A stretch of 64,000 nucleotides of DNA, taken from IMG/VR virus record IMGVR_UViG_3300035112_000003, positions 1 through 64,000 of that record; one strand, written 5' to 3'. Positions 1 to 64,000 of this stretch are shown piece by piece; within the stretch, counting starts at the first letter, position 1, and the number at the start of each line of letters is the position of its first letter. Below the pieces are notes generated by a model. It saw nothing but the letters and a program-made list of their open reading frames with translations, had not been told where the DNA came from and did no database searches. The DNA comes from a virus. Both the position numbers and the translations under genes were made by a program.

Positions 1-13
1 GTGGTTGATTAGC

Positions 14-38
14 GGGTTGGGGGGGAGGTTAGGGGAGG
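14..38 (+). other. G-rich tract before the first early promoter
   Basis: G runs of three, seven and four bases (14-16, 19-25, 32-35) sit just upstream of the promoter at 42-73, in an otherwise A+T-rich sequence. The plus strand could form a G-quadruplex. No coding sequence covers it inside the window. Function unknown. Confidence 0.4.
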
Positions 39-41
39 ATA

Positions 42-73
42 TTTGGTGAATTGTGAATTACTGGTTATATTTG
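42..73 (+). promoter_or_regulatory. Bacteroidota-type promoter P1
   Basis: A -33 TTTG (42-45), a 20-bp spacer and a -7 TATATTTG (66-73) match the known primary-sigma consensus of Bacteroidota (TTTG, about 19-20 bp, TAnnTTTG). The spacer holds GTGAATTGTGAATTAC, which is repeated exactly in the next promoter. It should start transcription near 80, just before the gene at 92. Confidence 0.85.
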
Positions 74-91
74 TAGGTAATAATAATAACT

Positions 92-292
92 ATGGCTAAA
101 CGTAATGAGGGCAAATATAAGGTTGTGCATACGCTGCCCCCCGATGCTATCTTAGTAAAAGAATATGCAGATAAACAGAATGTGAAAGAGCCTGCTATAT
201 ATAATAGATATGCACGCGCATTGAATGAAGGGAAACAATTACCATTTACAATTGTGATATATTTTGAACGCAACTTCATTATACCCAATTAG
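92..292 (+). CDS. Small excisionase/MerR-like HTH protein
   Basis: This 66-residue protein reads like a single helix-turn-helix domain. The segment VKEYADKQNVKEPAIYNRYA (residues 22-41) has the spacing of excisionase-type HTH helices, and a beta-like tail ends with FIIPN, as in small phage HTH_17 proteins. It is the first gene after promoter P1, with its ATG about 18 bases past the -7 box. Its probable role is a regulator of the early block. The DNA target is unknown; the duplicated GTGAATT motif in both promoters is an obvious candidate. Confidence 0.6.
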   Translation: MAKRNEGKYKVVHTLPPDAILVKEYADKQNVKEPAIYNRYARALNEGKQLPFTIVIYFERNFIIPN

Positions 293-337
293 TTATTCTC
301 TTTAATAAATTTATTTTTAAAATAACCCCTCAAATAT

Positions 338-368
338 TTTGTGAATTGTGAATTACATCTTATATTTG
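338..368 (+). promoter_or_regulatory. Bacteroidota-type promoter P2
   Basis: A -33 TTTG (338-341), a 19-bp spacer and a -7 TATATTTG (361-368). The spacer carries the same GTGAATTGTGAATTAC (341-356) as P1, itself a tandem GTGAATT. The start is predicted near 375, giving a short leader before the ATG at 389. The copied spacer suggests both promoters bind one regulator. Confidence 0.85.
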
Positions 369-388
369 ACTTATCAAATCAGAATAAC

Positions 389-574
389 ATGAACACAATA
401 ACACTCTTAAGCAACCCCTATATAATCCTTTCAATCCTGATCGCTATAATGGTAGTTGCATGTATGGTATATGTACATGTATCTGATAAAAAGAATATGG
501 CATTTAAAAAAGAACATATGTACTTTGACGCAGAGACTGCCAAATGGTATTTTAAAGACAATGTGATTAAATAA
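389..574 (+). CDS. Small one-helix membrane protein
   Basis: A 61-residue protein with a short N-terminus, one strong hydrophobic helix (about residues 9-31) and a charged C-terminus rich in Lys, His and aromatic residues. An upstream in-frame GTG at 341 lies inside promoter P2, so the ATG at 389 is the credible start. No family recognised. Confidence 0.6.
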   Translation: MNTITLLSNPYIILSILIAIMVVACMVYVHVSDKKNMAFKKEHMYFDAETAKWYFKDNVIK

Positions 575-620
575 CCCTTATACATTCACCCCTTTTTAAT
601 AAACGCACAAATCAAATTAT

Positions 621-854
621 ATGAACCTTCAAAAAAGGATAACAGCCGTTGAAACTGCTATTAACAACGCTGACAATGCAATGCTATCAATCTTAAAGGC
701 TGCTAATGTTGAAATCCCTGAGCAATTAACGGACGCATCTTTGGAGGCATGGGAAGCTGAGTTTACAGCATCCCAAGACCTTTACCAATTCCTTCAGCGC
801 ATAAACAGCGTATTGGATAGCGCTGAAAAGTATATGCTTGCCAATGTTGACTAA
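621..854 (+). CDS. Hypothetical helical acidic protein
   Basis: A 77-residue protein, mostly alpha-helical and acidic, with no Cys and no membrane segment. Two amphipathic helices (about 1-30 and 40-75) suggest a small coiled-coil or helical hairpin, possibly an inhibitor or adaptor of a host protein. No family recognised. Confidence 0.55.
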   Translation: MNLQKRITAVETAINNADNAMLSILKAANVEIPEQLTDASLEAWEAEFTASQDLYQFLQRINSVLDSAEKYMLANVD

Positions 855-901
855 CTCGTTTAACACAATTGATATTAACTAATCTATTAAACTTATATAA
901 T

Positions 902-979
902 ATGACACCCCAAGTTATCGCTCTATCTCTTTCTATTATTGCTTTAGCGCTCATTGGCCTTAAATCAATTAAAAAGTAA
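902..979 (+). CDS. 25-residue membrane peptide
   Basis: A very short reading frame encoding a single hydrophobic helix with a Lys-rich end (MTPQVIALSL to LKSIKK). It is spaced like its neighbours, with an A+T-rich leader before the ATG. Several similar micro-membrane proteins occur in this block, which supports it, but length alone gives little statistical power. Confidence 0.4.
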   Translation: MTPQVIALSLSIIALALIGLKSIKK

Positions 980-1009
980 CCCATATTAATAACTAATTAA
1001 ACTAGTAGT

Positions 1010-1198
1010 ATGAATAACACATTTGGTGTCTTAAATGCAAATAATGAGCATACAGACGTATCGAAATCAGAAAAAGGCGCAAAGCAATATGCTACGCGGC
1101 ATGGCTATACCAAAGTATCAATCCGATATAATCATGGCTATGATGTAGATATTGTTGCCATCAAAAAAGGCCGTAAATGGGTTAAATATCCTAATTGA
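1010..1198 (+). CDS. Hypothetical basic protein
   Basis: A 62-residue basic protein with a likely alpha-beta fold: a helix around EKGAKQYATRHG, then strands with VSIRYNHGYDVDIVAIKKGRKW. It resembles small phage proteins that bind nucleic acid or a host enzyme, but no family is recognised. It ends at TGA in a tight junction with the next reading frame. Confidence 0.55.
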   Translation: MNNTFGVLNANNEHTDVSKSEKGAKQYATRHGYTKVSIRYNHGYDVDIVAIKKGRKWVKYPN

Positions 1199-1236
1199 TT
1201 AAATCAAACAATATTCAATTCATTAAATCGTTATAT

Positions 1237-1488
1237 ATGTTATTTAATCGTTTATTCATTGGCTGTCTTTTAGTTATGGCCATTGCGGCAATGTGGTTGA
1301 CCCTTCCTAACACACATAAAAAGGTGTATTATTACAATGCCTATGCGCCGGGATATGATGAATACTTTATCCTAAAATCATATCAGCTATTACCAATTGA
1401 CACTATTACGCATTTCGATGACCATGCTATCTCCACAAGTTCTCAAACAGGTTACACGGCTAAGATATTATCTTCTTATACTAAGTAA
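1237..1488 (+). CDS. Single-pass membrane protein, N-in type
   Basis: An 83-residue protein from the ATG at 1237. A TTG at 1195 overlapping the previous stop would add 14 residues. One transmembrane helix (FIGCLLVMAIAAMWLTLP) is followed by an exposed domain rich in Tyr and polar residues. No family recognised. It is probably an inner-membrane protein acting on the host envelope. Confidence 0.5.
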   Translation: MLFNRLFIGCLLVMAIAAMWLTLPNTHKKVYYYNAYAPGYDEYFILKSYQLLPIDTITHFDDHAISTSSQTGYTAKILSSYTK

Positions 1489-1517
1489 TATATTCAATCA
1501 CCCTTTAACCTTTCAAA

Positions 1518-1625
1518 ATGAAGAATTTACGCATTAACCCCACATTAGCTGGTATTATTGTAATGCTGTTTATTTTTACTGTTGTAGCCTTTAAACACTG
1601 GGATTATCTTACATATAGGCGCTAA
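1518..1625 (+). CDS. 35-residue membrane peptide
   Basis: ATG at 1518, stop at 1623-1625. A basic N-terminus (MKNLRINP), one hydrophobic helix (LAGIIVMLFIFTVVAF) and a short aromatic/basic tail. It is arranged like the other micro-membrane genes in the block. No homology recognised. Confidence 0.5.
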   Translation: MKNLRINPTLAGIIVMLFIFTVVAFKHWDYLTYRR

Positions 1626-1646
1626 TTAGCGTAACAGTTACGTAAC
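1621..1646. promoter_or_regulatory. Two adjacent 10-bp palindromes
   Basis: GCTAATTAGC (1621-1630) and GTTACGTAAC (1637-1646) are perfect palindromes six bases apart, in the gap before the gene at 1678. They could be operator half-sites for a dimeric regulator, but 10-bp A+T-rich palindromes also arise by chance. Confidence 0.3.
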
Positions 1647-1677
1647 AAGATTAATTAACTCTATTAATATACTTTTT

Positions 1678-1881
1678 ATGAAAAAAGAAGATTTCTATGT
1701 TGGTCAACGCGTTAAGCAAAAAGACCCAGACGAGGGTTATATGATATATGGCATTGTAAAAGAGATAAAAGAAAAATCTATCCTTATAGACTGGGATGAC
1801 CCAGACTTTGGATTAATGGAAAACGTTGAACATTTCGAAGACGAATACCCTACAATTAAAAACGGGATACCCGGTTACTAA
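1678..1881 (+). CDS. Hypothetical SH3/tudor-like protein
   Basis: A 67-residue protein beginning with a basic stretch, then a GQRV ... GIVKEI ... ILIDWDD pattern typical of small SH3-like or KOW-like beta barrels. The C-terminus is acidic. The fold is inferred from strand spacing only. Function unknown. Confidence 0.55.
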   Translation: MKKEDFYVGQRVKQKDPDEGYMIYGIVKEIKEKSILIDWDDPDFGLMENVEHFEDEYPTIKNGIPGY

Positions 1882-1910
1882 TTACCATAACTATTAATAC
1901 ACTCTATTGT

Positions 1911-2093
1911 ATGCCTTATTTTAAAGTTAAATATTATGCTGGCCCTTATTCAGGCACCCGTTCTGTCAACGCTGAGGATGAAGATCAAGCAATTGCAATC
2001 GTAAAACATCAAATCCGGAAAGACATGTCCCTCCCAATGTATAGCGATGGGTACAGAATTATTGACAGTGACGAAACCAATGAAGACGAATAA
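1911..2093 (+). CDS. Hypothetical small alpha-beta protein
   Basis: A 60-residue protein with an N-terminal strand (YFKVKYYAGPYSGTRSV), a helix with EDEDQAIAIVKHQIRK and an acidic tail. The layout resembles the small ferredoxin-like proteins found in many phage early regions. No specific family recognised. Confidence 0.55.
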   Translation: MPYFKVKYYAGPYSGTRSVNAEDEDQAIAIVKHQIRKDMSLPMYSDGYRIIDSDETNEDE

Positions 2094-2127
2094 CTAATTA
2101 CTATAAACTACTTTAATACTTTATTTT

Positions 2128-2349
2128 ATGGATATGATTACGTTATTCGATGGCACTAAAATACCAGCTACGATAAGCACAACTACACGCATATTCCAGA
2201 TACAGACTTATGATGGTGAAACTATCCTTTGTAATCTCTTGACAGCGCAAAAACTGATCGCTGCGGATGCGTGCAAAGGAATAAAACACTATTGGAATCA
2301 TAAGTTTACTAGGCTCGGTAAATCGGAAGTAAAACATATGTCTTCATAA
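2128..2349 (+). CDS. Hypothetical beta-rich protein
   Basis: A 73-residue protein rich in Thr and Ile, with likely beta strands (ITLFDGTKIPATIS, RIFQIQTYDGETILC) and a basic C-terminal part. One internal Cys pair is too far apart for an obvious metal site. No family recognised. Confidence 0.5.
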   Translation: MDMITLFDGTKIPATISTTTRIFQIQTYDGETILCNLLTAQKLIAADACKGIKHYWNHKFTRLGKSEVKHMSS

Positions 2350-2355
2350 ACAATA

Positions 2356-2430
2356 ATGGCTGAAATCTATAGGCAACCATATAGGGAGCAGGCCATTAAA
2401 TTAAATATAATTCTATGCTCATTAAAATAA
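2356..2430 (+). CDS. Possible 24-residue peptide
   Basis: A short ATG-to-TAA frame (2356-2430) fills the gap between the genes at 2128 and 2415 and overlaps the next start by 16 bases. Only position supports it. The peptide begins MAEIYRQPYREQ and has no recognisable features. Confidence 0.25.
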   Translation: MAEIYRQPYREQAIKLNIILCSLK

Positions 2431-2576
2431 CTCAGCACACTAAAAAAGACCTACATAACACATCTAAACGGTCTTTTGTAAAAGGTAGCCATAACGAGGT
2501 ACACGTAATTACAACCATATGGCTTTTATTTATTCCTATATGGACATTTAAAAAATTAAAAGCATCTCAATTATAA
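2415..2576 (+). CDS. 53-residue membrane protein
   Basis: ATG at 2415, stop at 2574-2576, only three bases before the next ATG. A basic N-terminal half is followed by one membrane helix (VITTIWLLFIPIWTF) and a KKLKAS tail. Tight spacing to the following gene supports real translation. Confidence 0.5.
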   Translation: MLIKITQHTKKDLHNTSKRSFVKGSHNEVHVITTIWLLFIPIWTFKKLKASQL

Positions 2577-2579
2577 ACT

Positions 2580-2810
2580 ATGCAGACAGAATTTACATGT
2601 GGGATATATACGGTTTCATATGTTGATGAATATGGGTGGCGGCTAACTGCTAATGGCCGAATTATTGGCGGTATTGATACGGACGGCGCACTCCTTTCCT
2701 TTAGTGCTGGAATGGCCATAGGAATAACCACAGACACATTGATTGAGATAGCTGTATTAATGAACAATATTAAACGACAATACAAGGCATTACAAACTAA
2801 TAAAATATAA
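2580..2810 (+). CDS. Hypothetical beta protein with hydrophobic C-terminus
   Basis: A 76-residue protein. The first half is beta-like (FTCGIYTVSYVDEYGWRLTANGRIIGG), the second a Gly/Ile-rich helix (MAIGITTDTLIEIAVLMNNIKRQ). It could be soluble or peripherally membrane-bound. No family recognised. Confidence 0.55.
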   Translation: MQTEFTCGIYTVSYVDEYGWRLTANGRIIGGIDTDGALLSFSAGMAIGITTDTLIEIAVLMNNIKRQYKALQTNKI

Positions 2811-2814
2811 CTCT

Positions 2815-3075
2815 ATGCATCATACAACCGGTAATAAATACAAAACTCCTGACAATCTAATTAACTTACTTAGCACGTTTCGATTGGATGGCAAAGACTA
2901 TTGCGTGTTAATTTCAATAGGGGACGATACAGACAAACATTATCGTGGTTACAATGGGAATAGATACGCAGAGCCAATTGAAGTCAATAACCCCTACAAT
3001 TTAACTGAAGATGAAATGAAGACACTTACAAAAGGGATGGGGTACGAACCAAATTCGTTAATAGTCATGATTTAG
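2815..3075 (+). CDS. Hypothetical early protein
   Basis: An 86-residue protein starting four bases after the previous stop. It has a strand pattern (FRLDGKDYCVLISIGDDTDKHY) followed by a segment that opens with NLTEDEMKTL. No catalytic motif seen. It is the last gene before the structured leader of the sigma factor gene. Confidence 0.55.
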   Translation: MHHTTGNKYKTPDNLINLLSTFRLDGKDYCVLISIGDDTDKHYRGYNGNRYAEPIEVNNPYNLTEDEMKTLTKGMGYEPNSLIVMI

Positions 3076-3152
3076 CTAACCTATCTAAAGACGGGAGCAA
3101 AACATAAAATAATTTCACAGGACGGTTTCAATTGGCAATGGTTGAGTTTTAG

Positions 3153-3190
3153 CCCTGAATAAGCCCACAGGGATAGGTTGGGCTTCTTTT
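3153..3190 (+). terminator. Attenuator-like terminator before the sigma factor gene
   Basis: AAGCCCA (3161-3167) pairs with TGGGCTT (3179-3185) and is followed by CTTTT, a plausible intrinsic terminator 13 bases before the sigma factor ATG. A second pairing, CCCTG (3153-3157) with CAGGG (3168-3172), interleaves with it, so the two are mutually exclusive or form a pseudoknot. This suggests regulated read-through into the sigma gene. Confidence 0.55.
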
Positions 3191-3202
3191 AAACCTTATT
3201 GT

Positions 3203-3694
3203 ATGATCCAAGTAGAATTTAAAACTATATTCCATGAGCTATTCCCACTTTTGTGGCGCTATAGTTGGAACATAACGAAAGATAAAGATGAAAGTGAGGA
3301 TATTGCCCTATTGAGCATGGTAAAAGTATGGGATAACATACAAAACTTTAATACTGTTTTGGAGCTAAAGAAATATGCCTATGTTGCTACTAAAAATGAC
3401 AGCCTAAATTATGTCAGTAAGGTAAAGGTTAAAAGCAAATACATTTCGCAGTTAAATGAAGGGATTGAAGATAAAGACGAAATAGAAGTACTAACCTATC
3501 GGGCCGCATTGATTGAGCGTATCTATGATAAAATAAACAGTCTGCCGCCTAAATGCAGACAAATATTAAACTTATGCTATTTACAAGGGATACCTAGGCA
3601 TAAAGTGGCTGCTGACCTAAACATCAGTATTGATACAGTTAACACACAATGCCGGATTGCAATAAATAAACTAAAATCATTCATAACCCCCTAA
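3203..3694 (+). CDS. ECF-type RNA polymerase sigma factor
   Basis: A 163-residue protein with the two-domain layout of extracytoplasmic-function sigma-70 factors. Region 2 is around residues 8-60, including the DESEDIALLSMVKVWDN motif that corresponds to the usual D-ED-QE-F---W core. Region 4 is around residues 110-160 (SLPPKCRQILNLCYLQGI, then the HTH HKVAADLNISIDTVNTQCR). Such proteins bind core RNA polymerase and recognise dedicated promoters, and Bacteroidota genomes carry many. No anti-sigma gene is next to it. It lies behind a possible attenuator and ahead of genes for exported proteins. It may turn on later phage genes or be a host-derived moron; the target promoter is not established. 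Confidence 0.85.
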   Translation: MIQVEFKTIFHELFPLLWRYSWNITKDKDESEDIALLSMVKVWDNIQNFNTVLELKKYAYVATKNDSLNYVSKVKVKSKYISQLNEGIEDKDEIEVLTYRAALIERIYDKINSLPPKCRQILNLCYLQGIPRHKVAADLNISIDTVNTQCRIAINKLKSFITP

Positions 3695-3703
3695 TGCTAA
3701 AAA

Positions 3704-3985
3704 ATGTCTAAATTCAATTATATACCCGGGACATGGGTTAAAATCGCCTACCATAAGATAGTTTACACTGGGTGTACTATTGGCTATGCTGCAACTATAG
3801 ATCGAAAGAGACTATACATTAATGATCCTAAATACACTCTTACCGTTATCCCTATTTCAGCAACATTCAAAATTAAATGGTTGTTTGCTGGCCATATGCT
3901 AGACCTTTGCCCATTACCTAATAAATATGAGCATTTAACCATTAATGACAATATTGACTACCAATCTTCTCACTCTTTAAATTAA
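3704..3985 (+). CDS. Hypothetical protein after the sigma factor
   Basis: A 93-residue beta-rich protein (PGTWVKIAYHKIVYTGCTIGYAA pattern, two further strands), starting nine bases after the sigma gene. No membrane helix or signal peptide. It is not recognisable as an anti-sigma factor, although its position makes that a possibility to test. Confidence 0.5.
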   Translation: MSKFNYIPGTWVKIAYHKIVYTGCTIGYAATIDRKRLYINDPKYTLTVIPISATFKIKWLFAGHMLDLCPLPNKYEHLTINDNIDYQSSHSLN

Positions 3986-3990
3986 TTTCC

Positions 3991-4314
3991 ATGAACATAT
4001 ATGATTTAAGAAAACACATTACTGTTTTGAATTTTGAAAAAACCTTACAAGGGGCGACTATCGTCTACAAAAATGGTGAATGGCCATCATCTATTAGTTT
4101 GACGCTAGACGAATTATTTAGGGAGCTTATATCTATTGGCACATATGAGGATAATTACCATGATCGAACTGAATTTGACGATTCAACCTGCATTAGCCAA
4201 TGGGATGCTTTAAATATTGTAATACGTTGTGAGCTAGCTAAAGAACTTGAAAAAGAAATTGAAAACTCAGATTTAGGTAAATCAATTGAAAATCTATTAA
4301 ACAAACAATTATGA
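3991..4314 (+). CDS. Hypothetical acidic protein
   Basis: A 107-residue protein with an alpha-helical C-terminus rich in Glu and Lys (RCELAKELEKEIENSDLGKS). Its stop overlaps the next start as ATGA, which implies translational coupling to the exported protein that follows. No family recognised. Confidence 0.55.
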   Translation: MNIYDLRKHITVLNFEKTLQGATIVYKNGEWPSSISLTLDELFRELISIGTYEDNYHDRTEFDDSTCISQWDALNIVIRCELAKELEKEIENSDLGKSIENLLNKQL

Positions 4315-4610
4315 AAATTACGTTATTAGCATTTATTATTTTATTGTCTATTGGTTCAGTCTCGGTAAAAGCCCAAGATTCATCCTTGATAGCAGATGAA
4401 ACTAATTTGACCTATACAAAGACGGGGGCGAAAATAGTTTCATATTCTGAATTGGCATTTCAGGCGATCTCTTTAAAATGGGGGGATCAATTTAAATCAA
4501 TCAATATCAAATACAAGACAGATAGATACGGCAGATACAAGGAATACTCTATCTATTTGTCAACTGAACTAGCAAACAAAATTAAAGAATGGTCAAAAAC
4601 TAACTTATAA
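4311..4610 (+). CDS. Secreted small protein with Sec signal peptide
   Basis: A 99-residue protein. A cleavable Sec leader is clear: MKIT, a hydrophobic core and a VKAQD junction, as in many Bacteroidota exported proteins, with cleavage likely after residue 21 or 22. The mature part of about 78 residues is charged and ends in a helix. It is coupled by ATGA to the gene before and by a one-base TAATG overlap to the gene after. The mature domain is not recognised. It probably acts in the periplasm. Confidence 0.65.
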   Translation: MKITLLAFIILLSIGSVSVKAQDSSLIADETNLTYTKTGAKIVSYSELAFQAISLKWGDQFKSINIKYKTDRYGRYKEYSIYLSTELANKIKEWSKTNL

Positions 4611-4744
4611 TGAATAAAACGAATTTGGTTATATTATGGATAATCTTACTTTGCGGCTGGTGGGCTTTATTCGCAGGAGAATATGAAATCTCAATCAATT
4701 GCTTTTTGGCAGTTACGATAATATTTACATTTCACAATAAATAA
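4610..4744 (+). CDS. 44-residue two-helix membrane protein
   Basis: The ATG at 4610 overlaps the previous TAA (TAATG). Two hydrophobic stretches (LVILWIILLCGWWALFAG and CFLAVTIIFTF) flank a short acidic loop. The coupling supports a real gene. No family recognised. Confidence 0.55.
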   Translation: MNKTNLVILWIILLCGWWALFAGEYEISINCFLAVTIIFTFHNK

Positions 4745-4751
4745 ATTTCAA

Positions 4752-4979
4752 ATGACACCCCACTATTACCGCAGATCAGCAATACACTCCGTACTATTAT
4801 TTCTTATTAGTATTATTATTGCTTCTTTTATTTTCAGTTGCTCTCCTAAAAATGGATGCCCGGCTGTATATAAAAACAGATTACAAGGCTACGGCTGGAT
4901 CAAATGCCGTGAAACAAAGAAGGTATTCGTATTAGATAAACAAGGTGCAGTAGCATGTACCTATATTGATAACAATTAA
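4752..4979 (+). CDS. Small lipoprotein
   Basis: A 75-residue protein with a hydrophobic leader (SVLLFLISIIIASFIFSC) ending at a probable lipobox Cys near residue 30. The mature part holds GCPAVYKN ... GYGWIKCRETKKVFVLDKQGAVACTY, a pattern I associate with small Bacteroidota lipoproteins of unknown function. Three further Cys could form a disulphide in the periplasm. It is a candidate outer spanin or superinfection-exclusion lipoprotein; neither role is shown. Confidence 0.6.
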   Translation: MTPHYYRRSAIHSVLLFLISIIIASFIFSCSPKNGCPAVYKNRLQGYGWIKCRETKKVFVLDKQGAVACTYIDNN

Positions 4980-4992
4980 ACAAAAGCAAACA

Positions 4993-5523
4993 ATGAAGTT
5001 TTTAATTCTCGCCCTATTAGGCTCTTTTTTTCTCAGTACAGGAATGGCTCAAAATGGGGGCCAATATCCCGAAAATGGCTCTGTTAAATTAGAATGGGTT
5101 GGCACAAGCGTAAAGATCACAAATAAACAACCCTGCGAAAGTGTTATTAAGGTTGCTTACGCTCAATCAACTGTCGATTTAACTATTGCAGGTAACTCAA
5201 CTATTATATTTATGCCGCCTGCTGCTGTAGCTACTATTAAAGCCAAATCCACTACTAATTGCGGGGATACAGATTTTGGATGGGTTGAATTATCGCTGTC
5301 AGCAATGCCTGTCAAATTCATTTCTTATGACTTCCTAGCTATCGGCAATAAAGACGTAGTAGTAACTTTTGAGACGGCAGAAACAGCTAATGTAAAGCAG
5401 TACAACGTCCTTATCTCAACTGATGGTGTAAACTACCGGAAACTGGATTCGATCAAAGCTGATTTAATAACCCCTAACCGAACATATTCAATCAAAGTAA
5501 ACACCTTAACCTTTAAAAAATAA
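4993..5523 (+). CDS. Secreted beta-sandwich protein
   Basis: A 176-residue protein from the ATG at 4993, chosen because it begins a clean Sec leader (MKFLILALLGSFFLSTGMAQ); an upstream ATG at 4966 overlaps the previous gene. Residues from about 105 have the PVKF(I/L)S ... VVVTFETAE ... YNVLISTDGVNYRKL pattern of Bacteroidota extracellular beta-sandwich modules that often precede type IX secretion tails. The C-terminus (NTLTFKK) is not a complete T9SS signal. It looks host-derived and probably acts in the periplasm or at the cell surface. Confidence 0.65.
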   Translation: MKFLILALLGSFFLSTGMAQNGGQYPENGSVKLEWVGTSVKITNKQPCESVIKVAYAQSTVDLTIAGNSTIIFMPPAAVATIKAKSTTNCGDTDFGWVELSLSAMPVKFISYDFLAIGNKDVVVTFETAETANVKQYNVLISTDGVNYRKLDSIKADLITPNRTYSIKVNTLTFKK

Positions 5524-5527
5524 CAAC

Positions 5528-5689
5528 ATGAAGAAAATAATTATTGCGGCTATTTTAGCCACTACGATATTTGCCTGTAAGAGGGAAACAACATCAGCGC
5601 CACCAGTCAAATACTATTTCCGGATTGAAGCAGTAGACAATGATGGATCAAGTATAATCACTCCCTATAAAACAATTACCGTAAATTAG
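5528..5689 (+). CDS. 53-residue lipoprotein
   Basis: ATG at 5528, four bases after the previous stop; TAG at 5687-5689. The leader MKKIIIAAILATTIFAC ends in a lipobox Cys at residue 17, followed by a short charged and Pro-rich mature part. It is the last gene before the terminators. Membrane lipoprotein of unknown role. Confidence 0.6.
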   Translation: MKKIIIAAILATTIFACKRETTSAPPVKYYFRIEAVDNDGSSIITPYKTITVN

Positions 5690-5734
5690 TATTCATTTTC
5701 TCCTCGTGCAATTAGCAATTAGACAGAACAACAA

Positions 5735-5760
5735 AAGCCCGGCTATTCCTAGTCGGGCTT
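5735..5760. terminator. Bidirectional terminator closing the left early operon
   Basis: An 11-bp stem, AAGCCCGGCTA with TAGTCGGGCTT (one G-T pair), has a TTCC loop. ACTTTTTACT follows it on the plus strand. It lies between the converging plus and minus operons. Confidence 0.8.
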
Positions 5761-5775
5761 ACTTTTTACTACAAT

Positions 5776-5802
5776 AAAAAGGGCCAATGAGAACATCGGC
5801 CC
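5776..5802 (-). terminator. Terminator of the lysis operon
   Basis: Read on the minus strand, GGGCC pairs with GGCCC around a 12-base loop and is followed by TTTTTATT. It lies 34 bases after the endolysin stop. Confidence 0.7.
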
Positions 5803-5835
5803 GTCGTACTACTGCTTATGAGAACAATTGAATGC

Positions 5836-6360
5836 CTACATTAGTAACTTCAATAAAACCGCTGCCCCACATTGTTCATCCACATAATTAGGATCAAACT
5901 TACCATCTGCTACATACTTCCCTTTGTGATAAAGATCACTCCAAGACCATAAATATGGAGAGGGTAACCCCTTCTTTTTATACCCTAGCCCATTATAACG
6001 TTCAATTAAATTAAGAGTATTTTCTATTGACCAATCACTGCATGTATGCCATGCTTTCAGCTTTAATGCATCCACAGCGCTTTCTATCCAGGTAAATGGA
6101 GGATTACCTGTTTTAGGATACCCGGCTGGCACATGAAGTGTTCTCGCTGTTAGTTTATCTCCGTTATGCAAATGACGAGTGAAGTTTAAAGACGATTCCC
6201 GGTAATGCACTACTCCTGTTACATACCAAGGAACTTTAATTAACGCCTCTACCTCGTCATAGGATGGCTTATTTTGCTTTATTTTACCTGCAATGGCATT
6301 GGCATCATCTACTTTAGACGGGTTAATTATGAGCAGATCATATGAGGCTTTATAGTCCAT
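5836..6360 (-). CDS. Endolysin, lysozyme-like
   Basis: A 174-residue protein resembling a widespread phage lysozyme-type family: VVHYRESSLNFTRHLHNGDKL at about residues 50-70, the GNPPFTW motif, the NTLNLIERYNGLGY segment and a C-terminal QCGAAVLLKLLM. The Glu in HYRESS is the likely catalytic acid. It should cut peptidoglycan at the end of infection. It lacks a signal peptide, so export through a holin is expected, in line with the membrane proteins encoded just upstream. The family assignment is from memory of the motif pattern. Confidence 0.8.
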   Translation of the reverse strand: MDYKASYDLLIINPSKVDDANAIAGKIKQNKPSYDEVEALIKVPWYVTGVVHYRESSLNFTRHLHNGDKLTARTLHVPAGYPKTGNPPFTWIESAVDALKLKAWHTCSDWSIENTLNLIERYNGLGYKKKGLPSPYLWSWSDLYHKGKYVADGKFDPNYVDEQCGAAVLLKLLM

Positions 6361-6362
6361 GT

Positions 6363-6770
6363 TTATTTAAGTAGAATACTAAGGGTTATAAAAATGGCGA
6401 TGTAAATAATCTTTAATAATTTAATCCAGAATGGCGATAACTTGTTTTCTATTCTATCCAATAAGCTACCATTCTTCATATTGGGAGCCCCATTATACCA
6501 CCACTTTTCATTTCTGAATAGATTCAATATTGGATCAAATAAAGCTGCACGAATAGAAATCCCTAAAATAGCTGTTTTAATGGCTGCCCAAAATCCTATC
6601 ACAATCCACATATCAATACTCAATACCGATACAAAACATCCATACCCAAATGCTTTCCAGAAATGAGAGATAGCGATATTCTTTTTGAACAAATGCGCCT
6701 GATAGTGGGATTGCCAAATGATAAACATCAAACACGCCCATATCACAAGTATGCGATCTATGAGCCCCAT
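6363..6770 (-). CDS. Multi-pass membrane protein of the lysis module
   Basis: A 135-residue protein from the ATG at 6770, which overlaps the upstream TAA as TAATG; a longer form from 6836 would overlap that gene by 67 bases. Three or four hydrophobic segments (ILVIWACLMFIIW, FVSVLSIDMWIVIGFW, LLKIIYIAIFITLSILL) suggest a holin or holin regulator. It lies directly before the endolysin gene. Confidence 0.6.
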   Translation of the reverse strand: MGLIDRILVIWACLMFIIWQSHYQAHLFKKNIAISHFWKAFGYGCFVSVLSIDMWIVIGFWAAIKTAILGISIRAALFDPILNLFRNEKWWYNGAPNMKNGSLLDRIENKLSPFWIKLLKIIYIAIFITLSILLK

Positions 6771-6985
6771 TAATCCCTGCTTGTTTTGCCACCAATAATA
6801 AACATCCCTGCTAATCCTCCTACTATCATAGTACATCCAGCTACTATCATTAGTACCGCTCCATGTGTACGTTCAGGAATAGTAGATTCATTTTTATCCC
6901 AGCCCCACGCCCCTATCCCCATGCCGCCTACAAAACAAATGATACTTATTAATAAAGGAATGTTTGTTTTCTTTTGATTTGACAT
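6770..6985 (-). CDS. Two-helix membrane protein, holin candidate
   Basis: A 71-residue protein with two transmembrane helices (IPLLISIICFVGGMGIGAWGW and GAVLMIVAGCTMIVGGLAGMFII), a charged loop between them and a polar tail. Size and topology fit a class II holin. It is coupled by TAATG to the following membrane protein and precedes the endolysin. Confidence 0.6.
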   Translation of the reverse strand: MSNQKKTNIPLLISIICFVGGMGIGAWGWDKNESTIPERTHGAVLMIVAGCTMIVGGLAGMFIIGGKTSRD

Positions 6986-6996
6986 AATTTTAAATT

Positions 6997-7707
6997 TTAT
7001 TGATTGATTTTTAGTTTATGCCGAACTGTGAATTGAGTAGTTAAGCCATAATTAGTTGGGTCTAATATCTTATTTGGAGGCCACCCTTTTTTATATCTGT
7101 CATGTATTCTGTCCCTAGGAATGCCTGTTCTATCCGACCAATCGGATATACACAATCTTTCGCCATTATATTCAATGAAAACAGTTACCTTCCTATTGTT
7201 TGTATTTACTTTAGGGGTTACAAAGCAACACATATCAGGAGAATATAATAATGGAATAATACCTAATTTAGCTGGAATTATATCTTTATCTACTTCTAAT
7301 CCTTTCTCCCACCCATTTTTAATCCCCCATTCTATAAAAGCGACGGGGTTATCTACCCATTCATCACATATCTTAACTCCTCTACCCCCATAATTATGAT
7401 ATTCTGGGCTCTTCACATTATAACATCTCTGCTTCATGCCGCCCCATTTTTTATATAACGGATGCTCATAATATCCATGCTTACGCCTTCCCTCATCTAA
7501 TCTCTGTTTACTTATACAACCACACGATTTAGATCGGCCAGATTTAAGTGTATCTAATCTTGTTACTATTTCGCAGCCACAATCACATTTACATCTTAGT
7601 TTTCTAGTTCTTTTGCCGCCAGGACTAATATACGTAGGGAGTACTTCTATTACTAACAACTTATTAAATCTCGTACCCAATAATTCGTATGGAGATTGCC
7701 TTTCCAT
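6997..7707 (-). CDS. Homing endonuclease, zinc-binding AP2/HNH type
   Basis: A 236-residue protein. The N-terminal part has a Cys cluster (CKCDCGCE ... SKSCGC) that probably binds zinc. The middle has the HPLYKKWGGMKQRCYN ... YHNYGGRGVKICDEW pattern common to a family of phage homing endonucleases with AP2-like DNA-binding segments. The C-terminus (IEYNGERLCISDWSDRTGIP) looks like a NUMOD/HTH-type DNA-binding repeat. It shares this layout with the gene at 41097-41738. It sits between the spanin-like gene and the holin-like genes with almost no spacing, as expected for a free-standing homing gene inserted in the lysis cassette. Confidence 0.75.
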   Translation of the reverse strand: MERQSPYELLGTRFNKLLVIEVLPTYISPGGKRTRKLRCKCDCGCEIVTRLDTLKSGRSKSCGCISKQRLDEGRRKHGYYEHPLYKKWGGMKQRCYNVKSPEYHNYGGRGVKICDEWVDNPVAFIEWGIKNGWEKGLEVDKDIIPAKLGIIPLLYSPDMCCFVTPKVNTNNRKVTVFIEYNGERLCISDWSDRTGIPRDRIHDRYKKGWPPNKILDPTNYGLTTQFTVRHKLKINQ

Positions 7708-8466
7708 TTAAAATCTTAATGATAATGGGAAATTAATTGTCGTTTCTATAGTTGTTTTATTTCCATAATACCCCATTACTCCTATCAATAGGTTTCTTTT
7801 AGTTTGATATTTCATGCCAAATCCTGCTGCAACTGGCCAATACGACCAAAGTACACCCCAAGATAAATACAATCTACCATGAGGCTGCAATTTATCGTCA
7901 TATTGCTTTTGTAATTTAGCCAGCGCTGTGAATTTATTATAGAAACTAAGGCTTTCGCCTTTCAGTTCTGCAATTCTATTTTGATATAGTCCTAGCTGCT
8001 TATCGGTATTAACTTGCAACGTGTGTACATCTGATCTGTATTTATTCACGAGGTTATTTTGATCTTCGAGTTTTACAAAACAATCATGGCAATTATCAAC
8101 GAATTCAGACGGCACAGTCACAGCGGTAGTATCCGTGTATTTCGCGTATTTGTATTTGTCAATAAGCTGTTTTACTTCTATGCTTGATTTATCTAGCTGT
8201 TCTTCTGTTCTTTCTTTCTGCGCTAACGCCAATTCTTTCTGGCCTCTTTCGAACTCCAATGAATCCTGAAAATCTTTAGCAGTACTATCCGATATTACTT
8301 TGTATATCCTTAATACCGCCAGCGTACTATCGGCCAATTGTAGCGCCTTTTCTTTTGCAGATACTTCTAACTTCGATTGATGGCACCCTCTTATACATAA
8401 TGCAATCAAAATCAAAAAACCAATCAAGATAGTATATATGATATATGGCTTTATTTCTAATTTCAT
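7708..8466 (-). CDS. Spanin-like coiled-coil envelope protein
   Basis: A 252-residue protein. An N-terminal membrane helix (YIIYTILIGFLILIALCI, about 8-25) is followed by about 160 residues of charged coiled coil. The C-terminal 60 residues are beta-rich with alternating aromatic residues (LYLSWGVLWSYWPVAAGFGMKY) and end in LSLRF, like an outer-membrane strand signature. The layout (inner-membrane anchor, periplasm-spanning coil, outer-membrane-type end) and the place in the lysis module suggest an unusual one-piece spanin. Two Cys in CHDC could disulphide-bond. The ATG overlaps the upstream TGA (ATGA). Confidence 0.55.
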   Translation of the reverse strand: MKLEIKPYIIYTILIGFLILIALCIRGCHQSKLEVSAKEKALQLADSTLAVLRIYKVISDSTAKDFQDSLEFERGQKELALAQKERTEEQLDKSSIEVKQLIDKYKYAKYTDTTAVTVPSEFVDNCHDCFVKLEDQNNLVNKYRSDVHTLQVNTDKQLGLYQNRIAELKGESLSFYNKFTALAKLQKQYDDKLQPHGRLYLSWGVLWSYWPVAAGFGMKYQTKRNLLIGVMGYYGNKTTIETTINFPLSLRF

Positions 8467-8633
8467 TTATTCCTGGGTTTATTATTTATTACATCTTTAT
8501 ATGAATACGCCTTTAACACTCCCCTTTCCTGATGCCTTATTTTCCCGTCTTTGATCATCCGATACAAGGTGGTTCTTGATACATTTGCCTTCTTTAGCAT
8601 ATCCGTAAAACTCCAATACTCATCTTTAAACAT
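8463..8633 (-). CDS. 56-residue HTH protein at the head of the lysis operon
   Basis: ATG at 8633, TGA at 8465-8463 overlapping the next ATG as ATGA. The sequence has SFTDMLKKANVSRTTLYRMI followed by a wing-like segment (KDGKIRHQERGVLKAYSYKDVIN), the classic pattern of a one-domain MerR/excisionase HTH. It is likely a regulator of the lysis operon, perhaps of the divergent promoters just upstream. Confidence 0.65.
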   Translation of the reverse strand: MFKDEYWSFTDMLKKANVSRTTLYRMIKDGKIRHQERGVLKAYSYKDVINNKPRNK

Positions 8634-8636
8634 AAA

Positions 8637-8668
8637 CAAATATAGAGGGAACTTTTAATTCCATGAAA
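8637..8668 (-). promoter_or_regulatory. Promoter of the lysis operon
   Basis: On the minus strand a -7 TATATTTG (8644-8637), a 20-bp spacer and a near -33 TTTC (8668-8665). The predicted start falls at about the ATG at 8633, so the mRNA would be leaderless or start just inside. GGAA-N7-TTCC lies in the spacer as a small dyad. Confidence 0.55.
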
Positions 8669-8684
8669 TATTTTATTATATTTG
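8653..8684 (+). promoter_or_regulatory. Plus-strand promoter facing the late terminator
   Basis: TTTT (8653-8656), a 20-bp spacer and TATATTTG (8677-8684) fit the promoter pattern with one mismatch. It overlaps the lysis promoter on the other strand. Transcription would reach the terminator at 8715-8744 after about 55 bases, so any product would be a short RNA. Confidence 0.35.
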
Positions 8685-8714
8685 CCCCGATTTGGACTAT
8701 ACTAGTAAGTAAAT

Positions 8715-8744
8715 AAAAGAACCCCGTTTCTACGGGGTTCTTTT
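8715..8744. terminator. Strong bidirectional terminator ending the late operon
   Basis: A perfect 12-bp stem, AAAAGAACCCCG with CGGGGTTCTTTT, around a TTTCTA loop. It abuts the stop codon of the last gene of the long minus-strand virion operon and works equally on the plus strand. Confidence 0.9.
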
Positions 8745-8961
8745 ATTTAATCTTTTTCCGTTGAGCCTTTATATCTAATTCCCCCTTTCGAAAATCTTGC
8801 CATGTTTTCATAGTATACCTAATGAATTTCACCACCCCGAACATGAACGCAAGAAACCAAAGCACATCAGCCTTCCAGGTTCCGGCATTTAAAATAATTG
8901 CACCTACATAAGATGTTATCCCAAGCCCTGTAGCTACTTTGATAATTAATGCTGTTTCCAT
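8743..8961 (-). CDS. Small membrane protein, holin-like
   Basis: A 72-residue protein from the ATG at 8961. The upstream extension to 9084 lies inside the previous gene and looks non-coding. Two hydrophobic helices (ALIIKVATGLGITSYVGAIIL and VLWFLAFMFGVVKFI) and a basic tail fit a phage holin. It is the last gene of the late operon and ends at the terminator. Confidence 0.55.
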   Translation of the reverse strand: METALIIKVATGLGITSYVGAIILNAGTWKADVLWFLAFMFGVVKFIRYTMKTWQDFRKGELDIKAQRKKIK

Positions 8962-9329
8962 TCCTTTTGGAGCTGTTTTATGGTTTGATAAACCACTATA
9001 GTTAGTACGATGAGATATAGAGTTGTCACTATATACTGCTCGTTCTGCCCCGTTTTTCGAAAGAAACCAATTATTTGAAAACATAATCTGATAATTGAGT
9101 AAAAAATAATCGGGGTTATAGGTTTTCTATATTTTGGTACTAGATAGTGTAACGCTAACAAATATAAACAATCGCCTGTTTTTTGCCAAGTGTAATATAT
9201 ATGCGCCCAGATCGGGTTACTAAAATCAGCCTTTATATGGAATGTCAGCAGCCCCGTCATATACCAGCCTACTGATATAGTAAATATACTATGGTAAAAC
9301 CGGTGGATCGGAGGGAGAATTACCGCCAT
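8946..9329 (-). CDS. Multi-pass membrane protein
   Basis: A hydrophobic protein of about 127 residues with three to four predicted helices (SIFTISVGWYMTGLL, CLYLLALHYLVP, PIIFYSIIRLCFQII, VTTLYLIVLTIVVY). The start is uncertain. ATGs occur at 9380, 9341 and 9329 and all overlap the upstream gene; 9329 has a purine-rich GAAGGGG before it and gives a modest overlap. No family recognised. Confidence 0.5.
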   Translation of the reverse strand: MAVILPPIHRFYHSIFTISVGWYMTGLLTFHIKADFSNPIWAHIYYTWQKTGDCLYLLALHYLVPKYRKPITPIIFYSIIRLCFQIIGFFRKTGQNEQYIVTTLYLIVLTIVVYQTIKQLQKEWKQH

Positions 9330-9477
9330 CCCCTTCGCCATCGCTTTGGGCAGCGAACGAAGCATTGATTTCATTTTCAAGGTCGTTTAGGTGTTGAGCT
9401 AATTCTTCATTACCGTTACTATCAGCCCATGACCTTAATTTAGCTAAAATCTCTCGTAATTTCTGTTTTTGTGACAT
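9289..9477 (-). CDS. Hypothetical helical protein with acidic Gly/Pro tail
   Basis: A 62-residue protein with an N-terminal amphipathic helix pair (KLREILAKLRSWADSNGNEELAQHLNDLENEI) and a flexible tail (GEGDGGNSPSDPP). It is coupled to the upstream membrane gene by TAATG. Possibly a virion or lysis accessory factor. Confidence 0.55.
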   Translation of the reverse strand: MSQKQKLREILAKLRSWADSNGNEELAQHLNDLENEINASFAAQSDGEGDGGNSPSDPPVLP

Positions 9478-9893
9478 TATTCTGTTTTTTTAGTGACAAT
9501 TAAATCGTTTTCTGCTACTTTATTGGCAAACTTAGCAGCGAATTTATCCGATGCTAATACTCCAATATTCTTCAATACCATAAATGCGCGATCTATCAAT
9601 ATCCCCTCGGCGATAACCAATAAGATCATCCACTTCATATCTATATACTCGTACTCCATTCGTATCAGCAATGGGATGGACAAAATATTTGCGATCAAGC
9701 GAAGAACATTGGATGCAAGTAAGAATTTTGTACTCCATTTTTTAGGAGTATTATCGCTGGCTATATCTCTATTGCTTGCCTCAAAAAATAATGATGCAGT
9801 GGCCGCAAAATAAGCGATAACCAAATAGGCTAAGAACGCTCCTAAAGAACCATTACCTAAAAGAACATTCCAGAAGTCCGGATATTTATGCAT
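9477..9893 (-). CDS. Four-helix membrane protein
   Basis: A 138-residue protein from the ATG at 9893. A start at 9947 would overlap the upstream gene by 41 bases. Hydrophobic segments include GAFLAYLVIAYFAATASLFF, LLASNVLRLIANILSIPLLI and WMILLVIAEGILI; the C-terminus is charged. No family recognised. It lies among tail and lysis genes. Confidence 0.55.
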   Translation of the reverse strand: MHKYPDFWNVLLGNGSLGAFLAYLVIAYFAATASLFFEASNRDIASDNTPKKWSTKFLLASNVLRLIANILSIPLLIRMEYEYIDMKWMILLVIAEGILIDRAFMVLKNIGVLASDKFAAKFANKVAENDLIVTKKTE

Positions 9894-9906
9894 GTTAGTT
9901 AATTTA

Positions 9907-10452
9907 TTATACGGAATATTTAGGTAGTATATCAACGAATACCCCATATATAGTTACGAAATTATTTACAACAGCCGATTGCTCAATGGTAATATTTTGA
10001 GAACTTGAAAACGAAAATCCAGAGACATTAATAGCAGACAAACTACCTATTGCCCCAACTTCCTCTTCTAATATATTAGCATGTGTGTTATCGATATAAT
10101 GCAAATGGCACTCTAATACATCCGGAACTAAAGGGGTCGTCAATGAAAAACTTGCAACTGATACCCCATTCACCTTTACCGTTGCAACAATACCAGTGTT
10201 GACTGCCGAAAATAAATAAATTCTTATTCTTACTCTATCCCCAACTTGTGTCAAGGTATTAGCAGGAAGCGTTCTTGTTATAACTGTTTGCGCGGTATTG
10301 GCAGTACCCGCTGTGCCAGTGCCGCTTACATAGGTTGCGCTACAAGAGTAAAATGGGTTTATTTTCCTATATTCTCTAGGAGAATAAGAAATAATCCCTA
10401 CAACTATAATCCCCACGGCTAATACTATTGATAAAACCTTATACTTATTCAT
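9907..10452 (-). CDS. Membrane-anchored or leader-bearing fibre-like protein
   Basis: A 181-residue protein. An N-terminal hydrophobic helix (VLSIVLAVGIIVVGIIS) precedes a Ser/Thr/Val-rich beta region that resembles the jelly-roll or beta-sandwich ends of phage fibres (VRIRIYLFSAVNTGIVATV ... GFSFSSSQNITIEQSAVVN). It lies directly after the tail-spike gene, which also has a leader. It may be exported to the periplasm or be a tail-associated protein with a hydrophobic tip. Confidence 0.5.
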   Translation of the reverse strand: MNKYKVLSIVLAVGIIVVGIISYSPREYRKINPFYSCSATYVSGTGTAGTANTAQTVITRTLPANTLTQVGDRVRIRIYLFSAVNTGIVATVKVNGVSVASFSLTTPLVPDVLECHLHYIDNTHANILEEEVGAIGSLSAINVSGFSFSSSQNITIEQSAVVNNFVTIYGVFVDILPKYSV

Positions 10453-10473
10453 TATTTATGTTATTGACTTTTG

Positions 10474-13400
10474 TTATCGAACCCACCAATTAGTGGCAGA
10501 CCCGCACTGGACTGCCTTCATAGTATATTGCCCTACTATTGTAAATGACGATGCCCCGTCTATAAGATCAGCAGTTGACCCATTTACTTGTACAGTGACA
10601 GTGTTCCCACTATTATCTACCCTTTTGAACATGTACTCAACTCCCATCCCTGAGCCGAATACAGTACTGGCAGCCGGAAGGGTCATGGTGATATTTCCAC
10701 CAGCAGCATTTATTACAAAGAAATATTCTTGATTATTTACTGTGGTATTTGTAACTACACTGTCTACCCGTAAGAAATTAGCGCGGCCAGATTGGAACCC
10801 ATTAACAAATGTACTATTCCCTGCTGTGTATAATGGGGCTGTAGTAGGTACACTTGTTCCCAACCCTGCATTATTATTAGTATCAATAATTAATCCGGCT
10901 CCTTTATCATACACAGTTGCGGTTGGGGTAAATCCTATTTCTAGTGAATTGCCAGCACCAATTAATGCGAAAGTATATGGATGCCCCGTACTACTTCCAT
11001 CCAATATGAAAGCATTCCCATTAATACGGTAATTGAACATAGAATTAAATGTCAGGCTATTGCTGCTTCCTGTTACTGTTCTATTGCCAGCCAATGTGCC
11101 ATCCCCTGAATATAACGTTGTCGCTGTGCTTGGAGTTTGCCATGTTACCGTCCCACTCCCGTTTGTTTGTAAAACTTGCCCCGATGAGCCATCTGAGGTT
11201 GGGAATGTAAATGCGTTATTGAATGTTACAGCCCCGTTACTCCCAGCTACTCGCAACCTAACCGGGGGTGGCCCCCCAGCACCTGCTGAAAGAGTTATAT
11301 CTGCATTTGCATCCAGCATAATAGCCATACCGCCAGTAGCATTAGAATAATATGCAGTACTATTCGATACGTAAGCCCCGTATGTCCCACCCGAACTCCC
11401 TTTTACTCGAATACCACCCGTTAAGCTTCCATCATTAACTGCTTGAAAACCTACTTGTCCACTAGCGTTAGAGTTATTAACTCTCACTTCACCGAATCCG
11501 GTAGTACTCGTTGTAACATGTAATTTTGTAGATGGGGTTCCTCCTATCCCTACATTCCCCGTATTTCTGCTTTGCAAATCAGAAGAACTTACTTTAGCCC
11601 ATGCGTTATCTTCGTACGCTCCTAATTGTTTGCAAATTATTTGAGTACCCCCATTTTTATTAAATAATGAATTATTAACACAACATCCAGCTTGGTCAAT
11701 TAAATAAGTGATATCCCCTATTCCTAAATTAGATACATCATCCAATACGTAGCTATAGTTATACCAGCCAGGAGCATCCCCATTCCAGACCTCTGACATG
11801 AAATTATCAATTTTAAAATAAGCATTCCCAAATGAATTACTTAACCCCATGATATTTCCAGATGGTACATATATAGAACTTATATTCCATTGTGCTAATA
11901 CTCTATTAGCGTGAACCGTTTCGATATTATGTAGAAAAACAAATGCTTTATCGCAAAAATATACCTCACATTGATCTATATTAGCATGATCAGACACGGC
12001 AATCCCATATTTAAACCCTGCCACATGCACTCGTTCAAGCGTTGTCATTGTTTCACTAAAAATCTTATTTGTTATAATTCCCGCAACTTCATTTGTTGGT
12101 CGAACGCTGGCCGAAGCACTCCCATCAATCGCTACCATTACATTGTTATAATGCGATGTATTACACCAATAACAATTTATACCCCCCATAGACGGGCCGC
12201 CAACATGAATATTTTTTGAAACTAAAATAGATATATTTTTAAACGTATATGTGGTGTAGTTTAGGCTATCGCTTGCATTTGCTCTGCTTTTTGTTGAAAA
12301 CAATGCAGGGTCATTACCTGTCCCGTTAATAAGTGAATATAATATAACACCCTTCCAGCTTACTATACTATCCATAGAAAGTAGATTAGGTGTCCATTCA
12401 GGCGGCGTTTCCCCTTCTATTATTATGTGGGTTCTGTTGTTGAATGAAGAATCAGATGCACCTGTAAAAAATGTATTTGGCAGGACGACTTGAGAATTCA
12501 CATTCACTCCATTCACATTAGTACGTAGCGCTCCCGCAAACATATAAACTCCGTTAGGTACCCATACCTTACCACCACCATAATGATGGCAGCTATCTAA
12601 TGCTTTTTGAAATGCAGATGTGTTATCTGTCCCCCACACAACAGTATCTGCACTTACTGTCGTGCTCGCAGCGTTCGTCAATGTAACAGTAGTTGAATTC
12701 GTAAACCCAGAAATTGTTGTAATTAAATCAACACCTGCTGACCCTGCATATGGCACTCTAATGGCCTTGCCAACGTCCGCTGATGTGAAATTTGCAGAAG
12801 CGCTAGTTAATGTGCTGGAACTGGCCGAAATGGCTGCATCAAACACTTTTCGACCATCTCCCTTTGCTCCATATATCGGGTCTGTTACATTATAAACTTT
12901 GGGAGTTAGGCTTAAATCAAATAGAGTTGAAATACTTGCAGTATCCACTTTAAATGTTAATGCATTGGAATTACTAGAGCTATCCACAATAATAGTATTG
13001 CTCCCAAATGCTGTCTTGAAATTGCCACTAGGAGTAGCAAGCCACCTAAATCCAGCCCCTATATTATTTATAGCTATAGACGGAATTTGGGTAAGATCAT
13101 ATTGCGTTGCAATAACCGATGTATCTACTCTTTGAGTGATATTATTAGCGGTTACCGTATGTAGTATGCCAAACCCTGGATTTAGTCTTTTTAATGTATC
13201 ATTGATGGAAAGCGTATCCCCGGCCCCTGATGCATTTACAAATTGTGGTGGAGTTCCATTGGCGAATGAAGTCGCTTGCCCTTTTGCATTAAATGTTATT
13301 TGACAATTCACACAAGTTCCTGCCAATACTTTATCTGCTAAAGAAATAGTACCTAATCCGTTATCGGAAAAATCACTTGAAGCAAATGTTGCCGCTCCTT

Positions 13401-14181
13401 TTGTTCCAGTTGTAGTTGCATTGTTTATCCCTATTTCACCAGTAGTTGAATTATATGTAATAGGGGATATATTAGAAATAAGACTTCTGACTTTCAAGTA
13501 AAAGTTAGGAATCATCCCGGTATCGGTAGTAGCTAATGTTCCATTCCCCCGTACGTACTGTGCGGTAGTTCCAGCGCCGGATACATTAAGCGTCCCATTT
13601 ACTGTTAGCGGGGAATTGGTTACCGTAAAAGCAGATGGCATAGATAACCCAACACTTGTTAACCCGGAGCCGCCACCACCTATTGCGGCCCTTATTGCTG
13701 CTGCCGTATCTTTTAATTGTGAAGTTGTAACAACATGATTTGATCCTAATGTATCAACGAACATCAATATTTTAGTCGCATTAGTAGAAAACGTCAACCC
13801 ATAATCATTTTGTATTCTCTTAATTGCATTATTAATATATAAAGAATCTCCGCTTACGCCTGCATTCGATAGTTGATTTTGCTTTAGGTTTATTCTATTG
13901 CTTAATGATATTGTATCTCTATCCAATAAACCACGAAACCAGCGCCTGTTACCTCCATAAAACCATAATGCCGTATCGCCCCCCTGAATACGTACAATTT
14001 GCGTTCCTGCGTAACGAGCATAAAATGTATCAAGCACAGGATTTACTAGGGGACTATCTAATATTATCCATGATGCTTCAGTATTACCTGTAAATATTCG
14101 TGACTTAAAAGTACTAGCCGGTAATTGCGCCTGTACAGTAAGCCCGATAAAAACTAATAAAACTATAAATATATTTCTCAT
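10474..14181 (-). CDS. Tail spike with pectate-lyase-like beta-helix and Sec-type leader
   Basis: A protein of about 1235 residues. The start at 14181 gives a Sec-like N-terminus MRNIFIVLLVFIGLTVQAQ; an ATG at 14190 adds three residues. From about residue 430, YNVTDPIYGAKGDG ... GTDNTSAFQKALD ... GGGKVWVPNGVY is the diagnostic opening of the Pectate_lyase_3 right-handed beta-helix used by phage depolymerase spikes. Flanking regions are Ser/Thr/Gly/Asn-rich repeats of fibre type (NVGIGGTPSTKLHV). The role is host-surface recognition and probably polysaccharide cleavage. The leader is unusual for a cytoplasmically assembled spike. Confidence 0.8.
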   Translation of the reverse strand: MRNIFIVLLVFIGLTVQAQLPASTFKSRIFTGNTEASWIILDSPLVNPVLDTFYARYAGTQIVRIQGGDTALWFYGGNRRWFRGLLDRDTISLSNRINLKQNQLSNAGVSGDSLYINNAIKRIQNDYGLTFSTNATKILMFVDTLGSNHVVTTSQLKDTAAAIRAAIGGGGSGLTSVGLSMPSAFTVTNSPLTVNGTLNVSGAGTTAQYVRGNGTLATTDTGMIPNFYLKVRSLISNISPITYNSTTGEIGINNATTTGTKGAATFASSDFSDNGLGTISLADKVLAGTCVNCQITFNAKGQATSFANGTPPQFVNASGAGDTLSINDTLKRLNPGFGILHTVTANNITQRVDTSVIATQYDLTQIPSIAINNIGAGFRWLATPSGNFKTAFGSNTIIVDSSSNSNALTFKVDTASISTLFDLSLTPKVYNVTDPIYGAKGDGRKVFDAAISASSSTLTSASANFTSADVGKAIRVPYAGSAGVDLITTISGFTNSTTVTLTNAASTTVSADTVVWGTDNTSAFQKALDSCHHYGGGKVWVPNGVYMFAGALRTNVNGVNVNSQVVLPNTFFTGASDSSFNNRTHIIIEGETPPEWTPNLLSMDSIVSWKGVILYSLINGTGNDPALFSTKSRANASDSLNYTTYTFKNISILVSKNIHVGGPSMGGINCYWCNTSHYNNVMVAIDGSASASVRPTNEVAGIITNKIFSETMTTLERVHVAGFKYGIAVSDHANIDQCEVYFCDKAFVFLHNIETVHANRVLAQWNISSIYVPSGNIMGLSNSFGNAYFKIDNFMSEVWNGDAPGWYNYSYVLDDVSNLGIGDITYLIDQAGCCVNNSLFNKNGGTQIICKQLGAYEDNAWAKVSSSDLQSRNTGNVGIGGTPSTKLHVTTSTTGFGEVRVNNSNASGQVGFQAVNDGSLTGGIRVKGSSGGTYGAYVSNSTAYYSNATGGMAIMLDANADITLSAGAGGPPPVRLRVAGSNGAVTFNNAFTFPTSDGSSGQVLQTNGSGTVTWQTPSTATTLYSGDGTLAGNRTVTGSSNSLTFNSMFNYRINGNAFILDGSSTGHPYTFALIGAGNSLEIGFTPTATVYDKGAGLIIDTNNNAGLGTSVPTTAPLYTAGNSTFVNGFQSGRANFLRVDSVVTNTTVNNQEYFFVINAAGGNITMTLPAASTVFGSGMGVEYMFKRVDNSGNTVTVQVNGSTADLIDGASSFTIVGQYTMKAVQCGSATNWWVR

Positions 14182-14182
14182 A

Positions 14183-14758
14183 CTATACATTTATAAGTTG
14201 AACCATATGTATCATATACAATTGACTTGTCCCAACTCCATTGCTAAATACGATTACTATATTATTTGCATTATATGTAACAGTATATTCTTGTTGCGAA
14301 ACATCACTACCATAGGGCAATTCTGTTCCATCTAAAGTAATTTCAACGCTAGGATTTACCACGCCTGCATAATTCAGCGTCAAGCTAGTTTGTCCGGCTA
14401 TCATTGGAGCCCCTACATCTCCTACCCGGAATTGCACAAAAGGAGTTGCGATTGTCACGTTATTTCCAGTTGAAGGATTAACAATATTGCCTGTACTTCC
14501 AGAATCTATTACATTTTGCGCAGCATGAATATATGGATTGCATAGTGAATACATATAATTTGCCATCTTAGGTAAGATGCTGGCACCAGAATCAATATCA
14601 TATTGCCACTGTACAGATTCTTTTACTATAAACAAAAGAGATGATTGATTAGGCCGATTGCCACCGCCTTGTAATAATAATTTTTTAGAATTACCATCAG
14701 CAGCAAGATATTGGCATATTTTAGCTATAGTCAAATATGTAGTTACTGGTACTGCCAT
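14183..14758 (-). CDS. Tail-associated protein
   Basis: A 191-residue protein with an N-terminal helical part (TYLTIAKICQYLAADGNSKKLLLQGG) and a C-terminal beta domain (TSLTLNYAGVVNPSVEITLDGTEL ... YTVTYNANNIVIVFSNG). It is joined directly to the tail-spike gene and the preceding 176-residue gene. It could be a tail collar or spike adaptor. The family is not recognised. Confidence 0.6.
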   Translation of the reverse strand: MAVPVTTYLTIAKICQYLAADGNSKKLLLQGGGNRPNQSSLLFIVKESVQWQYDIDSGASILPKMANYMYSLCNPYIHAAQNVIDSGSTGNIVNPSTGNNVTIATPFVQFRVGDVGAPMIAGQTSLTLNYAGVVNPSVEITLDGTELPYGSDVSQQEYTVTYNANNIVIVFSNGVGTSQLYMIHMVQLINV

Positions 14759-15289
14759 TTAAAAGAAAAATTGAGAATTATTTTTTAAATACAATGCCCT
14801 ATTAATTGCGGCTTGGGCAGAATACTGCTGCCCATCTGCCCCAGCATCAGTAGCATTATTTATTTCGGTCTGTAATTTAAATAAATCAGTATACCAATTT
14901 ATATCATTCAAGATATTGGGATCATCAGATAAATTACTTATTTGGCCACCTCTAAATTGTTTCAAATAATTAAGGAATGTTTCTACACTTTGTGCGGTAT
15001 AAGTTGATCCCGGCTGAGGATTATTACTTAACCATACTGCATTTACCAGTAAAGAATAATCAGTATTCAATACTCCTATAATTGTCTTCGAATTGCCATC
15101 TGAAAATGGGAAATCTATATATAAAGTAGTAGTTCCTTCTGGGACAAGCGTCGTCCCATCTACTTTGTACAGATATATACGACGCCCCGAAAATGTACCC
15201 TGTCCTTCACTAGAATAGCTTGAGGTGTCATTTACTATGAAGCTAGTAATGTCAGATGTTTGCGTTATTGTAAATTGGCCAGTGAACAT
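14759..15289 (-). CDS. Tail-associated beta protein
   Basis: A 176-residue protein. The N-terminal 90 residues are beta-rich (FTITQTSDITSFIVNDTSSYSS ... RRIYLYKVDGTTL), like phage tail adaptor domains; the rest is helical (VETFLNYLKQFRGG). The start overlaps the upstream endonuclease stop by one base. Probably structural. Confidence 0.6.
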   Translation of the reverse strand: MFTGQFTITQTSDITSFIVNDTSSYSSEGQGTFSGRRIYLYKVDGTTLVPEGTTTLYIDFPFSDGNSKTIIGVLNTDYSLLVNAVWLSNNPQPGSTYTAQSVETFLNYLKQFRGGQISNLSDDPNILNDINWYTDLFKLQTEINNATDAGADGQQYSAQAAINRALYLKNNSQFFF

Positions 15290-15960
15290 TATATTTTGTA
15301 TTTAAATATGAACCCTTTTGATTGTTTTTGGCCGCCACATAATACTGAATATATATTTTTTTTATCAATATTCATATCATGGGAGGCTTCATGAACAGAA
15401 ATGTATTCTTTTACAATATTTAGGCTTAAATCATATATTATGATCGGTCTTCTCATTTTATTTCTAGCCTCTCTTCTAGCTGTGATTGCTTTTTGTGTAG
15501 ACTTAATTCCGAGTGTATATCTCTTCCCCTTATTAGCTCTTCTTATACTTTCAATATGTTCTTTAGATAGTTTTCTTCCTTTCCCTGCATTAGATATTTT
15601 AAGCTTTGCCTCTGTTGTTATCACCATCCCCTTATTCCCTGCTCCTCCATTAGTTAAATTAAGCCCATTATATTCTGGCCATTTATTGTAATTACATACA
15701 TTCGTTCTAATCCAGAATATTTCCTTCCCCTGTGCATATAAATGCGTATTTTCAAACTCCTCAATTACTTCTATTGAATGTTTATCAACTCCATATACAA
15801 TTAATGAATTATATAACAATCTCTGCTTCTTGATTGAATTAGTTAATGCCTTATAATCATTATATCGACGATGAAATGAAGATGTACACCCTACATAAAC
15901 CTGTCCAATTGGATTGGTTATTTTATAAATTGTCCACTTTTTAATATCTGAAGAAGGCAT
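15289..15960 (-). CDS. GIY-YIG homing endonuclease
   Basis: A 223-residue protein. The N-terminal GIY-YIG nuclease is visible as WTIYKITNPIGQVYVGCTS (residues 9-27) with the Arg in HRRY and a Glu in the GKEIFWI helix. The middle has repeated NUMOD3-type motifs (AKLKISNAGKGRKLSKEHIES) and the C-terminus a NUMOD1-like segment (IIIYDLSLNIVKEYISVHEA). It is free-standing between tail genes and joined to the next gene by a one-base overlap. It fits SegA-like mobile endonucleases. Confidence 0.9.
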   Translation of the reverse strand: MPSSDIKKWTIYKITNPIGQVYVGCTSSFHRRYNDYKALTNSIKKQRLLYNSLIVYGVDKHSIEVIEEFENTHLYAQGKEIFWIRTNVCNYNKWPEYNGLNLTNGGAGNKGMVITTEAKLKISNAGKGRKLSKEHIESIRRANKGKRYTLGIKSTQKAITARREARNKMRRPIIIYDLSLNIVKEYISVHEASHDMNIDKKNIYSVLCGGQKQSKGFIFKYKI

Positions 15961-15988
15961 TCTAAATCAGTTTATTAAAATTAATAAT

Positions 15989-16927
15989 TTATTTTCTTAC
16001 TTGCACCATTACTTTTGGCGCAATACTTTGAGTAGTCGCAGGTTGCTGATCATCATCAAAATAACCTTCATTTCTTAATGCTTGTGCCATCTTAACTCTT
16101 CTCATTACATTATCATATGGCTGTTTCCAAGAAGTCTCCTTAAGATTACCCCCTGATACTGGGCGAGATTTCATGAAGGCGTCATCTTTCAATGCACCTG
16201 ATTTATGATAATCCATAAGCATTTTTTGTGCATTCCCTTCTCCCGCATTATAATTAATATATGTAAAAAATTGTTTTGCCGCTGGCGAAAGTTCAATATT
16301 ATTGCGCTTAGCATAATCAAGTATTTGATCCTCACTCATTTTGGCCATAGCGCCTTTCGCCATCATTGCATCTTCAACACTTCTAAAGTCACCAGAATGC
16401 GTTGTTTCTCCTTTTTCATTGGTCATTATGGTAGGTTGATATCTACTTTGAAAACTAGCAGGCAAATACCCTTTTTTTACTAAATAAGGGAATTGGCTAT
16501 GAAAATGATCTAAACCAACTCCGGCAAATCCGCTTACGGGGTAATCATCATAAGAACTACTATTAAAATATCCTTCCCCTTCATACCCTTTTTTAAACAT
16601 ACCGCTAACGCCTTCCTCCATTGCTGATGAATAAAATAATGCAGGGTCTAATCCAAATCTCTTTACTGCATTTATTGCAGACTGCTTAATCGGCAAACGC
16701 TCATGTGCGGTATTAGGTATTTCGTTTATCCTCAAAGGGGTATCCCCACGCCCCTGCATATAAGGCCCATATTTCTGCCTCCACGCTTCTGCGTATTTCA
16801 GCCTAGAATTCGCATCTTTATAGTTGGGGAGGGGGATACGCGTAGGAGGCACAGCAGGCTTAGGTTCCGCGCCCGTTACCGGGACACCGGGTTGAGGTGT
16901 TACTTTTATTCGTACTGCTTTTGCCAT
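15989..16927 (-). CDS. Transglycosylase-like virion protein
   Basis: A 312-residue protein. A Pro/Val-rich N-terminus is followed by a lysozyme-like domain. FYSSAMEEGVSGM (98-110) places Glu104 or Glu105 as the possible catalytic acid, and INYNAGEGN (224-232) resembles the YNAGxGN motif of lytic transglycosylases. It lies next to the giant internal protein, so it probably helps local peptidoglycan opening during DNA entry. No signal peptide. The exact family is uncertain. Confidence 0.65.
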   Translation of the reverse strand: MAKAVRIKVTPQPGVPVTGAEPKPAVPPTRIPLPNYKDANSRLKYAEAWRQKYGPYMQGRGDTPLRINEIPNTAHERLPIKQSAINAVKRFGLDPALFYSSAMEEGVSGMFKKGYEGEGYFNSSSYDDYPVSGFAGVGLDHFHSQFPYLVKKGYLPASFQSRYQPTIMTNEKGETTHSGDFRSVEDAMMAKGAMAKMSEDQILDYAKRNNIELSPAAKQFFTYINYNAGEGNAQKMLMDYHKSGALKDDAFMKSRPVSGGNLKETSWKQPYDNVMRRVKMAQALRNEGYFDDDQQPATTQSIAPKVMVQVRK

Positions 16928-16932
16928 ATAAT

Positions 16933-19900
16933 TTAATTTTTTTGATGTGGATTAGTTCTTGTTACTCTTGTTGGTCTTTCTCTTGATACTGTTGATCTAG
17001 CAGGCTTATTGGATGCGCTTTCCCCTGATTTCATTAAGCTATAATCCTCTCCTATTCTAACCCCTGTACCACCTGACATGACACCTACAAATACCCCTTT
17101 TAAGATTTGCTCTATTTGAGGCTTTGACATTCCTCGTTGTTCCATTTGAACAGTTACATCTTTTATTGCTTCTGCCACAGGAATCGGCGTTTGTTGATTT
17201 AAAATATATTCCTTCCATGTTAATTGATGCCCAAATGGCCCCGGCTTATCAGAAGAAAACGGGAGAGTATTGCCTCCATAGTCATGATGGGTAGCAATAT
17301 CGGCGGCTGTACTAGCAAATGGTGATAGTTTACCTCGCAAATATTTACTAAATGAACTATACAATAAGTCTGTCCTAGTTTTACCTTTTAAAGACGTTTC
17401 GGATTCTACCGAAATGGCCACCAATTTGCTTAAAAATCCCAATGCCGAAGCCATCCCTCCCGTTAAATCTATCGTTCTGTCTCCGAATTTAAATTTAAGC
17501 CAATCAGAACTTTTGGGGTCAGTAAAATTCACACTCTGTTTTGATCCTGTTGCCATTAATAATCCCTGATTTGCAGCCAATGCCGCAAAATAAGTGGCTA
17601 TAGCCTCACCACTTCTTTTAGCTACAATTTTAGCCGCTGCCTTTTCTGCTGCCGTTGCATTCTTCCAATTAGTAAAGGTTGCGATTGCCTTCACCGGCTG
17701 GGTTATAAGGCGCGACCATCTGGATGCCTCTAGCCGGGGGGCAAAAAACGCTGTACCAATAGCTTCAGGAACTGGTATCTTACTAGTACCTGTTGCATGA
17801 TTTACGATAGTGGCTATTTCTTTCAATACTTCCGGATCGGCCTTTTCTACAGCAGAAAGCCTATTGTATTCATCCTTCGCCATCTCTAATCTCATTACTT
17901 TCAATGCATTAAACCCACGATCGCCAGCCGCTCCAAGCCTCCCTAGCATTTTATCAAAGGTCTGATAATCATCGAATTTTTCAGCGGGATCAACTGCAAG
18001 GCCGGCCCTCTTCCATTTTGCAAATTCCGGATCATTTACTAAATCCTGCATCGCCTTTTCGTATTGGGCAGCCTTCCCGAATGCAAAATTGAATTGTTTA
18101 AAGAATGAGGGCCAATATGATTTCCATGCTGTGGGCCTAAATATATTCATACCGGCATGCGTAATACCTCCAACTGTACCATGCCCAAATGTCTTCAATC
18201 TGAAAAATAGATGTGGGACAAACTTAAGCGCCTTTACCACCCTTGGAGTATTTGCAGCTTTCACCCATGCCTTTGCTTGTTGTATGGCTTGTCGCTGATG
18301 ATATTGCTGCGTGTATAATTCGTCGGAAATAACTTTCGTGCCCTTGGGTTGTGTTATGGCATTCCTAACTTGATCTGGGTTTAATCCCAAGTCCTTAGAT
18401 ACCCCATATACCATTTCATTAAAATCTTTCCCCTTATTGATATATTCTGTCTTTGCATAATCCCATATATCTCTAGCGTCTTCTGTTGTAAATTTGTTGT
18501 CCTTTTTATCAGCAAAGCGAGTTAATAAATCATTTTCGTTTTTGAAATATTTGTTATAATCATTTTCTACGTCACGTTGCTTATCTTCTGATAATGATTT
18601 ATACCAATCACTTTGTTTAATATGCGATAACCCATCAGATATAGCCTGCACAACTGTGCCGCCTGCCTCTACCGTTTTGGCCATTATCTCTAACGCACTA
18701 TCCCAAACTAATGACCCCGGCGTTGCGGCTTGGAAACTTCCCGGCTTTCTAGTTTTCCCTTCCCTTAGAAGATCAGCAAATTTATCAGCTTTTTCTTTTA
18801 TTGATTTCCCCGGTTCTTTTTCACCCGTTGACTTATCTATTGCTTCTGTAAGTTTCTTTTTCAGCCCTTCCACTTCTTTAGTCAATGACCCTACCTTATC
18901 TGCCAGTTCTTTAGCACGACCTTCTTGAGCTTTGGACATAGGCTGTTCATTCCGTTGCTCAAAGTATCTCCTTATCCCAGTAAAAGAACCAGTATCTATA
19001 TCTGTTACTCCTTGTTGTTCACGACCCATACCGCCCCATACTGTCTGCATGGGTTTCACTACCTCGTTATACCATTTGCTTTCGGCTGCTTTTGCCGCTT
19101 TATCCTCAGCACTTCCAGCCCCAAACTCATCAGCGGCTTTATTTGTTTCTCTTACAAGCCTATTATATTCTGCCCTTACTACGCTAATATCATCTACGCC
19201 TATTTTGCCATGATTTTTGAAATCACTTGCTACCTGATGTGGGTCTACGCCTTGTGCTATTAGTTCTTTACCCCTCTCAATGTATTGTTCTGGCTCTAAG
19301 ACTTCACCCCTAACCGGTGCAGATTCCCCGGTATCAAATGCCCTTTGTGAACGATATTCATGGGCAATACCAATATCCTCCCCAAATGGCAAATCCATGT
19401 TCCCCGGATATGGCGCTACCCCTTCTTTACCCGTATCTTTACCTTCTTCTTGGGCGCGTGTTCCGGCAGTGACTTCCCCTTGCTGGCTTGGTTCCATTCC
19501 TCCACGTTGACCCCCTTCTGCTCCAATTCCTTCTTGTGGATGTTGAAGAACGCCGCCTGTGCTTGGCTCTTGTATGGCATGAGTTAATTCTTTATTGTTT
19601 AAGAAAATATTCGTTGTTTCATCTGTCCATTTACCATCTGTTTTGGATAACGCGTCAAGCGCTCTCATTACCTTACTATGGCTTACTACATGAGTGTCTT
19701 CAGGCAGTGACTTAACATATTCATACGCTTTCTCCATTCTTGCCTTAAAGCTCTCAGGTGATTCAGAGCCTTCTGGCCTATACTTTCCTTCAAACCATTC
19801 TTTCTCTTTAAAGGTTCCTTCCGGCTTCCCTTCATCACTACCAATATTAGCCGTATTCAGTAATTCATTCCTTTCAATGGGCACTTCTTTGCCTGTGATC

Positions 19901-22260
19901 TTTTTAGCTTCCTTCGCTGCTTCTTCAGCGGTTTGTAACCCCCTTTCTACTTCACTTGTTATGATTTTGGCTTTATTATTATCGGCGATATACTGTCCTA
20001 ATTTATGCGCCTCTTGCTTCCCTTCTTCAGTTAATGGGGATGGCCCTATGCCATTTTCTTTACCGGCAGCAGTTTTTGTATCTTCCCCGTGTTCGCTTAC
20101 TTCTACATGGCCTACTCGTTCAGCCGATACTTTCCCTGCGCTAACTTCACCGGGCATAATCACCGATACATTCTTTGTTGACTTTATTTCTTTAGGTTGT
20201 TCTCTTGGTGAAATAGTTACAGTTTCGGGGTGTTTTATTTCTCCCGGTTGAATTACTGATACTTTAGGTTGTTCTTTAGGATATAGCTCCTTAGCTTTAT
20301 TTACAATATTTTCTCCAAAAGTTGCTATTGCTATATCTGCCGTATTGGGATCGTGCGCCTTATCCGCTATAGCTTTAAATAGATTCTTTAAATCATTCTC
20401 ACTTGCATCTCGCAAAATATGAATATCCATATTTTTAGATTCCTTATCTACCAATTGCTGCAATTCTCCACGCCCCTTCCCGTTAGATAGGTTTACTATT
20501 TCTTCATTTAGCGTCTTAATTTGTTCTTTTATGTCTGGATGGTATGCCCTATCCGTAGTTTCAAGACTAGCCTCTAATTCGTTTCTTTTTTTAATTTTAT
20601 CCTGAACTTTTAACCGATCAGATTCAGGCACATTGGGCTTTATTGAATTATCAATATCAGCATGTTCTTTTATTGCTTTTTGTGCATTATTGGCTTGTGC
20701 TTCTGTTATATGTCCAGATTGTTTAAGATTATTTAACTCACCTTCTACTGCCTCTTTAGGAACATTCTTAAACGCCTGAAGTATTTGATTATATGTTTTT
20801 GGTTGTAGTGCTTCTGGGAATTTAGCAAGCATCGTCATGCCTACAGTCATTTTCAAGCCACCTATCAATTGCTCCTTCAGTCCTTCGCTTGCATCAACTG
20901 GCAGCCCTTCTTGTTGTGCCATTAAATTCTTTACTAACTGCCCACTTGCACCAACTGCACCAACGCCTAATCCTTCCAATGTTTTCTTTACAGTTTCTTG
21001 CCCAACTTGCTTCAGTGCATTACCCAATGACTTTTGCAATAAACCTCTATTCAACCCGGTTGGCTGCAATCCAACTTTAGCCCCCAATACGCCCATCGCT
21101 GCACCGCTTAACGCATCAATGTTAGCCTCATTATTAGTGAAGTATACAGCCTCTTGCAGCACTTGACTATCCGACCAATCTGGATGTTGTTTTTTTATTG
21201 CTGCATAATTTTGCGGCAACGCAGCCCCAAATGTTAGCTTGTACATTTCTGGGGCGGTAATAGCTGTAGCAGCAGCAACGCCAGCTTCAGGGCCAGCGGC
21301 AATGCCGGCAGCAGCGCCACCAATAATCGGCTTTAAGGGTTGCCCTCCTGCCATGCGCCCCATTTCTGCTAATGGTTTGGAAAGCCATCCTTCTTCCGCA
21401 ACTGATACAGCCTGATCAGGATCGTATTTTAAGCGCTTATTAATCAGGTCGAGCATGGCTTTTTCATCCCCGGATTTGTAAACACCATAATCATCATACG
21501 CCTGAACTTTTTCTTTATATCCGGTTGCCAAACTACCTAAAAATCCTTCTGGCTTTACTAATTGGCCGTTTACGATGTCATAATCATATTCTCCTTTATT
21601 TATCTTATCTATATTAGAAGCTATTTTACTTTCTTTTTCGGGATTATTTTGACGATCCAACCGGTATATATCGGCCTTCAATAAATTGGCTTCAGTAGGA
21701 TTTGTTTTCGCTAAGTCTTTTGCTTTTTGCTCTAACCCGCGTCTCATTAAGACAGTGTTATTAGGCATTTCACTTTTGAAACTTTCTACCTCTACTGGGC
21801 TTACATATACATCTTGCTTGTCTTTATGTGCTAATTGTTGTGCTTGAAAATTAACTGGGCCAGCCTCCCTTGGGTTTACTGCTAAGTTCTGGCTTGTCAC
21901 TCTTCCTAATAAATCCTTTTTATGCTCATATAAAAGGTTACGAACACTATTATCAATATCATTAAGATGCGTTTTTATTCTTTCACTCGATTCTGCTGTT
22001 TTTGTATTATGATCATTAACGACATTTGTAGCCACAATGGGTTGCGCTGTCTGCCCCATACTTAACCAATCCGTCATTGGTTTAAAGGCAGCCTGTTGAG
22101 GTTCAGGCTTAGGCTGTTGCTGTGACTGTAACGAACGCAACTTAGCCTCCAATCCTAAAGGATCAGCTTTAGACTTGACTTGTTGTAATTTTTTCTCCAA
22201 TCCTAATGGATCAGGATCACCCGTCTGTACTTGGTTATATGTTTCTACTTCTTCTGCCAT
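16933..22260 (-). CDS. Giant internal virion/ejection protein with histidine-phosphatase-like domain
   Basis: A 1775-residue protein. The N-terminus has two copies of a DPLGLE-x-KL motif (17-44). A Gly/Ala-rich hydrophobic region lies at about 310-350, and charged coiled coils at about 500-660. Residues about 716-896 read as a branch-1 histidine phosphatase: SEHGED with His724, PLTEEGKQEAHKLG, SEVERGLQTA with Arg773 and VVSHSKVMRAL with His861. The usual first Arg of RHG is Glu723 here. The C-terminal half (about 1350-1700) is helical with Ala-rich hydrophobic stretches. Size and position match the ejected cargo proteins of crAss-like podoviruses. Confidence 0.75.
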   Translation of the reverse strand: MAEEVETYNQVQTGDPDPLGLEKKLQQVKSKADPLGLEAKLRSLQSQQQPKPEPQQAAFKPMTDWLSMGQTAQPIVATNVVNDHNTKTAESSERIKTHLNDIDNSVRNLLYEHKKDLLGRVTSQNLAVNPREAGPVNFQAQQLAHKDKQDVYVSPVEVESFKSEMPNNTVLMRRGLEQKAKDLAKTNPTEANLLKADIYRLDRQNNPEKESKIASNIDKINKGEYDYDIVNGQLVKPEGFLGSLATGYKEKVQAYDDYGVYKSGDEKAMLDLINKRLKYDPDQAVSVAEEGWLSKPLAEMGRMAGGQPLKPIIGGAAAGIAAGPEAGVAAATAITAPEMYKLTFGAALPQNYAAIKKQHPDWSDSQVLQEAVYFTNNEANIDALSGAAMGVLGAKVGLQPTGLNRGLLQKSLGNALKQVGQETVKKTLEGLGVGAVGASGQLVKNLMAQQEGLPVDASEGLKEQLIGGLKMTVGMTMLAKFPEALQPKTYNQILQAFKNVPKEAVEGELNNLKQSGHITEAQANNAQKAIKEHADIDNSIKPNVPESDRLKVQDKIKKRNELEASLETTDRAYHPDIKEQIKTLNEEIVNLSNGKGRGELQQLVDKESKNMDIHILRDASENDLKNLFKAIADKAHDPNTADIAIATFGENIVNKAKELYPKEQPKVSVIQPGEIKHPETVTISPREQPKEIKSTKNVSVIMPGEVSAGKVSAERVGHVEVSEHGEDTKTAAGKENGIGPSPLTEEGKQEAHKLGQYIADNNKAKIITSEVERGLQTAEEAAKEAKKITGKEVPIERNELLNTANIGSDEGKPEGTFKEKEWFEGKYRPEGSESPESFKARMEKAYEYVKSLPEDTHVVSHSKVMRALDALSKTDGKWTDETTNIFLNNKELTHAIQEPSTGGVLQHPQEGIGAEGGQRGGMEPSQQGEVTAGTRAQEEGKDTGKEGVAPYPGNMDLPFGEDIGIAHEYRSQRAFDTGESAPVRGEVLEPEQYIERGKELIAQGVDPHQVASDFKNHGKIGVDDISVVRAEYNRLVRETNKAADEFGAGSAEDKAAKAAESKWYNEVVKPMQTVWGGMGREQQGVTDIDTGSFTGIRRYFEQRNEQPMSKAQEGRAKELADKVGSLTKEVEGLKKKLTEAIDKSTGEKEPGKSIKEKADKFADLLREGKTRKPGSFQAATPGSLVWDSALEIMAKTVEAGGTVVQAISDGLSHIKQSDWYKSLSEDKQRDVENDYNKYFKNENDLLTRFADKKDNKFTTEDARDIWDYAKTEYINKGKDFNEMVYGVSKDLGLNPDQVRNAITQPKGTKVISDELYTQQYHQRQAIQQAKAWVKAANTPRVVKALKFVPHLFFRLKTFGHGTVGGITHAGMNIFRPTAWKSYWPSFFKQFNFAFGKAAQYEKAMQDLVNDPEFAKWKRAGLAVDPAEKFDDYQTFDKMLGRLGAAGDRGFNALKVMRLEMAKDEYNRLSAVEKADPEVLKEIATIVNHATGTSKIPVPEAIGTAFFAPRLEASRWSRLITQPVKAIATFTNWKNATAAEKAAAKIVAKRSGEAIATYFAALAANQGLLMATGSKQSVNFTDPKSSDWLKFKFGDRTIDLTGGMASALGFLSKLVAISVESETSLKGKTRTDLLYSSFSKYLRGKLSPFASTAADIATHHDYGGNTLPFSSDKPGPFGHQLTWKEYILNQQTPIPVAEAIKDVTVQMEQRGMSKPQIEQILKGVFVGVMSGGTGVRIGEDYSLMKSGESASNKPARSTVSRERPTRVTRTNPHQKN

Positions 22261-23757
22261 TTATTTGATTATTCCTGCGTCAAGATATTCTTTTATCTTT
22301 TCTTCACTATACAATTTTCTCAATTGATCATGAGTGTATGTTGTACCATTGATATTATACTTTCTGCCTGCCTGATTATTAGCCCCATTGGTAGGCATTT
22401 TATAGGCTCCCTGCATCGTTCCACCCAATTGCTTTTTAGTCTCCCCTCTATATCCTAGTGATAAATAGGCTTGATCTAAATCCATCGGTTTACTTAATTG
22501 ATCGTCATACTCGATATTCCCATTTGCATCTGTTTGTATTGAAGTCCCTATTTTTTTGCCCGTTTTCGGATCATAATCCTCTTTGTATTTATAAAAGACT
22601 GGCATTATTTTGTTATCGGGAGTAACAAACACGGCATCTGGTTCTACGTTATTTCTTGCTAACCCTTTCATTAATACAGCATCGGGCTTTATTTCATACC
22701 CTAACTGTCGCCCTAATGGAGAATTAGCATCAGATAATGATTTTGGCTGCCCCGATTTAGCGGCACTAATTCTTTGATCCCAAAAATTAACAACCCAGCT
22801 ATTAGCGGCATCCTGATCTGATTTTTTCAATTGCTTTTGATGCCCAAAACGTATTGCCTCCATTGCTTTCTCACGTCCAAACACATTCTCTCCTTTTTCA
22901 TACTCCATTGTTTTTATATCATGATCAAGGATTGTTTTTGCCACGAACGCGTCTCTTGGATTGTCTACATCAGTACCATAATATCTTTTATGGATAGCAT
23001 TCAGTTGATCATGTAAAACTGGATTATGTTGGACTTCTTTAAATGCCTGTACTGCATTGGCTCTCCAATTCCTATCAGTATCATACACATCAGCCGCCCT
23101 ATCTCCAAACAATTTCTTGTTCTGTTCGCTGTATTGATGTGTAATTGGAGTTTGAGTTTGAAAGTTGCCAATATTTATTGGGGCTCCGGGTATTTTATCA
23201 GGCTTTACATCGCCTAAAACATATTTCGTAAATTCTTCCTTTTCTTTTGTTCCAATTGGTTTAGGTGGCAATACCGCCGCAGTCATATCAAATGGCTGTC
23301 TTTTCGGATCACCTATAGGTAAATCATCTGCTGCTATTTTATTTATAATATCCGGGTCATCGAATACATATGAGAAATCCTTGTTGAATTTTAGTTTGCC
23401 TAATTCTTCTTTGTTCTTATACGCCTGCTTACTTTCATTGGTAAGAGCAACCTGATCTTGATAACCAGACATATATTTATTGTAAGCAGCCCCGTTATCC
23501 AATTTCGGATTAAGGATAGCTGCCTTATTTTGCATATAATGCGCTTGCCATTCTTTATTTTTCTGCAATAATCCTGGTACATCTTGCGAACGCATCCCAG
23601 TAGATGTAATATTCTTCCCTAAGTCCTTAAAGTAGTTCTCTAAAGAATCCTGTTTGGCTTGTTCTCTAGCCATTTGACGCTCGTAGAACGCAAGAAACGG
23701 TCTTTGATCTAAGACCACAGCGCCACCAGACCATGGGTTAATTGTACTTACAGCCAT
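22261..23757 (-). CDS. Internal virion protein
   Basis: A 498-residue protein, adjacent to the giant protein with no gap. It is highly charged and helical in the first 300 residues (ERQMAREQAKQDSLENYFKDLGK ...), with no membrane helix or catalytic motif seen. Neighbourhood and size fit a cargo or ejection protein of a podovirus. The assignment rests on context. Confidence 0.6.
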   Translation of the reverse strand: MAVSTINPWSGGAVVLDQRPFLAFYERQMAREQAKQDSLENYFKDLGKNITSTGMRSQDVPGLLQKNKEWQAHYMQNKAAILNPKLDNGAAYNKYMSGYQDQVALTNESKQAYKNKEELGKLKFNKDFSYVFDDPDIINKIAADDLPIGDPKRQPFDMTAAVLPPKPIGTKEKEEFTKYVLGDVKPDKIPGAPINIGNFQTQTPITHQYSEQNKKLFGDRAADVYDTDRNWRANAVQAFKEVQHNPVLHDQLNAIHKRYYGTDVDNPRDAFVAKTILDHDIKTMEYEKGENVFGREKAMEAIRFGHQKQLKKSDQDAANSWVVNFWDQRISAAKSGQPKSLSDANSPLGRQLGYEIKPDAVLMKGLARNNVEPDAVFVTPDNKIMPVFYKYKEDYDPKTGKKIGTSIQTDANGNIEYDDQLSKPMDLDQAYLSLGYRGETKKQLGGTMQGAYKMPTNGANNQAGRKYNINGTTYTHDQLRKLYSEEKIKEYLDAGIIK

Positions 23758-23770
23758 TCTATATTCTTAA

Positions 23771-24478
23771 TTAATATGATGCCAACGATTGATTGAACGC
23801 CATTGGCTGAACACTTGGAATTGCTTCATGGGATGCATAATCGTTCCCGTAATTTGGATTACCTCTACCACTCATACTACTTAATCCACCCGCAGCAATT
23901 GAATTTGTTTGCCCCCCCCCAAATAAATTAGTGATACCTGAATTTAGCATTTGCGCATATCCTCCTGCCTTTTGCTGTAGAATATCCCTCCTGTTTTGAT
24001 ATGGCAACATTTTATTTATGTTAAACGCTTGCCTTTCTTCTGCTCCCATTGCTTGAGACGCAGACCCCAATTGTCCAAATCGCTGATCTTTTTGTTGTTC
24101 AGCCGCAGCAAGTGCTTTTAAAGATGCATCGTTTTGATTTTGAATTAACGCAGACACTCCCCCAAGCATTCTATTACCCGGCTGCTGCTGCAAGGTCGAA
24201 AGACCTTGATTAGTGCCTCTGGCTATACTTTGCGCTTGCATCTTATAGAGATTACTTTGTTCCGGCGACTCCTGATAACGTTGTAGCGCCTGATTATAAT
24301 AATCGCTTATACTCTTTGAGGGGGTATAAATAGGAGTCTGTTGGCTTTCCAATGCTTTTTTCGCTTTTCGGCCACCGAAAAACCCAATAGCAGTTTGAAT
24401 CGCTCCTAATGCAGATTGTTTGTATCCTTGCGACGCTGCCATTAGAGCCTGTATCATTCCACCGTCCATGTCTGCCAT
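23771..24478 (-). CDS. Internal/tail protein rich in Gln, Ala and Gly
   Basis: A 235-residue protein. A small hydrophobic segment (ALGAIQTAIGFFGG) near the N-terminus is followed by Gln/Ala-rich helices and a Gly/Asn/Ser-rich tail. This composition is typical of T7 gp14-like internal proteins and crAss-like cargo proteins. It lies next to the muzzle gene. Confidence 0.6.
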   Translation of the reverse strand: MADMDGGMIQALMAASQGYKQSALGAIQTAIGFFGGRKAKKALESQQTPIYTPSKSISDYYNQALQRYQESPEQSNLYKMQAQSIARGTNQGLSTLQQQPGNRMLGGVSALIQNQNDASLKALAAAEQQKDQRFGQLGSASQAMGAEERQAFNINKMLPYQNRRDILQQKAGGYAQMLNSGITNLFGGGQTNSIAAGGLSSMSGRGNPNYGNDYASHEAIPSVQPMAFNQSLASY

Positions 24479-24479
24479 A

Positions 24480-27400
24480 TCATAATGAATTTAATGGTGA
24501 ATCTAAATATTTTATCAATACACCCGCTAAAAACGCCGGATTACCTGAATCTTGTGTGCGTAACCGGAATAGAATTTTAATCAATGAGCCTTTAAGACTA
24601 TCACCCGCTGACAAAGAACCAATTGAGTTTACATCATTCCAAAACGCGGCATTGAACTGCCCCTCAGTATTATTGAAATCATCTGTAACTAAATTACTCT
24701 GTTGCGGAGTAGTACCGTAACTATATTGGTTGGTACTTATTTCTGGGCAGTCCCATACAGTATTCGCCAACTCTGTTACACTAATCCACGACTTCTTTTG
24801 CATCAAATGCTCATTGAATACTCTTCTTACCAACGTTTCATATTTTGTCCCATAGAACGTATTCATAGCCCCGCTAGATACTTGGTCGTGTATATACATG
24901 CGCCCATTAACAAATGAATATAATACATTCTCTGCACAAATAATATGTTCAGGGGCAAAATCAAAGAACCCGTAAAAGGCATTTCTCCCTTCATCGAATG
25001 CTAACGTCTCTCCAACAAAACTAGCACTCCCATACGTCCACGGCTGAAATACACAAAGGTATTCACTTGTATTATCTTTCCTTACATTGAAAGCCCCGGT
25101 TATTCTGGATATACCCCCATACGTATATAATCTATCGGTCAAATAATTAGGAACAGTACTCCCAGCATATGTCTGCATTTTATATATTTCTGACAACACC
25201 GTAACCCCGTCTCTACTTAACCTACATATTACACCTCGTATTGGGTCAGTAAAATAATAAACAAACCCACTTTGAACTAAACTATCTGATTGATTTCCTA
25301 AGCCATAATCCCCCGCATAGTATTGTACATTGTTTTCTGTAATAATGTCTGTAGTAGTTATCAACTGCTGGGTGCCTGCACTATCCGTAATGAATTTTTT
25401 ATAAACACCTGTTTGGCCACATTTCCTTTCCTGGAAAAAGGTAAGCAATCTATCCCATGTTTTCATTCTCTTAATAGCTCCGTACATTCTGTCTACGCTA
25501 TCAAGATTCTGCGCATAAAACCGATTAGATTTATTGATGTTAGTATCTGATTGATATGCCAAACTCCACCGATACATTGTTGGGAAAGTAACCTGTTTTG
25601 CATTTTCGCTATAAACAAAAGCTCTCCCATTTGAATTAACTGCACTTGAAAAATAATCTGAGAAATTCTTATCAATCATAGGCTGGCCTATACTCTTATC
25701 GATAGTAAATGTAATGTTAGATGAAATGAATTTAATTGTTCGAACAGACGACCCCTGTGCAAGGAGGAAGATATGATCATCCTCCAAAACTGTGTCTGTG
25801 TCAAATGAAAAGGTATACGACCCAGCGTTCTCAACATTTTGAGAAACGAGATAATGTTTTTCTCCAAATCTATTTTGTATATAGAAATCCCATGCAGAAC
25901 CTACTTGTGCAGTATCGAAAGCCCATGTTATGGAGCCTTTTATCCTAAAGTGTGTCCATAAAACCGCTCCTAAAAACCAACGCCCATCTGTGAACGGATT
26001 AAATGCAGGCATGCCCACATATGCCTGATTTTGTGTGGTTATATTAGAATCCGGATATGTACTACCTAAGAAATTTATGCCGACTATTAAAAAATCCGCT
26101 CCCATCGCCGTAATTGCCGGCACATTAAACAGAAATTCATTACCAGTTTGAACCACTCTGTTTTTTACATAAAAATCACCCCGATTGAATTCGAATGTAG
26201 CTGGCGTCAAATGATCTGCTGTCTGATTTTGAAGCATCCCTTGATGAAATCTTGTACTCAATGTGGGGTTAGCAATCATATATCGCTCACCATATTCAAA
26301 ATACACATCCAGCCCATTAGCCACTGATTGTGCCGGGGTATACATTTCTATAAAATAATTAAAGAATCCATCCCCGAAATCAAACGACCCATCAGTAGAC
26401 GGTAAAAGTATTTTTACAAATTGCCCCGTTCTTGTTTCGCCATTAACAACTGGATTGACTACGGATGCAACTATTTCGAAGTCTTTTGAATTACCATATA
26501 AATTAGCAGTCCCTCCATCTGAATTATACCTTTTAAAGAATGTAATCCTATCCCCAGCCGTAAATGAATACCCTAACGGCGACCCTGGATTAGCCGCGAC
26601 AAACACATTTAATGACTGTATGCTTATGTATGCATATTTAACTACTCCACTAAGTGATATTAAATCCTTATATGTACGATCACTGATCCATTGTTGGAAG
26701 CTGCTCTTTTTTAAATCTTTAGTTCTTACCCATTGATAATAATACGCCCAATCAGGAGGGACATGATAAATAGATGCAGTAAAAGATGGCTTATTTGCAA
26801 ATCCACCACTTTCAGTATATGAAGCTGAATTAACAGAAAATCCATTTGTATACACCACACCATTTGTACGCCCTTTTGCATCAAAATAAACAATCCCCCA
26901 TCCATGTTTCCCTAACCAATCATATGCATTTAATCCGGTTTGAGCCAGAACATTGTACGAATAATTAGAAGTTATGAACGTTCTAGCTAACGAAATATTC
27001 ACTTTAGAAATTATCAAATCATTATTACCAGAACTTACAATTGTATATCCTTTAGAAATAGCATTTGCTCTCAACCCTGCTATTATTGCTGCTGAATCAT
27101 CATTTGTATTTAAGGTATATGTTACTGTTGTCCCATCTGTCATGTACACTGTATAGGTATCCAACGAGAAAGATGGAGCTGAAATGATGCCTCTTACTAC
27201 GATATGTATATTACCAATACCGAAACCGCTATCCCCACTCTGATTGGCAACTAATGCACTGAATAAGTTACCATAATAATATGGCCTCACTGAGGGCGAT
27301 ATGGAACTAGTATTACCATTGAAAGTAAAGTTAGTCAAATTGGCGTACCCCTCTTTTATATTGCCATATGATAATACATTCCCATTCAACAATGTTTGTG

Positions 27401-28358
27401 CGCCAGCGGTTTGAGGGACTAAATCAAATAACTGAATACTTTCTTCTAAATCAATATAATTATATGCTTTGTCATTATAGAATAAATAAGTACCAAGATC
27501 ATTATCCGATAAACCTTCGACTGATTTATCCAATGATGTTATCAAGAAAAAATCACTGAATGTAACCCCTAAGCTCACAGCGGCCAGAAGCTCTATTTTC
27601 TTTACGTTAGCTGGCCCGGTTTGATAAACCAATGCTATTCGACAATTCTTTGTAGGATCGGAATCAAAACTTTGATCGAATGCTCCTAATGGGATAGGAA
27701 CTTCTCCTTGTGATGAAGTGACTGATTTATCCAAATCATCAAATATCCAACGAATTTTAAATTTAAATAGCTTTTTTCTTAGGTTATTGACTGTATTAGC
27801 TGCATCGTTTTCATAAATACAAGTAGGTGGTATATCCGCTGGCTCTTTGGCTACATCTAAATATGTTTTCTTTATTGTTCCATATCCCCCAGACAATGCC
27901 CGTTGAATATTAATTTTCTTTGGCACTCCAAAACTATCTACAAAACAAAGCAAGTCACCTTGCGTACTATCCCCATAAATAATATCAATATTTATTATCG
28001 GCGTTTGTGTAAATCCTAATACATCGTTATCTGCATTTACTGTTTGTTCGACTATGCGTGACCATTGCGCAGCCAATGTATCATACATGTAAATGGCCTT
28101 ATTGTTATCTCCCCGGTAATTGAATACGAATATTCTTTTGCCTATCGGATCATAATACTTCCCTATGGTTAGGTTATTATTGTCGTTAATAAGGAACGGA
28201 TTTGTTTTCTGCCTGGTTCCTGGTACATTCTCCAAACGCAGATTCGGAGCGGTTCCTTTGAACTGCCCGTTTCTTAGAACCCGATGATGAATAGCTGGTA
28301 TTACCTCATCAGGATCGTCGAAGTTGCAAAAACCACTAAAAGGGAACGCCTGTACCAT
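24480..28358 (-). CDS. Large tail nozzle/muzzle-like protein
   Basis: A 1292-residue protein, almost entirely beta-type. The N-terminus (GFCNFDDPDEVIPAIHHRVLRNGQF, NPFLINDNNNLTIGKYYDPI) resembles the large tail hub or muzzle proteins of crAss-like phages. No signal peptide or catalytic motif. It follows the ring-protein genes and precedes cargo genes, the expected order for the distal tail assembly. The homology is judged from pattern and context. Confidence 0.7.
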   Translation of the reverse strand: MVQAFPFSGFCNFDDPDEVIPAIHHRVLRNGQFKGTAPNLRLENVPGTRQKTNPFLINDNNNLTIGKYYDPIGKRIFVFNYRGDNNKAIYMYDTLAAQWSRIVEQTVNADNDVLGFTQTPIINIDIIYGDSTQGDLLCFVDSFGVPKKINIQRALSGGYGTIKKTYLDVAKEPADIPPTCIYENDAANTVNNLRKKLFKFKIRWIFDDLDKSVTSSQGEVPIPLGAFDQSFDSDPTKNCRIALVYQTGPANVKKIELLAAVSLGVTFSDFFLITSLDKSVEGLSDNDLGTYLFYNDKAYNYIDLEESIQLFDLVPQTAGAQTLLNGNVLSYGNIKEGYANLTNFTFNGNTSSISPSVRPYYYGNLFSALVANQSGDSGFGIGNIHIVVRGIISAPSFSLDTYTVYMTDGTTVTYTLNTNDDSAAIIAGLRANAISKGYTIVSSGNNDLIISKVNISLARTFITSNYSYNVLAQTGLNAYDWLGKHGWGIVYFDAKGRTNGVVYTNGFSVNSASYTESGGFANKPSFTASIYHVPPDWAYYYQWVRTKDLKKSSFQQWISDRTYKDLISLSGVVKYAYISIQSLNVFVAANPGSPLGYSFTAGDRITFFKRYNSDGGTANLYGNSKDFEIVASVVNPVVNGETRTGQFVKILLPSTDGSFDFGDGFFNYFIEMYTPAQSVANGLDVYFEYGERYMIANPTLSTRFHQGMLQNQTADHLTPATFEFNRGDFYVKNRVVQTGNEFLFNVPAITAMGADFLIVGINFLGSTYPDSNITTQNQAYVGMPAFNPFTDGRWFLGAVLWTHFRIKGSITWAFDTAQVGSAWDFYIQNRFGEKHYLVSQNVENAGSYTFSFDTDTVLEDDHIFLLAQGSSVRTIKFISSNITFTIDKSIGQPMIDKNFSDYFSSAVNSNGRAFVYSENAKQVTFPTMYRWSLAYQSDTNINKSNRFYAQNLDSVDRMYGAIKRMKTWDRLLTFFQERKCGQTGVYKKFITDSAGTQQLITTTDIITENNVQYYAGDYGLGNQSDSLVQSGFVYYFTDPIRGVICRLSRDGVTVLSEIYKMQTYAGSTVPNYLTDRLYTYGGISRITGAFNVRKDNTSEYLCVFQPWTYGSASFVGETLAFDEGRNAFYGFFDFAPEHIICAENVLYSFVNGRMYIHDQVSSGAMNTFYGTKYETLVRRVFNEHLMQKKSWISVTELANTVWDCPEISTNQYSYGTTPQQSNLVTDDFNNTEGQFNAAFWNDVNSIGSLSAGDSLKGSLIKILFRLRTQDSGNPAFLAGVLIKYLDSPLNSL

Positions 28359-28568
28359 TTATTTTTCTCTTGTATCAATCATGTGATAAAATCTTTCATC
28401 TGATGCTGATGCTTTTATTTTGTCATAATCTACAGCCTCGGCACCCTTCATGCTCTTTATTTCACCTTCGCATTCTTCACATGCTGTAACTCTTATCCCG
28501 CCAACAAAATAAGAAGTTAGTTTATCAGTTCTATGGCCGCATCTGCATATGTATTTTGGTATTGCCAT
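28359..28568 (-). CDS. Small zinc-ribbon protein
   Basis: A 69-residue protein with a CRC ... CEEC arrangement (ICRCGHR at 7-13, TACEECEG at about 33-40), likely one zinc site. It is wedged between the ring-protein and muzzle genes with no spacing. It may be a structural or assembly factor. No family recognised. Confidence 0.6.
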   Translation of the reverse strand: MAIPKYICRCGHRTDKLTSYFVGGIRVTACEECEGEIKSMKGAEAVDYDKIKASASDERFYHMIDTREK

Positions 28569-28570
28569 AA

Positions 28571-29338
28571 TTATATCTTTACGGTTAATCTTGTGTTAGC
28601 CATGCTCCATTCAAATGCTTCTTCAAGGTGTAGTGGCCTGTAACGAGCCCATCCCAATCTTCGCTGATTATAAAACTCGTGTCTCCTATCTCTTTTGTCT
28701 CCCAAATTACCGCGCCTAGATGAAGGAATTGAGCGAATATCCAACCATGCTAACCCGGCTATCATTGCTTCTTTAAACTGAATAGGTATGAAGTATTGCT
28801 GATCTTGTTGTGGACTAGCAATGTATTCCACCATTAAATATGAATAAGAGAACGATTCACCCAATAATATTACACCGTTAGTATTATCCACTTTAAAATT
28901 GCCAACGAAAGGCGCTCCGCTAGGCATCCCGTACAATGTTGTAAAGCTATTGCCTGTCCAGAAGTTATACCAGATAGGTGTATTGAAAGTAAAGAAGTTG
29001 AATAAGGTATTATCCTGTGTTTTCTGAACTCTATCTGCTGAAAATTCGGCGTAGGTCGTTAGCTTGTCATTGTATTTCAATGGGATTATTTCACCGGCAT
29101 CATTCAATACTCCTATTTTGGAATAATTTAAGTAATCAGATGGCAATGTGACAGTGAAATTTGGATTAACTGGAAGCTTTACTGATTTAATTTGATAAAA
29201 GAAATCTAATCCCAAATCAGTCATGACACGAAATGCCAATTGCCACAATTTAAAATATTTATGGTTTGATTGCTCGCTTTCATCAATGTACCCATTGATG
29301 GCCTCGTCTATCGTAATCCAAGCCTGATGATCTGCCAT
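28571..29338 (-). CDS. Ring/tail adaptor protein
   Basis: A 255-residue protein. An N-terminal helical bundle (ITIDEAINGYIDESEQSNHKYF) and a middle beta region (VKLPVNPNFTVTLPSDYLNYSKIGV) match the general look of podoviral tail tubular A-like or crAss-like ring proteins. It lies between GroES and the zinc-ribbon/muzzle genes. Function by context and fold pattern. Confidence 0.65.
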   Translation of the reverse strand: MADHQAWITIDEAINGYIDESEQSNHKYFKLWQLAFRVMTDLGLDFFYQIKSVKLPVNPNFTVTLPSDYLNYSKIGVLNDAGEIIPLKYNDKLTTYAEFSADRVQKTQDNTLFNFFTFNTPIWYNFWTGNSFTTLYGMPSGAPFVGNFKVDNTNGVILLGESFSYSYLMVEYIASPQQDQQYFIPIQFKEAMIAGLAWLDIRSIPSSRRGNLGDKRDRRHEFYNQRRLGWARYRPLHLEEAFEWSMANTRLTVKI

Positions 29339-29342
29339 ATCT

Positions 29343-29609
29343 TTAGTTTAAAGCGATTATCCAAGATTGATCCAGCAAGAAATGTTTTTCACCACCTATT
29401 ATGATCTCTGTGCCGTGATCCTTAACTCTGTACCCTATCTCTCCCGGCTTTCTATACATTGGATTCTTTTTTGTCCCGGCACCTACTGCTACTATTTGCA
29501 CTTTATTGCTATCTTTTTTACAACTATCAGGGACAATAATACCTCCCTCACTAATTGAGTCCCCTTCAAGTGGCTTTACTAAAATTTGATTCCTAATGGG
29601 CTTTATCAT
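29343..29609 (-). CDS. GroES (Cpn10) homologue
   Basis: An 88-residue protein with the Cpn10 pattern throughout: IKPIRNQILVKPLEGDSISEGGIIVPDSCK, then VQIVAVGAGTK, a GEIGYRV strand, GTEIIIGGEKHFLLDQSWIIA. The mobile loop that contacts GroEL (about residues 17-28) is present and ends GGIIVPD, as in host GroES. It is set between ring-protein genes (overlapping the upstream one by four bases) and is therefore expressed with virion proteins, probably to help fold the capsid or tail proteins with host GroEL. No groEL gene is in the window. Confidence 0.85.
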   Translation of the reverse strand: MIKPIRNQILVKPLEGDSISEGGIIVPDSCKKDSNKVQIVAVGAGTKKNPMYRKPGEIGYRVKDHGTEIIIGGEKHFLLDQSWIIALN

Positions 29610-30247
29610 AATTGTTTTAGATTATTATCAGTTCCATCATTATATACGTCTGTGGGGACTGCTCTTTCTGCTATTAATTTTTCTATTATATATTGTCTGA
29701 CTACAGGTAAAAAATCAGGCGGCACATTCAATTCAGAATTAAGATCACTACTTACCCCGCCACTAATCATCTTCACTGTAGCCGTAAAATCTGTCAATAT
29801 TAACGGGGTCTTCGCTCTCACAAATTTGCCTTCCTGCAAATACAATATTTTATTAGCTATTGGCCTCATGCTGTCAAAATACCCCCACTGATTAACGCTT
29901 AATGGGATGCCCGGCAATGAAGTGAACCCATCAGCCTTAAATCTTATCTCTGACAATCCCATGCTATTACCTATGCCTACTGGGATTTCAGGAAGTTCAA
30001 GTTTATAGCACAAATTATCTGTACTATCTTGACTTATAACCAACCCGGAAAAGGTACTATAAAAGCCGTTATTCACATACCCTACGCCATCTAGCTGAAT
30101 AGCACCTTTATACGCTGCTTGCGCTGCAACTCCGATCCCTTCCGAACAATACAAGTTCACTAGATTATAGGTAATCTCCGCATCGTCAGTAGGTTTTTGG
30201 CCATAGACTTGCATTAATATAGATTCCAAAAATTGACCTCTAATCAT
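29606..30247 (-). CDS. Ring/tail connector protein
   Basis: A 213-residue protein with helical N-terminus (FLESILMQVYGQKPTDDAEITYNLVNLYCSEGIG) and a beta-rich middle. It overlaps the upstream gene by one base and the GroES gene by four. Position after the portal/capsid genes and size suggest one of the stacked connector rings of crAss-like tails. Assignment by context. Confidence 0.6.
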   Translation of the reverse strand: MIRGQFLESILMQVYGQKPTDDAEITYNLVNLYCSEGIGVAAQAAYKGAIQLDGVGYVNNGFYSTFSGLVISQDSTDNLCYKLELPEIPVGIGNSMGLSEIRFKADGFTSLPGIPLSVNQWGYFDSMRPIANKILYLQEGKFVRAKTPLILTDFTATVKMISGGVSSDLNSELNVPPDFLPVVRQYIIEKLIAERAVPTDVYNDGTDNNLKQL

Positions 30248-30918
30248 TACTGACCTGTTGTTTTGATTACCTGACTATATTGTTCCACTACATTCAATTG
30301 TAAATTAACTCCCACAATAGCAAGCGCACGCACAATGATTTGTAATAAATCCAAGTCAAGCCATTGTGGTTGTACGCTTGTCCCGGGGTTATAAATTGGC
30401 CGATTATATATATCTGGCGTAAACCCCCAATTTAATGTATTAGGTTGTTTTATATAAGATAAATATGCAGCCCCTAACGTAGTTGGATAAAACTGAAAGC
30501 CATCTTTATATATAAGATAAAATGGATTTGTGGCAACTGGGTCAATGAAACTATTCAGATGGCTGAACAATCTATCCTGCTGAATGAACTTAACCCTCTG
30601 TCTATACGCGCCATATGTCATTGCGTCAGAATTTAAATACCCAGCCGGGTATGCGGATTGTCCATTCCCATCCACGGTTAGAGTAACTGGCGCAGGTATG
30701 AACGGACTAAGGCGCTGTCGAATGTCCTCATTCTGGCCAAAATCAACAGGCGCAAAAGGTCTACCTGGTACATACTTCTGGAATTCCCCCAGTAAGTAAT
30801 CCATGTAGGAATTTTGCGCCTGATTAATTACTAGATTGAAGGCGGATGGGGCAAGGTTGCCATTCTGATTTTTACGAATGGCATAAAGCATTATAGAATA
30901 TACATCATTTATATCCAA
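30247..30918 (-). CDS. Ring/tail connector protein
   Basis: A 223-residue protein. A helical N-terminus (DINDVYSIMLYAIRKNQNGNLAPSAFNLVINQAQ) is followed by mixed beta segments with PRPFAPVDFG- and YLSYIKQPNTLNW-type sequences. Similar N-terminal helices occur in connector or ring proteins of Bacteroidota podoviruses. Direct one-base overlap with the next ring-like gene. Confidence 0.6.
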   Translation of the reverse strand: MDINDVYSIMLYAIRKNQNGNLAPSAFNLVINQAQNSYMDYLLGEFQKYVPGRPFAPVDFGQNEDIRQRLSPFIPAPVTLTVDGNGQSAYPAGYLNSDAMTYGAYRQRVKFIQQDRLFSHLNSFIDPVATNPFYLIYKDGFQFYPTTLGAAYLSYIKQPNTLNWGFTPDIYNRPIYNPGTSVQPQWLDLDLLQIIVRALAIVGVNLQLNVVEQYSQVIKTTGQ

Positions 30919-30936
30919 TTGAGCCCCTCCTTATTT

Positions 30937-31848
30937 TTACGTTGCTAAGTGATCTAATCGGCCTTTAAATTCTTTCCCTTCGCTTGAATTGGTTAGTGCA
31001 AGTTGTGTCAAATACTGGATTGGGTTCTCTCCTTTTGGCATATTACAAGCTACCGCGCCGTTGCTTCCCCAATATACTCTGCCATCATTTCTTGAAATAT
31101 CCAGCTTCCCGTCAATGATTACTTGCCTAATCTTATAATGAACATCTACTTCTTTTGAATCAAAACTTTTTTCGAACGCTGCCGGATTGCGTTTTGCTAT
31201 CAACAGGTATTCCATTCTCAATGAATCATCCGACTTAGGCGCACCTGTTATATCGTGCGTTAATTTGCCGCCCAAATAGAATAAATGCTTTTTCATTTTC
31301 TCTACTGGCTGTGTTTGGGCCTTCATTAACATCTGGATTTCTTTCATTTCCGATGCCAGCCTTTCTTTATCAGCGGCTTCTGGATCGTATAAAAAGAACT
31401 CTGTTTTGCTTGTCTTAGTCCTATTGGGATTTAACCGGTTATGACAGCATAATTCCATAAACTCCAACTTCGCCTTATCATGCTTTTGAACAAACATGAA
31501 CCTTGATCCTTTCGGCCATTCCAGAAATTCCATTAGTTTCCCCGCTTTATTTTCTGGAATATCCTTTTGATCTTTCGCCCAGATAGAAGGAACGCCTTTC
31601 AGCAATCTGATCATCTGCAATCCCTGTTCTGGTTCTTTCGGATTAATAACATAGTCTATTGGCTGAATATAAACGCCACCCACATTTTTCTTTGCCAGCT
31701 TAAAACATACCAACCCGTTTTCGCTATCATTTACTCCATTTATGGAGCCTTTAATTTTCGCTTCAGGCACATAGTCTACATCAGTAGGTTTTACTTTTTC
31801 TTCTGGTTCTCCATTCAGGGAGAAATTAATGTCTTTTAAAGATGCCAT
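30937..31848 (-). CDS. Capsid-associated or auxiliary protein
   Basis: A 303-residue protein, mixed alpha-beta and charged, with no known motif: an N-terminal acidic/basic linker (NGEPEEKVKPTDVDYVPEAKIKG), then LVCFKLAKKNVGGVYIQPIDYV. It is encoded directly after the capsid gene and behind a terminator, so it is probably made in smaller amounts. It may be an auxiliary capsid or head-closure protein. Confidence 0.55.
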   Translation of the reverse strand: MASLKDINFSLNGEPEEKVKPTDVDYVPEAKIKGSINGVNDSENGLVCFKLAKKNVGGVYIQPIDYVINPKEPEQGLQMIRLLKGVPSIWAKDQKDIPENKAGKLMEFLEWPKGSRFMFVQKHDKAKLEFMELCCHNRLNPNRTKTSKTEFFLYDPEAADKERLASEMKEIQMLMKAQTQPVEKMKKHLFYLGGKLTHDITGAPKSDDSLRMEYLLIAKRNPAAFEKSFDSKEVDVHYKIRQVIIDGKLDISRNDGRVYWGSNGAVACNMPKGENPIQYLTQLALTNSSEGKEFKGRLDHLAT

Positions 31849-31911
31849 GGTTTTTAATTTTAATGTGGCGCATTTTTAAGGGAGATCACCCACGCCAAAA
31901 CATTATTAAAT

Positions 31912-31935
31912 AGAGCCCCCAATTAAGGGGGCTCT
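31912..31935. terminator. Terminator after the capsid gene
   Basis: A 9-bp perfect stem, AGAGCCCCC with GGGGGCTCT, loop AATTAA, followed on the minus strand by ATTTAATAAT. It lies 11 bases past the capsid stop codon and would lower expression of all genes downstream of the capsid gene. Confidence 0.85.
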
Positions 31936-31945
31936 TTATTACTAT

Positions 31946-33385
31946 TTATGCACTTACAATGTTTACAAATTGATTGGCTGCTACATTTCTTATTGATCTG
32001 TAGGTTGCCATCTCAATATTATCCCGCAGCGTACCATCTGTAGGATTGGTAGAACCACCACCCCAGTTCCATACACGAATACCATTACCTATTGAACCGC
32101 CTTTAGGAGGTTGTTGGCTCATGACGGTAATGTTTTTGTAAACGCGAGAGGGGGTTTTTGCATCAGGTGTTTCACCCATTGGACATAAGAAACCATAGTT
32201 ACGGTAATAATCCGTAGCAGGTGTTAACCCGGTATATGCTTCGGTGTTGAAGTTCCGGTATTTCCCGATCTGGAAACGGTACCCGTCAATATCAATCACC
32301 TTGAAGCCATAGGCTACGCTTGCATCTTCTGATTTTTCCCCTTGTCCCCAAACAAATGCACCGGCTGGGAAGGTTTGGAAAATACCATCAGAGAAATCCT
32401 GGCGTTGGAAAATATCAGCCATCCACATATTCTGTTTTACACAGCCATTTACATCCATAACGCGGGTCAGCGTATGCAGGAATGGGATATCAAGATTGCC
32501 CGGCGTATAAGTCACTGTTTCTCCATCGGCTGCAATTTTAGGTAATAAGCCTTGGCAACCCACAGAAGTATCGGTGCCTAATCCGGTATTATCTACAGAA
32601 TCCCCGAACATCAATTTACGCTCTACGTTATTTACGAAACGTTGTGATGCTTTTACAAGTCCCAAATAAGTGAAATAAGATACGCCAGCCTGAGCCGCAC
32701 CGCCGATAGGAGAACCGCTTACCCCACTATCAATGAACACATCGGTCATTTCACCAAGATCGGTAGCTGACCATGTATCATGAATTTCAGTGATGTTGTT
32801 ATCGTATCTCTGAGTAAGATATACTTGCGGGATGTTTGTTCCAGATGCTTCACCCACATCCACACGACCACCGAATATAATTACATCCGTAGCCAGCAAT
32901 GTAGACGCTTGACCAGCGGAAGTTAGTGATTGAGTGGATTTTTTCGGGCGAAGATTGAAGGTAAATGCATTCGCAGTTTCAACGATTGGCCCAAGTATTT
33001 CACCGCCTACGCCGGTAGAAGCAATATAAATTGTTTCTCCAACACGTAAGGGTGATTGAGTACCTGAATTATAGTGGAATGCCGAAGCAAGCGTACATGC
33101 CACGGTAGCGCCAGCGGTAGCACCAGAAGCATTAGATGCCAACTGAATACCGATCTGAAGTTTACCACGGCTTTCAAACCAGAAGAAGTTCCGGTTCATT
33201 ACCTGCTCCATGCCGCCATAAGTGGCTAACCACCACGTCCAGTTTTCTGCACCGTATTTTTCAACGAATTGTTTATAGTATTGGGGCGTAAGTAATTGTA
33301 GATTAGATACCAACGCCCGATTCGCGCCGCCAGACACCGATATATTGCCTGGCTGTAATATGTTACTGGTAGGAATTCCTGCCAT
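31946..33385 (-). CDS. Major capsid protein (HK97 fold, crAss-like)
   Basis: A 479-residue protein. The N-terminal segment (GANRALVSNLQLLTPQYYKQFVEKYGAENWTWWLATYGGMEQVMNR) and the long mixed alpha-beta body with a hairpin-rich centre match my memory of crAss-like major capsid proteins, and the size fits. It lies after a coiled-coil scaffold-like protein and before a strong terminator, the expected arrangement for the most abundant virion protein. Confidence 0.75.
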   Translation of the reverse strand: MAGIPTSNILQPGNISVSGGANRALVSNLQLLTPQYYKQFVEKYGAENWTWWLATYGGMEQVMNRNFFWFESRGKLQIGIQLASNASGATAGATVACTLASAFHYNSGTQSPLRVGETIYIASTGVGGEILGPIVETANAFTFNLRPKKSTQSLTSAGQASTLLATDVIIFGGRVDVGEASGTNIPQVYLTQRYDNNITEIHDTWSATDLGEMTDVFIDSGVSGSPIGGAAQAGVSYFTYLGLVKASQRFVNNVERKLMFGDSVDNTGLGTDTSVGCQGLLPKIAADGETVTYTPGNLDIPFLHTLTRVMDVNGCVKQNMWMADIFQRQDFSDGIFQTFPAGAFVWGQGEKSEDASVAYGFKVIDIDGYRFQIGKYRNFNTEAYTGLTPATDYYRNYGFLCPMGETPDAKTPSRVYKNITVMSQQPPKGGSIGNGIRVWNWGGGSTNPTDGTLRDNIEMATYRSIRNVAANQFVNIVSA

Positions 33386-33412
33386 TGTTTTAAAATTTAA
33401 TTAGTGAAAAGA

Positions 33413-34603
33413 TTACATGTTCCAAATGCTTTCTGCCAGTGCTTGTGATTCGTTTTTAGGCGCTGCTTTTGTTGGATCGGTCGGCCCAAGTGTTGGGCTT
33501 ACCCCTTTCAGGTTAATGTTGTTCTGATTTTTAATAAGGTGCGCTTTCATTTGAGCGGCAGCCTCATTTGCGATTTTTTGATGAATTTTATCCCGGTTGC
33601 TCAATGAATACAAATCCTCTTGCATCAATGTTACTTTCGGGTTTCCTTGTTCATCAAACCATCTTTTTGCAAAAAAATCAGTTACATTAAAATCCTGCAA
33701 TGATTGTTTTGAAGCATTCAATTCTTCTGGATTAATCCCGTAACTAATAGGCAATTGAACATCTCCGTCTTTTGCTGTTACGTTAAACCCTTTGAAGTTT
33801 TGATAATTGCTTTCCACTGCACCTAAATAAGCCTGTCGGCCAGCTTCCATAGCCGCCAATTCTTCTGGCGTTGGGCCTGTTTGCTGCACTTGTGGCTTTT
33901 GTATTTCTGGTAGAACTATTTGCGATTTGTATTGTGATAGTTCAGGTTTTGCCAGCTTTGCGTCAATGATCATATCCTGCTGCTTTTCCTGAACTTGTTG
34001 CTTCCATTGATCCATTACAGCGGCATATTCTTCATCAGTTTGAAGGTCTGTTTGCTGTGGTTGTGGAGGCATTGAATATTGCCGGGTAAAGAGCCGGTCA
34101 ATTTCTTGTGTAGAAAGGTCTTTATATTTGAATTGGAGATTTGTCCGAATGATTTCGGCGGCCTGATTTGCATCGGCTACATCATACTTTTCAAGCCTGT
34201 CAAGCTGCCTTTTTTGATTTATATAATTGTAGATTTCATCCTCTTTGGAATCATCATACACCCATTTTTGTTCTTGTGGTTGAACCGGTTCTTTGGGCTT
34301 ATTGTACTCTTCCCATTTACTTTTAAATTCACTCGCATCTAAGCCGAACTCTCTTTTGAAATAATCGTTCACATCAAGCACTTCTTCAGCATCTGCGTGT
34401 TCTGCTATGGCCGCCTGTGTTTCAGTAGCGGTTTGTGCTGTTTCTTGTGTCTGCGCCTGCTCTGGATTCTGATAAGGCGTAGTTTGCATACCCCATAAAG
34501 AATCACCTACTATTTGGCTTACTTGGGGGGTGGCTGTTACAACCTGTTCCTGTGGCTCAGGTTGCGCGGTTGCGGTCTGTTCTAAAATTGCTGTTTCTGA
34601 CAT
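33413..34603 (-). CDS. Scaffold-like protein
   Basis: A 396-residue protein, extremely rich in Gln, Glu and Ala, with long coiled-coil segments and a Thr/Gln/Ala-rich N-terminus. No globular domain is evident. Position directly upstream of the capsid gene and this composition fit a capsid scaffold or an internal core protein. It has its own promoter/operator-like leader. Confidence 0.65.
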   Translation of the reverse strand: MSETAILEQTATAQPEPQEQVVTATPQVSQIVGDSLWGMQTTPYQNPEQAQTQETAQTATETQAAIAEHADAEEVLDVNDYFKREFGLDASEFKSKWEEYNKPKEPVQPQEQKWVYDDSKEDEIYNYINQKRQLDRLEKYDVADANQAAEIIRTNLQFKYKDLSTQEIDRLFTRQYSMPPQPQQTDLQTDEEYAAVMDQWKQQVQEKQQDMIIDAKLAKPELSQYKSQIVLPEIQKPQVQQTGPTPEELAAMEAGRQAYLGAVESNYQNFKGFNVTAKDGDVQLPISYGINPEELNASKQSLQDFNVTDFFAKRWFDEQGNPKVTLMQEDLYSLSNRDKIHQKIANEAAAQMKAHLIKNQNNINLKGVSPTLGPTDPTKAAPKNESQALAESIWNM

Positions 34604-34624
34604 AAATTCAATGGGTTAGTTAAA

Positions 34625-34647
34625 GCTACAACGTTGTAGCAAATCTA
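34625..34647 (-). promoter_or_regulatory. Minus-strand -7 box with overlapping 16-bp palindrome
   Basis: TAGATTTG (34647-34640) fits the -7 consensus. A perfect palindrome GCTACAACGTTGTAGC (34640-34625) starts at its last base and covers the expected start site, 21 bases before the scaffold ATG. No good -33 is seen. It looks like an operator at a promoter. Confidence 0.5.
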
Positions 34648-34658
34648 TAAAAAAAATA

Positions 34659-35009
34659 TTAATACGGCCTATTCAAAAAGACTAAAACCTTGGTGGCAGC
34701 GGCTGAAGCACCTCCGAATTGTATATACATACAAGGAACTGTTATTTTATACAATCCAGATGCAGACACGGATGTGACCGCTGTTCCAGTTGCAAGATTC
34801 GTGGCTTGAATTGCAGTATAGTTAATACTGGCAAGTGCATTAGGATTTGTTGAACCGGTTATTTCATTCCCGTCATTGCTTCCTGTAATATTGATTGTGC
34901 CCGTTGGTGTAACAAATTGGAAGGTTGCTGTCTCCCACTCTGACAAACAGAGCTTCACCCCATTATTACTATTGAAATCAGCAGTAACATCTAATAATCT
35001 GGCTATCAT
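34659..35009 (-). CDS. Possible head fibre or capsid decoration protein
   Basis: A 116-residue beta-rich protein with Ser/Thr/Asn-rich strands (ATFQFVTPTGTINITGSNDG ... TSVSASGLYKITVPCMYIQFGG). The jelly-roll-like strand pattern and location between portal and scaffold/capsid genes suggest a head fibre or decoration protein. Function not proven. Confidence 0.55.
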   Translation of the reverse strand: MIARLLDVTADFNSNNGVKLCLSEWETATFQFVTPTGTINITGSNDGNEITGSTNPNALASINYTAIQATNLATGTAVTSVSASGLYKITVPCMYIQFGGASAAATKVLVFLNRPY

Positions 35010-35013
35010 ACAG

Positions 35014-35292
35014 TTAATATGTAATTGTTATGAGATCGTTTACTTTCAATACTCCGCTGGTATCCGAATCGAATCTATTTTGGGGCAAAGTAGGAACAAC
35101 TAAAAAGCTATGCCCATAAGTATCGATAGAATCAATTAGCCCCGTTTTTGATGAACTGGATATACTACAAGAATTGCCTACAGAAAGAACCGGCAATACG
35201 CTAAGAGATTCAGCGCCGCTTAAAATCACCCTCACCCCAGTTCCTTTGTATGCCGGTTGAGCTACGGTTACAGTGCAATTAATGGTTGACAT
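35014..35292 (-). CDS. Small virion protein of unknown role
   Basis: A 92-residue beta-type protein (STINCTVTVAQPAYKGTGVRVILSG ... SCSISSSSKTGLID). It lies between the portal and the 116-residue decoration-like protein in a tight run. Probably structural. Confidence 0.5.
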   Translation of the reverse strand: MSTINCTVTVAQPAYKGTGVRVILSGAESLSVLPVLSVGNSCSISSSSKTGLIDSIDTYGHSFLVVPTLPQNRFDSDTSGVLKVNDLITITY

Positions 35293-35302
35293 ATTAAATA
35301 TT

Positions 35303-37744
35303 TTATTGTGGCTGCATTTGTTGTTCTTGCATTTCTTGTTCCTGTGGCTCCCCTTCCTGCTGCGCCTCTGGCCCAGGTTGTTGCTGTTGTTGAGATTGCG
35401 CCATTATATTTTGCATCATAGCTTGTGTCTCTTGCTGCAATGGCAACGTTATCCCCGGAATTGCATAGTTAATCACATTAGATAACCATGACGGCATTGT
35501 GCCGCCTTCAGTAGCCGCCTTAGACGCAAAAGCAAAGCCCCCCCGTACCAGTTCTATTTTTATTTGCTGTAAAGCCTTAAACTCTTCTAGCTCCTTATCT
35601 GCATCTAGTTTATCCTGCTGTAATTGTTTATCTGATTGGGCTTTTAATGCTGCTGCCTGCTGTTGAACTTGCGCGTTTTGTTGGCTTTGTTGCTGTGCAT
35701 TTTCTTGTTCGGCGCGAATCATGCGCTTCATTGAATTCCTGAAATACAAAGAAGCTAGCTTAGTATTTTCTTTGGCAATTCGTTTTAATTTAGCTGGGTC
35801 TAAATAATTGATCAATTGAGGGTTGGCGGCCAGTGCTTGGTTTACCGAATTAGTTAAATCTGCAATCTCAAATTGATCTGGCAGCAATTCAAACTTAGTA
35901 GAAAACTGCCGATCATTTACATCTTCCTCTTTTAGTAAGTGCCTGTAAGTTTTAGCGCCAAAACGAACTGAATTATTCAACAAACAGGCCACTTTCTTCG
36001 CCGTTTCTTCCATTATGTACTTATAGGCATCATACATGTAATCAGTAGCAAATGCCGCTGTTTGCTGTGACGCTTGCACATTCTCAGAAGTGACCCTTGG
36101 TTGAACTGCTTGTGTAATAAGGTTCGGGTCTTCCCCTAATTGATCTTTTAAAACACGGTATTGGAAGTCATATTGCGCGATAAGCCCTTGCATAGCTCCA
36201 ACAAATCCGGCGTTTTGCAATTCCTGAATAGGAACAGGTAATGGATTGCCTTCTGCATCCCTGCCCCGATAATACAATCTACCAGTTTGCTCGTATACTT
36301 TTTGAACATTAATTGGGCTTGTTCCATCGGCAGCCAATCCTAAATCAACTTCATTAATCGCATCTATATTAATAGCTGCACCGGGCGGTATCATGGTAGC
36401 TATAACTTGCTGCATCTTTAAGATGATAACAATCATAGCCTCAATTGGCTGTTCTATTTTTTCAGGTAATGCGATATTTCGCATATCCTGATTTTGATAC
36501 ATGTAAAGACTGATTGGGAATTCCACATCACCTGATTCTTTCGGGTCTTGTGGTCGTATCATATTATTATCCAATCCCCATTCCAGCATCTTTTGAGCAT
36601 ACCGAACGTAAACCCCTTTATATAAATTCCACTTGTCTTTCTTTACAAACTCCTGGTTGTCGCCAACACTATTCGGCGCTTGCTGCCTGCGCTCAATAAT
36701 AGTACTCTGGTTTTGCTTAGTAACCGTCATCAGGTACCCATCTTCATCCACCGACTTAATCCAGAAGTAGATGCACTCTACGTTCCATTCGTCGTAAGGT
36801 CGAATATAAGCCAGCAACCAATCATAATTCCATGTGAGCTTATCGAAGCGTTGATATTCCTGTGATGTTTGGGCAATTAAAAACAAGTCTTCCTCTGATA
36901 ATGTGCCACCAAACTCCTTCCCATACTTACGCCTTATCTCAGATATTTTAAGAGATTTGACAAAGCCACGCATGGCCGTATCTCTCATATCATCATATTC
37001 AGAATATGAGTATAAAGAATTTAATGGCTTCACCCATTCTACATGCACTACACCATATTCATCCATCCATACGTAAGTAGAAACCAACCCGCATTCTATA
37101 GAATCATGAAGTATCTTTTTCTTTAAAACATCGAAAAATCCCTGCGACTGAAGAATATCATTCGTACCTATTTCGTATTTTATCTCTTCTGGCAACCGCT
37201 GCCCAGCAATTGCCCATTCTTCCAGATCATCTTTATCTTCTGCTACAAATTGATCAGGGCTGATCATTGGTACTCCCGACTGCTGCTGAAGCTCTTCTAA
37301 CTGCTTACGATTATAAAGCACAAATTCAGCTTGCTCATATTGATCTTGTTTATCTTTAACAGATATTGGATCAACTGCCGTTACCTGCACTTTCTCTATC
37401 CGCTGCATCCACCTGCCTACTAACCCAGTAATAATCCGGTTAACCAGCATGGGAGCGCTGTACTTCAAATTTGCGTAGTTAACTTTCCCATTAAAGTTCA
37501 GAAGATCAGCAAATTTCGCATATATATTAATCTTTCCTGATGACCACAATATATTGGTTTTGAACCTATCGTTCCTAAGGAAACTATAACCATTACTAAC
37601 GCCTGCCGAATATTTCTGCTCTATATCCAGTGCTAATTGTTTCCCATATTTAGGGTCAAGTTTATCCTTGACATTCTTTGTGAGAAGAAAATCTTTATAT
37701 GATTGCCCGGAAATTCCTATGCTTTGTGACTGATTTTCAGACAT
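35303..37744 (-). CDS. Portal protein, crAss-like
   Basis: An 813-residue protein with a large alpha-helical core and a C-terminal Gln-rich tail (about residues 690-813). Segments such as YANLKYSAPMLVNRIITGLVGRW and GLVSTYVWMDEYGVVHVEWV fit the portal clip/wing regions of crAss-like phages. Order is TerL, portal, small beta proteins, scaffold, capsid. A promoter lies immediately upstream. The portal forms the DNA entry ring and motor docking site. Confidence 0.75.
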   Translation of the reverse strand: MSENQSQSIGISGQSYKDFLLTKNVKDKLDPKYGKQLALDIEQKYSAGVSNGYSFLRNDRFKTNILWSSGKINIYAKFADLLNFNGKVNYANLKYSAPMLVNRIITGLVGRWMQRIEKVQVTAVDPISVKDKQDQYEQAEFVLYNRKQLEELQQQSGVPMISPDQFVAEDKDDLEEWAIAGQRLPEEIKYEIGTNDILQSQGFFDVLKKKILHDSIECGLVSTYVWMDEYGVVHVEWVKPLNSLYSYSEYDDMRDTAMRGFVKSLKISEIRRKYGKEFGGTLSEEDLFLIAQTSQEYQRFDKLTWNYDWLLAYIRPYDEWNVECIYFWIKSVDEDGYLMTVTKQNQSTIIERRQQAPNSVGDNQEFVKKDKWNLYKGVYVRYAQKMLEWGLDNNMIRPQDPKESGDVEFPISLYMYQNQDMRNIALPEKIEQPIEAMIVIILKMQQVIATMIPPGAAINIDAINEVDLGLAADGTSPINVQKVYEQTGRLYYRGRDAEGNPLPVPIQELQNAGFVGAMQGLIAQYDFQYRVLKDQLGEDPNLITQAVQPRVTSENVQASQQTAAFATDYMYDAYKYIMEETAKKVACLLNNSVRFGAKTYRHLLKEEDVNDRQFSTKFELLPDQFEIADLTNSVNQALAANPQLINYLDPAKLKRIAKENTKLASLYFRNSMKRMIRAEQENAQQQSQQNAQVQQQAAALKAQSDKQLQQDKLDADKELEEFKALQQIKIELVRGGFAFASKAATEGGTMPSWLSNVINYAIPGITLPLQQETQAMMQNIMAQSQQQQQPGPEAQQEGEPQEQEMQEQQMQPQ

Positions 37745-37761
37745 TTTTAGAGAAAGTTAAT

Positions 37762-37793
37762 CAAATGTAAGAATTTTTTAATTGACCTACAAC
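37762..37793 (-). promoter_or_regulatory. Promoter before the portal gene
   Basis: On the minus strand a -33 GTTG (37793-37790), a 20-bp spacer and -7 TACATTTG (37769-37762). The start is predicted near 37755, 11 bases before the portal ATG. It lies between the TerL stop and the portal gene, so the capsid genes can be transcribed apart from terminase. Confidence 0.65.
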
Positions 37794-37800
37794 GATTTAG

Positions 37801-39873
37801 CTAATTGACCGAAAAATTTTGATTATTTGTGTTAACATAACTGCGAACCAGCGGCTCAGAAGGCGGCTTTGGCTTCCGGATCGGCTCCATCAAACACACC
37901 AAAAGCATTAAAAATGATACCACTGTATCGTAAGCCGTACGATCGTACGGGTCAAAAACCTTAGCATTTTGCAATAACTCTTCAAAATCTATCAGTTCAC
38001 AATAGTTCTCAAAGTAGGCTATGCCACAATCCAGTTGTTTGGTCAAGCTAAATGGAGTAGTGGGGAACCCTTTGAACCGGTCTGCATTCTCCCGCTTAGT
38101 TGGATCAATGGTACTTAATGGATAAGTTCCTAAATATCCGACCTTCCCTCTATCCCTGAAATATGACAGATAATCATCGCTATTGTGTTCGTACCATATT
38201 TTGAACCCAAAATATTCTCCGGCCAGCATTACCTGTTCATGAAGCGTTTCTTTAACCGCTGGCCGCCCATATAGATGGCCAATAGCTTTACCTGTGTTAT
38301 GAGGATTTAGCATATCCGGCCTTAACCCAATCCATGCAGATGCTTTTGATCCATACTTTCTACCGCCCTGGCTATTGGAATATCCATCAACAGCTATAGC
38401 GCCTATTTCAACTCGATCTGGATACCTAAGTTTATTTTCATATTTAAACTTGTTTTCCTGACCTTTTTCAGGGAATGCAGTAATTGTCCAATGGAAATTC
38501 TTTTCGCTTTCCTGAATATCCCTCCATCTTACTACCTGATCTAAATCTCTATAGAAAATTATTTTACGCTTGTAAATTGGACTCTCTTCAAGTTCTTTAA
38601 GCCGCCTGTTTATATTGAAAGAATTGAATGCGCAATTAGTGTTGGCAGCTTCAAACATTTCGTCTACGGTACAGGGATTCATACGAATTTCTTCTTCCAA
38701 TAAATCTCCCGTTAATCCCTCTCTTCTTTTTACCATCACATATTGTCGCGCACCCATTTTAATATCTTCTTCAGTGAGTTCGGATACTACTACACCTGTG
38801 ATTGGGTCTTTCTTAACCCACTTATCTACTAGGTACTGGAATTGTTCATGGGTTGGCTCTCCAATAACCGACATTCCATGCCGATCAATAAATCCTTCAT
38901 ATCCATCATAAGCAGCAGAGAAATATGTAACAAACCTGTTTGGTGTTGGCCTATTAGGATATTTGAATTGATTGGCTCCATCCCATGATTTCTTAAATGC
39001 CGCGCCGCCGCCTTTTGTCATCTCGTTTACGGTGGATGGTGCCTCACAAAATCCTACACGCTTTGCGCCTTTAATCATAGTCTTACTGACTATTGAAATG
39101 AATTTAGCGAAATCAACTTCTGTCGGCCATTTACCTCCTTCATCTGCAAGGATTCTCGTCATCCTACCCCGATCGTAGGCATTTAATACGGGTGCCCTAT
39201 AATTTATTTTTGATTTCTGCCCACCATCTGTAGCCTCTCCATTCTTTAACCTAGCAGCAAAAACTAGTTCTGTTACACTATCTGCCCTGTTTAGCTGTCT
39301 GGGTTTTAAGAAAATTGGCAATTGATTGTAGCCATTGCGAACCATGTCAGTGAACGTATCTCTACTATCCACATTGGTTTTACTAACTAAGCCACAATTG
39401 CTATTAGTAAAAAATATACACTCGTAAACAAGATTTGATGTCGCCTGAGACGACGCCCCCTCACGCCTTTTTTTACCACGGAAAACACCTAAACACCATA
39501 GTACATTTTCCCAATGATTTAAAAACAAAAAATACCGACGATCCGTATCGCGGTATTCTGGGTAAATATCATCTTCAAGTTTCCACCAATTTAAATAAAA
39601 GTAATTTTTACCGGTTATGAAAGTAGGGGAACCATTATTGAAAAACCAATACCCTTCTCTGCACTTTATTACTTCTTCTCTGGCAAATTGCTCTTGTTCG
39701 GGTGTCAATAAAGCATTCCCATCATCATCATATTCTATCCTGTTAAAGAATGATGGCAATTCCCTGCGTTTCCATACTTGCGCCTGGTTCTCTTTCCCCC
39801 ATCCGGCCATTAACGTCTCCAACGGATTATCGGGAGTATACGTTAACGACCCATAGACATCTACATATAACAT
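37801..39873 (-). CDS. Large terminase subunit
   Basis: A 690-residue protein. The N-terminal WFFNNGSPTFITGKNYFYLNWW motif (76-97) is characteristic of crAss-like TerL proteins. The ATPase region has a variant P-loop, GKKRREGASS (133-142), and a Walker B strand TRILADEGGK (239-248, Asp-Glu at 244-245). The C-terminal nuclease starts around AIAVDGYSNSQGG. Packages DNA into the procapsid through the portal. Its ATG overlaps the stop of the previous gene by one base. Confidence 0.85.
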   Translation of the reverse strand: MLYVDVYGSLTYTPDNPLETLMAGWGKENQAQVWKRRELPSFFNRIEYDDDGNALLTPEQEQFAREEVIKCREGYWFFNNGSPTFITGKNYFYLNWWKLEDDIYPEYRDTDRRYFLFLNHWENVLWCLGVFRGKKRREGASSQATSNLVYECIFFTNSNCGLVSKTNVDSRDTFTDMVRNGYNQLPIFLKPRQLNRADSVTELVFAARLKNGEATDGGQKSKINYRAPVLNAYDRGRMTRILADEGGKWPTEVDFAKFISIVSKTMIKGAKRVGFCEAPSTVNEMTKGGGAAFKKSWDGANQFKYPNRPTPNRFVTYFSAAYDGYEGFIDRHGMSVIGEPTHEQFQYLVDKWVKKDPITGVVVSELTEEDIKMGARQYVMVKRREGLTGDLLEEEIRMNPCTVDEMFEAANTNCAFNSFNINRRLKELEESPIYKRKIIFYRDLDQVVRWRDIQESEKNFHWTITAFPEKGQENKFKYENKLRYPDRVEIGAIAVDGYSNSQGGRKYGSKASAWIGLRPDMLNPHNTGKAIGHLYGRPAVKETLHEQVMLAGEYFGFKIWYEHNSDDYLSYFRDRGKVGYLGTYPLSTIDPTKRENADRFKGFPTTPFSLTKQLDCGIAYFENYCELIDFEELLQNAKVFDPYDRTAYDTVVSFLMLLVCLMEPIRKPKPPSEPLVRSYVNTNNQNFSVN

Positions 39874-40205
39874 TAGTCTCTTTTTGTTGCTACGGTTTCT
39901 ATAAATGGTTTACGAGCTACGTCTTTATCTTCATCCCCTGTAATGCCCGCTATTGTTCCAAGTACTTTTGCTGAACTTGCAACGGTTTCACTCTTTTCCA
40001 ATAATTTGAAAATACGATCGAAGCTCTTGTCTTTTGGATCATCTAGGTTTATGCTCTTCAAAGAGTTGTCATTAAGCATATCCCCCATCTCGTTCATCTT
40101 TCTATTCAAAGCATAATACAACTTAGCTGATCCGTTTTGTTCATAAACGGACAACCTATCTTCTAGTACTTTTATCTTCTTTTCTAATTCTTTTTCATCA
40201 GGCAT
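39873..40205 (-). CDS. Coiled-coil protein upstream of TerL (possible small terminase)
   Basis: A 110-residue helical protein (KELEKKIKVLEDRLSVYEQN), overlapping the TerL start by one base. Small terminase subunits are often encoded here and are helical. No clear DNA-binding motif is visible, so this remains a positional guess. Confidence 0.5.
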   Translation of the reverse strand: MPDEKELEKKIKVLEDRLSVYEQNGSAKLYYALNRKMNEMGDMLNDNSLKSINLDDPKDKSFDRIFKLLEKSETVASSAKVLGTIAGITGDEDKDVARKPFIETVATKRD

Positions 40206-40211
40206 GTGTCA

Positions 40212-40454
40212 TTAATTTAATATTTGTTCAGCAGGAACTACTGGTAAATCTTCAGCGCTACAAGTGCATGGTCTTAAAACAAATGTGCTAACATATGAAA
40301 ATCCTTCTTCGGCTGTATCGTCTTCCACTGGAAAATCAACACATTCGGATTGTTCAAAGCAGACAGTGATATACGTTTCATCTCCATGAGGCATAACTAC
40401 TGTCATGTCATCTGGTAGATCGGCAATTAGTTCTTTTAATTCAGCTATTGACAT
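40212..40454 (-). CDS. Hypothetical acidic protein
   Basis: An 80-residue acidic protein with a CTC motif near the C-terminus. The N-terminal MSIAELKELIADLPDDMTVVM resembles small phage proteins of unknown function. It overlaps the upstream gene by 10 bases. Confidence 0.5.
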   Translation of the reverse strand: MSIAELKELIADLPDDMTVVMPHGDETYITVCFEQSECVDFPVEDDTAEEGFSYVSTFVLRPCTCSAEDLPVVPAEQILN

Positions 40455-41140
40455 ATATATTCTTTTAAAGGCTTAGCGTCTGTTTTTGACAACCCCACAA
40501 GTATTTGCCCATTATTGACTTTTTTAGTCAGCCCATGATCTATTGCGATTACTTCTGGCTCCCGGCTGGTTCGTTCGTCTCCATTTGGGCGGCACCTTAT
40601 TAATCGGCTTTCTTGCCCCGTGTTGGGTTCTCTAAATACAATTTCATAATCACATGCTTTTAGTGTTCTTACTACTTGGCCTGCGTATTCACCAGTTTGC
40701 ATATAGAGAGTATCCTTCAATAAAGTAGGTTCTATCCCATGAATTGGGCCGGGATAAGGGGCAAATACTCTCAATCCAAAATCAAACGTATTAGATGGCT
40801 GCCATTCTCCATCAGGCTCCTTCCATGCAAAGCAATCTTCTTCTGGAACTGAAAAGAATTTAATATCACTTGCTATTTCTTTACCGCTTAATTGGCCATG
40901 ATTTAAAACTTCAAATTCTGGCCTTGTACCATTGTGATGGAATAGCATTATAGCGCCTTTCGGAATGCCTTCCCCACTAACTACTGTACCTTGTATAGGT
41001 TGTGTTTCGCGACAATTAAAATTTTCGTACCGGCGCTCAATCCTAATGGTAACACCGTGAGAGAATGTATGGTGATTCTTTTCTTCTGTCCATACCTTAA
41101 TTAATATTCTGTTTTCTACATTTTTTAATTCTGTCTGCAT
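40445..41140 (-). CDS. Hypothetical packaging-region protein
   Basis: A 231-residue protein, beta-rich, with a possible GroES-like barrel feel (RILIKVWTEEK ... QGTVVSGEGIPKGAIMLFHHNGT; KKVNNGQILVGLS), but no confident match. It overlaps the upstream endonuclease by 44 bases, as expected if the endonuclease inserted near its start. Function unknown. Confidence 0.5.
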   Translation of the reverse strand: MQTELKNVENRILIKVWTEEKNHHTFSHGVTIRIERRYENFNCRETQPIQGTVVSGEGIPKGAIMLFHHNGTRPEFEVLNHGQLSGKEIASDIKFFSVPEEDCFAWKEPDGEWQPSNTFDFGLRVFAPYPGPIHGIEPTLLKDTLYMQTGEYAGQVVRTLKACDYEIVFREPNTGQESRLIRCRPNGDERTSREPEVIAIDHGLTKKVNNGQILVGLSKTDAKPLKEYICQ

Positions 41141-41738
41141 ATCTTTTTACTATTGGCGTGTTTAATGCTTGTTCCTTAGTCCAGCCGCGTTGGAGCCTAC
41201 ACTTTAATGTATTGTAATCCATTTTATATTGTCGCGCCCATTCTATGAAACATTTGCTTTCTCCATTATATTCCATTATAATATTGTTTCTTTTATTTCT
41301 ACTTTGTTGAGTCTTAGTAGCCCACCTAAAATTAGATGGGCCATAATTCCCATTGTTGTCAGGAAACCGATCTAACGTTAGGCTCTCACTATACCCAACC
41401 TTCACATCCTCATAAAAGTTTTTGAAATCATGCCAGCGATCAAACACAATTATCCCTCGTCCTCCATAATTTTTATATGATCGGCTATTTTTATTATAGC
41501 ATCTGGTCATCATACTTGACCAGATTTTATATAATCTAGTTTTAGTACGACCATCCTTTGCCAAAATACACCCGCATGATTTCGTATCTCCGTTTAATAA
41601 ATATTTCGCCATTTTCTCTGCTTCTATACCACAATCGCATTTAACCCACCAAAATGCCCTTTTATTCTCTGTCCGAGAATATTTAATCACTAATAGTTTC
41701 CCAAATCTTTTCCCAGTTAAGTTTATTTGCCTACCCAT
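41097..41738 (-). CDS. Homing endonuclease, zinc-binding AP2/HNH type
   Basis: A 213-residue protein from the ATG at 41738; the longer frame from 41798 would start inside a strong RNA hairpin. It shares the layout of the gene at 6997: N-terminal zinc cluster (WWVKCDCG ... TKSCGC), LYKIWSSMMTRCYN ... YKNYGGRGIIVFDRW, and a C-terminal IMEYNGESKCFIEWARQY DNA-binding segment. Free-standing, with its own leader. Confidence 0.75.
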   Translation of the reverse strand: MGRQINLTGKRFGKLLVIKYSRTENKRAFWWVKCDCGIEAEKMAKYLLNGDTKSCGCILAKDGRTKTRLYKIWSSMMTRCYNKNSRSYKNYGGRGIIVFDRWHDFKNFYEDVKVGYSESLTLDRFPDNNGNYGPSNFRWATKTQQSRNKRNNIIMEYNGESKCFIEWARQYKMDYNTLKCRLQRGWTKEQALNTPIVKRYADRIKKCRKQNIN

Positions 41739-41748
41739 ATAAAAAATT

Positions 41749-41857
41749 AACTCCAACAACAGATGGCCGTCACGTCCCTCAATGAAGAGAAAGTGCATCT
41801 GTGTCGGAGTTTATTTTTAATATTTTAATCAGGCTAACCATTAAAGAACGTCACGGC
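41749..41857 (-). promoter_or_regulatory. Structured RNA leader/terminator with interleaved stems
   Basis: On the minus strand, arm A (41811-41796) pairs with 41765-41749 to give a 16-bp stem with one bulge and one G-U pair, followed by TTAATTTTTT, a strong terminator. Arm B (41857-41848, GCCGTGACGT) pairs 9 of 10 with ACGTGACGGC (41775-41766), whose 3' arm lies in the loop of A. The stems interleave, so they exclude each other or make a pseudoknot. The region has no gene. Confidence 0.6.
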
Positions 41858-41861
41858 ATAC

Positions 41862-41869
41862 CAAATATA
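41862..41869 (-). promoter_or_regulatory. Isolated -7 box before the structured leader
   Basis: TATATTTG on the minus strand, with no acceptable -33 at 19-20 bp. It could start a leader of about 115 bases ahead of the endonuclease gene. Weak on its own. Confidence 0.35.
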
Positions 41870-41892
41870 ATAATTTGTTTGCTAAATCGTTT

Positions 41893-42129
41893 TTAATTAT
41901 TTTTTTTAGGAGTCCACCAATCCGAACAATATGTTTCAGGGTTTTCTACTGGTATTTCCCCACTTCCATTATTCCACTTACGATAGTATTCGTTCTCACA
42001 ATCCTTCCCGTCCCAGTATAGGCAGTTCGAGCAGCTAGACCCTGGACTAGTTACCTTCATTCCCGGTTTATGATCAGGTGGATATTCAATTGGGCCTTTT
42101 GATTTAGATGTTTTTATTTTCGTTGCCAT
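41893..42129 (-). CDS. Small Cys-rich protein
   Basis: A 78-residue protein with four Cys (SCSNCLYWDGKDC ... YCSDWW) that may bind zinc or iron, like small high-potential-type or zinc-binding phage proteins. It follows the Tat-like gene and overlaps it by 26 bases. No sure family. Confidence 0.5.
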   Translation of the reverse strand: MATKIKTSKSKGPIEYPPDHKPGMKVTSPGSSCSNCLYWDGKDCENEYYRKWNNGSGEIPVENPETYCSDWWTPKKNN

Positions 42130-42388
42130 TTGATTTTAGTTTATCGAAGTATTCTAATTGAGATTTGTTCCATGTATTCTGAAATTGATCAGCAGTTAAT
42201 CCCCGGCTCGTGTTGCCATACTTTTCAATCAGTTTTGACATATAATCAGGCACTACAAAATTCAAATCTTTGAATAAACTGGTTGTTGCCCCCTTCGCCA
42301 CCATTGGTGGCTTAAAATTTATCTCTGCTAATATCTTTGGAGCAGCAGCTAATCCCAGAATACTTTTTATAAGAGAACGTCTATTCAT
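42104..42388 (-). CDS. Small protein with Tat-like leader
   Basis: A 94-residue protein. MNRRSLIKSILGLAAAPKILA is a twin-arginine-like leader: an RR pair, then SLIK, a short hydrophobic core and an Ala-rich end. The rest is helical (FVVPDYMSKLIEKYGN). Only one gene in the window shows such a leader. It could be exported folded or simply carry an RR helix. It overlaps the upstream gene by eight bases. Confidence 0.5.
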   Translation of the reverse strand: MNRRSLIKSILGLAAAPKILAEINFKPPMVAKGATTSLFKDLNFVVPDYMSKLIEKYGNTSRGLTADQFQNTWNKSQLEYFDKLKSNGNENKNI

Positions 42389-42590
42389 GATTTATTTTTT
42401 TAATTGACCCACCTCCAAAGATGCTATTACCGAAGAATAAATGACATTCTTTGTCTGGGTATCTTTCTTCTGCTATTCTCTGTACCTTCTTTTGAGCATC
42501 TTCAATGTTCATGAAAACATTTTCCTTAAATACAATTTCTCCATTTATTGATATGGATATTTCCGTATGAAATGGTTTATTGTAGTCCAT
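42381..42590 (-). CDS. Hypothetical protein
   Basis: A 69-residue protein, beta then alpha (TEISISINGEIVFKENVFMNIEDAQKKVQRIAEERYP). Small alpha-beta phage protein of no known family. Confidence 0.5.
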   Translation of the reverse strand: MDYNKPFHTEISISINGEIVFKENVFMNIEDAQKKVQRIAEERYPDKECHLFFGNSIFGGGSIKKINHE

Positions 42591-42606
42591 AATTAAATTT
42601 ACTTAT

Positions 42607-43416
42607 TTATTGGTTAAATAATAGCTCTGTGTAATATTCGAGCGCCCGTTGAGTAAGAAAATCATAGAACCCCGGCCCACTACCTATTACATTTGGTATG
42701 GAGTTGCAGACTTCCAAAACACGCGGTATTTTGAGCCCCTCTGCCACTTGAAAAATAGAACTCTGTGACCCCAGATAGACTTTGCAATTATAAAGAGCGG
42801 TTGCAATTTCTAAATAGTCAGCAGCTTCCAGCCTTGGAACATCCAACTTGTTTTGTTTACAGAATACCTCATGCTCGTTTGGCAATCCCACAAACATTAC
42901 TTTATCCCCGTATTGCTTCAGAAAATTATAGCTTACTAGCATGTTATTGTACCGCTCTGTACGGTTGATAAGGATTTTACCGATTACCCGCTGATCTATC
43001 TTGTAGGGAATATTCAGCCACTCTTTTGATAAGTCACATGCCATATCGGGCCAGATGTACATGGGCCAGCGATTGATTGCCCCCCCGGGTAAAGTTGTGG
43101 GATTTTCCCTTATCAAATCCATATTAAAATCAATTCGTTCTCCGCTCCATTCCCTGAAATCTTCAATATAATCTTGTGCTAATAGTAAAGGACGCAAAAC
43201 TGAAAATAGCGCGGGATTCATCATTACGGGCTCCCCTTCTTCATTAAAGATAGAATATTTTGCCCCAAGATAAGCACCCGCCACACCGTATGGCTGGTTA
43301 ACTCGTTGATATATAACCCATTTGCAGTCGTTATATTTTGAAACTTGCTTCAATCCAGGTAGAATCGAAAGAAGGTCGCCCGCGGGGAAAGTGTGAAGGA
43401 GAGTAACTATTTTCAT
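42607..43416 (-). CDS. Glycosyltransferase, GT-B/heptosyltransferase-like
   Basis: A 269-residue protein with the GT9-like layout: MKIVTLLHTFPAGDLLSILPGLKQVSKY at the N-terminus and a C-terminal nucleotide-sugar half with VMFVGLPNEHEVFC, the AADYLEIATALYNCKVYLGSQSSIFQVAEGL segment and IPRVLEV. It transfers a sugar from a nucleotide donor; acceptor unknown. The family assignment is by overall pattern. It shares the C-terminal motif type with the gene at 46741. Confidence 0.7.
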   Translation of the reverse strand: MKIVTLLHTFPAGDLLSILPGLKQVSKYNDCKWVIYQRVNQPYGVAGAYLGAKYSIFNEEGEPVMMNPALFSVLRPLLLAQDYIEDFREWSGERIDFNMDLIRENPTTLPGGAINRWPMYIWPDMACDLSKEWLNIPYKIDQRVIGKILINRTERYNNMLVSYNFLKQYGDKVMFVGLPNEHEVFCKQNKLDVPRLEAADYLEIATALYNCKVYLGSQSSIFQVAEGLKIPRVLEVCNSIPNVIGSGPGFYDFLTQRALEYYTELLFNQ

Positions 43417-43422
43417 TTTAGC

Positions 43423-43437
43423 AAAAACGTTGTAGCT
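43423..43437 (+). repeat. Copy of the operator-like motif
   Basis: The plus-strand sequence AACGTTGTAGCTTTA matches 15 bases of the palindromic site at 34621-34636 read on the minus strand. Here only half of the palindrome is present. It lies between the divergent genes at 42607 and 43500. Confidence 0.5.
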
Positions 43438-43499
43438 TTATGCCGTCCCCGGTCTTGCCCCCGGTTGGGCTCATTATTAACAATTTAAATATTAAAGTT

Positions 43500-43772
43500 A
43501 TGGCATTAACTGGTCGTGTAATTTTCAGTGCATATCGCAAGAATCAATATGATCTTAAAAACGCCGCTGGCGGCCCAGCAACCCAAGGGATTCCCATGAA
43601 TTTCCCTGGCGCACTTTGCGAATTAAGGCCCGCGCCGGCAAACCTTACTGCCAACGGAGTAACCATGCAATCAATTATTGAACTTTTGCCGTCTGGATTA
43701 CAACGTAATGGTCAATCTGATTTCTATTACAGCGCCGATACTGTTGCAACCCTGAACACAAACGGTAGCTAA
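43500..43772 (+). CDS. Lone plus-strand gene inside the minus-strand block
   Basis: A 90-residue protein from the ATG at 43500, which follows an A+T-rich leader; the longer form from 43440 is less likely. The sequence is MALTGRVIFSAYRKNQYDLK followed by a Gly/Ala/Pro-rich region and a Ser/Asn-rich end. It looks beta-rich and may be a virion component. It is the only plus-strand gene between 8 and 56 kb and has its own terminator. Function unknown. Confidence 0.6.
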   Translation: MALTGRVIFSAYRKNQYDLKNAAGGPATQGIPMNFPGALCELRPAPANLTANGVTMQSIIELLPSGLQRNGQSDFYYSADTVATLNTNGS

Positions 43773-43805
43773 TTCTTTTTTCACGGTTCAGATTCTCATG
43801 GGTTG

Positions 43806-43836
43806 GCCTCGATGCTTAATTGTATCGGGGCTTTTT
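43806..43836 (+). terminator. Terminator of the lone plus-strand gene
   Basis: An 8-bp stem, GCCTCGAT with ATCGGGGC (one T-G pair), followed by TTTTT. It lies 34 bases past the stop and its T-run touches the end of the converging gene. Confidence 0.8.
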
Positions 43837-44092
43837 ATTGCTCCTTTACTGATAAAACATATTTCTTCCCCCAATATTCATAAGTGGTTTCTACTTTCCC
43901 TTCCGCGGCTTTTACGATCATATTCATGAAATCAATATCGAATTCAGCTTTGATTTGTGCTCTCATGTTTTTTATTTCTGATTCTATATTCATAGCCACT
44001 GGCAATAAATGCTCCCCTATTGCCCTTACATTTGAATCAGATAGGCTTTTATATGCCTGTAATTTTTGAATCAATTTATCAACGTTATTCAT
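43835..44092 (-). CDS. Hypothetical helical protein
   Basis: An 85-residue helical protein (NNVDKLIQKLQAYKSLSDSNVRA ... IESEIKNMRAQIKAEFDIDF). Its stop lies in the terminator of the converging gene. No family recognised. Confidence 0.5.
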   Translation of the reverse strand: MNNVDKLIQKLQAYKSLSDSNVRAIGEHLLPVAMNIESEIKNMRAQIKAEFDIDFMNMIVKAAEGKVETTYEYWGKKYVLSVKEQ

Positions 44093-44104
44093 ATTAATTT
44101 ATTT

Positions 44105-44857
44105 TTATTCTCGTTGTTTAGCCCATTGTTGGATTAATGCAGGCAGCGGTTCTCCTATTGGAATAAGATCATTATCCGAAAACCACAGCTTCGGGTCAAA
44201 TGTTTCGCATTGGTTTAGCTTTTGATCATAGTCTGCGAATTGAAATACCTCTTTCTGCATGTGAATGATCTTAGCCCGATGCGCTTTCTTTTCCCGGACA
44301 AAACCCATGTGATACATTCGTATATGTTCCACGAACGCATCAGAAGCAAAACAATCCAGATTTTCCGCATCATCATATGCTCGATACATTGACTTTGCTA
44401 GTCGTACAACTTGGGGGCTACATGGCATCCTTTCCAAAGGAACATTTAGCTTTGTATAAGGGGTGTCCCATAAATTAAACCGACTGATTAAATACCCTTC
44501 AGCGCCGCCATTTATAGCCCTTCTTATCCATTCATATGATCTCTCATGCGTCAGTTCATCGGCTTGCTGGTAGTATATCCATTCCGTGTTTACTTGATCT
44601 ATTGCCTTATTTGTAAAATAAGATAGTTTCTCTTTTCCTTGTTGCGATTTCCACTCTTCATTATCACACAGGATAACCCTGGTTTGCCTACCCTGGAATG
44701 TCTTTATAAGCTCACTCGTTCCATCCGTTGACCCAGCATCAAGAACTATCACTTCATCACAAAATTCCTTCAATGAGGCCACAGATTCAGCTAAACAATA
44801 ATCTTGCGAAATAGCATTGTATGCGAATGTAACACCAGTTAATGCCTTACTCATCAT
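44105..44857 (-). CDS. Glycosyltransferase family 2
   Basis: A 250-residue protein with a GT-A fold: GVTFAYNAISQDYCLAESVASL, then DEVIVLDAGSTDGTSELI (the acceptor/donor region) and an EWIYYQQADE segment for the DxD-like metal site. It uses a nucleotide sugar. Overlaps the upstream gene by 11 bases. Part of the glycan island. Confidence 0.85.
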   Translation of the reverse strand: MMSKALTGVTFAYNAISQDYCLAESVASLKEFCDEVIVLDAGSTDGTSELIKTFQGRQTRVILCDNEEWKSQQGKEKLSYFTNKAIDQVNTEWIYYQQADELTHERSYEWIRRAINGGAEGYLISRFNLWDTPYTKLNVPLERMPCSPQVVRLAKSMYRAYDDAENLDCFASDAFVEHIRMYHMGFVREKKAHRAKIIHMQKEVFQFADYDQKLNQCETFDPKLWFSDNDLIPIGEPLPALIQQWAKQRE

Positions 44858-45095
44858 CTTCCTCCTTTTTATCGAAGCCTAATAATTTAATCAATGCTAT
44901 TCGTTGTTCTTGCCTACAACATGATTTAGCAATTTCAAGCAATAGTTTTTGATAGCCTTCATCTGTCGGATATGGATTAAGACTTGTTTCAACCTTGATA
45001 AGTCCTTCCAGATAGTTATAATACCTGTTTTGCCGTTCGCATTCCCATACATCAGAAATAGGCATATTCATTCTATAGGCTGGCCCTATTATCAT
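44847..45095 (-). CDS. Small helical protein in the glycan island
   Basis: An 82-residue helical protein (NRYYNYLEGLIKVETSLN ... LLLEIAKSCCRQEQRIALIKLLGFDKKEEDDE). It overlaps the glycosyltransferase gene, which implies coupled expression. No family recognised. Confidence 0.5.
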   Translation of the reverse strand: MIIGPAYRMNMPISDVWECERQNRYYNYLEGLIKVETSLNPYPTDEGYQKLLLEIAKSCCRQEQRIALIKLLGFDKKEEDDE

Positions 45096-45098
45096 ATA

Positions 45099-45761
45099 TT
45101 ATTTCTTTTTAAGTAAAGCGACGTAAAAACCTCGCCAATACATATCATTTAAATGCTGATCTTCGGTATATGGTTCTGGGTTTAGAAGCTCTTCATGAAA
45201 CAATATCTCGCATCCACTATCAATAAGTCCATCTATTGTTCCGCGCTTTACATCTCCATACTGCCAATCATCAACGCAAACGATAAATTCATTAGCCATT
45301 GAGGGCAGAAAATGCGTCATGGCTTTACGCTGGGCCTCATACCCATGATCTGCGTCAAAGCAATACAAATCCACTTCATCGGCAAAGTTAGGCGGCAGGT
45401 CAAATGTTTCGGATACTTCCCCCAGCAACACCGTCTCTGTTCCATCAATACACTTCATGGCATTTTGGATAAATTGCTCTTCGACATTTTCGCCCGTTAT
45501 TTTGTCAGAAGCAAAACTGTCACCCCAATAAGCTATTTCAATATTTGGATTATTTCTTAACACAGAACAGAATATGCCGCCTTTATGGGTTCCATGCTCC
45601 ATGTAACGCATTGATAATGAGCCTAAATTATTCATTAGATGGCGAAGTTTGATCGAAGAAAGTGCCGGTACATCCCATGCTACTTGATCCATTTTAGATT
45701 GATGGTTCTTTGCCTTTTCAATGGCATCTTTAATTGCTTCTATTTTTTCTTCAGTTGTCAT
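45099..45761 (-). CDS. Class I SAM methyltransferase-like protein
   Basis: A 220-residue protein. It has a LSMRYMEHGTHKGGIFCSVL segment (motif I region; GTHKGG in place of GxGxG), DEVDLYCFDADHGYEAQRKAMTHF (motif near D-A-D-H) and EFIVCVDDWQYG (end strand). This matches Methyltransf_24-type enzymes found near sugar pathways. Paired with the next gene; ATGA overlap at 45758-45761. Confidence 0.7.
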   Translation of the reverse strand: MTTEEKIEAIKDAIEKAKNHQSKMDQVAWDVPALSSIKLRHLMNNLGSLSMRYMEHGTHKGGIFCSVLRNNPNIEIAYWGDSFASDKITGENVEEQFIQNAMKCIDGTETVLLGEVSETFDLPPNFADEVDLYCFDADHGYEAQRKAMTHFLPSMANEFIVCVDDWQYGDVKRGTIDGLIDSGCEILFHEELLNPEPYTEDQHLNDMYWRGFYVALLKKK

Positions 45762-46381
45762 TGATAATTTATTTTATATAAACGGAGATTGTTCATGTCT
45801 TTTACTAGTTCTAGTTCTGGGAAATGCGTAAGGGCCTTTTTAGTATCCCCATATCTCTCATAAAAATCATCGTAAAGGATATAGGGGATTTTCATTTTTA
45901 TGCATAGTTCAGTATCATCAATAATGCTTTTTTCGTCGTGAGCGCCGTCAATAAATGCGAGATCGAAGAATCGGTGCATAGGATATGAATTAGCTGTATA
46001 GTCGTTGACATCATCTCTCCACTGAAATTCAAATCTATCTTGGTATGTACGTCTTAAGTATTCTGCACCTAGCAGTGTTTCATCCTTTTGGCTAATATCA
46101 CAACTCAATACATACCCATCAAATAAATTTAGCCACATGGAAACAGAATGTCCCATATTAAACCCAATCTCTAATATACACTCCGGGTTTACTATCTCAA
46201 TAGCTTCCCTGAAATGCCTTAATATGTGTGGGCCGCTATGGTATGGGATTGGTACGCCAAATTTATCCAACCCATCACCATTCTTTCCTGCCCTGGTTGG
46301 AAGCCCTTCAGTTATTTTATTATAGAAGGCCCAATCTTCTTCTGAGGCATACAGTAGTTCTTCATCTGTTAGTTCTGTCAT
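45758..46381 (-). CDS. Class I SAM methyltransferase-like protein
   Basis: A 207-residue protein: ECILEIGFNMGHSVSMWL (motif I with IGFNMGHS), CDISQKDETL (motif II), DLAFIDGAHDEKSIIDDTEL (metal-type IDGAHDE loop) and PYILYDDFYERYG. The IDGAHD loop is shared by cephalosporin-hydroxylase and Methyltransf_24-type enzymes that act on sugars. Possible O-methylation of a glycan; substrate unknown. Confidence 0.75.
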   Translation of the reverse strand: MTELTDEELLYASEEDWAFYNKITEGLPTRAGKNGDGLDKFGVPIPYHSGPHILRHFREAIEIVNPECILEIGFNMGHSVSMWLNLFDGYVLSCDISQKDETLLGAEYLRRTYQDRFEFQWRDDVNDYTANSYPMHRFFDLAFIDGAHDEKSIIDDTELCIKMKIPYILYDDFYERYGDTKKALTHFPELELVKDMNNLRLYKINYQ

Positions 46382-46390
46382 ATTAACAAT

Positions 46391-46744
46391 TTATTTAGTC
46401 GAATTTACAGGAGTTACTTTTGGATAACATCCACGAATGCCATAATAGATGCTTTCAAAAAACTTAACCGGCAATCCCGACCAAAGTTCGGGGATGCGAA
46501 CAAACCCACATCCGGCATTATATTGAATCCATATTCCATGATCAATTGGAACGCCTTCACTATTAACTTCACTAAGGATTAGTACAAACATATTCCGATC
46601 GAATTCCTTTTCTCGGAAATGGAGGTCTTCATCGTTCATATACGGCATATCATATATGTCATATGACTGTTCTTCATTGTATTTTTCAAACCCATGAGAT
46701 AACAGATATTCTTCATCAACATATTTTGTAGCATCCTCTGTCAT
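46391..46744 (-). CDS. Hypothetical protein in the glycan island
   Basis: A 117-residue acidic protein with Tyr/Glu/Asp-rich N-terminus (SYDIYDMPYMNDEDLHFREKEFDRN) and a Gly-rich second half. Overlaps the next gene by four bases. No family recognised. Confidence 0.5.
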   Translation of the reverse strand: MTEDATKYVDEEYLLSHGFEKYNEEQSYDIYDMPYMNDEDLHFREKEFDRNMFVLILSEVNSEGVPIDHGIWIQYNAGCGFVRIPELWSGLPVKFFESIYYGIRGCYPKVTPVNSTK

Positions 46745-48168
46745 AACAATTCATTTATAGCGTCAAGAAGATCAGAAGTTTTAAACTGAACACATGGGGG
46801 ATTTATTTTGTCGTCTATGCATTCTTGCCCATCCACGGTTATAGATTCATGCCAACAATACTTTAAGGAACATAAATTATGCCCGGGCTTATGGTTGGTT
46901 ATTACCCTAATGTTTTTTTGATCCGGCCAGATATAATCGGGATTGACATTGCCATGAAATACTATTAGTTTACGCCCTAACGCTACTGCAATATTCGCAG
47001 GGCCACTGTCTACAGAAATTAAGCATTCAGCGCCAGCCAACATATACATCAATAGTGGTTCTGCTAATGTATTTATCTTGATGGCCCCCGTCTCTTCGCT
47101 CTCGCCTTTCCCTATTTGGAATACAGTGTACCCTTTTGCTATTAGATTTATCACAATATACTTCCAGTCAATACCGTAAATGTTTCGACCCTCTTGCGCT
47201 CTCTTATCGATATGCAAACACACATATTTATTAGGGAACAATGTAGTTGATTTATCTACTCCTACATTCAATCTGGGATTGCGAATTACCCGCTCGCTTT
47301 CTGGCACTTCACAGAAATCATAGTAGCTTTTAAGGTGCAATTGCTTTGGGTTCGATTCATACGACATTTCGAGATTGTAAACTTTAGCCGTAGCTAGTAC
47401 TCTCGGGTCAATTTGTCTAGGGAATAACACAGGGAAATAGTGATTGTAGAATAATGTTTCAAATTGCGGTAAAGTATCCAAAACAACCCGGTAACCTTTC
47501 TTGTGAAAATACTCCATGACCGGTTCGCACTGTATGCAGTCTCCCATTGCAGCGGGGCGGCGTATCACAACCATTGGCCTATACGGCTCATGAAACCAAC
47601 CGTGGAAGCCAAAAGTTCTGCCAACCGGGGTTCTTAACTCAAAGGAGAATTGTTCGCATATTTCATCAGGAGCCCATTTAAAATCATAATTCTTTTCTAA
47701 GTATCTCCTATATACACGTGACACCGCCACATCTTCTGGCGCAGTTGCATTTATATGGTCATCAGTTGCTACCGTCTTCATTAACCGTAAGGAACGCCAG
47801 CTAAACCCTCCATTACCGTTTGCGAGGCCGTCATTTTCAATCCACAACGCGCCCGCCCAATCATAATCATACAGCCTTGCATCAAACATATCCCCGTTCA
47901 AAACCCACGAATCATGCTGAGTAACTAGGACATAATTGGTTGTTATAGGTAGATAAGCATGTTTTAATATAAATTCACTGTATTCATCTTTTGATTTTAT
48001 TGGCGGTATTTGAACAATACTTATGCCATCCAATTTCAGATCAACATTCGTATACAGTATCACTTTGTCAAACTCACATTGTGCCATGCTTTTTCTCAAT
48101 GAAGCAATTGCGGCCCCCGGATTTAAAGTATCAATAGCGATTAGCGTACAATCCTTTATTCGTCTCAT
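46741..48168 (-). CDS. DUF5672-GT9 fusion glycosyltransferase
   Basis: A 475-residue protein. The N-terminal part (1 to about 195) has the DUF5672 pattern: VLVTQHDSWVLNGDMFD, YDWAGALW, GNGGFSWRSLRLM, PEDVAVSRVY, FGFHGWFHEP. The C-terminal part (about 200-475) is GT9-like: VVIRRPAAMGDCIQCEPVMEYF, YVCLHIDKRAQEG, and the donor-binding MLAGAECLISVDSGPANIAVALGRKLIVFHG. Two transferase modules in one chain suggest sequential sugar additions. It shares a four-base overlap with each neighbour. Confidence 0.8.
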   Translation of the reverse strand: MRRIKDCTLIAIDTLNPGAAIASLRKSMAQCEFDKVILYTNVDLKLDGISIVQIPPIKSKDEYSEFILKHAYLPITTNYVLVTQHDSWVLNGDMFDARLYDYDWAGALWIENDGLANGNGGFSWRSLRLMKTVATDDHINATAPEDVAVSRVYRRYLEKNYDFKWAPDEICEQFSFELRTPVGRTFGFHGWFHEPYRPMVVIRRPAAMGDCIQCEPVMEYFHKKGYRVVLDTLPQFETLFYNHYFPVLFPRQIDPRVLATAKVYNLEMSYESNPKQLHLKSYYDFCEVPESERVIRNPRLNVGVDKSTTLFPNKYVCLHIDKRAQEGRNIYGIDWKYIVINLIAKGYTVFQIGKGESEETGAIKINTLAEPLLMYMLAGAECLISVDSGPANIAVALGRKLIVFHGNVNPDYIWPDQKNIRVITNHKPGHNLCSLKYCWHESITVDGQECIDDKINPPCVQFKTSDLLDAINELL

Positions 48169-48377
48169 TCAGTCGGTAGTTTTATTCCTTGGTTAGCTAA
48201 AAGTTTGTCTTTAATTTCTTCGGATAATTGGTCGAAACGTAGGCGTTCATACAAGCCATCCCCTTTACTTTTCAAAAAGTAGGGGAAGGAATAATAGGTA
48301 TCCCCGTTATCAGATACTATAGTTTGAGAGAAATGCCATAGGGTAGATTCCTGATCAGGGGTTAGTAACATTTCCAT
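48165..48377 (-). CDS. Hypothetical protein
   Basis: A 70-residue protein (LTPDQESTLWHFSQTIVSDNGDTYYSFPYFLKSKGDG) of mixed structure. It precedes the fusion glycosyltransferase and overlaps it by four bases. No family recognised. Confidence 0.5.
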   Translation of the reverse strand: MEMLLTPDQESTLWHFSQTIVSDNGDTYYSFPYFLKSKGDGLYERLRFDQLSEEIKDKLLANQGIKLPTE

Positions 48378-48381
48378 TTGA

Positions 48382-48465
48382 TTATTTTTTGTCTAAAGAT
48401 TTCATAAATCTAATAAATATAATCAATAATATTATAGTTGTAATTATGCCAATAATAGATTCCAT
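48382..48465 (-). CDS. 27-residue membrane peptide
   Basis: The ATG at 48465 overlaps the preceding TAA as TAATG. The peptide is almost wholly one hydrophobic helix (SIIGIITTIILLIIFI) with a basic KSLDKK end. Coupling to the upstream gene supports it despite its small size. Confidence 0.5.
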   Translation of the reverse strand: MESIIGIITTIILLIIFIRFMKSLDKK

Positions 48466-48683
48466 TATTTATTGTTTTTAGGGGATTCTGGGATCATGTA
48501 ATGAGTTGGCTTAGTAGTAGTAGAATTATCAAACGCAAATTCAAATTCATAAACCTTCCCTTTAGGAGTCAATGTTATTGAATTTAAACTAGCAATTTTC
48601 CAATCATTAAACTCTTCAAGCCAGATCAGAAGTTCCTCATTAAAAGGAGGGTCTTTTTTACCATTTAACTCTACCCATTTCAT
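48465..48683 (-). CDS. Hypothetical protein
   Basis: A 72-residue protein with WVELNGKKDPPFNEELLIWLEEFNDWKIASLNS and a short beta tail, like small phage DUF551-type proteins. The ending (TKPTHYMIPESPK) resembles the THWMPLPEPP ending of that family. Family call tentative. Confidence 0.55.
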   Translation of the reverse strand: MKWVELNGKKDPPFNEELLIWLEEFNDWKIASLNSITLTPKGKVYEFEFAFDNSTTTKPTHYMIPESPKNNK

Positions 48684-48684
48684 A

Positions 48685-49026
48685 TTAATTCTTTTTAGTT
48701 TTAGTTGCCGAATCTTTCTTTACTTCAGTCTTAGGCTTTTCGGAAGCTATTTGTGCATTGATCTGTTTAACAAACTCAGATTGTATTACGCCGAACAATG
48801 AATCATTGATGTAAGTTACTTCTTTGGAAGGAAGGTCAGAATTTTTGAGCTTATTTTTCACAAACTCCATCCCGTTTATTGTGTTGCTCCATTGATCTAA
48901 AGTCAACGAAACGGAATAGCGTTTAGGTTGCTCTTGTCGTGTCTGCGCTTTCAATGCCCAGGTCAATCCAGATACAATAGTAATAACAGAAATAAATAGT
49001 AATGTTCTTGATTTAGTTGATTTCAT
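48685..49026 (-). CDS. Exported or anchored small protein
   Basis: A 113-residue protein with an N-terminal hydrophobic helix (TLLFISVITIVSGLTWAL) after a basic start and an AQT junction, so either a signal peptide or an anchor. The remainder is helical and charged with a Lys-rich tail. No family recognised. Confidence 0.55.
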   Translation of the reverse strand: MKSTKSRTLLFISVITIVSGLTWALKAQTRQEQPKRYSVSLTLDQWSNTINGMEFVKNKLKNSDLPSKEVTYINDSLFGVIQSEFVKQINAQIASEKPKTEVKKDSATKTKKN

Positions 49027-49029
49027 TTA

Positions 49030-49281
49030 TTATAGTTTTTGTTTTGCTTTTTGAAATCCTTCTTCCGCTGTCCCGTTTCCAATAATGCTTAATTTAATGG
49101 GAAGTATTTCATATCCTTCCTCAAACAGTATATTCAACGGCCTAGAAACCCCTTTGCTGGCTAACATTTCAACCATGCCTATGCATGTAGCAAAATCTGG
49201 CGCTAGCGAAAATAACTGCGGATTACCATCATCAGCCACTAGTACATACAATTCTTCATCTTTAATTTCTTGTAATTTCAT
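49030..49281 (-). CDS. Hypothetical acidic protein
   Basis: An 83-residue protein, alpha-beta, acidic (KDEELYVLVADDGNPQLFSLAPDFATCIGMVEML). No membrane or metal motif. Family unknown. Confidence 0.5.
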   Translation of the reverse strand: MKLQEIKDEELYVLVADDGNPQLFSLAPDFATCIGMVEMLASKGVSRPLNILFEEGYEILPIKLSIIGNGTAEEGFQKAKQKL

Positions 49282-49290
49282 GTTTAATTT

Positions 49291-49503
49291 TTATTTATTA
49301 AATAACTCATTATAGCATACCCCTGGCATTAAAGCTCTATCGTAGTATGTTTTTACTAAAGGCTCATTAAAGAATATTCTTTCTTCTACTTGCTCTACAG
49401 TGATCCCATGCTTTGAAGCGATTATTCTCTTTAAGGCTACCTTCCAGTCTTCAAATGACCGGCTTGATTTAGCGGTTGGATGTTGTGGTATATTCTCTTC
49501 CAT
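49291..49503 (-). CDS. Hypothetical protein
   Basis: A 70-residue protein, mostly helical (SFEDWKVALKRIIASKHGITVEQVEERIFFNEPLVKTYYDR). Overlaps the upstream gene by 35 bases. No family recognised. Confidence 0.5.
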   Translation of the reverse strand: MEENIPQHPTAKSSRSFEDWKVALKRIIASKHGITVEQVEERIFFNEPLVKTYYDRALMPGVCYNELFNK

Positions 49504-49840
49504 GTTGTTGTATGTTTAATTCGTCAAAGATAAATGGGAAACATAATTGGTTAGGGTCTTCAGGGATAGGTGCTTTGGGATTATCTGGGTCATCAGGATC
49601 ACCATCATTACCCCAATCCCATTTTACCCATGCAGTACAAGTAGGGCTACCATTTGCATCATACGTCCATTCTTCTGGGTATTCTTTATCTTTTACATCA
49701 TGGATCATTGACCTACACAATATCATGCATTGCTTTTTGTTATCTGGATCGGGATGTTGATTAATGCACCTATCACAAAAGTGATCTGTAAATGCCATTC
49801 CTTCTGTCCCGTTCGAGGGCCGGTATTTTTTATTATTCAT
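49469..49840 (-). CDS. Cys-rich acidic protein
   Basis: A 123-residue protein with a Cys/His cluster (FCDRCINQHPDPDNKKQCMILC), a possible zinc or iron site, and an Asp/Pro-rich middle (DGDPDDPDNPKAPIPEDPN). It overlaps the next gene by four bases (ATGA-type). No family recognised. Confidence 0.5.
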   Translation of the reverse strand: MNNKKYRPSNGTEGMAFTDHFCDRCINQHPDPDNKKQCMILCRSMIHDVKDKEYPEEWTYDANGSPTCTAWVKWDWGNDGDPDDPDNPKAPIPEDPNQLCFPFIFDELNIQQHGREYTTTSNR

Positions 49841-50172
49841 GAGTTAGCTAATTCAAGTAAAACATCTGCGTGGCATGGTTGACCCTCTTTACACCAGCAA
49901 GCCAAATTTTTGCCTTTTAATTCAGACAAATCAGCCGTCATAATCAACCCTTTGCCAAATATAAATGCTGGATTCAACTTTATAAGAACTAGGTTTTTGT
50001 AGCAATTAATAGCTTCCTGAACAGTATTTATTTTAAAAGGAGTGCCAAAATGGTTTTTAACCTCATCGCCTACTTTAAATGGATTCCCCCATTTAGTGGG
50101 CCTACCAACATATACAGTATTAGGCGGCATCACCCATCCTTTTGTTCTCTTTCGTTGTATTCGTATCGGCAT
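49837..50172 (-). CDS. DUF4326 protein
   Basis: A 111-residue protein with the full DUF4326 signature: RKRTKGWVMPPNTVYVGRPTKWGNPF and LKGKNLACWCKEGQPCHADVLLELAN. The family is common in phages and of unproven biochemical role. It overlaps the upstream gene by 53 bases. Confidence 0.8.
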   Translation of the reverse strand: MPIRIQRKRTKGWVMPPNTVYVGRPTKWGNPFKVGDEVKNHFGTPFKINTVQEAINCYKNLVLIKLNPAFIFGKGLIMTADLSELKGKNLACWCKEGQPCHADVLLELANS

Positions 50173-50392
50173 TTACTTCTATTTTAATGTGTTCGTTCCT
50201 GTGTAATTCAAGCATTTGTAATTTCTCAATAAACAGATCGGCATTTTTCTCCCAACATTTCTTCCGGTCTTTCAATTGAATTCCATACGACTCTTCCCAT
50301 AGCTTTGTGAACTTACGAAGATTTGCAATAACTCGAATAGCCTCTTCAGTTATTTTTAATAACTCTTCCTCATTTCGTATTTGTATTTTCAT
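50120..50392 (-). CDS. Hypothetical helical protein
   Basis: A 90-residue helical protein (RNEEELLKITEEAIRVIANLRKFTKLWEESYG ... NADLFIEKLQMLELHRNEH). The long overlap with the DUF4326 gene means one of the two starts may be wrong. No family recognised. Confidence 0.5.
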   Translation of the reverse strand: MKIQIRNEEELLKITEEAIRVIANLRKFTKLWEESYGIQLKDRKKCWEKNADLFIEKLQMLELHRNEHIKIEVNADTNTTKENKRMGDAA

Positions 50393-50394
50393 AA

Positions 50395-50835
50395 TTAAAA
50401 AGGCAAATCATCATCTCCGGTTAATGTAATATCAGTTGTTACTGGCTGATAGCTGTTAGCGCCATTATCATATGAAGAAGCCTGATTGCCTTGTGGTTGT
50501 TGGTTACCATCACCTGGTTTTGCACCACCTAATAATTGAATACTATGTACTCGTAAGATAATATTCGCTTTTACTTCACCCTGATTATTTTTATACATTT
50601 TAACATCAGGAGAGCCGTCCACGAAAACTTGTGACCCTTTCAGAAGATATTGCGCTACTTTAGTTTTATCAGTCCAATACGCACATCCCACCCATACAGT
50701 TTTTTGAACTTCCACATTATTCACATCCCTATATTTTTCAGTATGTGCTACATTGAAATTTATTACAGTTTTGCCATTTACATTATTTATTGTAGCGTCT
50801 TTCCCTAAGTGGCCAATTGCTTGTAGCTTAATCAT
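50395..50835 (-). CDS. ssb: Single-stranded DNA-binding protein
   Basis: A 146-residue protein with a classic SSB OB-fold (LQAIGHLGKDATINNVNGKTVINFNVAHTEKYRD ... VWVGCAYW ... YLLKGSQVFVDGSPDVKMYKNNQG), a Gly/Gln/Asn-rich linker and an acidic DDDLPF tip used to recruit replication proteins. It protects single strands during phage replication and recombination. Confidence 0.95.
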   Translation of the reverse strand: MIKLQAIGHLGKDATINNVNGKTVINFNVAHTEKYRDVNNVEVQKTVWVGCAYWTDKTKVAQYLLKGSQVFVDGSPDVKMYKNNQGEVKANIILRVHSIQLLGGAKPGDGNQQPQGNQASSYDNGANSYQPVTTDITLTGDDDLPF

Positions 50836-50838
50836 AAA

Positions 50839-51171
50839 TTATTTGTTTTCGTTTAAAAAATATTCTATTACGTAAAATGTTTTTGCAATTTCAATCATTC
50901 GTTTAGTGTCAGCGGTTTTACCCTTACATATTTCCAGAACAAAGGCCCACATCTGCTTTTTTACGCCTTTATCTAACTGTTCAATAGGCACTAATTTCTT
51001 ATGCCTTTTAAGTTCTGAGTATACCCAGCACATTATCCCACGCCTACAGTTTAGTTCTACTATCTGGTTTGTATAGTCTACATTGTCCTGTTCAAAATAG
51101 AATGTTTCTTTTCGGCCTATACGCTCCATGCAGGCTAACCAATCATGATCTGCTTTTTGATATTTATCCAT
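50839..51171 (-). CDS. Hypothetical replication-region protein
   Basis: A 110-residue basic helical protein (NQIVELNCRRGIMCWVYSELKRHKKLV ... KQMWAFVLEICKGKTADTKRMIEIAKTF), located between the SSB and loader genes and overlapping the loader stop by one base. May be an accessory of the helicase loader. No family recognised. Confidence 0.5.
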   Translation of the reverse strand: MDKYQKADHDWLACMERIGRKETFYFEQDNVDYTNQIVELNCRRGIMCWVYSELKRHKKLVPIEQLDKGVKKQMWAFVLEICKGKTADTKRMIEIAKTFYVIEYFLNENK

Positions 51172-52094
51172 TATCCGCGCATATCTTGACCAGAAACATC
51201 AAAAATATTAAACATATCCTTAATCCTACTTCTTACTCTAAACCCATATTTTTCTTGAATTTCAGAAAAGCTATTGTTTGTGGAAATAATTAAATTATTA
51301 AACGTTTTATTGCGAAGATATATCCCTTCAATAAATGATTTAAAGAAATTAATTTTAGTGCCGTAATGATTAATAACACTTTCTTCTGTCCCTACATCAT
51401 CCAAGTACAATATTTTGCTGTTGCTTGTTGGTATATTATACTCTCCATGTTCTTTTATTTCTTCAGATATTTCAATCATACTTAAAACAAGAATAGGGTT
51501 CAATTCATTTTTTGATAAGCATTTAACTAAATGTGTTTTCCCAAGCCCTGAAATACCCCGAATCAAAAGCCCTTTATTTAAAGAATATTTAAGTTGCGAA
51601 TCAAAGTCTGTTTCAAATCTTTTGTCCCTGCTAACAAAAAAGCACAATGCAGTTATCAACTTTTTAGTATCATCATTAACAATTAGTTTTTTACCAAATT
51701 CATTTTGACTAGTCCATGACATTAATTTAAACATTCTATTAGCAGTCCATAACTCCCTAAGTTCTTTCTTCCTGTTCTCTTCAGTTTCTTTATCCTTTTT
51801 ACGTTGCTCCTTTTGCCATTGATCATGATGCTTAAGCATATTAGAACGCTTAAGTAATTCATTTCGATCAATCTGAGCATTCCAATCTATTTGAGACAAT
51901 CTGGATTCGATTTGTTCTGGCAATGCCGCAAGCTGGCTCATTTTCCATACTAAATGTTTTTTAGCCTCTGCGATCGCATGTTCGATAATGCCTTCCTCTT
52001 CTTCTTTTGTTAGAATATATGGCTCTTGTTCAGAATCAAGGTCTGTCAAATTCAATTGTTTGGCCAATTTCTGAAGCTCGTTGTTTAGGCTCAT
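51171..52094 (-). CDS. DnaC-like AAA+ helicase loader
   Basis: A 307-residue protein. The C-terminal half is an AAA+ ATPase: Walker A GISGLGKTHLVKC at about 198-210, Walker B KILYLDDVG at about 243-251, and NLIISTNNSF (sensor 1). The N-terminal half is a coiled coil rich in Lys/Glu that could bind a helicase. It should load the replicative helicase at the origin, like DnaC or lambda P. Overlaps the initiator gene by 59 bases. Confidence 0.85.
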   Translation of the reverse strand: MSLNNELQKLAKQLNLTDLDSEQEPYILTKEEEEGIIEHAIAEAKKHLVWKMSQLAALPEQIESRLSQIDWNAQIDRNELLKRSNMLKHHDQWQKEQRKKDKETEENRKKELRELWTANRMFKLMSWTSQNEFGKKLIVNDDTKKLITALCFFVSRDKRFETDFDSQLKYSLNKGLLIRGISGLGKTHLVKCLSKNELNPILVLSMIEISEEIKEHGEYNIPTSNSKILYLDDVGTEESVINHYGTKINFFKSFIEGIYLRNKTFNNLIISTNNSFSEIQEKYGFRVRSRIKDMFNIFDVSGQDMRG

Positions 52095-52818
52095 TTTTAT
52101 AATTTTTCATTTTTAGAACTAATCTCTGCCATTCCTTTGTTTGGCTAATATCAGATAAAGACCTGTTTTTAAGCCATGAATCTGATTTTATGAATGGAAT
52201 AATAACCTTCCAGCTTTCCAGAACGTCATTCATTTTACCATTCACGACCTCCGCCCTAGCCCATTTCTTCATTAAAGCTATTTTATAGGCTATTTGCAGG
52301 CAAGCCGAATAATCCGACTCTTTGTCAAAGAAGTAGTCAGGAATCGCCTCTAAATACATTTTAGCCATCTCGGATACTAAATACATGAAATAGTTTTTTT
52401 GAGATTCTTCGATGTTTACTTTACATAAAGACTCTAACTGTTTTATAACCCTAATAACATCTTCATTTATATTTATATTTACATTTTCCATATGTTGTAA
52501 CATATGTTCTTTCATATGTTTAGTACTAACACGATTATCTTTCCTTGATTTACAGAACTTTACACGTTTTTCTTTCTCTGTTTTAAGGCGCTCATTCCAG
52601 TATTTGCCATTATTCTCCTTAAACTTGTCAGAGATTAGTGGCCATATATGATCGAACTTGTGACCCAACACATGTTTTATCATATGTATCGTCATATGAT
52701 CCTTTTGAAATTGCAACATCAACAAGTCCATATATGCGCCCTTGCACTCAAAATCCAAGTACATTGTGCCAGATATGTAATCTCCTGGGTAAAATAAAAA
52801 TGCTGGGTCTTTCGCCAT
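52036..52818 (-). CDS. Replication initiator-like protein (DUF1376-type N-terminus)
   Basis: A 260-residue protein. The N-terminus DPAFLFYPGDYISGTMYLDFECKGAYMDLLMLQ is the typical opening of DUF1376-type phage replication proteins. The middle is basic with several His-Met pairs (KHMKEHMLQHMEN), encoded by the 12-bp repeats described below. The C-terminal half is helical. It is paired with the helicase loader as in lambda O and P. It should bind the origin and recruit the loader. Confidence 0.75.
   Translation of the reverse strand: MAKDPAFLFYPGDYISGTMYLDFECKGAYMDLLMLQFQKDHMTIHMIKHVLGHKFDHIWPLISDKFKENNGKYWNERLKTEKEKRVKFCKSRKDNRVSTKHMKEHMLQHMENVNININEDVIRVIKQLESLCKVNIEESQKNYFMYLVSEMAKMYLEAIPDYFFDKESDYSACLQIAYKIALMKKWARAEVVNGKMNDVLESWKVIIPFIKSDSWLKNRSLSDISQTKEWQRLVLKMKNYKNEPKQRASEIGQTIEFDRP
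52465..52700 (-). other. Candidate replication origin: two iteron triplets and an A+T tract
   Basis: Inside the initiator gene, CATATGTT occurs at 52489, 52501 and 52513, exactly 12 bp apart. A second triplet, CACATGTT (52669), CATATGTA (52681) and CATATGAT (52693), is also spaced 12 bp. Next to the first is a run of 17 A/T bases (52465-52481). This is the lambda-ori layout: iterons and an unwinding element within the initiator gene. They encode repeated His-Met codons, which is the alternative reading. Confidence 0.6.
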
Positions 52819-52849
52819 TGTGCCGGATTGAACATGTTTTTAATAGGAT

Positions 52850-53044
52850 TTAAGCCACTTGCGTGGATTCATGTAATCCAGCCTTTCGGTATTGCTTTAA
52901 TTTGTTGGAAATTGTCTTCCGATCCACATTTAAAAGCCGGGCGGCTTTCGCTTTATCAAAATCTACCTGTCGGAGAGTTTCCACTATAATGTCGTATTCA
53001 GCCTTCAATGCGGCTATGTCTAACGGTTTAACTTTTCTTGGCAT
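52850..53044 (-). CDS. Fis-like HTH regulator
   Basis: A 64-residue protein with a C-terminal HTH_8 (Fis-type) domain: VDFDKAKAARLLNVDRKTISNKLKQYRK at about 28-55, preceded by a short helix. Such domains form dimers that bind DNA. It lies just upstream of the initiator gene and has its own promoter with a palindrome. It could regulate replication or be autoregulated. Confidence 0.8.
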   Translation of the reverse strand: MPRKVKPLDIAALKAEYDIIVETLRQVDFDKAKAARLLNVDRKTISNKLKQYRKAGLHESTQVA

Positions 53045-53095
53045 GTTTTTATGGGTAATTGATTCCGCTAAACTATGGTCTATTTATTGCATTAC

Positions 53096-53138
53096 CAAAT
53101 TTAAATTAATCGTTTTTGCGGAATTTTGTACACAATTC
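53096..53138 (-). promoter_or_regulatory. Promoter and operator palindrome of the Fis-like gene
   Basis: The minus-strand -7 TAAATTTG is at 53103-53096. An 18-bp palindrome, GAATTTTGTACACAATTC (53121-53138, one mismatched pair), covers the -33 position, where no TTTG is present. That suggests a factor-dependent promoter. Confidence 0.5.
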
Positions 53139-53210
53139 AGAGGCTCATAGAATATTAGATCGGGAACGGGTTCTTTAATGGTCACTTGGTTTTTCAAAAA
53201 TTATTTTAGG

Positions 53211-53483
53211 TCACAGGATTAATTGATCTGTCACTAAATTTACGGATTTGATTTTTATTTCACCCCCGGTTGCGAAATGGGTTAAACTGCCGTCTGCATC
53301 CACTACGCTTTTATCATGGTTAAAATTCTGCATAAAGCTTATTACCTTTTCAACTGCGTCTTGATAATCATTAGCTACTACGAAATAAGACTTATTCCCG
53401 CTGCTAAAGGTAATAAACCCTGTTCCTGCATCTGGATCGCCAGTATCAACCCTGAATAACCTCATTAATGCCGATACTTTCAT
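53211..53483 (-). CDS. Hypothetical alpha-beta protein
   Basis: A 90-residue protein with strands (FITFSSGNKSYFVVANDY) and a helix (QDAVEKVISFMQNF), then a beta tail. It could be a small ferredoxin-like phage protein. Family unknown. Confidence 0.5.
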   Translation of the reverse strand: MKVSALMRLFRVDTGDPDAGTGFITFSSGNKSYFVVANDYQDAVEKVISFMQNFNHDKSVVDADGSLTHFATGGEIKIKSVNLVTDQLIL

Positions 53484-53523
53484 ATTGTTTATTTATTTGG
53501 ATAGTAGCATTTGGTTTACTTCT

Positions 53524-53889
53524 TCAGAGGTTAAGAAATAGTGATTGTTGTTTTAGAATGGCTGCTTCTTTATCTGTCTTTGGATATGCCGGGAGTTGTG
53601 ACTTTACATACTCTTTCATCTTTGCTATGCCTTCTGCATTATGTTCAGAAGAATTAAGCCGATAGTCTACCCATGTCACATCCTGATTAAACCGGCTTTT
53701 GCCCGATCTTGGTGTTCTGGATACTTGTACGCCAAAAGGTTTCTCAATAAGCCGTGGAATCTCCCTGGCTATATTCGTCAATCCTATCTCATTAAAGCAA
53801 TTCTTTACATTTAATACACGACCTTCCAGAAGGGCCAGCGCAAGTGCGGCTTTAGCTGTCATGATTAATTCGTTTATTCCAGTTTTCAA
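53524..53889 (-). CDS. Winged-helix-like DNA-binding protein
   Basis: A 121-residue protein. ALALALLEGRVLNVKNCFNEIGLTNIAREIPRLIEKPFGVQVSRTPRSGKSRFNQDVTWVDYRLN matches a winged-helix family common in phages and Bacteroidota mobile elements (two helices, a recognition helix, then a wing with RTPR and a WVDYRLN strand). DNA target unknown. Confidence 0.65.
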   Translation of the reverse strand: MKTGINELIMTAKAALALALLEGRVLNVKNCFNEIGLTNIAREIPRLIEKPFGVQVSRTPRSGKSRFNQDVTWVDYRLNSSEHNAEGIAKMKEYVKSQLPAYPKTDKEAAILKQQSLFLNL

Positions 53890-54052
53890 TTAACTTCGTT
53901 CTTAGCCATTCTAATGAATAACGAAGTACTTCTTGAGTTTTTTCTATATGGCAACCCTTGCAGAAAATGCGCATGCCATTTCTTCCTTTCTGTTCTATAT
54001 CCGCTTCGCCACCGCAGAAGGGGCATGGAAGTAAATTATTTTCTTCACTCAT
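53852..54052 (-). CDS. Lar-like restriction-alleviation protein
   Basis: A 66-residue protein with a zinc-ribbon signature LPCPFCGGEADI ... IFCKGCHIE and the typical C-terminal WNKRI of the Lar family. Lar proteins modulate type I restriction enzymes and protect phage DNA. It overlaps the next gene by 38 bases and the previous by four. Confidence 0.75.
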   Translation of the reverse strand: MSEENNLLPCPFCGGEADIEQKGRNGMRIFCKGCHIEKTQEVLRYSLEWLRTKLIENWNKRINHDS

Positions 54053-54336
54053 AACTCATTATTTAAGCACGCCATGAATAATACTATTGTCTGTCTTAAA
54101 TATGTAAATTTATATAAACAAAATCCCCAATCATCCGACCCCCAATATGCCGTGTCTTTACCTTCATTAAAAAGAATTTTTTTGTCATATTTATCCGGGT
54201 TATAATATTTATCAAGAAATGATTTTGAAATTAACCCTTCCTCTGCTGCTTTGCATAGTCCAGTAGTAGGCATTAAGCCATAATGAATACAATCAAAGTA
54301 AAATTGCAAGTGTTTACCTAATTTCTTTTTAGCCAT
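54049..54336 (-). CDS. Hypothetical protein
   Basis: A 95-residue basic protein with two Cys and an aromatic-rich second half (GKDTAYWGSDDWGFCLYKFTYLRQTIVLFMACLNN). No family recognised. Coupled to the Lar-like gene by a four-base overlap. Confidence 0.5.
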   Translation of the reverse strand: MAKKKLGKHLQFYFDCIHYGLMPTTGLCKAAEEGLISKSFLDKYYNPDKYDKKILFNEGKDTAYWGSDDWGFCLYKFTYLRQTIVLFMACLNNEL

Positions 54337-54339
54337 ATA

Positions 54340-54603
54340 CTATTGAGTTAATTTACTAATTGTTATGAATCTGGAATACCTGCTGTATATGTAGTTAATG
54401 AACCTAGACTTCTGATCTGGCAATAACTGTTCTAATCCAGATACTACAACATTAAGAAATTCTATTTCATCGAATTCTTTCTTTGGATCAGGAGTGGTAA
54501 ATTCATCCAATGCCGCCTTAAACTCAGATTCGGAGTTAAAGATATTATTGGCTCTCTTGGTGTACTTTCTTTTTACTGGTTGTTTCTTTGATTTTTTGTT
54601 CAT
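54340..54603 (-). CDS. Basic helical protein
   Basis: An 87-residue protein with a highly basic N-terminus (KKSKKQPVKRKYTKRANN), then an acidic helix. It could bind nucleic acid through the basic part. Family unknown. Confidence 0.5.
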   Translation of the reverse strand: MNKKSKKQPVKRKYTKRANNIFNSESEFKAALDEFTTPDPKKEFDEIEFLNVVVSGLEQLLPDQKSRFINYIYSRYSRFITISKLTQ

Positions 54604-54621
54604 TGTTTTATAATTTAAAGT

Positions 54622-55020
54622 TTATTGCTCTGGTGCCACATGAAATTCTTCAAGATAAGGGGAGTAATCCAGATAGTCTTTTTGGGGATCACAAACTTGC
54701 TCAATGAGTATATCTGCACCCATTACGACACGGCCCCAATTGCAGTCACATCTTTTATATCTCCTTTTTATGAACTCATAAATTACCAATCTGTTGTCTA
54801 ATTGCTTTACGTTTACCCCTTCTTCATCACATAATTCTTGTCTTATTTTTAATAGTTCAATTTTATCTTCATCTTCATCATCCCAGGTTTCCCACTGACC
54901 TTCAAGATCAATAAATGAATATCTATCCCTATTATCCCACATCATTTCACAGCTTTGCAGGAATTTTCTAGTTGTATCGAAATCATTGGTAGTGGCTTTG
55001 GCCATTCTCATTCCGGGCAT
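54622..55020 (-). CDS. Hypothetical acidic protein
   Basis: A 132-residue acidic protein with two Cys near the centre (KRCDCNWG), alpha-beta in pattern (DNRLVIYEFIKRRYKRCDCNWGRVVMGADILIEQVCDPQ). Similar sequences occur in phages without known function. Confidence 0.5.
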   Translation of the reverse strand: MPGMRMAKATTNDFDTTRKFLQSCEMMWDNRDRYSFIDLEGQWETWDDEDEDKIELLKIRQELCDEEGVNVKQLDNRLVIYEFIKRRYKRCDCNWGRVVMGADILIEQVCDPQKDYLDYSPYLEEFHVAPEQ

Positions 55021-55035
55021 AAAGTATATAGGTAT

Positions 55036-55497
55036 TTATAGTGATTGCAATAATTCAGGATGCGAATATATATTACCGCATATCCTTCTTTGTTCGTTGT
55101 CTTTATCATTAATTGGGAATGTCCAAAACATTGTTTCGTCCAGTGCTTCAGCACCTTCCTTTTTGTATTTGTGATATTCTTCAATAGTCAATAAGCCAAA
55201 CATTGCCCATTCTTTTATGAATACACACACCAGATATTCGGTAGTATCATATTCATCTTCCATTTTTTCATTCCTTACTATATCTGATTCGTATAGGTTA
55301 ATACCATTTACCTGATGTCCTGAGAACTGACATACTGTTTCAGGAACTATTTTAGCAAGTGTAATAGCGTAATCAGAACTTGTAACATCTTTAGTTAGCG
55401 GAATCGCTATGTAATCCTTGTCAACTACGACAACCCCATTCCCATAAACCCAATTACCGGTATCAATTTTCTTTCCCTTAAATGAATACTCTCTCAT
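55036..55497 (-). CDS. YopX-family protein
   Basis: A 153-residue protein with the YopX pattern: YSFKGKKIDTGNWVYGNGVVV at the start, VPETVCQFSGHQVNGINLYESDIVR in the middle and GNIYSHPELL at the end. A phage protein family of unknown function, often in early regions. Confidence 0.8.
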   Translation of the reverse strand: MREYSFKGKKIDTGNWVYGNGVVVVDKDYIAIPLTKDVTSSDYAITLAKIVPETVCQFSGHQVNGINLYESDIVRNEKMEDEYDTTEYLVCVFIKEWAMFGLLTIEEYHKYKKEGAEALDETMFWTFPINDKDNEQRRICGNIYSHPELLQSL

Positions 55498-55508
55498 ATA
55501 TTATATTT

Positions 55509-55748
55509 TCAAAGTGATTGTAATAGAGCTTCTTTTGTTGGGTGTGCTGAATTTTCGTTAACTTTAATTAAAACAATAAGGTCTTTATTATCCCTGCTAC
55601 ACAAGTAAATTATTTCTTGTACTACCTCAGCAGAATCCTTCATCTGTCGCCGTTCTATTTTAATTCCGCGTACCACCGTTTCTATTGCTTTTAAATTATG
55701 AATAAACCAAACGGTATCTCCTTCTTTAAATTTAAGTTCTATTGTCAT
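55509..55748 (-). CDS. Hypothetical small beta protein
   Basis: A 79-residue protein (LKFKEGDTVWFIHNLKAIETVVRGIKIERRQ ... ICLIVLIKVNEN-type strand pattern), likely an SH3-like barrel beginning with a GDTVWF motif. Family unknown; not an enzyme by any visible motif. Confidence 0.5.
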   Translation of the reverse strand: MTIELKFKEGDTVWFIHNLKAIETVVRGIKIERRQMKDSAEVVQEIIYLCSRDNKDLIVLIKVNENSAHPTKEALLQSL

Positions 55749-55770
55749 ATATTATACAGTTATTAGTGTT

Positions 55771-56028
55771 TTAAAGAGCATTAGTTTTAATGAATCTACC
55801 ATACCTATCTCTATCCTGCCAAAAGCCGCTGTTAATTATCCTGGGTTTAATGTAACTGGATTTTGAAATAAAAATAGCCCACGGCAACCGCTGTGTTTGT
55901 CCCTCATAAAGTATTCTCTTATATACATCCTGAAAAGTAACTTGTGAGGCTATCCGCTTGTTTACCTCAACTCCGTCTATTTCTAAAACAATATCTATGT
56001 ACAGCCATTTCTTAGGAGGGGTTACCAT
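55771..56028 (-). CDS. Hypothetical protein
   Basis: An 85-residue alpha-beta protein (KWLYIDIVLEIDGVEVNKRIASQ ... YEGQTQRLPWAIFISKSSYIKP). No motif recognised. It is encoded one base before the XRE gene stop. Confidence 0.5.
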   Translation of the reverse strand: MVTPPKKWLYIDIVLEIDGVEVNKRIASQVTFQDVYKRILYEGQTQRLPWAIFISKSSYIKPRIINSGFWQDRDRYGRFIKTNAL

Positions 56029-56029
56029 A

Positions 56030-56224
56030 TTATATTTTAAATGAAGTGCCTAATAATTTATTGATTTTATCCAAGTCATCTTGTGTCCAGTCAATCCTGC
56101 CTTTCATTTTACGAGATAGCTGCGCTTCTGATATACCCGTTTGAGCAGCCAACCATGACTGGTTAGTAAAATGATCTTTTATTTGTTCGCCAATAGACTT
56201 GTTCTCTTTTATTTTCTGTGCCAT
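56030..56224 (-). CDS. XRE-type HTH regulator
   Basis: A 64-residue protein from the ATG at 56224; the extra residue in a longer frame comes from an adjacent TTG. It is a single Cro/CI-type HTH: IKDHFTNQSWLAAQTGISEAQLSRKMKG followed by the DWTQDDLDKINKLLG helices. It lies divergent from the early plus-strand operon, so it is a candidate repressor of one or both promoters. Confidence 0.75.
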   Translation of the reverse strand: MAQKIKENKSIGEQIKDHFTNQSWLAAQTGISEAQLSRKMKGRIDWTQDDLDKINKLLGTSFKI

Positions 56225-56256
56225 CAAATATTATTTCAGCGAAGTTAGAAATATTT

Positions 56257-56288
56257 CTTGCATGAACAAATTATTTCCCATATTTTTG
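56257..56288 (+). promoter_or_regulatory. Promoter of the right-hand plus-strand operon
   Basis: A -33 CTTG (56257-56260), a 20-bp spacer and -7 TATTTTTG (56281-56288). The start near 56295 leaves a short leader to the ATG at 56309. Confidence 0.65.
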
Positions 56289-56308
56289 TTTCAGTAAAAC
56301 ATAACAAC

Positions 56309-56707
56309 ATGGGCCTACGCGAAATTCAAGATTTGAAAAACAAGGCAAATGATCCGAAGCCTCCCAAAAAATATGTAATCCCAAAAATCAGTAAGAAGCG
56401 TCAAAAGAAACTTGAAGAACAAAAGGATTTATTGAAACTGGATGAGGCGTTTTATAAAGAGGTATGGGCGGCCTCTGCACACAAATGCCAAAACTGCGAT
56501 TGTAAGCTACCTAAAACGCCATATAACTGGATGTTTCACCACCTACTAGAAAAGCGAAATTACCCACAATTCAGACATGTACCAGAGAATATCGCTATTC
56601 TTTGTTTAAGCTGCCATTCAAAATGTGAAACAAATATCGATTTTGCACCTAAAATAAAACAACGCCGCAAAGAAGCGGAACAAAACTGTCATAAATGGGA
56701 GAAATAA
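56309..56707 (+). CDS. HNH-type zinc-binding protein
   Basis: A 132-residue protein from the ATG at 56309; an upstream ATG at 56258 lies in the promoter. A basic N-terminus (PKPPKKYVIPKISKKRQKKL) precedes an HNH-like core: HKCQNCDCKL, MFHHLLEKRNYPQFRHVPENIAILC and CLSCHSK. It resembles NinG/HNH phage recombination or nicking proteins. Overlaps the next gene by 13 bases. Confidence 0.7.
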   Translation: MGLREIQDLKNKANDPKPPKKYVIPKISKKRQKKLEEQKDLLKLDEAFYKEVWAASAHKCQNCDCKLPKTPYNWMFHHLLEKRNYPQFRHVPENIAILCLSCHSKCETNIDFAPKIKQRRKEAEQNCHKWEK

Positions 56708-56919
56708 AACTAACCGAAAAGGATTTAAAGATTCTTGAAGTAATAAAAAATCATGTAGGCGCTATTGGCCCTACTAATATAGGTATTAAACTAGGCCAGT
56801 CTTATACTTATGCTAGTTCATATTGTTCTGGATCATTAAAGAAACTTTTAGCTGCTGGGCTAATAGTTAAAATAACTACTGATAGAGTAAAATATAAACT
56901 AAATAATTCTGTAAAATGA
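56695..56919 (+). CDS. Winged-helix protein
   Basis: A 74-residue protein with a winged-helix core: ILEVIKNHVGAIGPTNIGIKLGQSYTYASSYCSGSLKKLLAAGLI and a short wing (VKITTDRVKYKL). Probably a DNA-binding regulator of the right-hand operon. Overlaps the next gene by four bases. Confidence 0.7.
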   Translation: MGEIKLTEKDLKILEVIKNHVGAIGPTNIGIKLGQSYTYASSYCSGSLKKLLAAGLIVKITTDRVKYKLNNSVK

Positions 56920-57200
56920 CAAAAGAAGAATGGTTTGAAAAAGCTACTGAGTTTTCAATGGGTATTTGCCCAATATACAATATGGGGGTATATATTGAAA
57001 CTCGTGGGCCCGGTAGATGGGTAGTGAAAATGGATCGTAGTAATGGGTGGGTTTTAGGTAAGGATGCAGAATGGCACTGGGAGCCTCTCCCGTCATCCAG
57101 AACCGATGAGTTTCTGAATAACACCAGATTCCAAAGCCCAGATGAAGCTTACGAATTCTGGGTTAATAATGTAAAAGAAAAAAAGGATTTATATATATGA
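56916..57200 (+). CDS. Hypothetical protein
   Basis: A 94-residue protein with Trp-rich segments (GPGRWVVKMDRSNGWVLGKDAEWHWEPLPSSRTDEFLNNTRF) common in small phage proteins. Ends with an ATGA overlap to the next gene. Family unknown. Confidence 0.5.
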   Translation: MTKEEWFEKATEFSMGICPIYNMGVYIETRGPGRWVVKMDRSNGWVLGKDAEWHWEPLPSSRTDEFLNNTRFQSPDEAYEFWVNNVKEKKDLYI

Positions 57201-57403
57201 TTATAACCCTTAACACAAGATCAGAGTTTATACCCGGTACTTTAATAGTTGATAAAAATAAAGGAGTATACGGAGTTGTTTTGTCTTTGTATGAACCCGG
57301 TACTGAAATTAGAACTTATAAAGTCAAAAGCCTTAACCTATCCAAAAACAGATTCATTCGTAAACTTCAATTAGTAATCATTAAAAAAGCATTTAAATAT
57401 TAA
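57197..57403 (+). CDS. Hypothetical beta protein
   Basis: A 68-residue protein with a beta-strand pattern (EFIPGTLIVDKNKGVYGVVLSLYEPGTEIRTYKVKSL) and basic tail. Family unknown. Confidence 0.5.
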   Translation: MIITLNTRSEFIPGTLIVDKNKGVYGVVLSLYEPGTEIRTYKVKSLNLSKNRFIRKLQLVIIKKAFKY

Positions 57404-57406
57404 TCT

Positions 57407-57706
57407 ATGGGAATGTCAACACATATTGCAGCATTTATACCAGACACCGATCCGGAATTTCAAAAACACAAGGCAGTTGCTTTAGTTTGCATGGAAGCCA
57501 AAGTGTCTCTCCCTGCCGAAACGTCTAACTACTTCAATGTAAGGTATAATCCTTACCTGGGAATGTTTGATGAAAAACTTCAAATAGACTTAAAAGAGGG
57601 AGAGCATTATGAAGAATGGCGTGAAGATTCAAGTGAAGGATTCGAAGTAGACCTAACAAAACTTCCAAAAGGAGTAACTAAACTAAGATTCTATAATAGC
57701 TGGTAA
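57407..57706 (+). CDS. Hypothetical protein
   Basis: A 99-residue protein, alpha-beta (MSTHIAAFIPDTDPEFQKHKAVALVCMEAKVSLP). A family that I recall as widespread in phages and plasmids without assigned function. Acidic at the C-terminus. Confidence 0.55.
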   Translation: MGMSTHIAAFIPDTDPEFQKHKAVALVCMEAKVSLPAETSNYFNVRYNPYLGMFDEKLQIDLKEGEHYEEWREDSSEGFEVDLTKLPKGVTKLRFYNSW

Positions 57707-57717
57707 AAATTAAACCC

Positions 57718-57900
57718 ATGATACTATTAACTGCTTATTTAATTGGATATTTTATAACTTTCGGACTTGTTATTGGAACGGAAGATAAGTTCGATTGGGA
57801 TACATTTGGTGCATGTGTTTTCATATCTCTCTTATCTTGGATAATGATAGGTATATACTTGGCTGATTTCATACCTAAAAAAGAAGAAACTAAACCATAA
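57718..57900 (+). CDS. Two-helix membrane protein
   Basis: A 60-residue protein with two hydrophobic stretches (ILLTAYLIGYFITFGLVIG and FGACVFISLLSWIMIGIYLADF) separated by an acidic loop. Small phage membrane protein, role unknown. Confidence 0.55.
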   Translation: MILLTAYLIGYFITFGLVIGTEDKFDWDTFGACVFISLLSWIMIGIYLADFIPKKEETKP

Positions 57901-57925
57901 ACAATCACCTTCAATAGTATTTGTA

Positions 57926-58309
57926 ATGAGTAATAAAGTAAGTATAGAGGAGATGAATGAGGCGATAGTCTTGTTTATGGGCGGTTCATCAATAAAAGAA
58001 CACGGCGGCAAAAGATATGTATACTATACCCAAAGCTGCGCCAGGGAAGTTGCAGAATTGGGATACCATTCATCATGGGATGCACTTATGCCATGTTGGG
58101 AGAAGTTTCGGAATAATGTTTCAGATCATTTCGATGAAGATTTTCCGCCCGAGTATTGTGCCATGTGCGATGCATGGGCGCTTTATTGCGAGCATGTAAA
58201 CATTAATGGCGCTCACAGTATTATTTATGAGGGAATTCAATGGTACAATAAACAACAATCAACCACCACCAATGACACTACCACCAGAAATACAAAAACA
58301 AATAAGTGA
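57926..58309 (+). CDS. Hypothetical protein
   Basis: A 127-residue protein with Trp/Tyr/His-rich segments, three internal Cys (AREVAELGYHSSWDALMPCWEKF, YCAMCDAWALYCEHV) and a Thr-rich tail. The paired Cys could bind metal. Overlaps the next gene by 38 bases. Confidence 0.5.
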   Translation: MSNKVSIEEMNEAIVLFMGGSSIKEHGGKRYVYYTQSCAREVAELGYHSSWDALMPCWEKFRNNVSDHFDEDFPPEYCAMCDAWALYCEHVNINGAHSIIYEGIQWYNKQQSTTTNDTTTRNTKTNK

Positions 58310-58574
58310 CCGCGAAGATGAACTGATCAAGGATATGAAAACCGATAATGACCGTAATATTGGTTACTATATAGGCTTCTGTGATGGACACGAAGCAGGC
58401 GCTACCGAATGGGCGGGTAAGGTGCAAGGCTATTCTAATCTACTTAGTGAAATGCGTGATTGCTTATCCGCAGTGTTAATGATTAACGATGTACGCCCAT
58501 TACAAGATTCCGAATTAATTGAGGATATTAATAACGCCCTCGCAAAATACAAGGAGGTAAGTAATGAACGCTGA
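58272..58574 (+). CDS. Hypothetical helical protein
   Basis: A 100-residue protein from the ATG at 58272; a longer frame from 58206 would overlap the upstream gene by 104 bases. Sequence: MTLPPEIQKQISDREDELIK, then a GYYIGFCDGHEAG segment and acidic helices. The C-terminus overlaps the next gene by 11 bases. A family seen in phages of Bacteroidota; function unknown. Confidence 0.5.
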   Translation: MTLPPEIQKQISDREDELIKDMKTDNDRNIGYYIGFCDGHEAGATEWAGKVQGYSNLLSEMRDCLSAVLMINDVRPLQDSELIEDINNALAKYKEVSNER

Positions 58575-58761
58575 TTGTAAAGGCGCATTAGCGCAGATAA
58601 ACAGATCATATAAAGCCTTTGTTCATAATGATAAATCAATGAGTAAGGCAGAGGTAAAAGCTGTTCTGAAATATGCTATAGAAAAAGGGTATGAGCATAC
58701 TGGGATGTTAAGCGATGAAGAAGTTGATAATGTTTTAAATAAGTTAAACGATGGTAGATAA
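58564..58761 (+). CDS. Hypothetical helical protein
   Basis: A 65-residue protein (KGALAQINRSYKAFVHNDKSMSKAEVKAVLKYAIEKGYEH), all alpha. Overlaps neighbours on both sides by 11 bases. Family unknown. Confidence 0.5.
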   Translation: MNADCKGALAQINRSYKAFVHNDKSMSKAEVKAVLKYAIEKGYEHTGMLSDEEVDNVLNKLNDGR

Positions 58762-59128
58762 AGACACACAATTACCGGCTGAGGATAAGCCAAGCCCTCT
58801 GATAACCGATCTGCTACCAGCGCAAGAAGTACACAACTTGTACATGCAGGAAATGAAAATTTCAAGCGAACTAAATAAAGAGATAAAAAAAGTTCGCGAA
58901 TACCTGTTTGATAATTTCGGCGAGTTCTCGGAAGCCAAAATACTTTCTTATCAAAACGGAGAAAAGCACACTGTAGATTTGGTTAAAATTGTTGTCACCG
59001 AATACACCACCAAGCTGCACAGGGCTACGGAGTATTTGAATTTGTTATTATCTGCGCAGCTATGCGATTTAAAAGCCCCAGATCATTTAATTAACGAAAT
59101 AAAAACATTTTTGGATGGAACAAAATAA
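58751..59128 (+). CDS. Hypothetical helical protein
   Basis: A 125-residue helical protein (VHNLYMQEMKISSELNKEIKKVREYLFDNFGEFSEAKIL ... TKLHRATEYLNLLLSAQ). It may form a coiled coil. Overlaps the next gene by 14 bases. Confidence 0.5.
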   Translation: MVDKDTQLPAEDKPSPLITDLLPAQEVHNLYMQEMKISSELNKEIKKVREYLFDNFGEFSEAKILSYQNGEKHTVDLVKIVVTEYTTKLHRATEYLNLLLSAQLCDLKAPDHLINEIKTFLDGTK

Positions 59129-59609
59129 AAATGGCATTTACCAAGTAAGCGAAAACCCATTGGAAACAAGTGGCCGACCTGCGTCACTATACTTCACAAG
59201 CAAATTTGCAGACGAAGTAGGAAGTGAATTTATTGCAGATTTCGAAAACCCGATCAACGCCCGGTTGGTCTGTAAGAGATTAAATGACTACAAATACCTA
59301 CAGGCGAAATGCGACAGGTATGAGAAAGCATTGAAAGATATAGCTAAACAGCACAAGATCGACGAAATGGATGCTAACGATTGCGATGGCGATATTTCTG
59401 AAGGATATGATGCTATTATCAATGTTGCCCGCGAAGCCCTATCCGCAGGGGAAGGGGGGAAGGAGGTGGAGACAAAAAGAGTTCAACCAGATTTAGGTAA
59501 TTGTCAACGATGCGGCATAACACCCGCCACTACTACATATAGCGATCTTAAAGTATGCGCTCATTGTGACAAAATGCTTAATGATGAATTTGAACGTGAA
59601 TATCAGTAA
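59115..59609 (+). CDS. Hypothetical protein with C-terminal zinc ribbon
   Basis: A 164-residue protein. The N-terminal part is alpha-beta (YFTSKFADEVGSEFIADFENPINARLVCKRLNDYKYLQ), and the C-terminus has CQRCGITPATTTYSDLKVCAHCDK, a zinc ribbon. Function unknown; may bind nucleic acid. Confidence 0.55.
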   Translation: MEQNKNGIYQVSENPLETSGRPASLYFTSKFADEVGSEFIADFENPINARLVCKRLNDYKYLQAKCDRYEKALKDIAKQHKIDEMDANDCDGDISEGYDAIINVAREALSAGEGGKEVETKRVQPDLGNCQRCGITPATTTYSDLKVCAHCDKMLNDEFEREYQ

Positions 59610-59630
59610 AACCAAAACGGAGAATAAACA

Positions 59631-59978
59631 ATGAACATAGGGCACGAAAAGGCATTAGCCGAAATGATGCAACTCAATGAGATTGGTGTCAGGCTGGTTC
59701 TAAAAGAAATGCTTAAGGCCGGGAAAATTGCATTCCCCTTATTAGCACAGGAATATGTTCAGTATCTGGAAGGATGCAATACCGAAAAGGAACACACAAT
59801 ATCAACTCTTTCTTTGCATCTTGGATTAGTTGCCGGTTCTGACAAATCACCATTTGCTAAAGATAGCCGTAAATATTTATTCGAGAAAGGATTGTATACC
59901 GGAAATGATGGATCGATTTTCGGCAAACAATTGGAGGATGAATTTGGAACCACTAACCAGTTAAACAATGGACAATGA
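59631..59978 (+). CDS. Hypothetical protein
   Basis: A 115-residue protein (EKALAEMMQLNEIGVRLVLKEMLKAGKIAFPLLAQEYVQY ...), helical, with a Ser/Gly-rich second half. Overlaps the next gene by four bases. Family unknown. Confidence 0.5.
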   Translation: MNIGHEKALAEMMQLNEIGVRLVLKEMLKAGKIAFPLLAQEYVQYLEGCNTEKEHTISTLSLHLGLVAGSDKSPFAKDSRKYLFEKGLYTGNDGSIFGKQLEDEFGTTNQLNNGQ

Positions 59979-60226
59979 GTAAAGGTCACGGCATACGAAA
60001 AATTCAAGCCACGCTAATGAAATTGGATGCACAAGCCGATTATGATGTAGTTAAGGCAATCTGCAAGGCTAAAGGCTTCCCGATTGTGATTCCTAAAGGA
60101 GATTCAGCTTGGAAGATAGAAGACGCTACCGCTGAAATGATAAAGTCGTTGCCGGTTGATCAGCAAATATACCTACGGAAAGGATTAAGTTATTACGTTT
60201 CGCTAATTCGCTCAAACAATAAATAA
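59975..60226 (+). CDS. Hypothetical basic protein, last gene of the operon
   Basis: An 83-residue basic helical protein (GHGIRKIQATLMKLDAQADYDVVKAICKAKGFPIVIP). Small alpha-beta phage protein, function unknown. Followed by a terminator 10 bases after the stop. Confidence 0.5.
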   Translation: MSKGHGIRKIQATLMKLDAQADYDVVKAICKAKGFPIVIPKGDSAWKIEDATAEMIKSLPVDQQIYLRKGLSYYVSLIRSNNK

Positions 60227-60236
60227 CGGGAATCAA

Positions 60237-60270
60237 AAAGCTCTGGATTATTGTCCGGAGCTTTCGTTTT
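60237..60270 (+). terminator. Terminator of the right-hand plus operon
   Basis: AAAGCTC pairs with GAGCTTT, extended by an inner TCC/GGA stem across one mismatch, then CGTTTT. It ends the plus-strand operon before the converging HNH gene. Confidence 0.8.
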
Positions 60271-60322
60271 CAAATCGCCTGTCTGGTTTAGAAGTTAGAT
60301 GCCATCTGATATCGCATGCAGC

Positions 60323-60925
60323 TTATTTAATATAACTCCAGCTACGCCCACTAATTACATTCCATATAGTTCTTTTTTTTAATCTTAATAACTCGGAAAT
60401 TTTATGCGGCGTGGTGCCGGAATAGTATAACTCTCTGATTTTAATCACGTCATCGTGAGTGAGTTTTATAACACTATGCCTTCTTTTTATAAATATATCA
60501 ATAACATTGTCCTTTTGTGTTCCTAAGAAAAGATGATCTGGATTACAACATGGGGGATTATCACATTTATGAAGAACATTATAGCCACCTATATCGCCTT
60601 TGTAATATTGATATGAATATCGATGAGTGCGCCAGGTTTTATTATCTATGGCAAACGTCCCATATCCATATCCCAATCTAATGCCTTGCCACTCCCAACA
60701 ACCATCATCATTAATCTTTATATTTTTTAAAAATAATGAATGGGTATTTCTTTCCTTGCGTCCCCTCCTTATATCAACTCCATTCATTTCCAATATCTTT
60801 TTTATTGTTTTTTTAGTTGACTTATATTTGCTGGCTATTTCGGCAAGGGAATTACCGTTATTATATAAATCTACTATTTTCGGGTGTTTATTAAGTTCAA
60901 CTATTAATGTCATTTTCCGTTTCAT
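60323..60925 (-). CDS. HNH homing endonuclease with N-terminal HTH
   Basis: A 200-residue protein. The N-terminal HTH (HPKIVDLYNNGNSLAEIASKYKSTKKTIKKILEMNGV) is followed by an HNH_3 nuclease (HRYSYQYYKGDIGGYNVLHKCDNPPCCNPDHLFLGTQKDN) and a C-terminal HTH (THDDVIKIRELYYSGTTPHKISELLRLKKRTIWNVI). The HNH His and Asn residues are visible. It lies alone between converging operons, as expected for a mobile endonuclease. Confidence 0.85.
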   Translation of the reverse strand: MKRKMTLIVELNKHPKIVDLYNNGNSLAEIASKYKSTKKTIKKILEMNGVDIRRGRKERNTHSLFLKNIKINDDGCWEWQGIRLGYGYGTFAIDNKTWRTHRYSYQYYKGDIGGYNVLHKCDNPPCCNPDHLFLGTQKDNVIDIFIKRRHSVIKLTHDDVIKIRELYYSGTTPHKISELLRLKKRTIWNVISGRSWSYIK

Positions 60926-60950
60926 TTTTATTTATTTTGATACATAGTAT

Positions 60951-61289
60951 TTATTCCTCCTTTTGTTGTTTTGGGTTTAATTCTAATTCTTTAAGTAGAT
61001 TACCTATACTTAATAACGCAAACATTGGAGGATAGTTATTCGCTTTTGCCTGTTCAATACATTCGTTTATTCCTGCTTTAAATTTTAACCATTTATCCAT
61101 TGGGAAGGCTTCTATTTCAAGGGTGTTTTTTATTTTAAACCTTTGGTTATCCTCTTTCCACCCAAATACTTCACCTATTTTTGCACCAATTTCAAGCTCC
61201 CCACGGCCTTTATAAGCGTTTATATATTTATCAAAATTCGGCTCACCGAACGCTTCATATGTACTTTCAAATTCAGTTATAAATCTCAT
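60951..61289 (-). CDS. Hypothetical protein
   Basis: A 112-residue acidic protein (KYINAYKGRGELEIGAKIGEVFGWKEDNQRFKIKNTLEIEAFPMDKW). Similar small proteins occur in Bacteroidota phages. Function unknown. Confidence 0.5.
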   Translation of the reverse strand: MRFITEFESTYEAFGEPNFDKYINAYKGRGELEIGAKIGEVFGWKEDNQRFKIKNTLEIEAFPMDKWLKFKAGINECIEQAKANNYPPMFALLSIGNLLKELELNPKQQKEE

Positions 61290-61300
61290 TGATATTAAAT

Positions 61301-61498
61301 TTATTTAGTTTTAAGAATAGCTATAGCTTGCTCAAGTTCATCCCTGAATTGTTCCATGTTAGGATATACGCTTTTTATTGGGGGCGGCCCCTTGTATCCA
61401 GGTAGGTGCTTGTACTTCTGTTCTTCCATTTTACTAGACATTATAAGTAGGTTCTGGCGCTCTAATTCTTTTTCAAGATGGGCTATTACCAAAAGCAT
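61301..61498 (-). CDS. Hypothetical helical protein
   Basis: A 65-residue helical protein (VIAHLEKELERQNLLIMSSK ... NMEQFRDELEQAIAILK) with a central Pro/Gly/Lys segment (KYKHLPGYKGPPPIK). It overlaps the next upstream gene by 26 bases. Family unknown. Confidence 0.5.
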   Translation of the reverse strand: MLLVIAHLEKELERQNLLIMSSKMEEQKYKHLPGYKGPPPIKSVYPNMEQFRDELEQAIAILKTK

Positions 61499-61634
61499 CG
61501 TAGTCTATTATTTTAAGGTTAGTTTTTATATAAAACGGGTTCATGTTCATCCATCTTTCATGCTTTTTGTTTTCGCATTTAAAAAGGAGCTTTGATAGCT
61601 GATGGTAAACTATATCTCCTACTCTTATGTTCAT
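61473..61634 (-). CDS. 53-residue protein
   Basis: ATG at 61634 coupled by ATGA to the upstream gene; stop at 61475-61473. The sequence starts MNIRVGDIVYHQLSKLLFKC and is basic, with an SH3-like start. It fills an otherwise empty 130-base gap, which supports it. Confidence 0.6.
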   Translation of the reverse strand: MNIRVGDIVYHQLSKLLFKCENKKHERWMNMNPFYIKTNLKIIDYDAFGNSPS

Positions 61635-62023
61635 TTATGATCCTTCAGGTTTAATTCAAGTATAATAAATTTTCCCTCTTGACCTTGTAACTCCACCAAA
61701 AGATCATGATTACCAATTTTAAGTACTGTATCGTAATCGGTTCCTGAAGTCCATGAGCTATATTGATATGAGCTTGCTTCATATTCAGCAGTCGCATAGC
61801 CGGATATTTTCTTAAGCCATTCTTCTGTCATCTCGTTTTTAGTGCACCGCTTATCTGACAACCAATAAGATACCTGAACGGATATATTGTTTACAGATTG
61901 AATTGCTTCCCGGAAACGTCCAACGAGATCAATTTTATACCCATCTTCTTGAATTAATTTTATAGTAGGGAAGCTATCGGCGTATCCTTTCTCAATAATC
62001 CCTGATAATGTTATTTTATACAT
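61631..62023 (-). CDS. Hypothetical protein
   Basis: A 130-residue alpha-beta protein (YKITLSGIIEKGYADSFPTIKLIQEDGYKIDLVGRFREAIQSVNN ... DTVLKIGNHDLLVELQGQEGKFIILELNL). Found in Bacteroidota phages by impression only. Overlaps the upstream gene by 13 bases. Confidence 0.5.
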   Translation of the reverse strand: MYKITLSGIIEKGYADSFPTIKLIQEDGYKIDLVGRFREAIQSVNNISVQVSYWLSDKRCTKNEMTEEWLKKISGYATAEYEASSYQYSSWTSGTDYDTVLKIGNHDLLVELQGQEGKFIILELNLKDHK

Positions 62024-62238
62024 GTTAATTGTTTTGGTTGAATGATTTCAAATTCTGTTTCCTCTGAAGACATGTTTGGATACCTTGGTATATTCGTAAC
62101 ATTCGGGATTCCATCACGCATATACTCAACTATTAAAACGCCAGTTTCTTCAATTAATCCGATTTTAGTTACAGTAGCAAGAAAGAAGTAACCTTTCAAT
62201 GCTCCTATCTGCCAATCTGATAAAGTTTTTATTATCAT
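62011..62238 (-). CDS. Hypothetical beta protein
   Basis: A 75-residue beta-rich protein (DWQIGALKGYFFLATVTKIGLIEETGVLIVEYM). Family unknown. Confidence 0.5.
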   Translation of the reverse strand: MIIKTLSDWQIGALKGYFFLATVTKIGLIEETGVLIVEYMRDGIPNVTNIPRYPNMSSEETEFEIIQPKQLTCIK

Positions 62239-62241
62239 AAA

Positions 62242-62586
62242 TTAAGGCTTATTGATTACTTCTAGTTCTATGCCTTCTTCTCTAAGAAGAGTTTCGATGG
62301 CATTTAATTTTGCTTCGGGAGTAGTATCCTCGTCATCGTTTATATTAATTGCTGATACAACAAACGAACTTTCGAATAGCGGCACCGATGTTTCACATTC
62401 GGATGGTTCACCCCGCTCAAACAACTCATTATCTGGGATGCCACATTGTTTCCCAAATTGTCCTAAACAACACATAAACCCCTTATTATTAAGCAATGCT
62501 GTTTCGCCATCACCAAGTGAATTCCCTCCGTCCATTCCACATCTCCATTTAGAATAATCAAGTATTAGTTTCTTTGGCTTGCCCAT
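62242..62586 (-). CDS. Hypothetical protein
   Basis: A 114-residue acidic protein (LILDYSKWRCGMDGGNSLGDGETALLNNKGFMCCLGQFGKQCG), with four Cys near the N-terminus that may bind metal. I recall related small proteins from phages of several hosts without assigned function. Confidence 0.5.
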   Translation of the reverse strand: MGKPKKLILDYSKWRCGMDGGNSLGDGETALLNNKGFMCCLGQFGKQCGIPDNELFERGEPSECETSVPLFESSFVVSAININDDEDTTPEAKLNAIETLLREEGIELEVINKP

Positions 62587-62594
62587 GTTGTTTT

Positions 62595-62933
62595 TTATTT
62601 ATTTCGTTTTACATTCATTGCCTTAGCCAACGAATCTATTATGCGTACATATTTATTAAAAGAATCAATACACCTATTTGCGCGCAATCTATATCTTTCA
62701 TTGGTGGTCTGATAATATAAAACTTCGTTTTCGTATTTCTTTATATTGAAGCTATCTCTTTTGCCCACAACTGATAAGACTAAATTATACCTAGCCATTG
62801 CGTCTGAAGCTTTTAATGCAGCAGAAGAAGTTGAAACAGCAGGTGTATCAGTGGCATTATTAACTTCAGTTATTGGCTTATTAGCCGGATATTTACACGC
62901 ATATAAGAAACAAAAAATCAGGATATACTTCAT
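62595..62933 (-). CDS. Putative lipoprotein
   Basis: A 112-residue protein with a short leader MKYILIFCFLYACK ending in a lipobox-type Cys (residue 13), then a polar linker and a helical charged C-terminus (YENEVLYYQTTNERYRLRANRCIDSFNKYV). Membrane-attached, function unknown. It is another exported phage product far from the first cluster. Confidence 0.6.
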   Translation of the reverse strand: MKYILIFCFLYACKYPANKPITEVNNATDTPAVSTSSAALKASDAMARYNLVLSVVGKRDSFNIKKYENEVLYYQTTNERYRLRANRCIDSFNKYVRIIDSLAKAMNVKRNK

Positions 62934-62956
62934 ATTTTTATTTATTTTGAATAATG

Positions 62957-63382
62957 TTATTTAGTGGGTTTTTCAAGTATAAATCTGTGGCCGCAATCGG
63001 GACAAGTTACTAGCTCACCCTCAATAATTGTTTCTCGCTCAACCGCTTCTCCATCCTCCATAAACAATACCCATCTATCTTCAATATCTTCTCCTTGCGC
63101 CATTAATGCCCCGGTAAGTCCGAATTCCGGGTATTCTTTTTTCATTAACTGTATGACTAAGTTAACTTTATCTACTAAATCATATGTTTTTTCTGAGCCA
63201 TCCCATCGAATACCGGAAAAGTCGTCTAGTAATTGTAAGTCTATGTAAGTAAGTCCATTAGTGCCCCATTCTGGATGCTTACGACAATCTTCACCTAAAT
63301 AACTTTTAATTTTCGATAATTGCGAAGCAGTTAATTCTTTTGTAAATTTAAGTTCTCCTTTAAAAGTTGTTGTATAGCCCAT
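62957..63382 (-). CDS. Hypothetical protein with C-terminal zinc ribbon
   Basis: A 141-residue protein with MGYTTTFKGELKFTKELTASQLSKIKSYLGED at the start, a conserved-looking DLQLLDDFSGIRWDGSEKTYDL segment and a CPDCGHRFIL end. A family that is common in phages and of unknown function; the single CxxC may form half of a zinc site. Confidence 0.6.
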   Translation of the reverse strand: MGYTTTFKGELKFTKELTASQLSKIKSYLGEDCRKHPEWGTNGLTYIDLQLLDDFSGIRWDGSEKTYDLVDKVNLVIQLMKKEYPEFGLTGALMAQGEDIEDRWVLFMEDGEAVERETIIEGELVTCPDCGHRFILEKPTK

Positions 63383-63402
63383 ATTTATGATTTTATAATT
63401 AT

Positions 63403-64000
63403 TTATCCTTTAAGTTTTTCTTTTGTAAGCTTCTGAATTTCTTCAAGAAGCCCCTCGTTATCTTTAAGAAGTTGTTTGGCGGCATCTTTCCCTTGACCTA
63501 ACTTACTGTCGTTGTAGCTATACCAAGCACCGGCCTTTTTAATTACGCCTAGATTAGAAGCTATTTCAACAAGTTCGCCTATCTTATCAATTCCTTCCCC
63601 AAAGATTATATCATATTCGCAGTTTTTGAATGGGGGAGCCACTTTATTCTTGACTACTTTAACTTTCACGCGATTCCCAATAGCTTCATCCCCGTCTTTT
63701 ATTTGGGCCATCTTACGCACATCTAAACGCACAGATGAATAGAACTTTAAGGCATTCCCGCCAGTAGTAATTTCCTGTGGCTGATAAGGATTTCCAATTG
63801 TGGCGCGAAGTTGGTTAATGAAAATACAAATTGTATTAGTCTTTGAAATAGTACCGGTTAATTTCCTGCATGCCTGCGACATAAGGCGGGCCTGTAGTCC
63901 CATTTTTGAGTCGCCCATTTCGCCTTCCAATTCAGCTTTTGGTACCAACGCAGCTACCGAGTCGATCACTACAATAGCGAATGCTCCACTAACAATCAAT
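63403..64000 (-). CDS. recA: RecA recombinase, 3' part
   Basis: The last 199 codons or so of recA; the 5' end lies beyond the right edge of the window. The segment begins in the ATPase core ([41 protein letters not shown]), includes [12 protein letters not shown] and the [19 protein letters not shown]2 loop, and ends in the C-terminal domain. RecA drives strand exchange in phage recombination and repair. The first in-frame TTG seen here is not the true start. Confidence 0.95.

Follow-up and report, generated by a model that had tools for sequence, protein, structure and literature searches.

A divergent ECF sigma factor gene behind a conserved, covarying leader element in the operon of a Bacteroidota phage

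The virus record IMGVR_UViG_3300035112_000003 (64.8 kb, linear) comes from a soil phage of Bacteroidota, and the 64,000 nucleotides from its first position onward, hereafter the window, were analysed. Close to one end of the window lies a plus-strand operon that we infer to be early from its housekeeping-type promoter and its many small accessory genes. Within this operon, a gene for a sigma factor follows a leader element that recurs in two related phages, G004 (IMGVR 3300048917_000233) and G009 (IMGVR 3300037869_000003). The features of the locus are as follows.

339-368, plus strand: housekeeping-type promoter (TTG-N19-TAnnTTTG) of the presumed early operon, 21 nt before the gene at 389-574, identified by box enrichment
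2815-3075, plus strand: gene for an 86-aa protein 5' of the element, with orthologues at the corresponding place in G004 and G009
3106-3191, plus strand: conserved leader element (model R1), a single copy per genome, its operon slot shared by three phages
3153-3157, plus strand: 5' arm of stem 1 (CCCTG), pairing with 3168-3172, invariant except for the terminal pair in G004, which precludes a covariation test
3161-3167, plus strand: 5' arm of stem 2, the terminator stem (AAGCCCA), pairing with 3179-3185, with 4 of 7 pairs double-changed and 100% of cells paired
3168-3172, plus strand: 3' arm of stem 1 (CAGGG), from the sequence and the three-phage alignment
3179-3185, plus strand: 3' arm of stem 2 (TGGGCTT), from the sequence and the three-phage alignment
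3186-3190, plus strand: U-run CTTTT (TATTTTT in G004, TATTTTTT in G009), from the sequence
3203-3694, plus strand: ECF sigma factor of 163 aa, region 2 at residues 10-73 and region 4 at residues 105-158, from ORF calls, Pfam, NCBIfam and a structure model
3704-3985, plus strand: gene for a 93-aa protein after the sigma gene; G004 and G009 have a similar gene after the slot (translations compared)
5735-5760, plus strand: strong intrinsic terminator that closes the operon (-18 kcal/mol, z -5.7)

An earlier note on this DNA had recognized sigma-70 region 2 and region 4 motifs in the 163-residue protein, which is encoded from an ATG start codon, and profile searches bear this out. The protein exceeds the Pfam cut-offs for Sigma70_r2, i.e., region 2 (24.3 bits against 24), Sigma70_r4 (27.1 against 24.1) and Sigma70_r4_2, the region 4 helix-turn-helix (32.4 against 25.7), as well as that of the NCBIfam ECF superfamily profile TIGR02937 (72.9 against 42.9), and it is short, consisting of regions 2 and 4 only. 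The best NCBIfam profile is TIGR02985 (Sig70_bacteroi1, Bacteroidota ECF; 2e-32, residues 5-159), which marks the closest subfamily and not formal membership, the score of 112.7 bits being under the curated cut-off of 126.4. The closest solved proteins by sequence are ECF sigma factors, and a predicted structure of moderate confidence (pLDDT 72, pTM 0.45) also matches such proteins, including region 4 of E. coli sigmaE at a TM of 0.86 of the target. On these domain assignments, the product of the open reading frame at 3203-3694 is a genuine ECF sigma-70 factor.

The two stems that the earlier note had placed in the leader do pair at 3153-3157 with 3168-3172 and at 3161-3167 with 3179-3185. The stems had been taken for alternatives that form a switch; however, they use different bases and hence are compatible. 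Because they have no base in common and their arms are interleaved, the arrangement is that of an H-type pseudoknot (5 bp, an AAT loop, 7 bp, no junction, a 6 nt loop and then CTTTT) and not a pair of mutually exclusive folds. The U-run is separated from the ATG of the sigma gene by 12 nt, too little to accommodate a separate promoter, and expression of the sigma factor from an upstream promoter would therefore require read-through of the terminator-like stem. Thus, the part of the earlier read-through proposal that survives is the terminator-like stem with its U-run directly ahead of the gene, whereas the two-pairing switch is lost.

RNA folding, which the earlier note had proposed, gave a mixed picture: in each of the three phages, the core folds at minimum energy with stem 2 as its principal helix (-9.7 kcal/mol in the window and -9.8 and -12.6 in the other two), but the leader is no more stable than shuffled sequence (z = 0.18; core z = -0.12). 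A pseudoknot of similar size is expected about 0.55 times per random window; pseudoknots with a T-rich tail were found in 0 of 20 simulated windows, a T-rich tail being defined as 5 or more T of 8, with 4 or 5 in the observed tail depending on the assumed stem end. Given that both stability and frequency are ordinary, the single sequence is no proof of the structure, and it is the comparison of the three phages that establishes stem 2. A pairing of AGCCC (3151-3155) with GGGCT (3180-3184) that the long fold preferred was dropped because it is impossible in G004 and G009.

In G004 and G009, the element occupies the identical operon slot, between the 86-aa gene (followed in these two phages by one small extra gene) and a conserved gene of 74-93 aa, and no convincing additional copies are present inside any of the three phages. 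The arms of stem 2 are AAGCCCA/TGGGCTT in the window, GAGCTGC/GTAGCTC in G004 and GAGCTGC/GCAGCTC in G009, so that, across three sequences all of which come from related phages, 4 of the 7 pairs are altered on both sides yet still pair, compared with 0 in slid controls. RNAalifold recovers this stem unaided. By this covariation, stem 2 is a conserved pairing under selection. Except for the terminal pair in G004, stem 1 and the AAT loop do not vary among the three phages, and the combination suggests an H-type pseudoknot, with stem 2 indicated by covariation and stem 1 by invariance only. The stems are preceded by a conserved 5' block, GG..AATGGTT..GCCCTGAAT.

Stem 2 has the composition of an intrinsic terminator, namely, a G+C-rich hairpin of 7 bp with a U-run of 4-6 directly after it. 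The U-run of the window is short, the loop of 11-13 nt (11 in the window) is long for a terminator, the standard terminator scan did not list the stem, and the core, at -9.7 kcal/mol, is weaker than two ordinary terminators (-18 and -19.5 kcal/mol). It is possible, if doubtful, that the element does no more than terminate the upstream unit of small genes, like any intergenic terminator, that the sigma gene and the later genes have their own promoter, and that the interleaved arm is coincidental. The invariance of stem 1 and the shuffle-like stability agree with this explanation, and the covariation is accounted for by stem 2 and the U-run alone; nevertheless, the distance to the ATG is too tight for a downstream promoter, the loop is unusually long, and stem 1 with the AAT loop is conserved in 3 of 3 phages while the letters of stem 2 drift.

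The element is followed directly by the sigma gene in the window; in G004 its place is taken by a reading frame of 128 aa, and in G009 by a gene for 73 aa. Contrary to the earlier assumption, the leader thus is not dedicated to the sigma factor, inasmuch as its homologs precede unrelated small genes, and with no sigma gene behind the element in two of the three phages, any regulation would concern the operon rather than the sigma factor. By the same token, the gene at 3704-3985, counterparts of which occur in G004 and G009 without this sigma factor, does not appear to be a sigma-specific anti-sigma partner. A separate conserved terminator (AGAGCCCCC..GGGGGCTCT) is located on the minus strand at 31849-31950, followed by a conserved block (GGCG..GGGTG..CTCCCTTAAA..CGCC) ahead of the gene at 30937-31848; this block is common to the window, G003 and G004 and may be another structured leader.

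The earlier note compared the phage with the crAss-like phages and assigned the sigma factor a role in late transcription. The terminase is 24-27% identical to those of Elemovirus and Cellulophaga phages, phi13:2 (Pachyviridae) among them, and all its matches belong to these phages, one Maribacter phage and one unclassified record, whereas the sole crAss sign among the window proteins is a sub-threshold match to the crAss muzzle domain. Judging by the terminase sequence, Elemovirus and Pachyviridae are the closest relatives with a classification, which makes the comparison with crAss-like phages inappropriate. Neither the closest terminase relatives nor a phage-encoded RNA polymerase place the phage in Crassvirales, although a divergent polymerase might be present. 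As noted earlier, no phage RNA polymerase is visible: the DxDGD-type motif is absent from all six frames of the window and none of its largest proteins has a Pfam polymerase match. A search for T7-type RNA polymerase was empty, with the controls equally silent. Other minus-strand genes of the window include one for a 1775-aa protein (16933-22260) in which residues 724-868 make up a histidine phosphatase domain (Pfam His_Phos_1, 3.8e-20), unusual within such a large phage protein, one for a 1238-aa protein with a pectin-lyase-like stretch (10474-14190; PHROG 32881), likely a tail spike, and, where the packaging region gives way to the replication region (44105-48168), genes that are glycosyltransferase-like and methyltransferase-like.

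In housekeeping promoters of Bacteroidota, a TTG box and a TAnnTTTG box are separated by about 20 nt. In the window, six TAnnTTTG boxes stand 15-40 nt ahead of a start codon, where chance would give 1.25 (p 0.0025); they precede the presumed early operon (368), the plus-strand operon at 56309, the genes at 49503 and 51171, the portal gene (37762) and the gene at 34603. The promoters of the last two are on the minus strand.

37762-37794, minus strand: portal-gene promoter CGTTGTAG-N-TTACATTTG, conserved in G001-G004 and G009
34625-34647, minus strand: -7 box TAGATTTG of the promoter of gene 33413-34603, then the palindrome GCTACAACGTTGTAGC; similar in G003 and G004

Across the relatives, the portal promoter reads CGTTGTAG-N-TTA(C/T)ATTTG and is retained both in G001 and G002, in which no sigma gene was detected, and in G003, G004 and G009, the sigma factors of which are non-orthologous. 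A housekeeping-like promoter that is kept with or without the sigma factor argues against a need for this factor in the transcription of structural genes. A role in which the protein would steer host polymerase to the late promoters of structural genes, thereby substituting for a phage polymerase, is accordingly improbable, the failure to detect such a polymerase notwithstanding; in addition, the search for dyad promoter motifs upstream of genes yielded nothing above shuffles, with no second promoter class and no common novel motif that would serve as a sigma target. It is nevertheless conceivable that the ECF sigma factor serves late genes from promoters that escaped recognition here. The palindrome GCTACAACGTTGTAGC at 34625-34640 is perfect and lies directly after the -7 box, and its half, CGTTGTAG, occupies the -33 region of the portal promoter (37787-37794, minus strand). 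Because this half-site is common to both promoters and conserved in relatives, the two structural promoters may share a regulator.

The leader element is a covarying RNA that is new to Rfam and was not found beyond the three phages. An Rfam scan of 2800-3800 yielded one chance match, to a snoRNA model far under threshold and inside the sigma gene. The leader pattern matched 13 stretches of viral contigs, of which those of G004 and G009 are real and the others lack the stems, and four stretches of genome contigs, all chance matches without stem 2; GenBank phages showed short chance similarities only. The RNA model has no accepted copy in 296 Bacteroidota genomes, the one match, antisense inside a coding gene, having been rejected. 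This distribution and the empty Rfam result speak against a riboswitch-like pseudoknot that senses a ligand or protein, or a translation-coupled attenuator that uses the short ORF at 3138, and simple relatedness could account for the conservation; the conserved 5' block and the compact H-type geometry are features that such a device might have, but we consider it quite improbable. The ORF in question (3138-3152, plus strand), located before stem 1, encodes MVEF in the window and MVNGPE in G004 and G009, and might be a leader peptide or a chance occurrence.

The sigma genes turn over among these phages. The window sigma factor is highly divergent, with at most about 35% identity to any sequenced relative and no close homologs in viral contigs or in 84,980 genomes. 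G004 and G009 encode a different ECF sigma factor of 168 aa, 22-24% identical to that of the window. Its gene lies at the distal end of the operon that carries the element, and a strong ordinary terminator precedes the ATG by about 22 nt. Hence a recurrent layout in three phages, built from unrelated parts: an ECF sigma gene just 3' of a terminator-like hairpin in a presumed early operon. Further ECF sigma factors, about 22-25% identical to that of the window, are encoded, one each, elsewhere in G004 and in G003 and G005, and in reading these sequences no hairpin was seen directly 5' of their genes. No sigma gene was found in G001, G002, G006, G007 and G008, with the proviso that G007 and G008 are fragmentary and that completeness is not assured for any virus record, nor was an ECF sigma gene found in 50 kb each of Elemovirus and the Pachyviridae phage phi13:2. 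By these comparisons, the sigma gene is accessory and exchangeable, since it is missing or different in close relatives. A non-functional remnant of a captured host ECF sigma factor, which the divergence and the lack of close homologs in viral and genome collections might suggest, is highly unlikely, given that the gene is full-length and in frame with both domains over the cut-off and that relatives independently retain other intact ECF sigma genes.

The explanation that we favor, with about even confidence, is that an accessory, swappable ECF sigma factor is expressed from an early promoter of housekeeping type, by transcripts that read through a leaky terminator, and acts on host genes or a minor set of phage promoters. 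With a housekeeping-type promoter at its head, the operon could be transcribed immediately upon infection, host polymerase starting at 339-368. The polymerase would then meet the element at 3106-3191, where stem 2 and the U-run would act as a weak intrinsic terminator (3153-3190), and pairing with the upstream CCCTG arm in the pseudoknot would probably strengthen, time or tune termination. Only the read-through fraction would reach the sigma gene and those that follow, so that sigma expression would be lowered or delayed. The sigma factor, which within this explanation we take with moderate confidence to be a subunit for the host RNA polymerase, would compete for that enzyme and direct it to promoters other than the conserved ones of the structural genes, most likely ECF-type promoters of the host, or else a small phage set. 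A bolder version, unlikely but worth stating, is that a new pseudoknot-terminator RNA gates the distal part of the early operon and that the sigma factor in its slot seizes host ECF promoters, e.g., those of surface receptor genes, and not late genes. Independently of this version, the phages are an example of a lineage that gains, loses and swaps ECF sigma factors while its structural promoters stay housekeeping-like, so that a phage-borne sigma gene is not in itself the mark of a late-gene switch.

Among known systems, H-type pseudoknot attenuators include the preQ1-I riboswitches. The element would share with these two interleaved stems (5 and 7 bp in the window) and a U-run after the second, and differs in its dissimilar sequence, the lack of an Rfam match and the putative status of stem 1. 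The sigma factor resembles the Bacteroidota ECF sigma factors of TIGR02985 in size, two-domain layout and best profile match; unlike these, it is phage-encoded, scores under the subfamily cut-off and has no apparent dedicated anti-sigma partner, the neighboring gene being present without it in related phages. Phage-encoded sigma factors are known, for example, the sporulation-type sigma factors of Bacillota phages (PMC9429907), a study the main text of which does not mention Bacteroidota. The sigma factor of the window differs from these in being of the ECF type and in coming from a Bacteroidota phage near Elemovirus and Pachyviridae, but is comparable as a host-type sigma factor on a phage that is accessory rather than core and likely works with the host core polymerase.

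Follow-up and report, generated by a model that had tools for sequence, protein, structure and literature searches.

A conserved glycosyltransferase and methyltransferase island beside the packaging genes of uncultured Bacteroidota-type podoviruses and its possible role in virion protein glycosylation

Introduction

The IMG/VR virus record IMGVR_UViG_3300035112_000003 carries an island of glycosyltransferase (GT) and methyltransferase genes at positions 42607-48168 of the window, the whole stretch of 64,000 nucleotides analyzed here. What would these enzymes modify? The initial annotation suggested a virion protein or the host surface, and DNA is a further conceivable target. We addressed this question by analyzing the gene content, predicted folds, conservation, and genomic linkage of the island.

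Results

Gene content and organization of the island

All the ORFs named in the initial annotation were found on the - strand with ATG starts (Table 1). Their coupled order was evident from junctions that were short or overlapping (e.g., 46741/46744, 45758/45761, and 44847/44857), and Pfam and PHROG profiles placed the GT2, the DUF5672-GT9 fusion, and the two Methyltransf_24-type proteins where they had been reported. The same strand continues after the island with the genes for the terminase large subunit (TerL) and the portal protein and with structural genes. The original gene list was incomplete, as it omitted a conserved + strand gene inside the island encoding a 90-aa protein. The small - strand ORFs that had been regarded as partner genes do exist; those of 85, 82, and 117 aa had no homologues among the relatives searched, and they were rejected as conserved partners.

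Table 1. Features of the island and its surroundings (positions in the window)
Feature	Position	Strand	Evidence
Portal protein	35303..37744	-	tblastn hits on portal proteins annotated in ctfjg026, Panino, phi38:1
Terminase large subunit (TerL)	37801..39873	-	phrog_6681 3.2e-71
GroES-like co-chaperonin, downstream anchor of island	40445..41140	-	phrog_13932 1.2e-4
GT9-fold glycosyltransferase, 269 aa	42607..43416	-	AlphaFold and Foldseek; no Pfam/PHROG match
Divergent intergenic region; G+C-rich hairpin 43448-43469 in leader of 90-aa gene	43417..43499	.	Conserved among close relatives
90-aa protein, virion-module domain; lead glycan-acceptor candidate	43500..43772	+	Conservation, linkage, fusions
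Intrinsic terminator of 90-aa gene	43805..43842	+	11-pair stem, T tract; top terminator of scan
85-aa ORF	43835..44092	-	No homologue in relatives searched
GT2 glycosyltransferase, soluble	44105..44857	-	PF00535 1.6e-7
82-aa ORF	44847..45095	-	No homologue in relatives searched
Methyltransferase MTa, Methyltransf_24 type	45099..45761	-	PF13578 4.7e-5, phrog_1458 4.9e-20
Methyltransferase MTb, Methyltransf_24	45758..46381	-	PF13578 9.1e-7
117-aa ORF	46391..46744	-	No homologue in relatives searched
DUF5672 + GT9 (heptosyltransferase) fusion	46741..48168	-	PF18922 5.2e-15, PF01075 (Glyco_transf_9) 2.3e-7
70-aa ORF, upstream edge of island	48165..48377	-	Conserved in L002, L004, L016, L104-L106

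Predicted folds and conserved residues of the glycosyltransferases

The 269-aa protein is encoded by the first gene of the unit leading into the GroES-like, TerL, and portal genes. Profile searches with this protein yielded no Pfam or PHROG match, and 2 of 15 members of its family matched PF01075, weakly (best E value, 0.1). A PDB sequence search with the family profile gave no credible match, and a profile-profile comparison with the DUF5672-GT9 family gave nothing useful. AlphaFold predicted the structure with a pLDDT of 33 when supplied with 4 sequences and with a pLDDT of 92.6 and a pTM of 0.92 when supplied with a 39-sequence alignment. A Foldseek search of the PDB with the latter model returned only GT9 enzymes at ranks 1-30 (3tov, WaaC, TibC, and WaaF), with a best E value of 2.4e-7 and a TMq of 0.63 for WaaF, and a GT-B heptosyltransferase-type fold is thus present in the predicted model. 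The earlier label "GT9-like" is supported by this fold, with sequence profiles silent; because the sequence profile test failed, we refer to the protein as GT9-fold and not as a GT9 member. G13-D14, E181, S219, and E235 were invariant in 39/39 aligned sequences of the family, and its alignment contained no invariant cysteines. The aspartate of G13-D14 probably corresponds to that of WaaC and TibC and is a candidate catalytic residue.

The other two GTs were recognized by sequence profiles. The C-terminal half of the DUF5672-GT9 protein passed the curated cut-off of PF01075 (30.9 bits vs 22), and a phmmer search of the PDB with this protein gave weak hits on WaaF and WaaC. G209 and D210 were invariant in its family, and a DSG motif (387-389) was present in 14 of 15 members. 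The GT2 passed the PF00535 cut-off (31.8 bits vs 23.3), and its residues D45, T47, D100, and E101 were invariant in all 16 aligned sequences, with D45 and D100-E101 belonging to acidic nucleotide-sugar motifs. A hydrophobic-segment scan revealed no membrane segment in the GT2 or in any other island protein.

Methyltransferases and the exchangeable slot

MTb exceeded the curated cut-off of PF13578 (30.2 vs 26.3 bits), and MTa fell just under it (24.6 vs 26.3 bits), with the phrog_1458 match given in Table 1. MTa occurs in L002, L004, L016, L018, and L142, and MTb, among close relatives, only in L016/L105/L106. The slot between the DUF5672-GT9 and GT2 genes varies, being occupied by methyltransferases or by a GT17 depending on the relative. 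Because methyltransferases are swapped for a GT17 in this slot, the methyl caps proposed for the glycan are plausible. Two relatives, L019 and L022, encode a PfkB kinase (E values, 3.4e-16 and 4.1e-17), and L019 further encodes a heptose-1-P adenylyltransferase-like protein (phrog_7878, 1.6e-38) together with a cupin.

DNA glycosylation occurs in some phages, and the presence of methyltransferases would fit a DNA hypermodification system in which the GTs glycosylate modified bases for evasion of restriction. Neither a base hydroxymethylase or pyrimidine-modification gene nor a DNA glucosyltransferase was recognized among the ORFs scanned, which included some of the small ORFs of a possibly incomplete record. 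Moreover, the fold indicates heptosyltransferases, and the methyltransferases fall with Methyltransf_24. We therefore regard this explanation as very improbable.

The 90-aa protein is related to fibre-like virion proteins

The 90-aa protein showed 73-91% identity across close relatives, and its gene had a third-position excess, with a dN of 0.09 and a dS of 1.1 in the comparison with L004. Because of this excess, its own terminator, and the fusion of its product to larger proteins, the possibility that it is a shadow ORF was rejected. Judged by eye, L002 and L004 keep the terminator stem through paired changes. At the divergent region of other loci, hairpins that were different but analogous were noticed by eye. 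We do not claim a Bacteroidetes-type promoter in this region: the count was 8/35 against a shuffle mean of 0.8, with several of the loci being near-duplicates.

The 90-aa domain forms the N-terminus of fibre-like repeat proteins of 982 and 618 aa that lie amid the island genes of L098/L099, and the 982-aa protein of L098 matched phrog_1645, a virion structural protein, at 1.3e-20. The domain was also found within the structural gene cluster of L023/L025, where it constitutes the C-terminal repeats of a 332-aa protein of L023. N-X-S/T sequons in the 90-aa protein were rejected as glycan sites, since they were not conserved across the family; the family showed neither a conserved sequon nor a conserved acceptor motif.

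In 36 of the 52 loci that carry the GT9-fold gene, the 90-aa gene was its neighbour. Among relatives selected by terminase and having 7 kb or more of upstream sequence, 10 carried both the GT and the 90-aa gene, 19 carried neither, one (L033) carried the 90-aa gene only, and none carried the GT only (Fisher test, 3.7e-7, uncorrected for relatedness).

Conservation and linkage of the island

The island is not confined to this phage. The family of the 269-aa protein was found in 52 loci, which also contained genes for the GroES-like protein (39), the portal (38), TerL (37), the 90-aa protein (36), DUF5672-GT9 (34), and GT2 (27). The carriers are a group of uncultured podovirus-type viruses of Bacteroidota-type bacteria. 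Searches of phage records with the island DNA and with the 269-aa and 90-aa proteins gave no match.

In 13 loci, a GT ORF abutted or overlapped the gene for the GroES-like protein that precedes TerL, with junctions of -56 to +12 bp; this suggests that the GT and packaging genes share one transcript. The position beside packaging and virion genes noted in the initial annotation was retained across dozens of contigs, and the island adjoins and co-occurs with a gene for a domain that also heads fibre-like proteins; the link to virion genes is thus much better supported than in the initial annotation. In elemo and phi38:1, annotated tail-fibre or tail genes lie at the position upstream of GroES-TerL. 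This linkage of the GTs to structural genes is positional evidence only.

The island may instead be a laterally acquired cell-surface cassette with no specific partner, carried as passing cargo. In line with this, the slot genes are swapped, the small ORFs are peculiar to this phage, and the island was absent from the related isolates examined. Against it, the 90-aa gene has been retained jointly with all three GT genes over wide divergence (38-47% identity for the GTs) with key residues invariant, and the linkage is kept in dozens of contigs. We judge the cargo explanation improbable.

Discussion

The analysis leaves two principal candidates for the target of the island, a virion surface protein and the host surface. 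We consider glycosylation of a virion surface protein the best explanation and a reasonably probable one. The fold of the 269-aa protein bears on both: TibC, which heptosylates proteins, is among its best matches and may argue for a protein target, whereas WaaC and WaaF, which act on LPS, are equally close in the predicted model. The GTs and methyltransferases could accordingly alter the LPS core or another surface glycan of the host during infection, blocking superinfection or keeping progeny from sticking to debris. The GTs and rfaE of pelagimyophages have been interpreted in this way (PMC7029224), and in Synechococcus phage RN05-S a large nucleotide-sugar/GT cluster contains the distant DUF5672 relative. 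On the other hand, membrane GTs, flippases, and lipid-carrier enzymes are absent from the island; GtrB (phrog_841) was matched at 0.025 only, and the test for a Gtr O-antigen conversion cluster (GtrA flippase, membrane GtrB, and polytopic Gtr) failed, as no hydrophobic segment was found. In addition, what steadily accompanies the island is a domain of virion type along with packaging genes, and not early genes. Modification of the host surface is thus rather unlikely, though the strongest of the alternatives.

Under the virion-protein explanation, the island would serve Bacteroidota-type podoviruses as a module for glycosylating proteins in the cytosol and would be expressed with the late genes. 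The two enzymes of GT9 (heptosyltransferase) fold and the GT2 would assemble a short glycan on a surface protein of the virion, and the lineage-specific enzyme of the slot before GT2 would finish it, namely the two methyltransferases here and another methyltransferase or GT17 in relatives. Donor sugars would be supplied by the host, with two relatives probably encoding sugar-activation steps themselves. The lead candidate for the acceptor is the 90-aa protein, whose domain is common to fibre-like virion proteins. Its gene occurs once without GTs, in L033, and several GT9-fold loci have no 90-aa gene nearby, which argues against this explanation. The glycan might serve in shielding, adhesion, or particle stability.

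More tentatively, the island may represent a phage system for cytosolic protein heptosylation, in which TibC/WaaC-fold enzymes, accompanied in some relatives by the phage's own heptose-activation genes, modify a dedicated small surface or fibre protein of the virion whose gene lies divergently alongside theirs, with a cap (methyltransferase or GT17) exchanged between lineages. If the virion-protein explanation is correct, widespread uncultured phages of Bacteroidota build their own lineage-specific virion glycans, and a single conserved locus joins the enzyme set, a candidate acceptor, and late expression. Virion glycosylation would then extend beyond mycobacteriophages, with phage protein heptosylation as a possible form, and could bear on escape from surface traps, sticking to mucus or host glycans, and stability. 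A ready test system would be at hand in the 90-aa acceptor candidate, the three GTs, and a single exchangeable cap enzyme.

Comparison with known systems

TibC transfers heptose from ADP-D,D-heptose onto protein, and the TibC/Aah autotransporter heptosyltransferases resemble the 269-aa protein in their GT9-like fold, with an Asp proposed as the catalytic base (PMC4358343). The identity between TibC and the 269-aa protein in structural alignment is about 15%, and the TibC type forms a dodecamer and has a C-terminal iron-binding cysteine motif, whereas no set of cysteines is conserved in the 269-aa protein. WaaC and WaaF share with it the best-matching fold and a G-D motif near the N-terminus; their DSG motif is kept by the DUF5672-GT9 protein but not by the 269-aa protein, and, unlike WaaC and WaaF, the phage genes adjoin packaging genes.

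Pelagimyophages carry GTs and rfaE in host-recognition cassettes, and many of these genes lie among those for tail fibres (PMC7029224). The likeness lies in the GTs and sugar-nucleotide genes; those cassettes are hypervariable and GT8-rich, whereas here the gene order is conserved and the relatives are of podovirus type. The sugar clusters of cyanophages (Synechococcus phage RN05-S; PHM2_101 of P-HM2) contain DUF5672-like and Methyltransf_24-like relatives with less than 31% identity to the island proteins and a different gene order.

Phage virion glycosylation itself is already known from mycobacteriophages. The view that such a pathway is little described holds in part: glycosylated capsids of mycobacteriophages Che8 and Rita are cited in PMC11256854, and the pelagimyophage GTs and rfaE are on record (PMC7029224). 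The Che8 and Rita systems resemble the island in having phage-encoded GTs, thought there to decorate capsid proteins. The present putative system differs in the host phylum and in its predicted enzymes, three GTs of GT9, GT2, and DUF5672 type with methyltransferases, and it is distinguished by its coupling to GroES-TerL and its pairing with a small fibre-related protein.

Positions of the features discussed, in the window unless a related contig is named
Feature	Position	Strand	Match
Homing-type endonuclease (HNH/GIY-YIG)	6997-7707		
Homing-type endonuclease (HNH/GIY-YIG)	15289-15960		
1775-aa protein, structural region	16933-22260		Histidine phosphatase domain PF00300, residues 724-868, 3.8e-20
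Portal	35303-37744	-	
TerL	37801-39873	-	phrog_6681, 3.2e-71
GroES-like	40445-41140	-	
Homing-type endonuclease (HNH/GIY-YIG)	41097-41798		
GT9-fold protein, 269 aa	42607-43416	-	
Leader hairpin of the 90-aa gene	43448-43469		
90-aa gene	43500-43772	+	
GT2	44105-44857	-	
Methyltransferase 1	45099-45761	-	phrog_1458
Methyltransferase 2	45758-46381	-	Methyltransf_24
DUF5672-GT9	46741-48168	-	
DUF4326 protein, close to replication genes	49837-50172		5.3e-26
Homing-type endonuclease (HNH/GIY-YIG)	60323-60925		
Homing-type endonucleases of relatives	L002:9153-10001; L016:5327-5869		
TerL of a relative	L006:3059-5134		
PHM2_101, cyanophage P-HM2	L011:6864-8603		

Identity of the island enzymes

The island ORFs were present where the initial annotation had placed them, and its GT2, DUF5672 plus GT9, and Methyltransf_24 calls were upheld by Pfam; methyltransferase 1 scored slightly under the curated Methyltransf_24 cut-off and is supported by its phrog match. 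The sequence-family search assigned no family to the 269-aa protein. Its structure model, built from 39 gathered relatives, had a pLDDT of 92.6, and PDB matches 1-30 were all GT9 enzymes, including Veillonella GT9, WaaC, TibC, and WaaF, so the label "GT9-like" was supported by predicted fold without a sequence family. Its viral matches included proteins named glycosyltransferase, RfaF heptosyltransferase, and Aah/TibC. G13-D14 was invariant (39/39 sequences), and key residues were still fixed in distant members of the glycosyltransferase families with approximately 38-47% identity to the window. The candidate catalytic base of TibC is an Asp conserved across the TibC family (PMC4358343), to which we infer D14 to be equivalent.

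Conservation and gene order

A search with the 269-aa family across viral contigs, a few of them near-duplicates, yielded 52 loci. With some contigs ending early, the neighbors included GroES-like, portal, and TerL genes in at least 39, 38, and 37 loci, and the 90-aa, DUF5672-GT9, and GT2 genes in at least 36, 34, and 27, respectively; the proposed proximity of the island to packaging and virion genes thus held. The usual order was the 90-aa gene on the opposite strand, GT9-fold, DUF5672-GT9, a variable slot, GT2, GroES, TerL, and portal. In the window and its closest relatives, DUF5672-GT9, the methyltransferases, and GT2 lay across the 90-aa gene from the usual side. In 13 loci, the end of the last glycosyltransferase ORF ranged from a 56-bp overlap with GroES to a 12-bp gap ahead of it.

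In five loci (L131, L153, L110, L112, and L151), the GT9-fold gene occurred in rearranged phages, which had portal ahead of TerL or carried the packaging genes on the opposite strand, a pattern suggesting that the module moves between phage lineages. Homing-type endonuclease genes lay within and around the late region at locations differing between relatives.

The slot contained Methyltransf_24 genes in the window and L016, GT17 in L096 (3.6e-26), and methyltransferases in L019, L022, L035, and, by a weak match, L018. L019 and L022 additionally carried a PfkB-type kinase. L019 also had a cupin, together with a cytidylyltransferase-like protein that matched phrog_7878, annotated as bifunctional heptose kinase/adenylyltransferase. 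Functional viral NDP-heptose enzymes have been reported (PMC11461863). These putative sugar-activation genes fit GT9 enzymes, without proving heptose as the sugar.

The 90-aa gene and the possible acceptor

The 90-aa gene, missed by the initial annotation, differed among close relatives mostly at third codon positions (10, 6, and 42 changes between the window and contig L004; dN 0.09, dS 1.1). It has its own terminator, whose stem changes were paired among relatives, and a leader hairpin that perhaps stabilizes a strongly expressed mRNA. Hairpins of different sequence apparently occupy the same place in other relatives.

The gene was divergent from the GT9-fold gene in 33 of 36 loci and convergent in two; in L116, the one other locus, the copy closest to the GT9-fold gene was the fiber protein on the same strand, and the small copies were also divergent. 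In L098 and L099, the 90-aa domain formed the N-terminus of repeat-rich 982- and 618-aa proteins among island genes, the former matching a virion structural protein (phrog_1645, 1.3e-20). L023 has a 332-aa protein that ends in two copies of the domain and is encoded in the structural cluster following TerL and portal. Of the relatives selected by terminase that had 7 kb or more of upstream sequence, 10 had glycosyltransferases and the 90-aa gene, 19 neither, one the 90-aa gene alone, and none glycosyltransferases alone (Fisher 3.7e-7, a value that ignores kinship and so overstates the case).

The most economical account is that soluble glycosyltransferases would glycosylate a virion surface protein in the cytosol, an exchangeable enzyme completing the glycan. 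Modification of the host surface is the main, less probable alternative: the GT9 fold cannot distinguish LPS from protein acceptors, and comparable pelagimyophage genes were interpreted as acting in O-chain modification (PMC7029224). DNA modification by the island enzymes had no positive support.

Phage identity and known systems

The window covers bases 1-64000 of a 64,798-base record. Its TerL was approximately 27% identical to that of Flavobacterium elemo phages, and its portal matched Cellulophaga phi38:1 (Pervagoviridae), Maribacter phage Panino, and uncultured podovirus ctfjg026. In MAG contigs titled Bacteroidetes or Sphingobacteriia, island-gene homologues adjoin the TerL and portal of a phage, so the virus in the window probably infects a member of Bacteroidota. 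The TerL of L006 was only 36% identical to that of the window, while the portal was 99% identical, indicating that TerL was swapped independently of its neighbors.

Comparison with four related phage regions (elemo, ctfjg026, Panino, and phi38:1) gave no match to the island families; in two of these isolates, elemo and phi38:1, tail, fiber, or lysis genes occupied the corresponding position upstream of GroES-TerL. The literature searched, which was of partial coverage, described no heptosyltransferase-fold module that is coupled to late genes and combines a fiber-domain partner with an exchangeable cap. Virion glycosylation is known for mycobacteriophages (PMC11256854, citing Freeman 2023). 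The C-terminal Methyltransf_24 domain of cyanophage PHM2_101 resembles methyltransferase 1; PHM2_101, encoded among consecutive large and hypothetical proteins ahead of the neck gene, is possibly another virion-linked methyltransferase.
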